A DNA stretch of 64,000 bases from Owenia fusiformis (Eukaryota > Annelida > Polychaeta > Sabellida > Oweniidae). Below, in pieces: positions 1 to 64,000 of this stretch. The translations under genes were made by a program, and so were the position numbers. The notes beneath the pieces are model-generated. The model was not told the origin of the DNA and did no database searches. It saw only the letters and a list, made by a program, of their open reading frames with translations. The DNA lies in the NCBI GenBank assembly GCA_903813345.2, contig CAIIXF020000001.1, positions 9,957,598 through 10,021,597 on the forward strand, read 5' to 3'. The stretch's first letter is position 1, and each line of letters opens with the position of its first letter.

Positions 1-619
1 ATTCTTGGCACTTTGAAAATGAATAAATGCCGTTTAATCATCTACAAAAGCTAACATGTGAAATAAGATCACTTTAATCTTATAAATCATAACATTCAAA
101 TTGTTGATATTATCCATTTGTTTACCATTGAAAAGCTGCCCATGACGTTCATTTCAATACGTATTTATCCGTTAGAAAGGAGATGAAAACATAATATTGC
201 AAAATAATACAGTATTAAAAATATTTTGAAGGTCTATATTGTATTGGCCCAATGAGGGATTAAAAAGTTTATTTGATGTTAACATAACGCCTTAATCTTT
301 GACTAAATCAAATGATACAAGTATGACCAAAAATATGCAAACATTGAAAATTCATTATAATCCAAAAAAAGAAAGAAAAATAGTTCTTTCAGATATAAAA
401 TGGATATTATCTGTGTCACATATATTGCATTAGGCAGTTGTTAGTTGGCATTCGGCATCTTTAACAAATGGCCTGTGGTGACATTTGTATGTTCATGGCT
501 TGTATAGTATTATTGTCAGTGTTGGTGAAACCATGTGCTTCTCGTAAAATAGCCACATCAACCATATCCAATCATCCCTCAATTAAAAATACCTTCAAAA
601 TTTGAATTTGTGTTTTCAG
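1..619. other. Non-coding left edge (probable PEX2 intron)
   Basis: No coding exon is recognisable. The PEX2 exon starting at 620 is preceded by a good acceptor (ttttcag), so this is probably intron, and the N-terminal PEX2 exon or exons lie further left. Around 470-515 there is a decayed copy of the end of the dispersed repeat seen at 3453 and 52787 (tggtgacatt, then a degenerate tgttcatggcttg). Confidence 0.6.
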
Positions 620-3310
620 TTCAGTGTGGATGCATTGGGGTCCACAGTTGGGCAAAGCATACTTGAACTAAAGTATAAAAATGTCCTGTCATCTGATGTT
701 GCAAAGCCATGGATCTCTAAACGCCAAAGATACCTCCTTGCCTTGATTCTTATTGGTGGACAGTGGCTGAAAGACAGATCACATGATATAGGCCAGCGAT
801 TTGATTGGCTTAAACTGCCAGATAAGGTAATTACATCAATATGTGAATAATCATGAATATAAGTTCACAAAGCATTCAGAAGGCTCTAGCATTTTACAAT
901 GGGTTAGGTTCGCTGTTACTTTTCTGTTTAGTTTCTTGAGCTCAATTAAAACGACAATTTTAAAGAAGAGAGTGTATCCTGAGAATCATTTCCCATTTTC
1001 TCAGTCATTTGTCATGTCAAACGGGTGTCGACTTTTGGCTTGCAACCGAAGATACCTCAAGAAAAGATTTTCTTTGCAAACAAAGTTATCCGAGGGTACC
1101 ACGAATGTGAAGAAGACGTCTCTAATTTGTCAAAAAGAGAGGCTCAGCATTCTCCGTCAGATTGAATCGGCAAAATTCGGTTGTATGGCTAACCTTCGGT
1201 TGTATGGCTTCCCTTGGCTGCATGGCCCAACCTCGATTGAATGGAAAAGATGCTGTCCCCTTGTCAAACACCCACGAAATCCTACTTCTACTAGCGAGCA
1301 TGTGGAGACATCTATAAAATATAACAAAATACAATGATACCTCTGCAATATATTTGTTTGCCTTCATAGTAATATAACATCCACCTGAATCTGTAATATT
1401 ATTGATTTACTGTGAAACCTGTAAAGTGGAACACCTCTGTTAGTGGAAAATTCTATAAGTAGAACATATCCCGAATGAAACACTTTTCGTTAGAGGTACC
1501 AAAGATGTTCCACATAGACAGGTTTTACTGTATTAAGAAAATTTTGTAGTACAAACAAAGACACAAAGGAATGTGACCTGCTGAAGAATATTCATTGTTT
1601 TCCCAGGTCCAGCATAAATGCATACATGTATGTAAAAGATCTATGTCTGAGTAAATCTACTTGTACTTTTCTACATTATAAAGTCCAACTTTTAGGCTAC
1701 CCATATATTGGACTATTTAGAAAAGGGATGGAAGGTGGCAACATTGCTCAATTTTCTGGTGTTCTTACAAAATGGTGCCTACCAGTTTCTTATTGAAAGA
1801 CTACTTGGGATCAGAAGTGTGTATCCAAGATATCAAAGCTACAGACAGGTACTGGAGCAATATATTTTCAATGTGACAATATTTAATCAATTAATTAATT
1901 AATTAAGGGCTGTAAGTCTCATCCTAAATAACACTAAAATATTTTCAAATCATAATTATGTGAAACTTACACAATCAATAGACTTGAACATAAACCAAAA
2001 ATATATTCAAATCATGATGATATGTATCTTACACAACCAGTAGACTTGAACAGAAGAATGGTGTCAAATTTGAACGTAAGAATTCACCATTTGGAACAAT
2101 AATAGAATAATAGATGATATGATTTTATTGCAGGTTAGCTTTGAGTTCCTTACAAGGGAGTTGCTCTGGCATGGCTTTGCTGTAAGTAGAAATTGTTATA
2201 ATACAGCGTTTTTCGAAACTGTTAACTTACAGCTATATAGATGTCGCAAATAAGTATATTCAAGAGAAGATAAGTCAGGGTTGAACTCATAATTACCTCT
2301 TTCATTGCATGCAACCTTTTGACAATCTGTTCTCTGAGTAGTACTTCACATCATCTTGATGGTTTAATTGGGTGACATCAAGATTTCTACCAGAATTTGC
2401 CTTTTCATTCTTGACATTCTGATGAACCAACAATGTTCAACTTCCCATAACATACGTTACAATTTTATGTGTGTACAGAATTCTCAAGTCATTCTGTACA
2501 GAATTTTATTTCATCCTATACTATAAATTGTGTTCCTACTGTTGACATGATATGTATTGGAGAATGATTAAATTATCTTTTATCTTTTTCAGGAATTTCT
2601 TTTCTTCATATTGCCTCTGATCAACTTCCAAAAATTGAAGAATTTTGCTATGAAGCATTTAATACCCTCCCAAATGAAGAGCTCTGCTTCATCACGGTGC
2701 AATGCTGACTACAAGGAATGTGCTATATGTGGGGATTGGCCAACCATACCACATGAGATAGGATGTCAGCATGTCTTCTGTTACATGTGCATCAAGGTAA
2801 AACAATTCTTCCTGCATCATTCCAAACTTACTCGGATTAAAGGAATTAGTAGAGACACATATTGTAAAATGTTGGAAACAATCTTTTCAAAATTCATGCC
2901 AATTGATATTTCCCTTACATCATAATTTTACTTCTGAAAGAAGAATCGAGATATCTGCTCAAATTTTGAGATGCAGAAATGTTAATTAGAATTGAATAAA
3001 AGGATGATCCCTTCGCGTGACATGGAATGATGAGCAAGAGTAAAATATATTGTAGCTTCTCAACTTGTGTCTGTCCCTCCTGGTCCCTTGAAGTGGAGTG
3101 CTGATTTTTACATACAGAATAAAAGGGTATTTGAATTTTTATGTGAAAATTTATGTGTGTTGACAAAGTCGCAAAAATTATGACATTTCATTGTAGAGTA
3201 ACTATCTGGCTGACCCTGCTTACAACTGCCCTGTTTGTGGACACAGCATAGCAACCTCTGATGCAATACAACCAGTCACAATTACAGCTACTAGTATAGC
3301 TACATCATGA
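620..3310 (+). CDS. PEX2: Peroxin 2, RING-type peroxisomal E3 ubiquitin ligase (5' partial)
   Basis: Five exons join in phase 0: 620-826, 1696-1848, 2134-2181, 2593-2796 and 3197-3310 (TGA 3308-3310), giving 241 residues. Vertebrate PEX2 is about 305, so roughly the first 60 are missing to the left. Family signatures seen: STVGQSILELKYKN in exon 1, LLNFLVFLQNG and LIERLLGIRSVYP in the next, RELLWHGFAEFLFF across the third and fourth, then a C-terminal C3HC4 RING (CAIC, GCQHVFCYMC, CPVC) split between the last two exons. Known role of the family: with PEX10 and PEX12, PEX2 forms the peroxisomal membrane ligase complex that ubiquitinates PEX5 so it can be recycled during matrix import. Hydrophobic stretches before the RING fit membrane segments. 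The coding region is split here, whereas the mammalian gene, as I recall, has one coding exon. Identification is firm; the 5' end is unresolved. Confidence 0.93.
1410..1530. mobile_element. Short TA-flanked MITE in a PEX2 intron
   Basis: Inverted ends: ctgtgaaacctgtaaagtgg at the left, and a right end whose complement is cagtaaaacctgtctatgtgg. Both are flanked by TA (1408-1409 and 1531-1532), as in Tc1/mariner-type insertions. The 121-bp element is nearly all inverted repeat and carries no ORF. Related copies: 8604-8783, and a one-ended fragment near 16374. Confidence 0.7.
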
Positions 3311-3452
3311 ACATAGCAAAGGATTACATCATGTCATTAAGGCAACATGCAGCCATGTTATCCGGGAGGATTTTTTGAAAATTATCTGACTGTTAATCAG
3401 TTGACTGTCAAGATTGGCTGTAGAAAATGAGCAATGCATAGAGATAAACAGC

Positions 3453-3590
3453 TTTTTATGTCACCACCACAAGTGGTGACATTGTATTATAGTGTCCAAC
3501 ATTTATGTGGATGGTGTTTGATCTTTGGTGATCAGCGTCTAACACATGGCAGGTGGTGACATTTTGCATGTTAACGCCTTGTTAAAACAT
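3453..3590 (+). mobile_element. Short hairpin-ended dispersed repeat (HINE-like, no internal array)
   Basis: Starts with a hairpin whose 10-bp arms are atgtcaccac and gtggtgacat (loop cacaa), followed by attatagtgtcc. It ends with ggtggtgacattttgcatg then ttaacgccttgtt. The same two ends bound the long array-bearing copies at 52787-54058 and, inverted, 35709-37918, so this looks like an internally deleted copy. Confidence 0.6.
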
Positions 3591-3859
3591 TCCAAGAGTA
3601 ATGCAGTATACTTGACGTGCCAAAGAGATATTTTTGTATATATTTTTATTTTGATACATTATTTGTAATTTAACATTCAGTGTTCTGTTATTTTCGATTT
3701 GAAGGTCTTACGAATTTGAAGCCAACCACAATTTTTTAGGTTTCCATATCAGAATTGTGAAGTGTATTCTCTAGTATATTCTCTCGCAGTTATTTGACCC
3801 CAGGGTATAAGGCAGACACCCAAAATTTGAAATTGACCGAATTCACAGTAACATGCTTT

Positions 3860-5640
3860 TTTTTGCCAAAATTGTATGGAAATATATTTATTCAGATTTT
3901 TTTATCAACTTAAACTGGAAATGAAGTCCAAAAGTAGAAAAGTACCCCCTTAAGCTAATTTTGCCTCGCCTGATACATTTGCCTCACCTGATACATTTGC
4001 CTCACCAAATATTTAATCCTGGTTATGATCTAGTGAAGAAGAATTAATTCAGTATTTCATTCTATTGTTCTACTGCTTCCATGATATCATTTGCAATAGC
4101 ATGATTTCACTTCTCAAAGATTGCTTTATCTCCACGCTGAGTTAGAGATGACTCTTTTGAGTTAGACACAATCCTTTGATAGAGCCTACCCAATCAGAGT
4201 AAGGTTGTCCAAAATACAGTCTTTATGCCTTGGTAAGAAGTTGCGATTAATTTCATATTCCAACTCCCATTAAAGCCCAAATCAGCTATTTTTGAGTGTC
4301 ATCAAGACCTTATCAGTTTCAAAACTGTTATATTTTTATTGTGACCAGAGGTTGAATTTAGTACTAGCTTCTGTATCATCCTTGGAAATAGGATTATGGA
4401 CAGATCCACATGTTATTAAAACTTATACATTATTAGCTTGATTAATAAAATGAATATTCTGTATTCTCTGTAATTAGAGCCTGGGGCATTTAGAAAATTG
4501 AAAAAACATCTATTTGTAATTAATTTTCTAAATATAACTCTGGAACTTATGTATAGATGTCACTTATGCTTAGCTTTCTTTGATGATTTCTTTTTTTTCT
4601 GTAAAGTGTCAAATAAACCATGATTTCTACACATCCGGATAAAAGCAAAATTATAACAAGTTACAAAGGAAATGTTAAGCCTATGTGTTTATCTCTGTAA
4701 TATCAATCAAGACACTTGCAGGGGCCTTGTTAGACTTTGGTGAAAACACGGAATGATCGCTTGGAGATATACCAGAGTTGTCTAATGATGTAAAATCAAT
4801 TAAAATTTTACTTTTATCTAGAATGCTTGACACTAGCCGCCTCACTAAATAACCTCTTCCAAAAATAGAAATTATATTGAGACTTGACTCTATATATCTT
4901 GGTAGGTAAGTGAAGGTTAAGGGGAGGAGAGATCCTCAGTGGTGGCAGAGAATGTAAAGAAACACCTTAGCCGCCCCATAAAAATGAGATTATATTATTA
5001 AATCTTTATATAAACGAGATTGGCTTACAATGCTGGCAGCATAGGGTAATAGAGTGCAATTTTATATTTAGTTCTGACACAGATATTGTTGCAAAGTTCC
5101 TGTCAATTTGACTTTGAAGCATGACTATGTCTAGTTGCCTACCTTCAATATATATTCATAGTTAAGTGTCTGAAGCTGGTGATCTTTAACTTCTTATTCA
5201 ATATATTTTGTTGTAAACATTGTCTAGGTCAGTATGGCCCTGGAAGAGTTTTTTTTATTGAAATTAATAATAAACCTTGTTTTCTGCAAATCCATGCACC
5301 CTTATAATCAGGCCAGCAGGGAAATATTACAATTAATACACAATTTTGAATATTTTGCAAATAAGACATAATTACTACAAACAACATAAGTTTTGAAGAT
5401 TGGGGTTTTTGCTTTGCTTTGTGTGAGTTATTTTATATTTATATTAAGTTATTTCTGTGAGTATAAAAAGGGGAGTAGCCAGGATCAAAAATTTGTCAGC
5501 AAATGTGAATAGGTGAGGCAAAATTAGTCTAATCAGAATAGGAGGTAAATTATTATCTTTGGAATTCATTTCCAGTTATAGTCAAGAAAATGCCTGAATA
5601 ACTATACATGTATTTATTTAAAGGTGCAACGATTAGTGCA
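3860..5640. repeat. Element bounded by long imperfect inverted repeats
   Basis: The left arm (about 3870-3990) contains tttattcag, aactggaaatgaagtcc and ctaattttgcctcgcctga. The right arm (about 5500-5640) carries the same blocks, complementary and in inverted order. The 1.5 kb between the arms shows no coding potential. Sequence outside the right arm (5620-5780) recurs at 23945-24090, so it belongs to a dispersed family. Ends and target duplication not resolved. Confidence 0.5.
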
Positions 5641-5912
5641 GAGGGGCCATTCAACATTCATCAACCAGTGTCAAAATATATTTAAGTTTGGGTATTTCAT
5701 CAAGACTAAGACTAACATATATTTTTTATTATCTACAAAGAAACCGCCTTGATGATTTTATTTAAGCTGATATGGGTCTTAAAAATCTATAAATGGAACT
5801 CCCTTTATAGAACCTTTGAACTGAATTTACACTTCTTAATTCTGAAAATGATATTATCCATACATTTGAAGAAAATATGTATGTCAAAGAAGATGTTAAG
5901 CCAAATGTTGCC

Positions 5913-5985
5913 CTGATAGCTCAGGCTTTGTTGCCCCTTTAATTTTTTTTGATAGCTCAGGCCTTGTTGCCCCTTTAATTTTTTG
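5913..5985. repeat. Two tandem copies of a ~36-bp unit
   Basis: The block gatagctcaggc(t/c)ttgttgcccc, followed by an A/T tract, occurs twice in succession. No function visible. Confidence 0.7.
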
Positions 5986-7624
5986 GTGAGGCTGTTGCCT
6001 CGCCTGACTGATGTCTGGCCGTGCCCATAATTGAGATAACTCGTTCTCAATAGTACAGGTAGTAAAACTATCAAGTAAATAACATACATAACTCAACTTG
6101 GATATGAAACTCAAGGTTTAAGTTGTTGATTGGTCTAAGTGCAAACTTTATTCATTCACAAATGTACCTACTTTGGCAACTAAACAGCTCTGTTTGATAC
6201 ATGTACTTATTTATTCCATGGATGGGTCTATAATTCTTGGCAATATGGAAACTTTAAAATGACTGATTAGTCATAAAAACATGACATCCATTGATGTCAT
6301 ATTTGTTTCAATCATGCTAAAATATGGAAAATGACAACATATTTCCAGTATTCTTAGAATATTCCGAGTTCCCGTTTTGGTTCTCGTTGCACTTGATTGG
6401 CTGAGAAGAAGGGGTGTGTTTGTTTTAATGCTGTGTGAATGGCTGGTCCATTATTCTGACGTGAAAGGAAATAGTATTATAGTATTGTATTACTCTTGTT
6501 TACTGGATAAGTGTACTGTAAGACGTGCTTTAGTTAATGTTTTACCTCAAATTATTTTATAGGTATCTAATCTCATTATTTACAACTTGATCATGCCCCT
6601 CATAAATCAACTGATCAATCTCAAGTGGAGGGGAATAAATGGCTACATATTCATTATCATATATTAGTCAAAAGGAGGGCTTAAAGATCTCATCAATGCA
6701 AAATAACAGGTCCCTATAAACTGTGTTTAACAAAATGATTGATCCCTGTGCCTGTATTGAAACATTTTGACTTAAAGGTCAGTTGCTTACATTTAAGGTC
6801 AGACATTCTATTAGGAAAACATCTGCAGGCAAATATTGATAAATACCAGTACCTAATACATTATACAAAAATATGGAAGAGAAAAAAAGTGAGTAAAAAT
6901 TTTATATACAATTTCATCTAGGCTTATATACAGATACAAAAAGAAGCATTATTTTTAGCAAATTCACCATAAACAAAAACATTTGAAGGCTTAAAGCCAA
7001 AGGTACAGTTTATTAATAAACATTAAATGTCAACATAAATACTTATATGATAACCTTAAAAGCTCACCTGGGGCCACTTTAATAATATATATTTTGAAAT
7101 ATTTTGAAACATTCTATTCCCAATTATCAAATAAACCTTCAAATTAGAGTCAAGGAATTTTATTTAAGATGTTCTATTCTGTACACTATCCACTTTTACA
7201 GTAAGGTGAATGTACTGTGGAGTTGGTATTTAGGTAAAAAAGCAATAAGTTTCAACTTTATGTCAAGTCAAAACATAAGGGTGTATCCAGTTTTTGAACA
7301 AGGCCAGATAAAATGAGAAATGTTTAAAGCTGGTTTCAAGGGCAAACAGGTCCGATATTTTCCATGTTATACATGAGTAAAAATGATAAACTGATATAAT
7401 CATATTGTTAAAATATTTTTGAGGTGAATATATCTCTGAGTATGATTTAATTAAATTTCTCGTTAAGTATCTCAACTGATGGCATGTTATTGATCTATAT
7501 ACTTATATAACTTAATAATTTTAATTAAGTTGCAGATGTTTATATTCTATTACAACATACATCCTACACCAGTATTATGTAATAGTGATTATGGTATGTT
7601 AATAAAATGTGGCAGAGTCCTTTA

Positions 7625-8292
7625 CACACCAGATACCCTCAAAACGGTAAAGTCAGATACCGTTGTCACAAATGGCGGACGTAACCGTCGCTTCAATTAG
7701 ATTTTCATGAACTGTATGTTTGATAGAGCGACTAGATTAAATTCCATTGGTAAAGCAATCATTCAAAGTGTTTTTCTACTTACCATTAGTTAAATATGTT
7801 CTACCATCGAAATAAAGGCTTTAATTTTACCGATTGAAATATGACACAGGCAGCGGATACTGTATAAATGACAACTGTAGGTGTGGGTCAAATGTGATGT
7901 AAAACTGGGGTGACAACGGTATATTATATGTAAAGACAAAGATAAAGTGTCTATTTACTGTTGTCATTTTCCTATGTCCCAATGCAATACATCCACCATA
8001 GTTCATTGTCACATATTACCATATGCCGTTGTCTCTGTAAATTATTTCAAATCCAGATTCCGTTGTCATTGATCATATTGAAGGCGCTATATTGTAGCAA
8101 TTCACATCCCCATTTGATAGAAATTGGGATTTCATATAAAACATCATCAAAAGAGCTTAATACACACACAGAATTAGCGACGATAAAGTCCCATGAAATG
8201 AGGACCAAGTGAATAAAGAGTTGAAGCGACGGTTATGTCCACCATTTGTGACAATGGTATCTGACTTTACTGTTGTTAGGGTATTCCGTGTG
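7625..8292. mobile_element. MITE with CACAC ends and 5-bp target duplication, copy A
   Basis: Terminal inverted repeats of about 70 bp contain acggtaaagtcagatacc, ttgtcacaaatggcggac and taaccgtcgcttcaa at the left, and their complements at the right. The element starts CACAC and ends GTGTG. It is flanked by the direct repeat cttta (7620-7624 and 8293-8297). It has no transposase ORF. A second copy with a different target duplication is at 30003-30486. Confidence 0.85.
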
Positions 8293-8474
8293 CTTTAGAT
8301 ACATATAGTATATCTAGATTTATCTAGAATACTAGTACATTGCATTCAATTCTAAGCAAAATACCTATTTTCGTGTTATGATCAAGAAGTTATATATAAT
8401 TATAAAAGAAAACTGATTACATGTAGACTTTAGGCCAAAACAAACTGTTCTAGTGTTGCTTGTATTATTTACAG

Positions 8475-15164
<6,690 letters not shown>

Positions 15165-15177
<13 letters not shown>

Positions 15178-15436
15178 TGCAAAAAATGAAAATCTCAAAT
15201 TAAACAAAAAGTTCTTCCACAATTATGCAGTTTTTCACCATCCTTAGCACTTTCCACGTGATTTTGAATAATTTGAAAAGTGAACCCCTTTGGCAAAAAC
15301 TGGCTGTGTGTAATGCAAAAAATGAAAATCTCAAATTAAACCAAAAGTTCTTCCACAATTATGCAGTTTTTCACCATCCTTAGCACTTTCCACGTGATTT
15401 TGAATAATTTGAAAAGTGAACCCCTTTGGCAAAAAC
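15165..15436. repeat. 136-bp tandem duplication spanning the deaminase stop codon
   Basis: Copies 15165-15300 and 15301-15436 are almost identical. Both start tggctgtgtgtaatgcaaaa and end tggcaaaaac. The first copy includes the last codons and TAA of the deaminase; the second lies in the 3' UTR, so the protein is unchanged. Confidence 0.9.
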
Positions 15437-17240
15437 TGGCTACGGGCCTGATAGATAATGATATTGTATTTTCGGTGAATACCTTCTTTTCACAAGTGAA
15501 ATTCCATGAAGCCAGCAGGGCTAGTGGAATATCATCTACTCACTGAAACTGTACTCACCGAAAATAGAATTAAATATTTGTTTTATTATTCACTATTATT
15601 TTCCTCACTCACTTTAATGGAATAAAATCATTACAATGTACTATATATTAAATTAAAATTAATCTGGTCTAAATCTTGAAGTTGTGACTGGTGAATATCA
15701 TTTGATGTTCAGCAGAAATCATGTGACTTCGGTTGAATATCGCTTATTATTTTTCAGTCACATGTAGGATATGGATCAATCATTGTGAGGAATATAAATT
15801 GATTGAAAATTATCATAATTAATGTTGAAAATCAATGAATGGTACCTTTTGCATTTGTTTGACTTGGCTTCAAGTTCTTAAAAGATAGGTTCATCTGCAC
15901 CCTTTAAAAAGGGAATGCTCTGAACTCACTGAGCCAAAAAATCTGAGAATAAATGGACCACAAAGTCGCACGATTATTGTTGTAGACCATCACAATAATG
16001 TTGTTGCTTATTGTACATTCATGTATTGTTTAGCATATTTATTTATTTTCAAACTCAGTTTTAATTATTACTTGTATATTTATTTGATCTTAACTGTTAT
16101 CAGTTCATATTATTAACATGACCTATTGTACATAATACATTGTATATGTATAGATTAGAATGTAATAAATTGTTATGTAGAATTCTATAAATGATAATTT
16201 GTTGTCTTATCATTATGCATGATTCATCTCTTGTCATGTTGAGAATTTGTTTAAAAAGATGTATTAGTCTGTATCGCTTGTTATTTTGTGTTCAAAAATA
16301 ATAATGTTTCATTTTTTGAACAAGTAGGAAAAGTCTTGTCTTATCTTTTCTACATCAATCCCATTCATATTCAGTGAAACCTGTATATCTGAAAATCTCT
16401 CTAAATTCAAATATCTCTCAATGTGAACACGTTTTTTTGGTTTTCGATTTCTTTTCTCCCCATGAATCACATATATAAAAAACATTGTACATGTATATGA
16501 CTGAAATATTCTTGGCTGCTCCCAGTTGCATTTGGATTATACAGGTTTTTGACAATGAAATGATAATTGTTGCAATGTCTGTACTGCCTGTTAACAAAGC
16601 GGACATCTTTCATACATTTAAAGGCCGCACTGTTAAAGTTAGAAAATATGCTTTTATCATTCATTTACTATTATTGTTCATGACTACAATAAAAGCCATT
16701 GGGGCCTTTAATTAATATTGAGTAGAATTTCAACATACCAGAGTGATACCTGGTCTAATTAGTATTGTACTGTATCTCAACTGGAAGGTGCCTAAATAAA
16801 GTCCATTGCTTCCGTGGTGTTTACGCTATATCGAGTTACATTCTAACTATAAAAGTTGATTTCATCCTTCAGTCACATGACATGGTCACATGATCATGAA
16901 AATGGAGAATGTTATGAAAAATAAAGTGTGATGTATTGTTGACATAAAAGCTTAAGAACCAGATAATTTATGAATATTATCATTTCCTTGGAAAGGAACG
17001 AGCTAGGTAAGATATTCGCCCTTCCAATGACATAGAAATTAGTTAGATATGACAATATTCTAGAGTGGATTTATGATTTTTAGTAAATTCTCCAGACCAA
17101 TTTTTCAGATAAGAAATCAAACTTTGCACTGTAGTCTATACAAGTCTAAATGCAAATCCTCTTACTAGCCTAATGAAGTAGATTTATCACAATCTGACTT
17201 AACTGTTTTGCCTTTCATTCATACAATCCTCAAACTTCAT
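15437..17240. other. Deaminase 3' UTR and intergenic sequence
   Basis: No coding exon recognised. Candidate poly(A) signals are AATAAA at 15621-15626 and 16164-16169. Near 16374 there is a one-ended fragment of the gtgaaacctgt MITE family. Confidence 0.5.
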
Positions 17241-17269
17241 CACACACACACGCACACTTGAAAGCCCAT

Positions 17270-18320
17270 GTCAGCATTCATGAGTGTTTAGTCCCCGTGT
17301 CATTTGCTTAGTCTCCCCACGTCATTTGCTTAGTCTCCCAATTGTCATTTGCTTAGTCTCCCCATGTCATTTGCCAATCTTGTATCTTGCGTAACCTCCC
17401 CCATGTTATTTGCTTAGTCTCCCCCATGTCATTTGCGTATTCTCCCCCATATTATTTGCTTTGTCTACGTCATGTCATTTGATAATCCCCCATGTCATTT
17501 GCTTTATCTTGTATTTTGCATATTTTCTCCCATGTCATTTGCGTGTTCTCCCCCATGTTATTTGCTTAGTCTCCCCCATCTCATTTGCGTATTCTCCCCC
17601 GTATTATTTGCTTTGTCTACGCCATGTCATTTGATAATCCCCCATGTCATTTGCTTTATCTTGTTTTTTGCATATTTTCATTTGTTTAGTCTCCCCCATG
17701 TCATTTGCTTAGTCTACCCGTGTCATTTACTTAGTCTCCCCTATATTATTTGCTAAGTCTCCCTCATGTCATTCACTTAGTCTGCCTGTGTCATTTGCTT
17801 TGTATCCCCCAATCCCCATGTCATTTGCGTATTCTCCACCATATTATTTACTTAGTCTCCCCCATGTCATTTGCGTTTAAGTTTGAGAGAGTCAGCTTGA
17901 AATTAAGTTTGAGGGTTTGAACTAAAAACATTATGTCATTTCGTAACTAGTGATATATGTAACATTGGAATGATGTTTTACTGACCTATTATTCCATTTA
18001 TACAAAGAAAATCAGCTGACAAAATTAACCTTCAGGTAGTGTTTCGGTGATAAATGCGTTTTAAAATAAAGTTATACAGTGTACCTCAAAACTGGCTTAA
18101 AATGGGGATACACTTTTTTTTGAAAGGACACACTTTTTTAAAAAAATGCTTCCTTGGGACTCACAAATTTTAAACCTAATACAAGCACTGTCTACCCTAT
18201 TTCATTTGCATATTCTCCCCCATGTTATTTGCTTAGTCTACTCATTGTCATTTGCTTAGTCACTCCCATGCCATTTGCTTAGTCTCTCCCATAGCATTTG
18301 CTTTATCTCCCCTTATCTAA
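17270..18320. repeat. 23-bp minisatellite upstream of the PEX39-like gene
   Basis: The unit is about catttgcttagtctccc plus ccatgt (23 bp, with variants), repeated from about 17280 to 17880. After a 300-bp unrelated interruption it resumes at about 18195-18310. Open frames across it exist only because the repeat contains no stop in that frame. It ends about 80 bp before the first PEX39 coding exon. Confidence 0.9.
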
Positions 18321-18401
18321 AGTACAGTCTAATCTGATCACACGTTTAACTGTACTATAGACTAATGTTTTTCTTTTTCCAGATAGAGATACAACAATGC
18401 T

Positions 18402-19353
18402 ATGGAAGTCTCAATGAAACCAGATGCTGCAGAAGAAAAACTTAACAGGTTTTTACAATATGACTTTGAAAATGATGCTAGGTTTCAAGAAGGCTTGAAA
18501 TCCCTTGAAAAATCTCAACCCTTCAATGGTGATACGGCTAAGGAAGATGTACAAATGAAACTCTTAGATGCCCAGCTGTTTTATTACTCAAGGTATGGTA
18601 TTTTATGGTCACCTGCTTGTTCAATTGTGACACATTAGTGGTATGCCCATTGCCCATATTAAATATTATATGCAGCTCACGGTCACAATCCATCCAGACC
18701 TTTATCATTACAAAGCTATGGCAAGAATGTTATTATGTTCTTGTCATTATATTCATCTTATGGTTCATTGACCATTTTTATATTGATAAAGCCTGAATAA
18801 GTTAAGACAGCTAAACTAACCAAATATTCCTGTTTACAGGTTTTTTGAAAAAATAACTAAAGAAGAATACACCAATGGAATGTCAAAGAAACCAACAGCA
18901 GGAGTTGATGCCATGAAGAGTGACAACAGTAAAAACATCAACACTGACCTATCAGAGGATGAAGATATTGTCAATGATAAAAATGAAGATGACAATCAAG
19001 CATTAGCAATTAGTGCACCTGGCAACCAAGTGACAATTACAAATGATGTCTCTGAACAAGTAACTGCTCATGCATCCAATAACAGAGATGAAAGACATAT
19101 TGCTCAATCAGAAAATGACCTAACAGTGCTTGATGCAAAACATGATGAAATAACTGATGACAAAGGTGCCAAACCAAAGAAACCTGACAATAAAATGGAC
19201 AAGGATGGGACCCTGTCATTAAGCCAATTGTTAGATTTAGTAGAGTCAGGGCAAACCATACCAGGATTGGAAAATTTGAACATTGAGGCAACTGGAGCAG
19301 CTCCTACCCAGTCAGCAGCTTCTAGACCTAAGAAACCGTGGGAAAAAGATTGA
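18402..19353 (+). CDS. PEX39: PEX39-type peroxin with C-terminal KPWE motif
   Basis: Two exons, 18402-18592 and 18840-19353 (TGA), join in frame (TCA AG/G TTT) to 234 residues. A cttttttccag acceptor at 18382 just before the ATG suggests an upstream non-coding exon. The upstream in-frame alternative is closed, so the ATG at 18402 is favoured. The C-terminus has LSQLLDLVESGQTIPGLE, a spacer, then SRPKKPWEKD. The same order, a short LxQLLxLVxxGxxxPGLE helix followed by an (R/K)PWE motif, is what I recall for human C6orf226/PEX39, which helps PEX7 import PTS2 cargo into peroxisomes. Residues 1-77 form a separate, probably helical segment (EEKLNRFLQYDFENDARF, then FYYSRFFEKITKEEY). The linker, about 80-190, is acidic and low-complexity. 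The match rests on short motifs; the domain assignment is by memory. Confidence 0.75.
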
Positions 19354-20698
19354 TAAGTTTGTCGCTTGTTTGCCATGGACTCCCCCATTTTTATCAGTCA
19401 AATCAGAGTGAGGCTTTGCAATATTATAGTGCATTACTTTTATTGCAAATTTCAGGTAGTATTTAAACCATGGTTTCAGTTATGATACTTCCCGCATTAT
19501 ATTTTCAGATCACTCTACCAATACACCAGTGTCATTGGATTGTTTTTGACCTTGAAAAGGTCATTGAAAGTCAAATCTTAAATTTAAAGTCAGATTTTAA
19601 CTTCTGATGATGATTTTATAAAAACTGAAGTCAGTCTAAACAGTATTTGTTGAGTTATTGGAAGTTGTAAGAATTTGTTCCATACTCCAATTTCCCTGCT
19701 TATCACCCTATTTCCTGATTTTGAGAGAATATGTTTTGAGAAACAATAAAAGGTCATTAGAAGGTGGTGTCAAATTACTACAGAAGTTGATTTTGAACTG
19801 TGAAGTTCAGACATGACTTCAAAATCACCAAAAAGTCGAGTGTCATTTTACATTGACTCCAAGCTTAGTGCAGCAAAGATGCTGGGATCACTAGGTCCAC
19901 TCCCAGGTTTTTACATAAATTTTATAAGCACCTTTCATTGCTTTTCAAAAAGTTATATCAAAAATTATATGAAAACTGCTCATAATTCTGCCACCTGAAG
20001 TACCTACTTTTTGCTAACAGTCAAGTTTCACATGAGCTATAGCACTGATCTTTCTTAAAATGATTGCTTAAGGTTATTTCTATGTTTGTCATGTACAAAA
20101 ATAAAAATATCAATAATACTGAAGAAATAAAAAATACTTTGCCCCTAATAAGTGTTGTGTCTTAAATTTGCTCAAGTGATGGCAATGTAACATCAAAATT
20201 CAAAAGTAGGCATCCTGTCGGTATTTAAGAATATAATTAAAAATTTATATCCACTAAACTATTTAAACTATTGTTGGGAAAAGTCAACATGATTAATGTC
20301 ACGTTTCTATTGCTTTTGAATTTTAAGAAAAAGTTTGTGTCAAAGTTTTAAATATATTGACTTTGTAAGTTTAAAAATATAGGGTTATGAAGGAGCAAAA
20401 TCAAAGCCAATGCTCTTTGAAGACAGCTAATTGCCAGTCTCGAGTTTGATGAATTAGAATAGTGTTAAATAATCGACAAGACAAAAACAAGTAATAAATA
20501 ATTTTTTGTGCTACGGGTGAACTTCTAAATGATACGATTTATCCAATAAAATTGTTTTATACCATAAATAATTCGACCCTATATTTTATCAAAGAAAATA
20601 TCACCCTATGCAGACAGAGCCTGTGGGAAATATTGGGTGCGGCGCAAATGAGCGGAGGGTGCGGAGCTAACGGTCATTTTTGAATTTAAAATTGGGAT
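19354..20698. other. PEX39-like gene 3' flank
   Basis: No coding exon seen. AATAAA at 19745-19750 is a possible poly(A) signal. At 19541-19686 lies a truncated copy of the array-bearing element: one 136-bp-type unit followed by gaagtcagtctaaacagt and gaagttgtaagaa, as at 37580-37715. Confidence 0.6.
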
Positions 20699-21355
20699 AT
20701 TTCTGAAACTAAGCCGTTTTGGGACTTCAAATATACCAAGATATGTGTATTTGACACCAAATATCAATAAAATTGTGAAAATAGTAGTGCAATTCATTTT
20801 ATAGCGACGCAGTATGCCTTAAACATTTCCCAGACCTATATATTTTGAGACTATCCTTTTAATACTGCGTCCCCAGCATTCATAAAAAATGGTGTTCAAG
20901 ATACACTACCCATGCAAATTATTTTTGCATCTTGGAAGCCAGGCAGTATCTGTGTGATTTTATAAAAATTCGGAAATGTTCTTCAGATATGAGCCCCCTC
21001 TAAATATTGGGTGCGGAGGTACGTTTATGCAGCTCCTCCGCACCCAATATTTAGAGGGGGCTCATATCTGAAAAACATTTCCGAATTTTTATAAAATCAC
21101 ACAGATACTGCCTGGCTTCCAAGATGCAAAAATAATTTGTATAGATAGTGTACCTTGAACACCATTTTTTATGAATGCTGGGGACTCAGTATTAAAAGGA
21201 TAATTTCAAAATATATAGGTCTGGGAAAGGTTTAAGGCACACTGCGTCGCTATAGAATGAATTGCGCTACTATTTTCACAATTGTATTGATATTTGGTGT
21301 CAAATACACATATCTTGGTATATTTGAAGTCCCAAAACGGCTTAGTTTCAGAAAT
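20699..21355. repeat. Large foldback with ~321-bp arms
   Basis: Arms 20699-21019 and 21035-21355 are near-perfect inverted copies around a 15-base centre. The inner ends are gggtgcggagg and cctccgcaccc; the outer ends are atttctgaaactaag and cttagtttcagaaat. No net insertion or deletion separates the arms. Part of the inner sequence (aatattgggtgcgg) also occurs outside the left arm near 20630. No ORF of note. Confidence 0.9.
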
Positions 21356-22950
21356 AGGTGTATTAGGGATATGCTTATATCCATATGTTAGCCATAGGTT
21401 AAATAGTTTAAACATCACAACAACGTGTTATATTCGAAAACTAGCTGGTAAGAATTTGGACAAAAGAAGGTGGTAAGCAAGAGACGTAATTGTATTTTTA
21501 AACCCTTTACGCGCTTGGGTTTCCCCCTCTTACTGAATACAAATAGGGAAATGCTCCGGAGAAAGAAAGATGGCGATTCGAAATGACCATCCGTCCACGA
21601 TAATAGAGACATGAGAGAGATTATTAAGTAGAAGTAGTGCCATATCCATTTCTCTTACATAATATACTTTTATACCATAAGTAATATGAATGATTTAAGT
21701 GTTTGCCTGATACAGTCCTTTATCAAGATGGAGGATAAGGGGAGATCAGTTAATCATGAGAAACCAAATTACTAAATTTCCAAATGACAAACAAAAAATA
21801 AACCAGTTAGTTATACGCTCACCAATCTGCATTCGAAATATCGGCGTAAACTTAAATTCTACCACGTCATCGTCATCATCGTTTACGTCGTCGTCACCTA
21901 CCTCGTCATCGATGCCATCGCCGTTAAGTAAAAGGGTCTTCGGGGCCTCCGTAAGATTGGTTGCAATCTTGATTTATAATTATTCCTGACACGTTTTCTC
22001 GGCAACTAGAAGTCTCTGGGTATTTTTGATTAAATCGTCAGTCAGGGCATGTGACTGCCTTGCTGGGATATTAGTTCAAATATTAATTTAGGTCAAAGGT
22101 AAAAATCTAGGTCAAACTTTTCGTTTTCACAAATTTTCTTTTGCATCATTCAATATTTTTTGTTAAACCCCACTTAGGTAGCTACACAATAGAATGAACT
22201 GTGTTTTATGTTTAAGAATGTACAGCTATAACAAAGAGGTGTGCATTATTTTTCTATTGTTGGCAAGCTATCTAAACCCAGTGTATCACAAAAAAGATTG
22301 ACTGTCACATGTAGTGCACTAAAGCTGAACTAATTATGCCCTATTCACTCTTTCAGTAGTTGAAAGTAGACACAAGTAACCCTGTTACGTAAAGTGCACT
22401 GAAGCTGAACTAATTACACCCACTCACTTCTCCATACACTTACCTCATAGACAATACAAAAGAAATAGATTTTTCCTAAGATTGGATCATGGACCATTTA
22501 CCTTTAATAAGACTCGGTGCCCAGTGTGTAGTTTAAGGGCTATCGCCCCTTGACCATTATTTTCCAAATACCCAAGACGCATGGTTTATCCATAACAGAA
22601 AAAATGAATTTCTATATACTTCCACCAATTCCTACTTTAGATATGTCTCGATGAAAGTTTACCAATTTTCAGAAAGACTCCCTAAAAGGGTAAAAAGGTG
22701 TTCCAAATCTATCGAAATTGCATTGGTATTAATGTCAATAGTATACGGGAATCAGAATTTGTAATAACATATACGGTACATCTTCTTTCTCATTTTCTCA
22801 TTAATATCAGATGTCAAAATCGTTTTTAACTAAAAAGTCTGGAGTCTTGAATTGAACTTTGTTCAATTTCACCCAACTAGTTTTAATACCCCTTCTACAC
22901 GGTGTTCTACTATTGTTGATAGTTTATGACTTCGAACGTCAAAATACTAA
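21356..22950. other. Intergenic sequence upstream of the IF gene
   Basis: No gene recognised. About 21860-21960 is unusually rich in cgtc/atc triplets; read on the minus strand it would give an aspartate-rich run. A short ATG frame at 21571 (aagatggcgatt) ends after 14 codons. Confidence 0.5.
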
Positions 22951-22956
22951 GTTCAG

Positions 22957-23043
22957 CCAATCAATGCAAACGTGTCTTGAATCCCTCCTGGACTCGCATA
23001 CTAATTATATATTTAGATAGGCGTTGTTTGGGTCTTTCTCAGT
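22957..23043 (+). promoter_or_regulatory. Candidate core promoter of the IF gene
   Basis: CCAAT at 22957-22961, a TATA-like tatatattta at 23006-23015 and an initiator-like TCAGTT with its A at 23041. The TATA-to-A distance (about 33) and CCAAT at about -80 fit a classical promoter. The 5' UTR would be about 34 bases before the ATG at 23075. Confidence 0.6.
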
Positions 23044-23074
23044 TGGTTTAAGGAAGAGCGATAACCGATAGAAA

Positions 23075-26000
23075 ATGTCATCCCCAGTAAAATACGCAAC
23101 GAAGGGACAAACTGTTACATCCGAGAAAACTGTAACAGAAACAATTACAAGACAAACGAATAGTGCTTCAAAATCGGGCAGTTCTTTCTTAAACTCATCT
23201 CAAACAACGGCGACGGATGATGACCTCGGTTACAACTCCTTATACGTCCCATCGATGTCGCCTCGGAAAATTGTAATAAACCGCGAACGGTCAAGATCCT
23301 TGGGATCCCTCGAACACCTCAACTTCGGAGACGAGACATCAAGGGACGTCGGTTTGAACTACGTTGAAATTAACATCGATGAGGTTAAAACCACAAGAAA
23401 CCATGAAAAGAAGGAAATGCAAGAGTTGAACTCGCGACTTGCGAGCTTCATTGATAAAATCGCTTTCCTTGAAGCTAAAAATAAAATTCTGAGTGATCGG
23501 ATTGATTTCGACCTAAAGAAGTTTAAAGAAGATTGGAGCACGAATGCGGTAATTCAGAAAATCGAGGCAGAACTCAGACAAGCTCGGATACTCCATGATG
23601 ATGTCAACGTTGAAAATGGAAGATTGAAAATAACAATAAGGAGTCTAGAGGAACAGATCGACAAACTTCAAGAAGAGTAAGTTTTCCGTCCTCGGGGTTT
23701 CAAGTATATCCTCATGCACAGAGGGTCTTATAAGTCAGGTCCGCAGTCAATGTTTGCCAAGGGGGAGGGTCACAAAATCCAGAAGGGTTCACATATGACA
23801 ATTTTGCATGAAAAAACTACATGATTGTGAACGATTATTTGGTCAGGGGCCGACAAAGCCTAAACATTGTATTCATTGATATCAAAAGTTCTGCTGATCG
23901 GAAAATACACTTCCAGAAATCGTTTACCGGTATAGTAATTTTGGTTAAAGGTTGAACAATTAGTGCAGAGATGTTACCAAAGATCATGGACAAAATATAT
24001 CGAAGTTTGGATATTCCATCAAGGCTAACATCTGTTTTCGTTATCTCTAAAGAAATCCCCCAAATGGACGTTATTTCAGCTGAAATTCCTGCTGTTAAAA
24101 TGTAGAAGGTCTGTGTTCTCTCTACATGCCTTGTTGCCACTTTAAATACAAGTAACGTGTTTAAATCAAATTAATTTTGAGATTTACAGTTTTTTGCCCA
24201 ACGTTTCTAAAATCCGTTACGTGTACCACATTTATGCGTTGTAGTTCAATTAAAACGAGATGCGGTTGCTGATACGTTCGGCTATAACCCCTTGTGCGAA
24301 ACCTCTCATATGTTAACAATTTTACCACGGCAAGCTTTAGAATATTATATTTAAGTTTTCAAACAAATTCTTGTATCATATGGTTCGATATCAAGACTTC
24401 ACACATAACATAGCTATAACCCTTATATGGGTTAGGGCTTCAAAAATGTCAACTCATATTATAGGAATGGCAAATTGGAAACTGCTTACCAAAACTCAAA
24501 ACAAGACATTGATCGTCAAATGCAAGTTGTAAGCGACTTTGAGGCCGAGAATAATCTCCTTCGCAAGAATGGCAATGCGAAAGACGCCGAGAGCAAGAAA
24601 GACAAGGCTGAAATCAAACGTCTCCAGGAGAAACTGAAGGAAAGGGGAGATGTAAGTAAAATGATCCGGTTTGGCCATTCAAATTTGGTTATACCATTAA
24701 CGCTCACTCCCTTGGATATTGAACTTTTCAGACTGAAACAAACAGTTTTTCAATTGCCTCGATATGTTCTTCTTAAAACATTGAAATGTGAATATGCAAT
24801 AAGATCACATTTTAATGGAAGGAATTCCAGGGAAAATTACACGTATTGAATTCAATGAGGATTTGCTCCCAGAGTGCAACATCGATATTCTGTCCGACAT
24901 ATGAGCATGTCGTGATACACAATTCGAATTCAAACAGCCGCCATTTTGTTCACTTCAACATTTGAATCGTGAATTTTGGTCTTATTTCCCAACGAAAATT
25001 CCAAAACTCACAAGGAATGATCGAGGTATTGGTTCGAATCTTTTGAACTGTTTATTTTGAATTTATAGTCGGTTATAATTTCAGAAAATAACGACATTTA
25101 GACGTTTAGTTTCGATCCTGGGAGCCAATCCTCCTTGTTTTGAATTCTAAAAGTCAAAAGTGTATGCGGTTTTATCTGTCACTCTCTTTATGTTTATGGT
25201 ATTTCTACCTTTTAATAATTAAAAATTCTGAAATTCAGTGAATGGATTTTTTAATTTGTTGTGTTTTCCACTCCCCAACCTATCAAATAACTGCAGATGG
25301 TCTTGTCGACCAACTGTATACGTACGTCTTAACTTCCTTGCTTAACTTGCATTTTCATTTATATTTCGATGCACATTTCAGACCCTCAACCGTGAGAACC
25401 TCAACCTGGTTAAGTCGGAGAATAAACGCCACACAGTCGAGGAGGAATTCGAGTACTTCAAACATCTTCATGAACAAGTAAGTTCCGTTGCAGTATAATG
25501 CACGACCTCCAAATTGTTACAATTTCAGGCTACCCCTCGGTTAAATTATTGGACTATTTCATTGGTTTTGCAAAAAACTGAAAAGGGGAATTGATAGGTA
25601 GGTCATTTAGATCAGGGAGCTGACAAACGCCGTAACACTTCTGAACTATAAATGGTATTTTTAGAAAAATCAGTATACGAAACGTGGCACAAGTACCGAA
25701 AAATCGAATACAAAAGATATAGTACATGGTAAATTATGTATAAGTATCCTTAATATCGATTGGTTTAATTTCTACGTGATGTGACATTTGCAATAAACAT
25801 TAAAATGAAACTGGTATGGCCCAGGAACTTATACTAATATAATCTTGAAGGTGAAAACTGTTTACATATACAGGGTGGGCCAAAACACCCATGTTTTCGA
25901 ATAAGGCATGCATTTCAATTTCTGCTACAATTCTTTTTAAAATGGCTTACGTATACTTTTAGTGATTTAAATGAAAATGTGAACAAATAATTTCCCTTTG

Positions 26001-29000
26001 CATTCGTTCGACTTCACTTCTAAAAGAGAGCTTCGTCGGTAGTTTATAACTAGACTCTGCGCACAGAGTAACAAAAATTCTAAAAATAGGTTGTGGATGC
26101 ATATTTCAAGTTGTAAGATAATCATTGTAAAACTGTATCATCAAACAACTTATAAATCTGATTTGTAAGTTGATGATACTATTTTACAGTGATTTTAGTT
26201 AATTAGAACCAGACGGTTGTACGAAGGGTGGCCCAAGATAACTTAGCTAATTTTTGATGAAATTACATGAAACTTACAAGTGATGAAGATCAACATCTTA
26301 AATACTTTAAAAAATTATTTTGGGTACTTTTCTAGATAATTTTTTTTAATATAGGGAGTTAGCCACCTGTAACTAAAACACGCGAACCGCGTTACAACTA
26401 TTAATATCCGAGTGACAGGGTTCCTTTATTAAGAGCTACCTAGAAAAATACATAAAATAGATTATGTCTTCATGAAATCAATACACAAAGTAGTTATGTT
26501 GTTGATCTTCATTATTTGAAATGTTGTAGTAATTTTATTAAAAACAAACAAAATTAGAGCAGGGCGTCCATGACTTTTGGATCACCCCTTGTATTGTAGA
26601 CAATCTATAAACAGACGTGTATGGTTGAGCCTCTCAATATTTTAATTTCAATTCATAATGTTACTGTAAAACACTTAGATTCCAATGATCATTTTAATTC
26701 ATAGTACTATATATTCTTCACTATATTTATGACACTTTCTGCATGATCAGTTCTTTGCATAATTGATTCCTGTATCTCGTGCAAAAATATTTTCAACACG
26801 CATGCCTTTTTAGAAAAGTTGCAAAGGTAAATGTCATTATTCCCGGCTTACATGTGTATTGCATTTTTTCAGCGACTCAACGACTTGGAAGATCTTCTGA
26901 CAAGGGACCGCCAAAAGGAAGAGGATATATGGAGCAAGAAGATGGAGCAAGGCCTCAAGAAGATTCAGGAGTCCTACGATGAACAGATTGAAATCACCAA
27001 GACGGCATATAGTTTAAAGGTAAGGTCAATTCAAGGCAAAATCAGAAAATACAACTTATACGAGGGTAGGCTGAACGCAACACATCGTGTGATACAACGA
27101 TGAATTCAATTTAATAATTTGAGATTTTACTTTTATTTGACCTTCAGTGACCTTCAAAAGGTCAAAAAGATGATTATTTACCGGTTATGTAGATTTAGGT
27201 CAATTGGGTTACTAAAGACAAAATGAGGTCTGAAAAGAACTAACAAACTAACTAACTTAGTAACTGACATAAAACCGACGTAGGAACCAACCTTGTATCC
27301 AGCTAAGTAACTAACTTTGTAACCTGACCTTTGGTATGTGATTTGACCATTCATATACTTATTTCCTTTTTTTATTAATTAGGTATCATCATCACATATA
27401 TGAATATGCGAAGAATGACTTATTGTACAGGAACTTCCAGGTCATATTTTTTTAGTAATCAGAACGTACAAGGAAAAATCATGCACTATACACCCCTATG
27501 CAAATGGTCATTGCAAATTATGAAAATACATCTACAGAGAACAGTACTTATTAGAAATGACCTTGAATTTCCTGTACAATAGGTCCTATTATTTGTTTAT
27601 TTAAGAACACCCAGTTAGAAAATGACATCAACCAGTACAAACGACGCTACCAAGAGAGCGTTACTGAGTGGGAATCGCAAAACAATCAACCAAACCAGGA
27701 GATTAAGCAATTAAGAGAGGAGATGAGAGCAATGAAGATTAAGTTTGACGAGACCAAGGATGTCAATCTCTCATTGAATGTTGAAATTGCGGCGTATAGA
27801 AAGCTCCTAGAGGGGGCCCACGACTCGTAAGTAGCTAAGTTAATGCAGCGAAAACCAATGGGGCAAAGCTAGGATGAAGAATTGGCTAGAGGCTCGAGTA
27901 AGGTTTGATGTAGGTTTTAAAAAAAGAATCAGAGGAATACATTAAGGATTTCATGTTTGATTTTGTGTGTATTCGATTTAGGAAGACATTTAACTTTCTA
28001 GTAACGTTAAAAAAATTTCGAACAGTGCTCCATTCTTTTCGTAGTCAATCTACCCATATAAGTGGTCGGTTGGAAAATGTTTTTTTACACATTCCTTTGA
28101 TCATTTCATCCCCTGTCGTCTAAGAGTGTCTTAGAAGTATTAACGTTTTGGCTATAATTTAAAAGATCATAAGTGTACGTTGTCAATTCGAATGTACGTT
28201 GTCCCATTGAACTTACTCAATTCACAGTTAACCCTAATGCAGGCAACGTATTTTTCATAACAGTAACAGACAGGGGGTAAGATGTATTTACAATAAAGCA
28301 GAACAATTACAGAATTACTTCAATTTGATTGAATTATTGAAACTATTGAGCACTTTCCAGTTATATTATAAACGGGATTTTAAAAAGTCATATTCAAGTA
28401 TAGATCTATCTATCAATGTAACTAACAAAACTTAAGGTATAGAGTCAAATAATCAAAGAGTTCGAGTACGAGTACATTCGAGTTGACAACGCACATTTCT
28501 AATATTTTTAAATTACAATAAATACTTGAATACCGTCCTAACTTGTGTAGTTTAGAAAACACATTCTCATAGAATTCGACACTCTTACACGCCAGGCGAG
28601 GAAATGATCAAAGGAAATGTGTAAAAAACAACATTTTCAACCGACCAATTATCTTTATGGGTAGATTAACCACGAAAAAATCTAGCACTGTTTGAAAATC
28701 TTATAACGTTATTGGATCTAGAAAGTTAAATGTCTTCCCAAATGAATACACACGAAATCAAACTTGAAATCCTTAATGTATTGCTCAGATAATATTTTTA
28801 AAACCTACATCAAACCTACATCATTGTCTTTGCTTTGAATCGGTTGATAGTGACACCGTACATCTAAAGTGTACGACGGCGTGTTTTGTCACTGTACGTT
28901 GTCGATGGTTAGGCGTGAGTGCGTAGTTATGTACGAGCATTGATGCCATCTTTAAATCGATCTATAACTCGTGGATAATATTATTTGATACATATTCCTC

Positions 29001-31789
29001 TCTATAGAGTTGGTTTAAAGCAGGCAATAGAGGCATTGCTTCGCCAGTACAGCAAGAAACAGGAAATCCAAGAGACTGGTAGGTTGCCATACGATATTTT
29101 TTAAATACACGATTTTTTAAAGCTAAAAAATAAAGATTGATCACTATCATATTTTTATGAATATTTAGTTTAGTTTTTATTTCAACCCACACCTGTGAGT
29201 ATAAATATCTACAACATGTAAAACAAAGAAACAATATCTAAAAAGATAGTTTAGTCCAACTTGATTAATCATTTGGTTGTCAAACGAATAAACCAAGGTT
29301 TTAAAGAACGTTAGCATTGCATCAGTGACACACTTAAACCAATGTAACTATAAACTGATAAATACACAACAACTTTGAGAAATGATGACAAAGAGTAGGA
29401 TAAATGATTTTGAAAATATCTATGATTCCAGAACAGGATTTGATGGAACAAGAAAGAGGTAGGCTGTTATGCGAAATTTACTAAATATACTAATTTTCAT
29501 AACTCAAAAAATTAAGGTAGATCAATATCATATTTTTATGAATGTTTGGACAATTTTGAGAAATAATGACATAGAATAGGTTAAATGTTTTTGGAAATAT
29601 TTATGTGAAATAAAAGTTTGATATAAAAATGTCCTTGAGTCTTTTTACAGTGTTGAAACCAACAAAAGCAATTATAGACTAATCAGTGTTTCATAGTATA
29701 TGTTTGTACGAGACAGATCGCATTAGCAAGGGAGAGATGTGGGCTAAATTTAGATATCAGAAGAAAGCCAATGGTCCAATCGGAATCTGTGAGTGTTCGG
29801 AAGATGCCACCTATATTGTCTTAGAAAATACACAGAGCAAGGTAACATAAAATGAATACGACTTTGCGTTATATCACATATCAAAAAATAGTCAAAAAAC
29901 CAAAGTTATCAAAAGGCCCAAATGTGAACCCCCTGGATATTTTTTGAAAAGCGAACTCCCCTTAGCAAAAGCTGGCAACGGGCCTGATCAATATAGTAGA
30001 TTCACACCGGAATAGCATGACAACGGTAAAGTCAGATACCGTTGTCACAAATGGCGGACATAACCGTCGCTTCAATTAGATTTTCATGATCTGTATGTTT
30101 AAAAGAGTACCTAGACTAAATTCCTTTGGAACAACAATCAAATGTTCTAACATCGTCCGAAATAAACTCTTTAATTTAACCTATCAAAATGAGATATATA
30201 CGGGACAGCGGACACTGTAAGCCGTTGTCTTCGTCGATTATTTCAAATTCAGATTTCCTTGTCATTGACGATATCGAAGACGCTATGTTGTAGCGATTCA
30301 CGACCCAATTTGATCGAAATTGGGATTTCATATGACACATCGAGATCATCACAAGAGCTTAATACATGCACAGAATTAGCGACGATAAAATCCCATGAAA
30401 TGAGGACCAAGTGATTAAAGAGTTGAAGCGACGGTTATGTCAGCCATTTGTATCGGACTTTACCGTTGTCAGGCTATTCCGATGTGAGATTATTGAAAAA
30501 GTTATTCTTTGATTGAAGGACGAAGACCTCACTGGTTGGAGTATAAAACGTTTGCTTGAGAACACTAACGAAAAAGTCGAATATACATTTCCAAAGGGAG
30601 CAAAGGTCAAAGGAAATAGCAAAATCAAGGTACGTTGGTATGTGTAGCTCCTCAGTGGCAGTAACCATCCATCAATCAAATGACTTCATTTCCTACTCAA
30701 TTCAGGATATGGAAAGAAGTGAAATACCCTTGGACCAAGGATGTCAGTAACCGGAATTGTGCAACATTCCCAAATGTTAATCGTATTAATAGCTGGAGAG
30801 GTGGAATGAAGCTATACTGAGCGGAACATTTAGAGCGAGTTTCAGCAGGGTTGACGTTCAAACCTGAACCGATCATAACAGAATCACCCCTATCATATTC
30901 TCAAAGATGTCATGTTATCTTTAACCAATTACTTCATTTCTCTCACAATTTGCCTTTCTATGACTCTTTAGTTTCACTATTCAATTTCCACCACCATATT
31001 CAACACCAGAATTTTGTATTAAAGCCATTGTACAGGGGGAGATTTGAACGCTTGAATGACGAAAGAAATCTGCCTAGAGTCATCCGCCATACCACCCAAC
31101 TATTCAACCATCATTTTTTTAGGTGTGGGCAAGTGACCACAAGCCGTCTGATCAATCTGACGACTACGAAATGCCGCATGAGCAGAGTTGGAGACAAGGG
31201 CTCAGTGTGTCCACATCCTTGGAAAATCCAAATAAAGAGGTAAACATGGATTTTGTGAAAAATGACAATTTTGAAATAGTAATAGCGATAAGCCTATCAA
31301 TGTTTAAATTGAACCTTAATTTTGTCCTGATACAAAAGTTCATAAAGGAGCGCGAGTTATATGTAGAATGAATTTTGGCAGTTTTTTCATGCGTTTTGCT
31401 TCTCTTTTTCTTATAAAAATTATCAAAACTCGCAAGATTACACCCTTTAATTCAAAAATATATGTCTCGTTTTCAAGGATTATCCACGGATTAACACCCA
31501 GAGGGCAGAGAATCATTGTGCCAGGAACTTTTGAATAAAAAGAAAGCTGTTTTGAATAGGTTTTACTTCTGGCAAAATGCATGAAAACCCCTATTCATTT
31601 TTGTCACACCCTGTACATATAACTCGCACTCCTTTATGAACTGATTAGTCTTGGGGCATTCTGGGTAAATGTTAAGGCGGAAAGTTATCTGTTCTACCCA
31701 AGAATGCGATACTGTTCACTCTATGTCTTGCTTTTACTTTTTAGGAGAAGGCGACCCATGTGAAACGGTCAGTGTACAATACAACATAA
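23075..31789 (+). CDS. Cytoplasmic intermediate filament protein with lamin tail domain
   Basis: Eleven exons join in frame to 582 residues: 23075-23676, 24465-24651, 25382-25477, 26873-27019, 27606-27826, 29008-29078, 29432-29458, 29717-29841, 30519-30629, 31123-31239, 31745-31789 (TAA). The head (1-108) is Ser/Thr-rich. Coil 1A holds the helix-start motif MQELNSRLASFIDKIAFLE (114-132). Coil 1B is long: exon 2 is 187 bp, which is 126 bp more than the 61-bp exon of vertebrate type III genes and matches the lamin-type 42-residue insert. The helix-end motif is EIAAYRKLLEG (404-414). The tail (about 455-577) is a lamin tail domain: IVLENTQSKDEDLTGW, YTFPKGAKVKG, KVWAS, SWRQG, KATHVKR. There is no nuclear localisation signal or C-terminal CaaX box, so it is cytoplasmic, not a lamin. 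Exon sizes 96 and 221 match conserved IF exons, but the expected 126-bp coil 2 exon is absent. Confidence 0.93.
23835..24145. repeat. Dispersed repeat in IF intron 1
   Basis: It shares blocks with 5620-5990: gattagtgcagag-type sequence, aaaatatat(c/t), tttggatattccatcaag, atctctaaagaaa, and gccttgttgccac near its end. It carries no gene of its own. Confidence 0.55.
25871..26591. mobile_element. TA-flanked mariner-type MITE in IF intron 3
   Basis: The left end is cagggtgggccaaaacaccc; the right end is complementary to caaggggtgatccaaaag. TA flanks both ends (25869-25870 and 26592-26593). About 720 bp with no transposase ORF. A related internal block, gggtggcccaagat, lies near 26227. Confidence 0.6.
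27827..29007. other. Large IF intron containing an imperfect inverted repeat
   Basis: Sequence around 27900-28100 (for example caatctacccatataagtgg) recurs inverted around 28630-28810 (for example ttatctttatgggtagatt), so much of this 1.2-kb intron is a large hairpin-forming, transposon-like insertion. No exon is seen in it. Confidence 0.6.
29059..29605 (+). repeat. Tandem duplication around IF exons 6 and 7
   Basis: The end of exon 6 plus its donor and intron (29059-29170) resembles exon 7 plus its donor and intron (29434-29545); both read gtagg(t/c)tg and tatcatatttttatgaat. The acceptor-side flank 29369-29425 resembles 29549-29605 (gagaaat(g/a)atgaca). The 27-bp exon 7 thus looks like a partial copy of the 3' part of exon 6. 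Confidence 0.75.
30003..30486. mobile_element. MITE with CACAC ends and 5-bp target duplication, copy B
   Basis: Same family as 7625-8292: inverted ends with cggaatagc, acggtaaagtcagatacc and taaccgtcgcttcaa. It is flanked by the direct repeat agatt (29998-30002 and 30487-30491). It is 184 bp shorter than copy A through internal deletion. It ends only 32 bp before IF exon 9. Confidence 0.85.
31337..31642. mobile_element. Small MITE-like inverted repeat in the last IF intron
   Basis: The left end agttcataaaggag, then gcgagttatatgta, is mirrored at the right end (tacatataactcgc, then ctcctttatgaact). About 306 bp with no ORF. Target duplication not identified. Confidence 0.65.
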
Positions 31790-34082
31790 GCATACACAGA
31801 CGTAATCATAAACATTCTTGGCTGGACTGTGTCGCAGAAATTATGGTCCTATTAGGAATTACTGTCCCCATCTATACATTGACTTTATTCTGTGTATCTT
31901 CTTTATTTTTATTATATTTTCCTACTAATCAGTGGTAGAAACGTTGAATTTTCTGTTTAGCAAAGTTTGCTTTGTTCAAATGATCAAGTGACCAGGTTTT
32001 ATTTTTTGTTTGTCCTAAAATGGCAAAAGACAGATGAAATGAAGGACTTGAAGAGACAAGAAAAATGATTTTGGGGTGACGAGAAATAAGGCCATCGCTG
32101 AACAGATATATAATTAATTTGCAATTTTGTTTAAGTCAATGCAAGCTGATATTGTACCTGAATATTATTCCACAACAAAATATATTTTGTTTTGATTTTG
32201 ACAAATTCATTGTCAATGAACGTGTGATGGGAATCGTTGAGGATTTGTGTCTTCATCGAAATTCAATACTGATTTGGATTCATTAGCCCGAAACTAGTGA
32301 CAGATTAGAGTTTTAATAAACACTTTGGGATCGCTTAGTCTGTTAGTATTCCTGATTTATCTGAAAAGTTGAGTAACCCCCATGGTCAAGAGAATAGCTC
32401 TAAGTAAAGTGCTTTTTACATAATATAAGGGGGCAAAAGTTTAGTTCAAAAAATTTTAACTGGGGAAATTATTTTTTGAAATTATTTTTTTCCATAAAGT
32501 GAATTTTGAAGAAGTAAAATTATTTCAACCTTTAACCTAAAATACCCTTGCGGCAAAATAATATAATTGTCAGTTTCTACCTTACTGAAGAAAAATAAAA
32601 TAGTTTGAACCGTTCGAAATCGTTATTTTTAAAACTCTTTAAAATCTATTTTTTAAATAAATCTGTAATTTACTGAATTGAAATGACGAAATAGGTACTT
32701 ACAAATTTTGTAAGTAGTGGACAGTGAACCTCTTAAAGTTGACACCACTACCTTTCTAATCGTAGATTGAATTGTGTTCAATATGTCACCTTAAAGTTTC
32801 ATAAAATTTTCCTTTTTCTATGTTAACATTTGAATTTTGAGTTCGAATCAATTCATCTTCGACAAAAGCATTAGTGCGTGTCATCATATAACTATTATCG
32901 AGTTTCACTGCGCCCATTTCTTTAAAATATTTATAGTTCGGGTACACTCATTATTTTTAGACAGGTGTGAGATATTTTAATAGCAATAATGGGGAATTTG
33001 ACATGCACTTTATCATGTCAAATAGTAACTGGATAATCTCGAACTTTCATTTTTCTGATATACAGGGAATCTCTCGAGAAGATGAGCCTTGATCTCTAAC
33101 TCATAAATATTGAAAAATTATCGTTGACTTTGGTATGTTTTATAATACATAGTTGCTAAGACACGGGAATAATCGTGTGAGTAGAAAGTACCAATCAGTT
33201 AATACATGTGATAATATTCGTATGTATGCCCCTCTATACAATAGCACTGTATTTTTGTATGCCCGCGGTGCTAGTGAATTGCGTAATGTTTTAATGATGT
33301 TTCCCCCCAGGTATCACTAAAAAGAACAATATGCCCTGTAAACATTTTATCAAGAGTAAATCATGTGGCGGCTGGAAATGACCGTCACTTTTAACACGTA
33401 ATGGTCACATCATGATCAGAGCCCTGGTTATAGCCATAACTTACGAATATTTGCATTGATTTGCATTAAAATGTCCAAATATGTTAACATATGTGATACC
33501 ATTGAGGTTTCAAAGTCTGGAAAATCAAAATGACCAACATGTACATATTTGTTGCAGAAAAACAATTTTGAAGCAGGTTCAGAAATTATTGCTTTGTTAT
33601 GTGTTAAAATGTACAGGTATGCTCTCATATGTAATTCCATTGAGGTTTTGGAGTCAATATGGCTGTCATTTAGACTGAAATCAAAACACCATTTGAGCCC
33701 AGTACTCATGGTACTATTTTTAGACTCCAAATGAAGCTGTCAAAATGGAGTGATCAGTACACAAAGAACTTTTAAATCTGGTCAGCACTTGCATTTGTAT
33801 TGTTTATTCCACTCTTAATATGGTATTTATATATTAATAAAATATGTTTTGTTGACTTAATAGCACCCGTTTTTGTAAGTGATTGAATTCATTGAACTTA
33901 AATGTGTTATAACAAGGACTAAACGAGCCCTCAAAGAAATGTTATTTGTTCAAGGAATTTTATGTAAGGATTAGTCTCTCAAGTTTCAATATACAGAAAA
34001 ACACACTTTATAGCCTTGAAGAGTTTTAAACGGAAATTGAAATATGACATTTGAATTTGAAGTCCCTGGGTGGCATAAGAAA
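31790..34082. other. IF 3' UTR and intergenic sequence
   Basis: AATAAA at 32315-32320 followed by a GT-rich stretch is the best poly(A) signal for the IF gene, giving a 3' UTR of about 530 bases. At 33466-33665 there are two diverged tandem copies of a roughly 135-bp unit (aaaatgt, then ccattgaggttt in each). No further coding exon seen. Confidence 0.55.
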
Positions 34083-34598
34083 ATGAAGAATAAGATATGT
34101 CTGCATGTGTTCTTTGTGGTATCGACAGTGGGGCTTATATCAACTGCACCTACTGATAAACCTGCATATGTATCTTCAATTGTGGACAAAGATAACTTTA
34201 CAGCATTAGTAAATGATGTCATTTACTCCAATGAGCAAAACACAAATGCAACAGTGTCAAATGATGCACTTTTGGAAACTGTCCTGAATATTACCTTGCA
34301 ATGGATGCATGATCATAAGCACTTGAAAGATCAAGATCAGTTCTCATTGGGAAACTTATCAAAAGAAGACGTAACTAAACTGAAGGATTTCATCCAGGAG
34401 TTTTATGTCAACATTACAAGTTCTGAAGACTCACAAAGTCTTGGAAATGGGATGAGTGGGATTACATTCATGGTGATCTTCCTTGGCTGGTACACAATTA
34501 TCATCTTTGGATGTATGTTATGTTGCTCAGACTCGGACAAGCATTGTAAGAAGTACTGCAATATTGATACTAGTTATGGGGATGTTGTTTCTTTCTGA
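34083..34598 (+). CDS. Small glycosylated single-pass membrane protein, unknown family
   Basis: The open frame runs from 34044, but the third Met (34083) starts a better signal peptide (MKNKICLHVFFVVSTVGLIS, cleavage likely near STA), giving 171 residues. The ectodomain (about 110 residues) has five N-glycosylation sequons (NFT, NAT, NIT, NLS, NIT), no cysteines, and helical character. One transmembrane segment follows (FMVIFLGWYTIIIFGCML), then a short Cys-rich tail (CCSDSDKHCKKYC) ending SYGDVVSF. This predicts a type I plasma-membrane or secretory-pathway protein. Size, topology and the V-LG-x-x-ML pattern vaguely recall KCNE potassium channel subunits, but that is a weak resemblance. No intron is needed; an upstream non-coding exon cannot be excluded. 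A 109-bp satellite begins about 140 bp after the stop. Confidence 0.6.
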   Translation: MKNKICLHVFFVVSTVGLISTAPTDKPAYVSSIVDKDNFTALVNDVIYSNEQNTNATVSNDALLETVLNITLQWMHDHKHLKDQDQFSLGNLSKEDVTKLKDFIQEFYVNITSSEDSQSLGNGMSGITFMVIFLGWYTIIIFGCMLCCSDSDKHCKKYCNIDTSYGDVVSF

Positions 34599-34739
34599 GG
34601 ACTTACAAGATGTCTCCCAGTACAAATATGCTTGTAATATGTTCATATTCATGCACCTTTGGACGTCTACTATGCGATGCATTTGGCCCCTGTTGTTTCT
34701 TACATCAATGCTGAGTTTGGAAATACTTAAGACAAGATG

Positions 34740-35445
34740 AAAAAGATGAAGCATTGATGTGACAAAGTAGATACAAAGAATTGTTGATATATGACATTCT
34801 GATACTAGTCCAGTAAATATGGCATTCCAGAAAGACGAGACATACAAATTGTTGTATTGATATGACAAAGTACATATGAAGAAATGTTGATATATGACAT
34901 TCTGATACTAGTCCAGAAAAGATGGCATTCCAGAATGACTCAAGACAAGATAAAAAAGTGTTGTATTGATATGACAAAGTACATATGAAGAAATACTGAT
35001 ATATGACATTCTGATACTAGTCCAGAAAAGATGGCATTCCAGAATGACTAAAGACAAGACAAGAAATTGTTGTATTGATATGACAAAGTACATATGAAGA
35101 TTGATATATGACATTCTGATACTAGTTCATAAAAGATGGCATTCCAGAAATACTAAAGACAAGACAAAAAATTGTTGTATTGATATGACAAAGTACATAT
35201 GAAGAAATATTGATATATGACATTCTGATACTAGTCCAGAAAAGATGGCATTCCAGAAATACTAAAGACAAGACAAAAAATTGTTGTATTGATATGACAA
35301 AGTACATATGAAGAAATATTGATATATGACATTCTGATACTAGTCCAGAAAAGATGGCATTCCAGAAATACTAAAGACAAGACAAACAATTGTTGTATTG
35401 ATATGACAAAGTATATATGAAGATTGATATATGACATTCTGGAAC
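34740..35445. repeat. 109-bp satellite, about six copies
   Basis: The start gttgtattga of the unit recurs at 34851, 34960, 35069, 35174, 35283 and 35392 (spacings 109, 109, 105, 109, 109), with a more diverged unit before the first. Each unit contains acattctgatactagtcc and gatggcattccag. Long frames on the minus strand here are repeat artefacts. Confidence 0.93.
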
Positions 35446-35605
35446 AATGCAGACATGAAGAAATGTTGACATTCTCATAGTAGTTCAGAGACAGTAGCAG
35501 CAGAGGGAGTTTGGGGAAAATACACTGTAATCTGTTGTTTGTGGGGTTATTCTCCATGCAGGGTTAAGATCGGTAAATCTATATGTATATTAATGTGATC
35601 TGCAT

Positions 35606-35708
35606 GAGAACAAAGGCATTAACATCCAAAATGTCACCGACTGTCCTTTGTTAGACATCAACCACAAAACACCATCCAGAAAACAATATGTCACCACTTG
35701 TGGCAGTG
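35606..35708 (-). mobile_element. Short hairpin-ended repeat joined head-to-tail to the long copy
   Basis: Begins caaaggcattaacatc, then aaaatgtcacc, and ends acaatatgtcaccacttgtgg plus cagtgaca, a slightly decayed terminal hairpin. The next element's start (aaacaaggcattaacatg) follows at once. Confidence 0.6.
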
Positions 35709-37918
35709 ACAAACAAGGCATTAACATGACAAAATGTCACCACCTAGTTGCTCACAATATTATGAGTTCAAACTTTAGTCAGATTTGAATTTCTGAGAAC
35801 TTGTAAAGTCAAATTAGAACTTCTGAAAAGATGTAGATGATTTTGAAAAAAAAATTTGGTCAATTTGAAGCAAGTTGAAAACAGATCTTTTTGACCTTTT
35901 TGACCTTGAGAAGGTCATTAAAGGTCAAATGTCAAATCTAAAGTCAGATTTGAATTTCTGAGAACATGTAGATGATTTTGAAAAAAAAAATTAGTCAATT
36001 TGAAGCAAGTTGAAAAAAGACCTTTTTGACCTTTTTTGACCTTGAGAAGGTCATTGAAGGTCAAATGTCAAATCTAAAGTCATATTTGAATTTCTGAGAA
36101 CATGTAGATGATTTTGAAAAAAAAATTTAGTCAATTTGAAGCAAGATGAAAAAATACCTTTTTGACCTTTTTTGACATTGAGAAGGTCATTGAAGGTCAA
36201 ATGTCAAATCTAAAGTCAGATTTGAATTTCTGAGAACATGTAGATGATTTTGAAAAAAAAATTTAGTCAATTTGAAGCAAGTTGAAAAAAGACCTTTTTG
36301 ACCTTTTTTGACTTTGAGAAGGTCATTGAAGGTCAATTGTCAAATCTTAAGTCAAATCTAAAGTCAGATTTGAATTTCTGAGAACACGTAGATGATTTTG
36401 AAAATTTTTTTTAGTCAATTTGAAGCAAGTTGAAAACAGACCTTTTTGACCTTTTTTGACCTTGAGAAGGTCATTAAAGGTCAGATGTCAAATCTAAAGT
36501 CAGATTTGAATTTCTGAGAACACGTAGATGATTTTGAAAAAAAAAATTAGTCAATTTGAAGCAAGTTGAAAAAAGACCTTTTTGACCTTTTTTGACTTTG
36601 AGAAGGTCATTAAAGGTCAAATGTCAAATCTAAAGTCAGATTTGAATTTCTGAGAACATGTAGATGATTTTGAAAAAAAAAATTAGTCAATTTGAAGCAA
36701 GTTGAAAAAAGACCTTTTTGACCTTTTTTGACTTTGAGAAGGTCATTGAAGGTCAAAAGTCAAATCTAAAGTCAGATTTGAATTTCTGAGAACACGTAGA
36801 TGATTTTGAAATTTTTTTTAGTCAATTTGAAGCAAGTTGAAAACAGACCTTTTTGACCTTTTTTGACCTTGAGAAGGTCATTAAAGGTCAAATGTCAAAT
36901 CTAAAGTCAGATTTGAATTTCTGAGAACACGTAGATGATTTTGAAAAAAAAATTTAGTCAATTTGAAGCAAGTTGAAAACAGACCTTTTTGACCTTTTTT
37001 GACCTTGAGAAGGTCATTGAAGGTCAAATGTCAAATCTAAAGTCAGATTTGAATTTCTGAGAACATGTAGATGATTTTGAAAAAAAAATTTAGTCAATTT
37101 GAAGCAAGTTGAAAAAAGACCTTTTTGACCTTTTTTGACTTTGAGAAGGTCATTGAAGGTCAAATGTCAAATCTTAAGTCAAATCTAAAGTCAGATTTGA
37201 ATTTCTGAGAACACGTAGATGATTTTGAAAAAATTTTTAAGTCAATTTGAAGCAAGTTGAAAACAGACCTTTTTGACCTTTTTTGACCTTGAGAAGGTCA
37301 TTGAAGGTCAAATGTCAAATCTTAAGTCAGATTTGAATTTCTGAGAACACGTAGATGATTTTGAAAAAAAAATTTAGTCAATTTGAAGCAAGTTGAAAAC
37401 AGACCTTTTTGACCTTTTTTGACCTTGAGAAGGTCATTGAAGGTCAAATGTCAAATCTAAAGTCAGATTTGAAGGTCAAATGTCAAATCTAAAGTCAGAT
37501 TTGAATTTCTGAGAACATGTAGATGATTTTGAAAAAAAATTTAGTCAATGTGAAGCAAGTTGAAAAAAGACCTTTTTGACCTTGAGAAGGTCATTGAAGG
37601 TCAAATGTCAAATCTAAAGTCAGATTTGAACTTCTGAGAACATGTAGATGATTTAGAAAAAAATTGAAGTCAGTCTAAACAGTATTTGTTAAGTTATAGG
37701 AAGTTGTAAGAAATTGTTACAGACGCCAACCGCCGGACGCCAACCACCAACCACCAACCGCCGGACGCCGTCGCAAAAAAACGGAGACCATAACAATATG
37801 TCACCACTTTTGGTGGTGACATAAAAAAACGGAGACCATAACAATATGTCACCACTTTTGGTGGTGACATAAAAAAACGGAGACCATAACAATATGTCAC
37901 CACTTTTGGTGGTGACAT
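35709..37918 (-). mobile_element. HINE/Helentron-like non-autonomous element with central tandem array
   Basis: Bounded by aaacaaggcattaacatg / aaaatgtcaccacc on one side and, on the other, a 48-bp terminal module repeated three times: acggagaccataacaat, then a hairpin with arms atgtcaccac and gtggtgacat. The hairpins lie at 37798-37822, 37846-37870 and 37894-37918. The interior is a 136-bp tandem array (35830-37660) followed by a gaagtcagtctaaacagt block and a CCAACC/CCGGACGCC-rich stretch. Asymmetric ends, a terminal stem-loop and a central satellite are what is known for HINE/DINE-1-type elements. No ORF. An inverted copy is at 52787-54058. Confidence 0.65.
35830..37660. repeat. 136-bp tandem array, about 14 copies
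   Basis: The landmark gatgatttt recurs at 35836, 35971, 36107, 36243, 36391, 36527, 36663, 36799, 36934, 37070, 37218, 37354, 37522 and 37647. Most spacings are 135-136; two are 148 owing to an extra 12 bp. Each unit has TGACCT-tttt-TGACCT-tgaga-AGGTCA-ttga-AGGTCA and an AAATCTaaagtcAGATTT inverted repeat. Confidence 0.95.
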
Positions 37919-40900
37919 AAAAAGCTGATAAGTGGCAGGAAAGTACTTTTAATCTTGACTTCATAGCTCATCTGCAAGATGGAATCTAGCATATCTGAAA
38001 GCTATATTCTTGTCATAAAACTCTCAAATACTATATTGAGAGAAAAATTGATGAAATTGGTCATTTTTATTTCTCAATTCCCTTAAGAAAGATGTCAAAT
38101 AGATGATTTAGAAATATGCCTTTGAAAATTGGTGTAGTGTATTAAGTTTTTGCTTGAAAAGACAGATACACTTACTGATGGCTTCAATATACCTCTCTTG
38201 AAATAAGTTCATTGGGATAAAAATAAATCGTTACATTTTGGTCAGATATTGGAGAAAATCTGAGAGAAGTTTGAGGTTTCTATAACAACCAATGACATAA
38301 AACCTCAAAATACAACAAAAAATAATTTGAAATTGACATACAAGAAAATGTTTTTATTTCATCTGATATCCTTACAATAAAGCCAAGGTATAAAACCTTG
38401 TTTAGCAAACAACAATACTCAGGTTGTGGTTACAGTTGACCTAGAAATGTACAAAAGCTAAATATTTGAAAATTATTTGGCAGAATTTTAATGAGTTTTA
38501 AAATTGTTGATCAAAAATGTGATTGAACCTACTTAATATGACTATATAAGATTTATATATTACACAAAAAGCATTCTTTCTTCAATCCTTTCATCTATTC
38601 ATTACATCAGTCATTTTATGTCATTCTTTCTTATTTTGGATGCAAACACAGACTATTGGTACTACTACAAAACAGGGCAATTTTGAAATACAAAATCTAA
38701 TCCGATCTTAGTAGTAGTTAGCCGTTTTTTTAAAAGCAACAATCCTTGCAGAATTTGCATTTAAAAATGCCTGTTTCATGAATATGATAAATATTTGATA
38801 TGTCATATGCAGAACATGAAAGGCATGAAGCTGCCTTAATGCTGGCCAAATATAAAGGCAAGATCATGTTTCATCAAAACTTATTTATATAATGTACAAA
38901 CTAAATGTATAAACGATATACTTATAAACAAATTTACAAAAATATAAATTCTGGAGTGACATAGAGTACCTGCTAAAGAAAACTGTAAGAAAAAGTCCTT
39001 GTTTTCTATTGTTTGAGAATGTCTGACTAGTAGATCCTATTTCTGACAAAACATACCGACTTTGATCAAGTCTAGTGATGTCACAAAAATGTAAGCTCTA
39101 TTTTGCTGCTATTAATCTTAAAATAATCCGATAATTAGAGTAAATCTTAAGACATTTATATTAGGTGTAGAAGCAGTTATCTCGTCTTGGGATTATCACT
39201 ATGGTAATTTATTGGAAATACGAGTAAACACATGATATTGAACATGCAACTTTCTCCAAACTAGACATCCAGGAATGTGTACTCTTAACAAACTTTATAT
39301 ACCGGTATGTGAACTAAAAATGATATAAGTCAAGAGTAATTAAATACTATGTTTAGCATTATTTCATATTTGGAGATGGATTGGGCGACAGGCTTTTTTA
39401 ATTTTTTGTTTGATCTCAAAATATTAGCTTTGTACAATAAAACACATATTTCTGTCAAAACAGATAGAAATATGCAATTTAGTAAAGCTGCAACTCATTT
39501 TGGTGTACTTTTAAAATAGATAGGAAGAAAATGCTAAACAAATCATCTAAATACCCTTGCCTTATATAATAATATAATATAATGTTATATAGTAAGGTTA
39601 CAAAACGAGTTATCAAAGTAATAAATCTTGGCCTATATTTGGCTGTAAACAGAAAAAGCTGCTCTTTGAGTTTATAAAATATTTGGCAAATACGAAAGTG
39701 AGATCCTTGAGAATTCAATTGTGACTTCTCTGTGTTTGAACCATTTTTAAAAAAGACGAGATCCAGAATGAGAAATGTTAAGTTTGCATTGGACAGCTTT
39801 GTCATAACTCATAATATGCATAGAAATAATGTATTAAAATTCAACACAAAAACCAATCCAAATTGAAAATCTAACCAAATGGCCTATGTTCTATAGTGGT
39901 ATTTACATACATATATAAACATTGATATACAGGGCTACAAAATGCCCAAGAATGTTGGTTTATACTCTATGTTTAGCATGCGCGTTTTGTACAATTGGTT
40001 TTACATGGAATCACTGTTTATATGAAATCCTGCAAAGACCTATAAAACATTTCCAACCAGACATACCAATATTTCCTTCTAGAAATACCCAGGAAATATC
40101 CCTCTATTTATCCATCATACCTCTTTGCAAGATTTTCTCAAACACAAATATATAATTTCTAAATGTCACAAATATTATAAAACAGATGTTTACTGGACAA
40201 AGTCATACATGTACAAACCATATTTGAACACATTTACAAATTCTGTGAATCCCTTTGAGGGAGAGATCTTCGATTCTTCAAACTTGTCATGTGTATTAGT
40301 TCACCAAATCACTTGTCCCACAGGGGTCAGTTTTTGAAACCGTCGCAACTTACAATTTGGTCACAAAGTTATATTAAAGTAAACAATAGTATTCCAAATA
40401 AAGTAAATTATGATTGTACTAAAAACGGACCCCAAGGTAGTTGGTTAAAAAGGTTTTACTTTGTATTCAATTCAATTTTTGTTGTGCACTCGAGGGAGCT
40501 TATGTCAACTTTATACCCAGACGGATTACAGTAGACAGAATTAAATTCCCATTGTGGCAAATATCAAATAGTGTTCTACAAATTGAAGGAAAATAATGAA
40601 TTAAATTAAACGCACATCTAGAAATGTTACAAATGAGTGTATGTATACATTACTATCACTAATGAGTTCAATTGTATTTTGTATGTTTTAAGACAAGTGA
40701 TTTGGTTATTATGTAGATGAGTTCACCCTGAATGCCATGTTTCACAGGCATCAGTATCCCACTGTCTTCATTTGGAATATGTAAACACAGACAGGCATTC
40801 TCACGACAATAACTGGGAAACGGCACACAGAAGTCCACATTCATAATACTATATATTCGGCTAGATGTTCACGCCACCAATTGGCTACGATCTGATGCAT

Positions 40901-41314
40901 CCAGGGGGTGTGATCCACATGTTAATATGTATGCACCTATGTGTATGTCATGCATTCTTCCATAAAACATTCTAATATAGTTTCTTTTGATCCAGGTCAG
41001 TTCCATAGTTTTAACAGTTCCTTCATTCATGAGCTCTTGTAAATAAATGTTCTCACCACACCACAGCACGATATTCACATTTTTTAAGAAACAGCTAAAA
41101 CTATACAGTATTAAAACTGCAAAAAATTAGCAACTGTAATCATATATTCATGAACACAATTTATCTCAGCCTCTCCAAAAATGTCAATTCGTCCTCTGGA
41201 CCTCTGCTTATGACCATCCTAATGTGTGTGGTGGTACATGTATTTTATACAATAGTCTAGGTTTGTGACGTGCCATATCAAGTAGCACCTCAGGGGATAG
41301 GTTGGGGTACCAGT
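37919..41314. other. Probable stathmin 3' UTR and downstream sequence
   Basis: No coding exon recognised on either strand. It lies 3' of the stathmin stop codon (minus strand), so part is probably its 3' UTR. On the minus strand AATAAA occurs at 38352-38357 among other places; the real poly(A) site cannot be chosen. Confidence 0.45.
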
Positions 41315-44300
41315 CTAGTTTGTCTCCATGGGAGCGGGTACAGTTCCCTTCCTGGATTTGACCTCCATCACATGGCGCTCCTGAAAACAGTCATACATTC
41401 TTAGTAACACACTAAATATGAACTTTTATACATGTAGAACATAAGACAAAAGTCGTTAATGATGAAAACAAATAAGTGATAATGTTTTATTCCATAGAAT
41501 GCTGCTTATTCTACCAAAGATAAACATGATAAAACAAGATTAAGTATATCAAGTCTGCCAGATTCAGCTATATTAATAATTATAAAATAACACGAATTGG
41601 TGAGTTTAGTCTTCGTTATAATACTGCCATTAGCAGTGCGATAGAAGATGCAGTCTTTTAATTAATTATTATAAACTGATGAATCACTGATTAGACCGAT
41701 TAATTGTATTTGTAGAGTAATTTATCGTTACACCTGTCTCACCATCCCACTCTTCCTCAAACATGAACGTAATCTGGTTGGGAAATAGATAGTGCCTGGA
41801 GGGAGGGGTGGCAGATCTTTGATGCAATTTATTCGCATTATTAATGAGATGTATGAATCATATGCAATTTTATAGACACTGTGGTTATCTATTCAGACAG
41901 TAAGATGCAACAGAGATAAAAATTCAATGAGACAACAATTGGATGCACAGGAATGATATCTATCTAACATATGCTGTAATGTTAATTTGCTTTGGATCTG
42001 ATCTTAAAAGTCCATACTTATAGCTGTGAAATACAAGCTGAAGCTATTGATCTGGATGATCAATAGGAACAGTGTGTCATTCCAATAGTCATATTATGTT
42101 AACGACACATGCCTCTCTTTACTAAAGAGTAGAAATCCTGATTGCCTTCGCTTTTAGCTTTCTCGCAATATTGTCACTTTTATGTGTTTTATGGTAGGTT
42201 CTTTCACAGTAAAGGGAAGAGCAATGCTAAATGATTATCATAAAAAATTGCAGTGAAGACAGAGGGGTGAGAATTTATTGATTACAGCTACAAGAGACAA
42301 GACCTTCAGCATGTTTTATTCATTCTTTGAACACTACAAAAACATATTTAACACTGTGATTCACTGTTTAAGAAAATGTCAAATAACGACTGGGTTATCT
42401 ATATTTCTATTATAGGATTTGATCCTATGTTTTCAGATTGATGTACTTGAGGGTGTTTTGAATACAATTTGATTTTGAGTATTTGATATTTTTGAAACAC
42501 TACACCTTCTCTGCTTCATAATTTCATTTTATATCATAGAAATAACACTGAGATAACTGCTCATTGTACCTGATATGACAGAATGTTAAAAGCTTTCTAC
42601 CATAAATTTGGCATAAAAAGAACCTTCCTTTCTACATAATGGTAAATCATGATAGAGATAGTTATGAAACAGAAATATAATTATAGGTCTTGTGAGACGC
42701 ATAACTATATAGACAGACTATTTTCCGAAGCTCTATCTCTGCAGATGCTCGGAAACAATGTAGTTTAAAAAGATATCACAGTTTGGAAAGTATCAATGAA
42801 TCAGAATATTTTTTAATGAATACTCTGACCCTTATCAAGTCACTACATTCTTCAAGTACTTTTTTAGTATTTTTTCTGAAAGCGCCACTAAATAATTCAA
42901 TGCATTACTCATACTGTATTATGTAGCTGACATCTGTAGGAATCCCTTGCATATTGTTTTGAATGAAGAATCATACTTAAATATTCAAGACATTGTCTTC
43001 GCTAAAGATCCATCCATTTGGAATTCCTATTTCTATTTACACAGTGCCACAAATAAAATCAAATGCCATATACACAATATGCGGGCTATCATTATCTCAT
43101 TAATCGTAATAATTTATTATTTCAGATAAGAGTAAAGGTGATTCTTGTGGGATGTGTCACTTATAATTTACCTGCAATTTTCCTCTTATTCAACATTTTC
43201 CATTAATCAGATCAAATTGAAATAATGAAGCTGCGGCATGACATAATATGATAATGAATGATATTCTTTCATATTCAGTCAATATCCATAGCATTGTCTG
43301 CCTGAAGTTCAATACAAGAGGTATGAATCACATGCCAGCCTGATATTCCAGACATTTATGCATTACGTGAATTCCTAGACGAAAATGTTCACAAATGTAA
43401 AAATAAATATGGGATGAATGCCAATTTACATGTACTTAATACTCAACATGAAATATTGTGCATACTAAAACTTATCATTTTTTTTAATTATAGTATATTA
43501 GTAAATTCATTTTGATTTTTATAGCAGTGTAGGGATTGCTATTTTGCCTGTTTGTAGGGAAATCTTTTGGAAGAGTTATCCATAAGTTATTTTTAGGAGA
43601 CAGTTCTCCTGCAATTCAGTCTTATCACTCTGCATAATAATCCCCAGAGGCAAGACAGAAGCCGAAGGGGATTATCACAAAAATAAATTTCACCCATTAT
43701 AAACTGATTCTCAGAATTTTTTTCAATTCACATTATACAAATATTAGTACACATTATCTTCTTAACGGGTGAGCTTACTTACAGAGGTAGATAGTAGAAA
43801 TTATGCACCTCCAAAGTCAACTGAATCTGTATCAAGTAAGAGTATTTAGATACTAATATAAGTGTTATTTGACAGATTTGGGATTTATGAATTCGACATG
43901 TTCTAAATTTTTCAGATGTTTCAATTTCATCTCAATTGTAGAATTTCAATATACTTGTGTTCTACAAATGCTCAAGCTCTTTCTGATTACTATAGACACA
44001 GCATTTGAAAATGTTAACAGTAGGAACATGACAGTAAATTGCGAATTCTGATCTTTACATCTTGATGCAATCCCCATGGCAATTAATATAATACAATGAG
44101 CTTGCTTTATTACACAACAGTAAAAGACTAGGCTGAAGATCGGGAAGCAATACGGAATATTCCATCAGCATAATGTCCAACCTGACCCATCAATTTTATC
44201 CAATTCATGTTAGGACTATGAATGTGAAAATAATTGCTGTATATATTATCCTGCATACAAATCCCATCATTAAAACCAGATGAGATACATCGTGGGTATT

Positions 44301-47300
44301 GTTTGTAATAAGTGTAAGTCGAGCATGTTTTATAGCAATTGACAAAGTGCCGGAGTTCATTTATCATCTATATAATTTGTGCTACATTGGGTAGTTCTAA
44401 TGTACCATTTAACAGAGTCTGAGATAAAAGATAAAGGGTGACTGGGGCAAGGTGACATGTTATTTATGTAACAGTTGCTAAGTAATACCAAATGCACACA
44501 GAACCTTTGGACATTTTATGCCTGAATAGCATCCTTGATTGAAAACGGTTTGTTGCATTATCGATTTTATAAAGCTTTGAATAATCTTGTAGTAAAGCTT
44601 TGAATAATCTTGTAGTAAAGCTTTGAATAAGCTTGTAGTAAAGCTTTGAATAATCTTGTAGACTGAACTCTAAATAAGTTAGCGTATCAGATGTTTGAAA
44701 CTATCAAGTAGATAATGAAACATTACCATGGCCGTCACTCAAGAACTTGGGTTTTAAATACTAGGGCTCTCGCTAGGCTTTGAGACTGTGGCGCAGCACC
44801 ACAGTCTATTAAGCTACCACTACACCCTCTTGACTAACCATGATTGTTTCCACGTCTAAACTTGACTGAATACACAATAATAGCAAGTGAAAAGGATAAA
44901 ATATTACATAGATATGATTTATCAAGATTGAACGGTAATGCTGAAGATGTTTCCACAAGACCCTAAATATTTCCTGGTGAGAGCCCTGATACTGTTACTG
45001 AAAATGAGTACACGTGGCATATAAATTACAATGAACTGTCTATGACATTTACAGGATAAATATCATAACGAATATTGATTGGCAAAAAACTAATAGAACT
45101 ATGTTAAAGTACAAACGTATCATGAAAATAGATTCATGTAGAAAAAAGAGCAAATTTTCATTCTGGAGCCATGTCTAATATGATCATCAAAGCATATAAT
45201 ACAGATTCACTCAGACAAATTAATCCCAACCTACAAGCAATATACTTCAAAACTAATCGTGTAGAGAACACAGACTCAATTTAATAGTCGGTTTGATGTG
45301 TTGAATCATCAAACTCATATTTCAACTGATAAAGTCCTGTTTGAGGAATATGAAAACCATACAAAAAATATTGAAATGTGAAATTGTCTAACCTCACAAT
45401 CTGGATTTGATTATGACATATAGAACAAAAGTTCATGCTAACTTACCTTAATATGCTTGTGAAAATATGTAAAAACTGCATTTACACCCTGGTTTTGTTT
45501 AAATTAAACAACACATATGGTATACATGTACCAGTACTATAAAGCTTCAGTCACATTTGCTCTATGACGGGTGTACGGCGGGCGTAACTTAACAAAAAGC
45601 GATATAGAAAATCTACATCGTACTGCTTATCACTATATTTTATGCTGCATATTTCTCTCAATTTTTAGAAGTTACAGCCGCCATACGGTTGCCGTAGATC
45701 AAATGTGACTGAGACATTACCTAACAAAGAAAATCTATGTACAGGTGTTGATGTTATAACTTACATGTTCTTTGAGTCTTTCCATCATAGCCTTGAGTTG
45801 TTCTTCCTTATTCTTAAGTGTAGTTTCCATGTCTCTGATGATCTTTTCTTCAGTGGCCTTGCTGAAGGCATCACTCTTAGCCTTGGCATCTTCAATATGT
45901 TTGGCCTATAGGATACACACATGGACATCAAAAATAAAAGAAAATAACTTAAAATTGGATTTAAGGTGCTGAGCAATTTTTGACATAATTTAAATGAAGA
46001 AAATGTAGTATCGCTTCGTTAATGAGGTGAAGCATATGATGAAAGGAGGGAACATCAAAAGTTTCTGTTGAAGATATCTTTAAAAAATTTAACGAACTAA
46101 TCCCAAAATAGCCCCCGAAGGGTGCTATAAAAAGACATTTTGCAATTTCGCTTAATATACAGAACAGGCACATTTTGAATCTCTGTCAAAAATTACACAC
46201 ACTTAAATCCCATGGAAGATGAAATGATCATGCACCAAAACAAAACAAAAATGAATGTTGGATTAAAATATAAACTGAATTATATACGACAATTACATAA
46301 TGTCATGCATTATAATAATTATAATTAATATTTAAATAAAATGTTATAGTCGGCGACGTAATAAGACATACATGTAGTAATAATGATATTCAGCAAATCT
46401 GTTGCTAAGTTGGAGTAAGTATGCTAAACCATTAATGATATACTACTTTCCGCAAAATAATGAGAGTTCCGCAAACTATTAGAGAATGGCTTGAGAGAAA
46501 TGAAAGGAAATAATGATGCTTTAGAAGTTGAATAATTTGCAATTCCCAAGTAACCCAAGAATCATTTTTCAATTATTGAGGCAGGATTTGATTTTAGAAC
46601 ATGATAGAGAATACGACAACGGACAGTACTAACTGGGAACTTCATTGAATTATGTTGCTATAATTCAATTTAATTGTTGTCAAATCAGTCAATAATGCTC
46701 AAATGGTCAACAATACTGAAATGCTCAAACAATGCTGTAAATGAATTGCCACAATATTCAAAAGTTTTTATAAAATCGGAACATGTTACATGTATATGAT
46801 ATTATAATGGTTCTCAATAATAAAAGTGGATACAAAGAGTAGAATACTACACAATAAATTGATGTATTATACTGATTTATTTTAAAATGGCTCTTAAACG
46901 CACAAGTTAATCGATGACTAGGTCTTAAATTGTACATTTCACAGATGTTTTACTTTCAGTTTGGTAATTTAGAAGCAATTTGTCTTCGAAGAAGGTTCTC
47001 AGTTTATCTTGATGCAATTAATTACAAGATACAGAGTAGCATGTTGCAATTGGCACACTTCTGCTGTAAAGACACAGAGTGGCTATTACAAAATTATAGT
47101 GGAATTCTACATTTTGTACGAAGTGAATATGTATCCTTCGTGTTATCAGCAAACCAAAAACATACAGTTCATGAATTCTTAATGTTGCATTCAAAACTTT
47201 CCATTTGGAACGAGTGTATCATTATCATTTTTAACATTTCTTGAATGGAATGCCTCAAGTGATTTATTCAAAAATAAGCAATGGTTACTCATGACCTTTT

Positions 47301-50300
47301 AGCATATGGTACCACTCTTGTATTAGCTCAAGATAGTAACTCAATCCTTCCACAATTAGCACATGGTGCCCCAGTCCCATTTAAGCCACATACAAGATTG
47401 ACCATGATGACCACTCAAATCAATTTTATACAATAAAGAAGTACACAATTCATTTTGAATTTGATCTTGGTGAAACTGGTAGTTGTGTTCCAGACTGCAT
47501 TCGGCACTTACATGTTCGCGGAGTCTTTCCACCATACCCTGGATCTGTTGGCATCTGTTTGCTTCAGCCGCCTTTAGTTTCTGGTCAATCTGATCCTCGA
47601 GCAGCTTCCTGTATCGCTCCACAGCTGCCTGGACTTCCTTTACACGTTGGTTCTACGATGAATCAGGGCACAAGTTACAACACAGAAAATGCATGCAACG
47701 TCGTAAAATTCATGAGATCATCTTAACGAATGACGAAAGGACAAAACATAATTCATCAACAGTTTTTAGCACAAACCCTTTTGCTAATGGGTTGTAGTGA
47801 AGTCACAATTAAGCAACCACTTCTACATATATCCAGTATTATCCCTAAGGAGGAACTAAATGTAAAAATAATATTCGCATGTTCTTTACCCAGTGGATTT
47901 CAGAGCCATTATGCTAAACTAAATGTCACAATAGAAAATAAGATCTCACAGGACTACCTCATTAGAACTCTATATCACGACCATAACATCAAATAAACAT
48001 CAAACTTTGACCGTGCAACAATTGCTCATGGACATGGCAATGTTCAAATCAAAGCAACATTAAAATGATCCCACAACACGCAATTATAAAATAAACTTTA
48101 TGGAGACATCAAAAATGATTGAGTTTAAATTACTAAATAAAATATTTTATACAGAATAATTGCATGCAAAGGCAATAAAACTGATCAAGCTACTAATAAG
48201 AAAAAAAAAATAATACTAAGAACTGGTATACAAAATAATTCTGTATAAATACCTCTATGCTGGATTTATTACATTCAGGGACCTATATTTGAACTTACTT
48301 TGTGTGAATAATCAGATTTACCTTATTATATCCCAGAGCAGTAATCCATAAACTGTCCTTAAGCTAAATACTTTAATCTACTTACTGAATCAGGACCTCA
48401 ATACACAGTACTGTTGATCCAGTGCTTTCATTTTCTACATACTAGCAAATTCATATAAATTAAACACAATACTGTACTCTTGGTAATTTTCGTGTGCTAC
48501 TATATTTAGCGCTTTTCGCGAGTTTTGAAAACTCGCGAAATATAATAGCCGCGAAATTCAAAAAGTTCTAATTTGCGAAATATAATAGTCGTGAAATTCT
48601 TGGGAATTTATTTCACTCAATGTTGATGATAGTTTCATCAAGTATTGGGCGATAAAAGGTTGGAAGGTTACTGTATTCTTACATTTGAATTCTGGAAGAT
48701 CATAACTGAATGGACATTCTCACAAAATTGCTCAAGATGAAGGGCAATCATGGCTGATATTGAAGTGGAAAGCGTGGTATAGCATGACAAACTAGGGATG
48801 TCACGGAACAAAAATATTTCAGGACGGGAATTATCCATTTTGGGATGGGACATTCGGGACGGGACGGGACATTACCAATAAAATAGTTAAGAAGTTTAAA
48901 ACAGTTTAAAACAAATTTTTGTAAAAATTGAAACACCTTTAATCGTAGATGTTTTTTAAATGTCATAGTATATCATCCCTGAGCTCAAGAGACCTTAAAG
49001 CACTTCTGAGGCTGTGGTGATTACAGTTTTATATTGGTCAGCTGGGGCTAATGCTTCTTAATTAAACTCACAATATGAGCCTCAAGGTAGTCTCGCTGAT
49101 GAAATTAAGCAAGATAACAATACAGAACAGTACATGTCAATGATGCATGTTTTGCTTCAATGGCCTGTGTAATGGCTATAGATCAACAGCACAAGTAGTT
49201 CTTTTCCAACCATTGTAAAACTCCATCCTTTCTGGGTGATATCATAATGGCACAAATGTATGCTAATTATACCTCACAAATCAAATTCCACACATTTGCA
49301 TAAAATGCATACTTACCAAGCAATAACAACGCAGCCTTTGTGCTAGATGTCAAATCCTTGGAAGCAATTTGTGATTTACATGCAGTTTAAAGAGAAATTA
49401 GTCATAACTTACATGTTCATTCATTTTTTTCTGGAGGTTGGAAATCTGTGTTTCTCGCTTTTCTTCCATAGATGATAGACGTTTCACCATTTTTTCTTCA
49501 GAAGCTTTTTGGAACTCAGCTTCTTGCTCTAGCTTCTTTCTTAGGACTTCATCAGCTTTTTGTTTACTTTCTTGAAGTGCCTTCTGGCGCTGAGCCTCCA
49601 ATTGCTAAAATTACAATATCATCCATGTGAAGGATTTTACATTCAATTCATAATGTATGATTGCAAGACTATTTTTACAACAAATATATGAAATATCTGT
49701 ATTAGGTTGTCACATTGGACAAACAAGGCATTAACATGCAAAATGTCACCACCTGCTATTTATTACAGATCCCGAACTACTAACACTTGGATGCTAACCT
49801 CACAAAAATTGGACACTATAACAATAGGTCAACGCTTCTGATGGTGACATAAAAATGAGGACAAGATATGTGTCTACCATATCTGTCAAATTTAGCTTTA
49901 GTGAACTGTATTACATATACATGTACAGTATAATTAAATAAAAATTCAGGTTGTTAAATATCACAAGCATGCCCCTCACCAATTTCCTCTCCTCAGCCTC
50001 AGCATGTTTCCTCTCTATTTCTTCCTTGGTGATACCTGGCTTCTCTTTGGGGGGTGAGATAGGCCTGGGAGTATTCTCCGCAGAGGCTGGCTTCAGGATG
50101 ACTTCATAGGACAAACCTCCAGTAGTTTCACGTGGACTTTCTGCAATAATTATTCACATTTCTTCACATCTTATTTTGGTTATAATTTATTGAATTATTC
50201 TCATAGACTCGAATTAGTGCTGGTTAATAAAGCAATGTTAATAATTCTTAATCTACTTCAACTGTAAATTCTACCTAACTTTTAAATACCTAGACCATCT

Positions 50301-53300
50301 ATTTTATTATTAGGACATGAGGTTAAAACATAAGAGGAAGAACAGAGATAAGATGCTTATGTATAATGTGCGGTAATAATAATATATGGTAAATATTGAT
50401 ATTAATATCAACCAAACATTTATAACATGAAAACACTGGCAAAGCTGAAAATAAATCAAAAATACTAGACTGTGTAAAAATGAAGATAATCATCTCAAAG
50501 TAATCAAACACAAGGATGAATATTACAAAGCATAACATAAGATCTCTGACTAGACAGGATATATTCCTATTGAATATTGTGAGTCATACACTGTGCAGAC
50601 AGACAACTGAAAAGTGATCTGATTATACATTATAAGTAAGTAAGCCATGCACTTGAATGTAAATCACCTCTAGTAAGAACAACCTCTATCCCATGAGGGT
50701 ACATCAAATAAAGTTAGAATAGAATTTCTTCATAGTTCATTCAATAAGTTAAGGAAAAGTGTAACAGCACTAAGGTCCTGAAATTTTAATGATGTTGATT
50801 TTCTGTTTTTTACTGCACAGAGCTATTCCTTACCAAACATAATGAAACCAAGAACAGTTAGAATTCGCAGATTTAATTCAATTTCAGACCATATTTGGAA
50901 ATATTGACATATGTGAAGTGGAAATATGAAAATTAAACAGAATTTATTCACATACTTATTATATACCCTTTAAAAAGATGGAGTTGCTCTCAATTCGTTC
51001 TTCAAAATGTTATTTTTATTAAAATAACGCCCATTTAGATACTTGAGTACATGGGTCATATCCAAAGAACACAAAATAATACATTCTGAATAATATAGCA
51101 GAATTTACCCATATTAATATAAGAGTTAGTTTCCATCAAGAGAAGGCCATCCCAAAAAGCTGCCATTTTATGATCTCCTAGGTTCTTAAAACATATTATG
51201 GAATAATTTCTTTCCTTGTGAAGTTGAGATGAAATCAGGAAAAAATAAACTAACACAGCAGATTCTTGATGGGAAGGCAGCAAATAAAACATGAGAGGAG
51301 AAGACGCGCTTGCAATACTAGAATTCACAATCCAAAAACATATATATGAAACACACATGTACAAAACCTACGGAAAACCTCCTGAGTTTTGTTGAAACCT
51401 CGTGGAGTTTTGGTAAGTTATTGATTGGGTACAGACCCGCATGTCTATTGAGATTTAGGGAAGAATTGCAAGGGTGTAAGTTACAATGATTAATGATTAC
51501 AGTTAAAGGATTGATGACTGACAGTGGAGGAATTATCAAGATATCCTATAGATTAAAATCAGTCTCTGAAGCAAACATGCCATGCGAAAAGCTTGCAAAT
51601 GAAAAAATACATATAACAGGACTCGGAACTGAACTTATGAACATATTGGTGAACCGACCATGTGTAACATTATGTAACAACATGACAGCTACTAATGCAG
51701 CCAGGCATGGTGAACTAATATCACATGGAGCATTGGTGATGTAAAACATAATAGGGTCGATGCCAAGCATAATGATGGTGATATTTCACTGTAAAAGAAC
51801 ACGGAAGTCAGCCTTGCCTAGAATTCTTATACCTTTCCAGACGATAACGGCATCAAAGAGTTGTAGTTGGGGGTGTATCTTGTCAGGCAGCTGTTTGGTA
51901 GGGCCTCTCAGACAGAGGTACACACTCAGCCAATTGCAAACTATGCACAAAATACAAGTGCTATGACAACCAACTGTTTGTAGAAAATGAACTTAAGAGA
52001 ACCATTTCAGTGTCTATTTATATGACCGTTCATCAGGCATGTATAAAATCTCTGCCCTCGTCTTCTTACTCTCTACATGTACTTCCAACAGAAGGGATAA
52101 CAGGGATTTCATACATGACCACTTAACTAAGAATCATTGTTCTCGATCATGTTATAATCAGTAGTCTTGCACCAAGCCGCTTTACTACGCTCTTACTCCT
52201 TTTTTCGGACACAATGTTTAAACAGATACCGGGGAGGCATGAGGGCTTAGTACAAGACTATTTGATCTAAAACATTCGTCCTTTCATTAATGTATGTTAT
52301 ACTTTTTTTGTGGATCATGTCAGGGAATACATACTAACAGCTTTAGAAAAACAAGTGAAAGGTTAATTAGATACAGATCATTAATTCAACGTGTTCTTTT
52401 TTCCACTTTATCTGATTTAACTTGTTTGTCTATAGTCTCATAGCTCTTAATAAAATGAAACATCGTACATTTGGCCATGTAAGACTGATATATATTACTG
52501 AAAAAGCTCATTTGCACGATGCGATCTGAACTCAGTTTGCGATACATCAAGTACATTGTATGTTATTCTCATTAGGTGTCATGCAAGGAAAAACACATTT
52601 CTTGACCAATTAACAATCTTTTCTGAAAGAGTGGGAATCAGAGAGGAAATTGATTGGGAAGTAGCTGTGATTCATTGTAATTATGGAGAAAATAACTTTA
52701 AAGTAGCGGTCACACTAGCTTACGTATGGGCTTACAGTTCGCCACTGTATGAATAATTTTGGGCATTAATTTTTGAATTAATTGATCAATGTGGTGACAT
52801 ATTGTTATGGTCTCCGTTTTTTTCCTACGGCGGTTGGTGGTTGGTGGTTGGAGGTTGGAGGTTGGCGTCCGGCGTCTGTAACAATTTCTTACAACTTCCT
52901 GAACTTAACAAATACTGTTTAGACTGACTTCAATTTTTTTCTAAATCATCTACATGTTCTCAGAAGTTCAAATCTGACTTTAGATTTGACATTTGACCTT
53001 CAATGACCTTCTCAAGGTCAAAAAGGTCTTTTTTCAACTTGCTTCACATTGACTAAATGTTTTTTCAAAATCATCTACATGTTCTCAGAAATTCAAATCT
53101 GACTTTAGATTTGACTTTAGATTTGACATTTGACCTTCAAATCTGACTTTAGATTTGACATTTGACCTTCAATGACCTTCTCAAGGTCAAAAAAGGTCAA
53201 AAAGGTCTGTTTTCAACTTGCTTCAAATTGACTAAATTTTTTTTTCAAAATCATCTACGTGTTCTCAGAAATTCAAATCTGACTTAAGATTTGACATTTG

Positions 53301-56126
53301 ACCTTCAATGACCTTCTCAAGGTCAAAAAAGGTCAAAAAGGTCTGTATTCAACTTGCTTCAAATTGACTAAAAAAATTTTTCAAAATCATCTACGTGTTC
53401 TCAGAAATTCAAATCTGACTTTAGATTTGACTTAAGATTTGACATTTGACCTTCAATGACCTTCTCAAAGTCAAAAAAAGGTCAAAAAGGTCTTTTTTCA
53501 ACTTGCTTCAAATTGACTAAAAAAATTTTTCAAAATCATCTACATGTTCTCAGAAATTCAAATCTGACTTTTGATTTGACATTTGACCTTCAATGACCTT
53601 CTCAATGTCAAAAAAGGTCAAAAAAGTTTTTTTTCATCTTGCTTCAAATTGACTAAATTTTTTTTTCAAAATCATCTACATGTTCTCAGAAATTCAAATA
53701 TGACTTTAGATTTGACTTTAGATTTGACATTTGACCTTCAATGACCTTCTCAAGGTCAAAAAAGGTCAAAAAGGTCTTTTTTCAACTTGCTTCAAATTGA
53801 CTAATTTTTTTTTTCAAAATCATCTACATGTTCTCAGAAATTCAAATCTGACTTAAGATTTGACATTTGACCTTCAATGACCTTCTCAAGGTCAAAAAGG
53901 TCTTTTTTCAACTTGCTTCAAATTGACTAAAAAAAGTTTTCAAAATCATCTACGTGTTCTCAGAAGTTCAAATCTGACTTTAGATTTGACTTAAGACTTG
54001 ACATTTGACCTTCAATGACCTAACTAGGTGGTGACATTTTGTCATGTTAATGCCTTGTTGTATTTGTCGTGAAGGGGAATATCTTGCTATAAAAATGTTT
54101 GTTTTGTCCATTGTGCATCCATGCGTGGCGAATGGTGAGCCTACACGGCCTAATGTGACAGCTCAATAGGCTCTTGAATATTTGAATGCATATTTAGTAA
54201 AATGAATAACACCAACGCTGACAAGAAACATATGTATATGATAACTGTACTCATATCATTATGCATCATTTATTGGAAATATTGAACTTCCCTATGATGT
54301 CATGACGACATTATTCAATATTCTAATTAATCATAATGGGATATTACAATAATTCTTATCACTTTTGGTTGTCATTAATGAATTTGCAACCAAACAATCT
54401 TCAATTTGAATTTTGAGATAAGACTTCATCTTGATAAAACAAGATTCAGTTCTACCCTGAGGCCCAGTGGCAAATGAGTAATCATCACTAGATAAAACTC
54501 TCTTAAAGAAGCAAAATCACACAACTGTATTGAAAAGGGTGGCTATGATATTAGCTCAGTTTTCATTTAGAGGTGAGAGAAAAGATCTATCCCTCTGAGA
54601 GAAACCTCTGATTCATGAATCTATTATATACTGGTACTAAATAATAATAATCCAATAATAACCTCTGAATTTGAACAAAATAAAAACTTATCATTTTTCT
54701 ATATTTCCTATACAAGAGAACAATATATACATATAATTAATATACGATCGATGTCTAATTTTTCCTGAATCATACTCTCTGATAATAAAACTGGTATGAT
54801 AACTGAATCACTACCTTTGTTCATTGGGGATGACTAATACTCTGCACCTTGATAACTGGATCGATGTTTTTCTAAATGTGTGATAAATAATTCCGATTTT
54901 CACACCGCATACAATAAAAAGCAAAATATGTTCTTATGTTTATTACAAAAAGTAACTAACAGTTACTTATCTAACACTTCAGATTGATTTTATATTTGTG
55001 TGGGAGTTCATAATTGCAAATAATGGAAAATAATAAGTGGGTAGAGGAAATTATTTGACCTTAAATTGAATATCCTGAAATGCTGTGAATAGTTGGCAAC
55101 TACTGTTGCTAATAAGGCACTTTCTCATCATAGCAGGATTTTCTCCTAAGAGGCTTGAATCAACCCCAGATGGACGTGACATGTTTTCCGAGTAAGCTAC
55201 TCAGTATGAGCCATCCGCTGCGAAATTCTTTGATCATATATTTCAACATTAGACAATTTGTTTTGTTTAAAGAAGAAATTGCTGTTTTGAAACTGATCAT
55301 CATTTTTTTAGCTTGAGTGTAAATCTATATTTGTTAGGAATTGAAATGTTCAATTAGCCTAGGGATTTAGTATTCACTAAGGACTCATAAATTATATTCT
55401 ATTCAGAGTTACAGAATTACTACACGAACTGCAACAATTTGTTCAGAGCATCAGTTGCTATAATTCCAGTACTCCATTGACAAGAAAAAACTATTGGAAA
55501 TTTCCTTCTTCTTCTAAATAAATATTAAGCAAAAATATATAATGGACTTCATGTTTCATGAACTAATGATTTTAGATTCAATATACCATAATTCTGGATC
55601 AATTTTTAGTTTAATGCTAAAATTAAAGTTCCGAAAATATTTTGAACTCTTATATACATCAGGGGTTTCGTTAACAGCAGGCAACAGGCAATTTTCACCA
55701 GTTGTTCTCACAAAATCGCCTGTTGTTTTTAGGGACTTTTCCATGTTAAATTTATGATTTCCATTAATTTTGGCTGTTGTTTTCATTTATTTAGCCTGTT
55801 GTGAGAAATTTTAGTGAAACCCCTGTACATGAGTGTATTTGTGCTGCGATGTTAGATCGCATAGACATTCTTAAACCTTAGATGTTGTCAAAAGGATTAG
55901 TTGAGATTAGTTGCTAAAACTGACATGTAGTTTCTTCAAAAATGCTGAAATTATGTTTGTTTTCTGGAATATGCAAATACATGCATCTAGGGAATATATA
56001 CATTGCATTTTATTACAAAATAAACTGTTTGCATAAAGCTTAACTCACTAAAATATTTTGACTCAAACTTTTACACAAAGATGCATAAATAATGTAAGAT
56101 GAGAATTTCAACTTACCCTGAGCCAT
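41315..56126 (-). CDS. STMN: Stathmin with two extra tubulin-binding-repeat exons
   Basis: Coding exons in transcript order: 56126-56117, 50140-49980, 49604-49413, 47652-47512, 45905-45765, 41380-41315 (TAG). All sites are GT-AG and the full join is 236 residues. The N-terminus has the tubulin-capping hairpin (LSYEVILKPAS, 13-23) and a proline-directed site ISPPKEKPG (Ser32, equivalent to human Ser38). Exon 3 encodes a 64-residue charged helix (EEKMVKRLSSMEEKRETQ). The last exon gives ERHVMEVKSRK, like the human DKHIEEVRK end. Exons 4 and 5 are each 47 codons, phase 0, and related (MVERLREH and MMERLKEH at their ends). Stathmins bind tubulin dimers in a curved complex and promote microtubule disassembly, controlled by phosphorylation. 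Skipping exons 4-5 gives 142 residues, close to the human 149. The 5' UTR continues in exon 56117-56179, which has its own acceptor, so a further upstream exon exists. Confidence 0.93.
44570..44662. repeat. Four copies of a 23-bp tandem repeat
   Basis: The unit aaagctttgaataatcttg plus tagt is repeated four times with one substitution (aagcttg in the third). Confidence 0.93.
45548..45711. mobile_element. 164-bp MITE beside stathmin exon 5
   Basis: The inverted ends are cagtcacatttgctctatgac and its near-complement gatcaaatgtgactg, extending over about 40 bp (cggcgggcgtaactt / agttacagccgccat). No target duplication is evident. It lies about 50 bp from the splice donor of exon 5 on the minus strand. 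Confidence 0.65.
48490..48600. repeat. Cgcgaaa-rich hairpin and short repeats
   Basis: A perfect hairpin has 13-bp arms, tttcgcgagtttt (48514-48526) and aaaactcgcgaaa (48528-48540), with a one-base loop. It is followed by two copies of gcgaaatataatag(c/t)cg. It looks like the end of a transposon; its other end was not found. Confidence 0.6.
49722..49855 (-). mobile_element. Short hairpin-ended repeat (HINE-like) in a stathmin intron
   Basis: Begins caaacaaggcattaacatgc, then aaaatgtcaccacc, and ends acactataacaat plus a decayed hairpin (ggtcaacgcttctgatggtgac). Same ends as 3453-3590, opposite orientation, no internal array. Confidence 0.6.
50141..52786. other. First stathmin coding intron, left part
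   Basis: No exon recognised on either strand. Moderate-length frames near 51493-51744 (both strands) show no recognisable domain or splice context. Confidence 0.5.
52787..54058 (+). mobile_element. Second long HINE-like element, inverted relative to the first
   Basis: Starts tggtgacatattgttatgg and tctccgt, continues with the GGTTGGTGG/GGCGTCCGGCG stretch and actgtttagactgacttc. It then has about eight 136-bp-type units on the opposite strand to 35830-37660 (52920-54015). It ends ggtggtgacattttgtcatg then ttaatgccttgtt. Ends and interior match the first copy in reverse, so the two form a 15-kb-spaced inverted pair enclosing most stathmin coding exons. Confidence 0.7.
54059..56116. other. First stathmin coding intron, right part
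   Basis: No exon, RNA gene or clear repeat recognised. Confidence 0.5.
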
Positions 56127-56179
56127 ATTGTTTGTAGGTAGAAAATAAAGGCACTAGGTATCACACCACGTCAACAAAC

Positions 56180-57556
56180 CTGAAATTGAAAATAAAGCTC
56201 TATAGAAATATTCTACCGAATTTTGACGTTAACGGTTCAGAATCTTGTTCTCAATACAGCTGACTGAAGATCAATGGTATTGTAATGTTCTTCAATAGAC
56301 TACTATTGTCCACAACTGGCACGTATCCAGCCAAGTTCAAACACCAAAATCCAATAAAATTTAGCCAATAATATTGAAATTCTTGCAGAAGCCTTCTCAA
56401 ATCTTCTCAATCCAACCTGGACATTTCATATATCCTTCTCACTTTTCAAAATAACATAAGCACACTTACATTGAACAGATGCCAAGTATTTTTACGACCA
56501 AGTAAATATACAGATAAAAACAAACTGAAATGCGATACCTGATGGTAGTAATGTAGCTTAGTCCTTGAAAGCAGTAAACACTTTTATGACTTAACTGATG
56601 TAAATAACAACAATTAAGTCAGATTAATCAATAATCCAAAATAAAACTCATGTATCCTATCCTTATTTATTCCTTTTAATCTAAAATTGAGAATTGTCAA
56701 AATGTTTCACTTTCAATGATTCAAGAAATCTGTATAAAACTGAGTGAAGACCTCTGGATCAATTATTTTCCGAGCTCATCAGCCGCATAATGTGGTGACT
56801 AAGTGTACGACCTGATCAGAGCAATCCCTGCATGCCAAATAGATTTATCTATTGCATTGAATATTCCTAATCCATTGTATGATGCTTAAAGGCATTGCAG
56901 ATAGAACTGTAGCAGAAACACATCAAGTTCACATAGACCCAAGACTCAAATGAGGTGATAAAAATTCTACAAACCAGACAGTATGTCGCCAAATCTATCC
57001 CTCCCTCGCTCTCTTTCGATACAGTGCCAGTCTAGACGAGTAATCTAATGCTAAAACAATGCATAATTTTTGCAAACTTATTTCTAGCCAAGCAATATCT
57101 GTGAGGGAACCGTGAGGAATCGAGAAAAGGCCACTGATAAAGTCCAGGATTATAATTTATCAAACAATTGTTGCAATATTCAGTTTCTACAATCTGTAAT
57201 TATGGCCAAACAATTTTTGATATAAAGCATCCACAATTATGATGGGACTACCTCTAATAATAAGACATGCCATACGCCTGCTTAAATTAGCATGTGGAAA
57301 ACAGATATGTTAAACTAAAAATCAATAGTCGACAGAAAGCTATGCTCTGATAGGAAATTCACCAGACGAGATCAATAAGGTGTAATGACACATCTGTAGA
57401 ATACATGTGCTTAAAAGAGGAGGCGGAGAAACGCCATAGTTCAAAGTTGAAGTCATAATAACCTCTCTTACGAATCACCTTTATTTGCACAAAATTTCTA
57501 CCACCTAGTTCTTGAAGACCACACCTCAATGTGACGTTTTAATCGATGTAAGCATA
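56180..57556. other. Upstream stathmin intron or 5' flank
   Basis: The ATG-bearing exon has an acceptor at 56180-56181 on the minus strand, so at least one non-coding exon lies at higher coordinates. It was not located. No other feature seen. Confidence 0.5.
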
Positions 57557-57558
57557 TA

Positions 57559-57945
57559 CAGGGTGTCCAAAAGAAAACAGGACCGTAGAAAAGTCAATCC
57601 TGCATATTCTGTCTGAAATTTCAGAATTGTTTAGTTTATTCAATGAGAATTTTGCTGTGAAAGTTTGATAAAAATCTGCCCATTGAGTCAAAATTTACAG
57701 AACCTTAAAACATGCTACAAGTACATACCTATTCTCTCTCCATTGACTTCTGTAGAAAGAGGAGAGATGCCCACTGGGAGCATGTTTTGTAAGGTATTGT
57801 AGTTTTTGACTCAATAGGCAGATTATCATCAAACTTCCACAACAAGTAACATTGCATGGACTAAAAAATTCTGAAATTTCAAGGCAGAAAGTGTAAGATT
57901 GACAGAGTATATTAACTTTACTCGGTCCTGTTTTTGGACACCCTG
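57559..57945. mobile_element. 387-bp TA-flanked mariner-type MITE, nearly all inverted repeat
   Basis: The ends cagggtgtccaaaagaaaac and (complement of the right end) cagggtgtccaaaaacagg are flanked by TA (57557-57558, 57946-57947). The inner blocks, such as ctgaaatttcagaatt and attctgaaatttc, are also inverted, giving a foldback of about 190 bp per arm. No transposase. Confidence 0.85.
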
Positions 57946-58379
57946 TACCTTACACCTTTCTTTATCTTGACGTGAAATAATCAGAGGTTATGTCACTACA
58001 CTATCGTTGCATATATGCCCGAGATTTTCATTGATATATGGCCCGACCTTGGGAGGGACATTGATCACTGAGAACCGAGTGATGCCGACTGGTCAGAGGT
58101 CAGAGAACTGTTTTCTTATCTAATTGACTAGCAATGGTTCAGAAATAATGATTTATTCTCATGTTTGTACATTCTTACAAATGTACGAGTCATTTTGACT
58201 GAATGACGTAATGTATTACTACGCGAATACTGACCAATCAACTGGAGATAAAACTAACCGATCAACTGAAGATAACCTAATTGAGCAATTTTTCTAAGCA
58301 CACAACTTTACCAAATTTGTTCATCTAGTGCATCATCATCAAAAATTGCATAAATTCATCGAAATCGTAGAAACCTCCG

Positions 58380-58490
58380 GCGAAATCCATTTTTTTGTTT
58401 ATGATTTCGGCAGGAAAAGCACCCGGATGTTGGGAAAGTAGTCCCAGCGCTTGACCAATCAGAGAGTTACCAGGCGCGGGCTTTTCAAAA
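58380..58490 (-). promoter_or_regulatory. Possible stathmin upstream promoter region
   Basis: A locally GC-richer stretch with a minus-strand tctgattggtca (NF-Y/CCAAT type, 58453-58464) lies about 2.3 kb upstream of the stathmin ATG exon. It is consistent with a promoter for the missing non-coding exon, but there is no other support. Confidence 0.25.
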
Positions 58491-59307
58491 GTTATATTGG
58501 CCCGCTGTCTAGTGTACAGTTTACACTATACAGTGGCGTAGGAACAATGTACGCCAAAACGCCAGTGCGTAGTGTTGAAAAGTGAGAATAAAAAGGCTTA
58601 TAATTTACCTATGTTCTTTATTCATATTTTCTCGAGCACACTAGCCTAAAGAAATGTTTGTGGATACCATATGATATGCTCGATTTTTTAATAGTACTCT
58701 TTTGCATGTTTTTGTGCCTCTGTTATTTTTCTAACCTTGGCCACAGATAAATGACACTTTTTGAAAAATAAAATATTGAAAGTTAATACCTTGTTTCTAC
58801 AATTCTAATACTGTAGAAAATGCAAAGTAATCATTATTGCTCTGTTTGGCAAATAATCAATTAACAGATTGAATTCTCTTACCAACATGCTTTATTTCAT
58901 GAAAATCGAGTCACTATTGACTGACTATCTTATGGATTTTAAAACTAAAATAAAATTTGATTCTCGTTCTCTTCACGAGAGAAAAACAGTTTTTTATCAA
59001 AAACTACTTGATGAATACCTTTGCAATTGTTTGCGCATGTTCCGTAATGCTTATGCAAACTGTGGTATCGTTTAATTATAATGATGAACCTCTTTAAATT
59101 AGATTTATTTTTTTTATTCTCCCCTACCCCCAATTTTTCAATTTCACTATATCGATTTATATTCCTTTGCTAGGCAAAATCATAGACAGAAATTATAGTT
59201 AAGTCAGCAATTATCTATTTTCTTACTAAATCACCGATTGTTATTGGTAGTACTTCTTGAAATATGATTGTTAAAGACAAAAATAACTTGAAAATGTTGA
59301 TTATTCA

Positions 59308-60700
59308 ATTTTTTTATTTTTTTTTATTTAGATTTTATTTATTCAGGGATATCTAATAAGAAATACATATGTTTTCTTGTTTCCATTAGAACCCTGCAGA
59401 CACACATACACACTACATTTAACAATAAAATATGTGACAATACATATCATAAAATTAGAAATTTGTAAAAACAGTACATTAATATGTGTAAAAATACTAT
59501 ATGACTAGTCGATAAAAATAAGCATTAAAAGTAATTGTCACACTTGACATTTGAGCATATTAAGACATGTAAAATTACAATTATTCACTAATTGAAGCAA
59601 GGAATTGCTTTTTTAGATGAACTTTAAAAGATTGCACTGAGGCAGATTCCTTTAAATCTAAAGGTGCCTTGTTCCAGAGAACAGATGCTCTGTGACTAAA
59701 AGTTTGTGTGCCTGCATTATTACAATTTTGTTTAATAAAAATACATTTGTTAGTTGTAGCACGAGTACCATAGTTGTGAGTGTCCTTAGTTAAGGTAAAA
59801 CTGTCCTGCATATAAGTGGGAACCAGTCCATTCACTACCTTATACATTAGTGTCAGGTTGTGCATGTCCTGCCTCTCTCTTATGGATGGCCACTTCAGAG
59901 TATTTCTAACATCCTGGGATGGGGTACGTGGGGCACATTTAACTATCAATCTACCAGCACGGTTTTGGAATCTCTGAACTTTATCTAAGAGTTGTGAGCT
60001 GCATCCAGAGATGACAGCATCACCATAATCAAAAATGGGTGTGATGGTAGATTGGATTAAAAGTTTGGTTGTATTGAGGGTAAGAGAATCTCTCACTCTC
60101 CCAATGACCCCTAACCTTTGTGACAATTTTGTACAAGTTTTGGTTATATGTGTTTTCCAAGTGAGTGTTGGATCAAACCACAAACCAAGATATTTGAAAG
60201 CGTCGACTTGTTCAATTTTTTCTCCATTTATGACTATGTCGTCACCTTCATCTACCTTTGACAGTTTCTGGGATGACCCATACACCATGAATTTAGTCTT
60301 CTTGACATTTAATGTTAATTTATTTGAGCACAGCCATTTGTGTACCACATTCATATCAGCTGTTAACTTTGCTTTAATAGAGTGAATATCTTTGGCTTGG
60401 TAAAATATGGCAGTGTCATCTGCATAGAGAGTGACTTTGGAGTCTTTAATTTGATTTTGGATGTCGTTTATGTAGAGAATAAAAAGCAGAGGCCCGAGTA
60501 CAGAGCCCTGAGGTACTCCATACTCGACTGGTAATGAAGATGACACTTTGCCATTTATACTTACACATTGACTTCGACCAATGAGATAACTGCTGAACCA
60601 AGACAATTCTTTGTCTCTGACACCGATGTTTTGCATTTTCATGAGCATTAGGTTTACATCGACGGTGTCAAAGGCTTTTTTCAAATACACGCGTTCCATT
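59308..60700 (-). mobile_element. 5'-truncated CR1/Jockey-like LINE
   Basis: The minus-strand frame 60699-59581 encodes the palm and thumb of a LINE reverse transcriptase: LKKAFDTVD at its very start (the upstream DL of this motif is lost at the break), GVPQGSVLGPLLFILYINDI, LYADDTAIF, NKLTLNVKKTKFMVYG and YLGLWFD. It is cut off at the first catalytic motif. An A-rich tail lies at about 59308-59333 (T-rich on the plus strand). The sequence type fits CR1/Jockey relatives. Nested inside the hAT-like element. Confidence 0.88.
59581..60699 (-). CDS. LINE reverse transcriptase fragment (372 codons)
   Basis: Coding remnant of the LINE above. It keeps the PQGSVLGP and YADD catalytic motifs but lacks the N-terminal reverse transcriptase fingers and the endonuclease. 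The first Met is not a genuine start: the bases just outside do not continue the family sequence. No internal stop or frameshift is present, so the insertion is fairly young. It is unrelated in detail to the LINE at 12.2-14.2 kb. Confidence 0.85.
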   Translation of the reverse strand: MERVYLKKAFDTVDVNLMLMKMQNIGVRDKELSWFSSYLIGRSQCVSINGKVSSSLPVEYGVPQGSVLGPLLFILYINDIQNQIKDSKVTLYADDTAIFYQAKDIHSIKAKLTADMNVVHKWLCSNKLTLNVKKTKFMVYGSSQKLSKVDEGDDIVINGEKIEQVDAFKYLGLWFDPTLTWKTHITKTCTKLSQRLGVIGRVRDSLTLNTTKLLIQSTITPIFDYGDAVISGCSSQLLDKVQRFQNRAGRLIVKCAPRTPSQDVRNTLKWPSIRERQDMHNLTLMYKVVNGLVPTYMQDSFTLTKDTHNYGTRATTNKCIFIKQNCNNAGTQTFSHRASVLWNKAPLDLKESASVQSFKVHLKKQFLASISE

Positions 60701-61445
60701 GATTTCAGTTCTAGAAAAGCTATTACCTAGATTTGTATTTCATTTGAAAGATAATAGATTATTGTTTTTATGAAATATAACATTTTTGGCACCCCCTAAG
60801 TCACGCTGACCTCGATTTGACCTTTGTGGTGGGAGGTTTATTTGGTCTTGCGAACTAGTGTTATAAAAAAGGTTGCAGACATTAGGATTAATTGTATCAT
60901 TGATCACGAATGCGTTTCTTTAAATCAATTGATCAAGCTAGATTCTTTAATCTGTACGTGTCGTATTGCACGGTACTATACACGATGGAATCAGACAATA
61001 ATATATATCTCAATTCAATTATTCGAAAATGATTAAAAATCTCTCAGTTATTTGGAAATCGATCGTCTTTATCGTTCGAGACATAAGAAAAGTGAGGATG
61101 ATTTGTGTCGAGATTTAAAAGATCGGCTTTCCATGGTGATTTTAAATGATAAAAATCATTCGAACATTTTAAGCACATTAAAAAGGGTATCAGGGATATT
61201 AAGCTTGCATATAAAATCGAAACGCCAACCTGTATGTATTACCAATCGCCCATACAAATACATCGCTTAACTATTTCCGTTCACATTTAGGTTGTGAAAT
61301 CATTGCAAGCTTAAAATCTTTATTGCCATAAAATGACAATAAAATGGGCGTTTTGATAAAGAAGATTTGACACAATTGTTTCATATTTTTGGCGGGATTT
61401 TTTGGCGTAGTGTTGAATTTACACCTTCCTACACACCCTGCTATA

Positions 61446-62866
61446 CATCATCATAGGTATGTTATAACAAACTATATTATTGCAATACGCCAGAAATTAA
61501 TACAGCGATCAAAAGACTCACTCGTCGGCCTGTCAAGACGAGTTTGATTTTTTTCTGACAGGTTTTCAAGAATGTGGGTTGTTGATCTCGACGGGCGTGT
61601 CTAGAACAAAGCACAGAAATTGCGGTGACCATAGTATCAATACTTACTTGAACTATCCCAAAATTTAACTCAATAAACCACTCTAACTCCAGTTCTTATT
61701 CATTTTATTCACCGACCTTTTTACATTTTTGTTGTTGTTTCGGGCCTCTATTTTAAAGAGCGATTGCAGACCCATTCGGGAGTCAATTGCTTCACAGGCA
61801 ATCTGCGCCAGGTTCCTTTTTTGGTCCAGAATTTAGCTCAATTGCGCATAAGATTGAATAATTTAATTGGTTCAGATTTCGAACATGCATGGGCACCAGT
61901 TAATTATTTTAACTAGAACCTGTTGCAGATTGCCCCCATTCAGCATTTCAGTTCAAGTTTGAGATGGTGCGAAATCAAAAGTTTTCTCAATATTGGCGGA
62001 ATATTTTTTCAACAGGCGTTTGGCAATTTCAGCAGGCTGGATTCTTTTCAATAATTCGCCGCTCATGTTCTACTTCGCTCGTGTTCTACTTCGCTCGCGC
62101 TCTACTTCTACTGACTCGATTTTTATACATCAGGGCTCTCACCAGAAAAAAATTAGGGTGTGGTGCTTGATACTGCGAATACGCCATCCGAAGCATGAGT
62201 GAAGCGAAATTGCGAGTGGAGCGAGCCTAAGCTACTAAAAATATTTTGTAACTATATTCACTTGCAAAAGTTATTAATTCATGCATAATTTGTGCACGAT
62301 ATTAGAAATATGCATTATACCTTCTTCCATTGAATCACTGCAAACGTTTCTGATTCTGAATTATAACCTGCTGGATTGACAGGCCATACTTTTTGACTTC
62401 CTGTTAATTATTTTTGTGCAGAAGCGGTACCTCACGTTCAATACAAATATGGCTGTCAGGTAGAAGAAATTTGTTGATAAATCATGATTTACACGATACT
62501 AGCGTGAATTTTCAACAATTTAGGCTGTGGTTACTACAGTTTAGACTGTGGTTACTACCTTCTATGGTGGATAGGTTGTGGCGGCACTCAATTAGAGTGT
62601 GGCGCCCCGCTCCATTAAATATACGCTCGCTTATTTTATTCTTTTATCAACAGACGCTTTCTTGGATATGTGGCTTTAGTGATTGGAGTTGAAGCTAACA
62701 ACAGTACGCATCATTTGAGGTATGACATGTGATATTTATTGAAAAACTGACTCCAAAATCAAGGAAAAATAAACTTTCCCAAGATCGCGTGTCTTGTCCT
62801 TGAATATATTTATTGAGCCTAGACACAGAGGAGATAATCTGGCAGAGGTCCGTGGGGGCACATAGC
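61446..62866. other. Non-coding sequence
   Basis: No gene recognised. Around 62030-62230 there are short repeats of (g)ctcgcgctctacttc type and their complements (gaagcgaaattgcgagtgg), probably the remains of another repeat. Confidence 0.45.
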
Positions 62867-63700
62867 CACGCCCGGTGATCGTAGAATTGGGACGGAGGGG
62901 GGGAGCAGGCAATTTCTGGTAGAACTTTCAACAAATCTGGAAGATTTATTTTTTAAAGAAGAAGTTTACTATTGAATTGCTAAATAAATAGGCTCACGGT
63001 ATTGTAAAATATGTTAGGTATTCTAGGATTTTTTTTCAACCGATACTCTTTTAGGGTATAAGATCTATTAAAAAAGGCGCAACGCACCAACGTGCAAAAG
63101 TCAATGTTGTTGCTATAAATGAAGCAAGAATGGTGTACATGACCTGTAATAAATACTTGTAAGTGACATTATCGTCACAAAATTAATGTTATTGCTGACT
63201 TTGTAAAATAAGTTTCCATAGGTGAAATAAAAAAATAATCGAAAATAATTTTGGGACGGAGGGGGGGAGCAATATGTATTAAGGCATGATACATATTGCT
63301 CCCCCCCTCCGTCCCAAAATTATTTTCGATTATTTTTTATTTCACCTATGGAAACTTATTTTACAAAGTCAGCAATAACATTAATTTTGTGACGATAATG
63401 TCACTTACAAGTATTTATTACAGGTCATGTACACCATTGTTGCTTCATTTATAGCAACAACATTGACTTTTGCACGTTGGTGCGTTGCGCCTTTTTTAAT
63501 AGATCTCATATCTTAGATGCCTATCGTTTCAGAAAAAATCCCAGAAGACCTAACATATTTTACCATACCGTGCGCCTATCAATTCAGCAATTCAATAGTA
63601 AACTTTTTCTTGAAAAAATAAATCTCTCAGATTTCTTGAATTTTCTTGCAGAAATTGCCTGCTCCCCCCCTCCGTCCCATTTTCACGATCACCGGGCGTG
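62867..63700. repeat. Large foldback with ~411-bp arms
   Basis: Arms 62867-63278 and 63290-63700 are inverted copies around an 11-base centre. The outer ends are cacgcccggt and accgggcgtg; the inner ends are gcaatatgta and tacatattgc. In each arm the block gggacggagggggggagca occurs twice, at the outer and the inner side. The inner 200 bp of the arms are almost identical, and the outer parts are more diverged. No coding content. Confidence 0.9.
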
Positions 63701-64000
63701 ATAGCGAACGCTCCTGCTTGACATTTGACATCTTTCAGATCTCCCTGAATTTTAAATGAGCGCGGGTTTTTGCTAAATTCTATAATGATCCATAATGCGA
63801 TGCACAACGCACAAAACTGACTGACAATCAGTAGGAACTTATAAAATAAATCAATTGTTACTTAGACTATGTAAAAAGTTAAAAGTGAAGTTTTGGTTTT
63901 GCAGGAAAAGGACAAATAATGTATAAAATTTTACCTTCTTTTGTCGGACAAGAAGCAGAAATCACGTGATTTAATCCCTTACGTTGATTGGCTGAAAATT
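63701..64000. other. Right edge, non-coding
   Basis: No exon recognised. A palindromic aaatcacgtgattt (63959-63972) and gattggctg (63986-63994, CCAAT type) near the end could be promoter elements of a gene beyond the window; nothing else supports that. Confidence 0.3.

Follow-up and report, generated by a model that had tools for sequence, protein, structure and literature searches.

The coil lengths of intermediate filament (IF) proteins, which build rope-like elements of the cytoskeleton, are regarded as near-fixed, and in GFAP, an S-type IF (short 1B) that lacks the lamin tail, the loss of one coil 2 exon is a dominant disease allele. Filensin (BFSP1) is also without a lamin tail domain. 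The organisation of coil 2 is described as very similar across IF proteins in the excerpt cited here (PMC3046923). In GFAP, exon 4 encodes 54 residues (207-260; 162 bp) and exon 5 encodes 42 residues (261-302) at the start of coil 2B (PMC11900225, in excerpt), and exon 6 of the mouse gene is given as 221 bp (PMC3418292, in excerpt). GFAP deltaEx5 results from a splice mutation in Alexander disease; according to the same excerpt (PMC11900225), the recombinant human protein alone forms filaments with slight irregularities and clumping, 69% of it being pelleted at low speed, and a share of 10% is enough for more aggregation of mixed filaments, the mutant being dominant on the wild type. Smaller losses occur naturally. 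Coil 2 of filensin is 29 residues shorter, and filensin forms filaments with its partner phakinin (PMC10626283, in excerpt), and two heptads are absent from coil 2B of the Caenorhabditis elegans lamin (PMC3046923). The L-type is the type described for protostomes in the parts cited of PMC3065449 and PMC4829535, and the protostome L-type class in general has a rod and an Ig-like tail (PMC4448529, in excerpt).

Here we describe an IF gene of the annelid Owenia fusiformis that lies in a window of 64,000 nucleotides (the whole stretch of DNA analysed; contig CAIIXF020000001.1, positions 9,957,598 to 10,021,597, forward strand). Compared with IF proteins in general, about 47 residues of coil 2 are absent from its predicted product. 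GFAP deltaEx5 is the closest parallel, with loss of what appears to be the homologous exon, but there the loss is a disease mutation, whereas here it is apparently the normal state of the gene; the protein described here differs further in its long coil 1B and in an additional 5-residue shortening within exon 4. Filensin shares a natural shortening of coil 2, but it is a vertebrate lens protein and its loss is smaller. In the C. elegans lamin whole heptads of coil 2B were also lost naturally, but only two of them, and in a nuclear lamin. Macif1 of Macrostomum, a protostome L-type protein, has a long lamin-type coil 1B and a coil 2 stutter like the present protein (PMC4016567, in excerpt). Chordate S-type IFs such as vimentin have the same total rod length of 297 residues, but they lost six heptads from coil 1B, whereas the loss here is in coil 2. 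Among the literature matches listed, there was no description of a natural IF without this exon, a weak negative, as most subscription journals, probably including older invertebrate work on IF gene structure, lay outside the coverage.

Structure of the gene and class of its product

The IF gene at 23075-31790 on the plus strand looks complete, with 11 exons that in the spliced gene model encode a product of 582 aa with consistent phase throughout. All 10 introns are GT-AG, the 582 codons contain no stop, and GC content is 37-50% in the exons versus 26-39% in the introns. The sizes of 187, 96, 147 and 221 bp that an earlier sequence-only reading had given for the rod exons were reproduced for exons 2-5, with GT-AG introns and consistent phase. 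The features of the gene are as follows.

23005-23014, plus strand: putative TATA-like box, found by reading the sequence, about 60-70 bp 5' of the start codon
23075-23676, plus strand: exon 1 (602 bp), head, coil 1A with the helix-initiation motif LNSRLASFIDKIAFLEAKNKIL, L1 and start of coil 1B; open frame with GT donor
24465-24651, plus strand: exon 2 (187 bp = 61 + 126), coil 1B with the 42-residue lamin-type insert
25382-25477, plus strand: exon 3 (96 bp), end of coil 1B, last residues HLHEQ
26873-27019, plus strand: exon 4 (147 bp), L12 and first part of coil 2, ending in AYSLK at heptad g
27020-27605, plus strand: intron 4 (586 bp), expected site of the 126-bp coil 2B exon; no credible exon found
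27606-27826, plus strand: exon 5 (221 bp), corresponding to type III exon 6; remainder of coil 2B with the stutter and, for helix termination, the motif EIAAYRKLLEG
29008-29078, plus strand: exon 6 (71 bp), tail; from phase and splice sites
29432-29458, plus strand: exon 7 (27 bp), tail; from phase and splice sites
29717-29841, plus strand: exon 8 (125 bp), start of the lamin tail domain (Pfam LTD PF00932)
30519-30629, plus strand: exon 9 (111 bp), lamin tail domain (Pfam LTD)
31123-31239, plus strand: exon 10 (117 bp), lamin tail domain (Pfam LTD)
31745-31790, plus strand: exon 11 (46 bp, last base one past the stop), C-terminus VKRSVYNTT and stop codon; no CaaX

An AATAAA lies downstream of the gene at 32315. 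Exon 5 has an alternative acceptor 9 bp downstream (start 27615; tttaag versus cccag), so a three-residue variant is possible. Introns 6 and 7 are alike at their ends (29079-29166 and 29459-29547, 79% identity; 29369-29424 and 29550-29605, 86% identity), and a local duplication taking in the donor side of exon 6 may therefore have given rise to the 27-bp exon 7. If so, the gene would show exon remodelling in a second place.

On the spliced 582-aa protein, Pfam Filament (PF00038) matched with an E value of 1.9e-19, with both LNSR...KNKIL and EIAAYRKLLEG present, and the lamin tail domain (LTD, PF00932) matched residues 466-573 with an E value of 2.2e-11. The nearest solved sequences to the head and rod were vimentin (8rve, E 1e-11) and lamin A/C (6jlb, E 4.3e-10). 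The C-terminus, ATHVKRSVYNTT, lacks the CaaX of nuclear lamins, and the simple basic-cluster patterns tried in a search for an NLS after the rod matched inside the rod only. Lamins without CaaX exist (PMC10125929, in excerpt), and a missing CaaX by itself is indecisive. From the Filament and LTD matches, the lack of CaaX and the confinement of basic clusters to the rod, we class the predicted product as a cytoplasmic IF of the L-type, and a non-chordate, protostome-type protein is supported. Within the 64-kb window the 417-aa head and rod part matched only its own five exons (E up to 1), and one scan of prokaryote genome contigs with the 73-residue exon 5 protein gave 199 pattern matches and 0 relatives.

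Lengths of coil 1B and coil 2

From LN[DS]R to HLHE/KLHE the protein has 177 aa versus 130 in vimentin, and its alignment with lamin A is nearly gap-free from coil 1A to the end of coil 1B, including exon 2. Coil 1B is of lamin length, as the sequence-only reading had proposed. The HLHE/KLHE motif lies at the end of the 96-bp exon, and from this motif to LLEG there are 120 residues here versus 167 in vimentin, which is 47 fewer. As the measurement runs between two strong anchors (HLHE/KLHE and LLEG), the 47-residue shortness of coil 2 is firm. It is made up of 42 residues, equal to one exon, and 5 residues from exon 4, which encodes 49 residues versus 54. These results agree with the earlier proposals that coil 2 is about 42-46 residues shorter and that the helix ends are kept, both rod-end motifs being present, and the type III exons of 162, 126 and 221 bp used for comparison in that reading are correct according to the excerpts of the GFAP papers (PMC11900225, PMC3418292).

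The total rod, from LN[DS]R to LLEG, has 297 residues both here and in vimentin, because an excess of 47 residues up to HLHE is offset by a deficit of 47 after it (177+120 versus 130+167). This equality may be due to chance. The unusual length ratio suggested by the sequence-only reading holds for the proportion of the segments, but not for the total rod, which is as long as that of vimentin. A conserved coil 2 length of 142 residues is given for IF proteins (PMC3046923), from which this protein departs; such a length criterion is not absolute, filensin and the C. elegans lamin being exceptions.

Intron 4 and the search for a hidden exon

Besides the absence of the expected exon, intron 4 carries two features.

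27119-27168, minus strand: fragment (50 bp) of a 136-bp satellite, one of two fragments outside the arrays and the sole one in the IF gene (E up to 1e-4)
27417-27585, no strand assigned: imperfect inverted repeat with 41-nt arms, 80% identical, and 87 nt between them

Both are sequences able to confuse assembly, and the exon might be present in the animal, having been collapsed or dropped from the assembly together with a stretch of the flanking introns. We consider this unlikely, as the window contains no N, the length of intron 4 is within the range of the other introns of the gene, its splice sites are normal, and the 5-residue shortening inside the coding sequence of exon 4 is left unexplained by a loss of intron sequence. 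The satellite fragment and the inverted repeat would help to bring about either a genuine deletion mediated by repeats or a mistake in assembly.

We then enumerated the phase-0 open pieces of 60-220 bp between AG and GT on the plus strand of intron 4, a procedure that covered single, unsplit pieces with GT donors in this size range. Two pieces with a shared start were obtained, 27463-27543 (81 bp) and 27463-27573 (111 bp), and neither is coil-like, with 37-41% E/K/Q/R/D/L/A versus 53-68% in exons 2-5. Indeed, the earlier statement that 27020-27605 contains no 126-bp exon was borne out by this enumeration within 60-220 bp. The plus frames of intron 4 contain five open stretches of at least 28 codons, with 19-30% E/K/R/D/Q; one of the open stretches in the intron, at 27419, has a heptad score of 0.72. 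Reading in the frame of exon 4 can continue for 27 codons beyond the donor before a stop is met; this extension includes one more phase-0 GT (27089, gtgata), which by eye looks weaker as a donor than gtaagg at 27020.

Homology searches gave no further candidate. When the window's 2052 open pieces of at least 20 aa were searched with a profile of vimentin and keratin 5 exon 5 (E up to 10), five pieces were listed, the best with an E of 4.8, and none of them lay in intron 4. By pairwise comparison, the exon 5 segments reached z = 1.4 (vimentin) and -0.1 (keratin 5) against intron 4, compared with 2.4 for vimentin exon 1 against the same intron. As vimentin exon 4 recognises exon 4 of this gene only at z = 1.8, homology search is low-powered here, and it is the enumeration, rather than homology, that supports the absence of an exon from intron 4. 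A replacement exon that is highly divergent, split or non-canonical could have been missed in intron 4, given the weakness of vimentin-based searches for fast-evolving parts of the rod, the two open pieces from 27463 and the heptad score of the 27419 stretch. However, with just the 81- and 111-bp pieces yielded by the homology-free enumeration, their low content of coil-favoured residues and the composition of the five longer plus-strand stretches, we regard such an exon as very unlikely.

With vimentin as query, four pieces of the window were matched at E <1, namely exons 1, 5 and 3 and, on the minus strand, a piece at 49401-49604 (E 0.62) that aligns with the exon 5/6 region of vimentin. The last was rejected as a stray IF exon, since it encodes coiled coil in a gene of the Stathmin family (PF00836, E 1.3e-8); this exon lies between AG and GTAAGT.

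Heptad register and quality of coil 2

Exon 4 ends at heptad position g and exon 5 starts at a; in vimentin exon 4 likewise ends at g, and exons 5 and 6 both start at a. Because the phase at the junction (g/a) is as in vimentin, loss of the exon would be neutral for both reading frame and heptad, and the heptad-preserving character proposed in the first reading is supported at the junction. The heptad score of the junction window is a modest 0.53, a value reached by 322 of 5000 shuffles and not significant alone. Moreover, the stutter is kept: as in vimentin, the register shifts by +4 ahead of the C-terminal part, and at LLEG the two proteins are in the same register.

In other respects coil 2 is less regular. 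The first windows of exon 4 show no steady heptad register (0.12-0.35 over changing registers, versus 0.25-0.65 in vimentin), and in coil 2B, beyond the stutter, two core d positions held by leucine in vimentin carry proline and, further on, threonine. In human IFs, prolines in this region have damaging effects. Judged by these residues, coil 2B is unusual beyond its length, which may mean a weakened coil 2 or relaxed constraint on it. The same proline and threonine, together with the shortened and register-poor exon 4, would be expected of a recent pseudogene or of decay after duplication, the exon loss included. This explanation is highly unlikely, as all 11 exons are free of stops and frameshifts and have unbroken splice sites, the motifs at both ends of the rod are kept, as is the lamin tail domain, and the gene is flanked by the TATA-like box and the AATAAA at 32315.

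By global alignment, four of the five residues missing in addition to the exon come from coil 2 and one from the linker. Coil 2 itself can be read as 46 residues shorter, equal to five heptads and one eleven-residue repeat, a reading that hangs on a one-residue choice. Indels in lamin rods are reported as 7, 11 or multiples of these (PMC4448529).

Placing the missing piece

To place the gap, we compared the rod exons with their counterparts in known IFs. The segments of vimentin exons 1, 3 and 6 gave z values of 17.9, 9.2 and 22.2 by local alignment with exons 1, 3 and 5 of this gene, respectively. The alignment of exon 5 with vimentin is free of gaps from NTQLEN (NESLER in vimentin) to LLEG, and exon 5 alone matches positions 241-310 of PF00038, while the match to positions 2-186 of this profile stops at residue 337, with seven residues to go to the exon 4/5 junction. 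Exon 4 gave only z = 1.2-1.8 with vimentin exon 4 (z = 1.2 was reached by 142 of 1000 shuffles), 1.7 with the lamin A stretch (reached by 78 of 1000) and -0.8 and -1.2 with the exon 5 segments of vimentin and keratin 5. These z values partly reflect coiled-coil composition, and as non-homologous pairs reach up to 4.8 (vimentin exon 5 against exon 5 here, and vimentin exon 6 against exon 1), only large values indicate homology. In alignments with vimentin that are free of exon borders (phmmer and global), the gap is scattered over several places. Sequence similarity alone leans weakly to the loss of exon 5 and cannot place the gap. On the basis of exon order, intron positions and the Pfam match, the missing piece is most likely the 126-bp type III exon 5 at the start of coil 2B, and the lost exon is most likely the counterpart of that lost from human GFAP in Alexander disease.

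Coil 2 could also be truly 47 residues short through the loss of type III exon 4 or of parts of exons 4 and 5, the 147-bp exon then being a diverged exon 5 or a mixture. The scattered gap and the absence of significant similarity between exon 4 and any one counterpart would fit such a history. Nevertheless, it is extremely improbable, because exon 4 compares best with lamin A and vimentin exon 4 and falls below chance against the exon 5 segments, the Pfam match continues from exon 3 through exon 4 to profile position 186, and 147 bp is closer to 162 than to 126. A normal S-type rod with moved introns and nothing missing, although compatible with the shared 297 residues and with the end-to-end phmmer alignment of the two rods, was rejected as virtually impossible on the anchored lengths, HLHE/KLHE dividing the rod differently in the two proteins and lamin A aligning nearly without gaps through the end of coil 1B.

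Proposed exon loss and its consequences

We return to exon loss, and think it probable that an intact protostome L-type IF gene lost, as a unit, the 126-bp exon in phase 0 that specifies the six initial heptads of coil 2B, with 4-5 more residues gone from the preceding exon. At the genomic level, one symmetrical exon (phase 0-0, six heptads) would have been cleanly removed from between its two flanking introns, a change tolerated because it is neutral for frame and heptad. The protein would still dimerise in parallel via coil 1A, coil 1B and the kept end of coil 2B. With a rise of about 0.149 nm per residue, the missing 47 residues would leave coil 2 about 7 nm shorter, shifting the coil 2-coil 2 overlap and the head-to-tail contacts. 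The protein might then form filaments of its own or pair with a dedicated partner, rather than mix freely with full-length IFs. By analogy with GFAP deltaEx5, filensin/phakinin and the C. elegans lamin, a dedicated partner or a separate homopolymer appears more likely than free mixing. The sequence-only reading had suggested that such a rod might not co-assemble with normal IFs; this is plausible, but GFAP deltaEx5 forms filaments, clumps and acts on the wild type (PMC11900225).

A gene that normally exists in this form would provide a natural experiment on the rod lengths and overlaps needed for assembly, and would also bear on how a cell escapes dominant aggregation of the GFAP deltaEx5 kind. 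Much more tentatively, and on present evidence doubtfully, the gene may encode a normally expressed IF that is back at the chordate total rod length (297) by the opposite route, with six lamin heptads kept in coil 1B and six dropped from coil 2B as one exon, giving another proportion of coil 1 to coil 2. If this were true, selection would hold the overall rod length or phase and not the length of each segment, and the disease architecture of GFAP deltaEx5 could be a stable, working design.

Other features of the window

Two further introns of the IF gene contain inverted sequences. Intron 5 holds a large inverted repeat (27901-28130 and 28578-28817) with arms of 230-240 bp that are 85% identical, likely a fold-back element, and intron 8 holds an element with inverted ends of about 74 bp (30002-30487), a similar sequence being found at 7625-8292. 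The 136-bp satellite forms two arrays in opposite orientation (35768-37663 and 52934-54021), and a 109-bp unit is tandemly arrayed at 34720-35441 (6.7 copies, 90% matches). Open frames with reverse transcriptase domains (Pfam RVT_1) occur at 12220-13971 on the plus strand (E 5.2e-27) and at 59584-60726 on the minus strand (E 6.2e-25). Upstream of the IF gene, an open frame at 18820-19350 contains a PEX14-like KPWE domain (E 5.5e-14), and a cytidine deaminase-like fragment lies at 11009-11341 (PF00383, E 0.00086, below the cut-off of the family).
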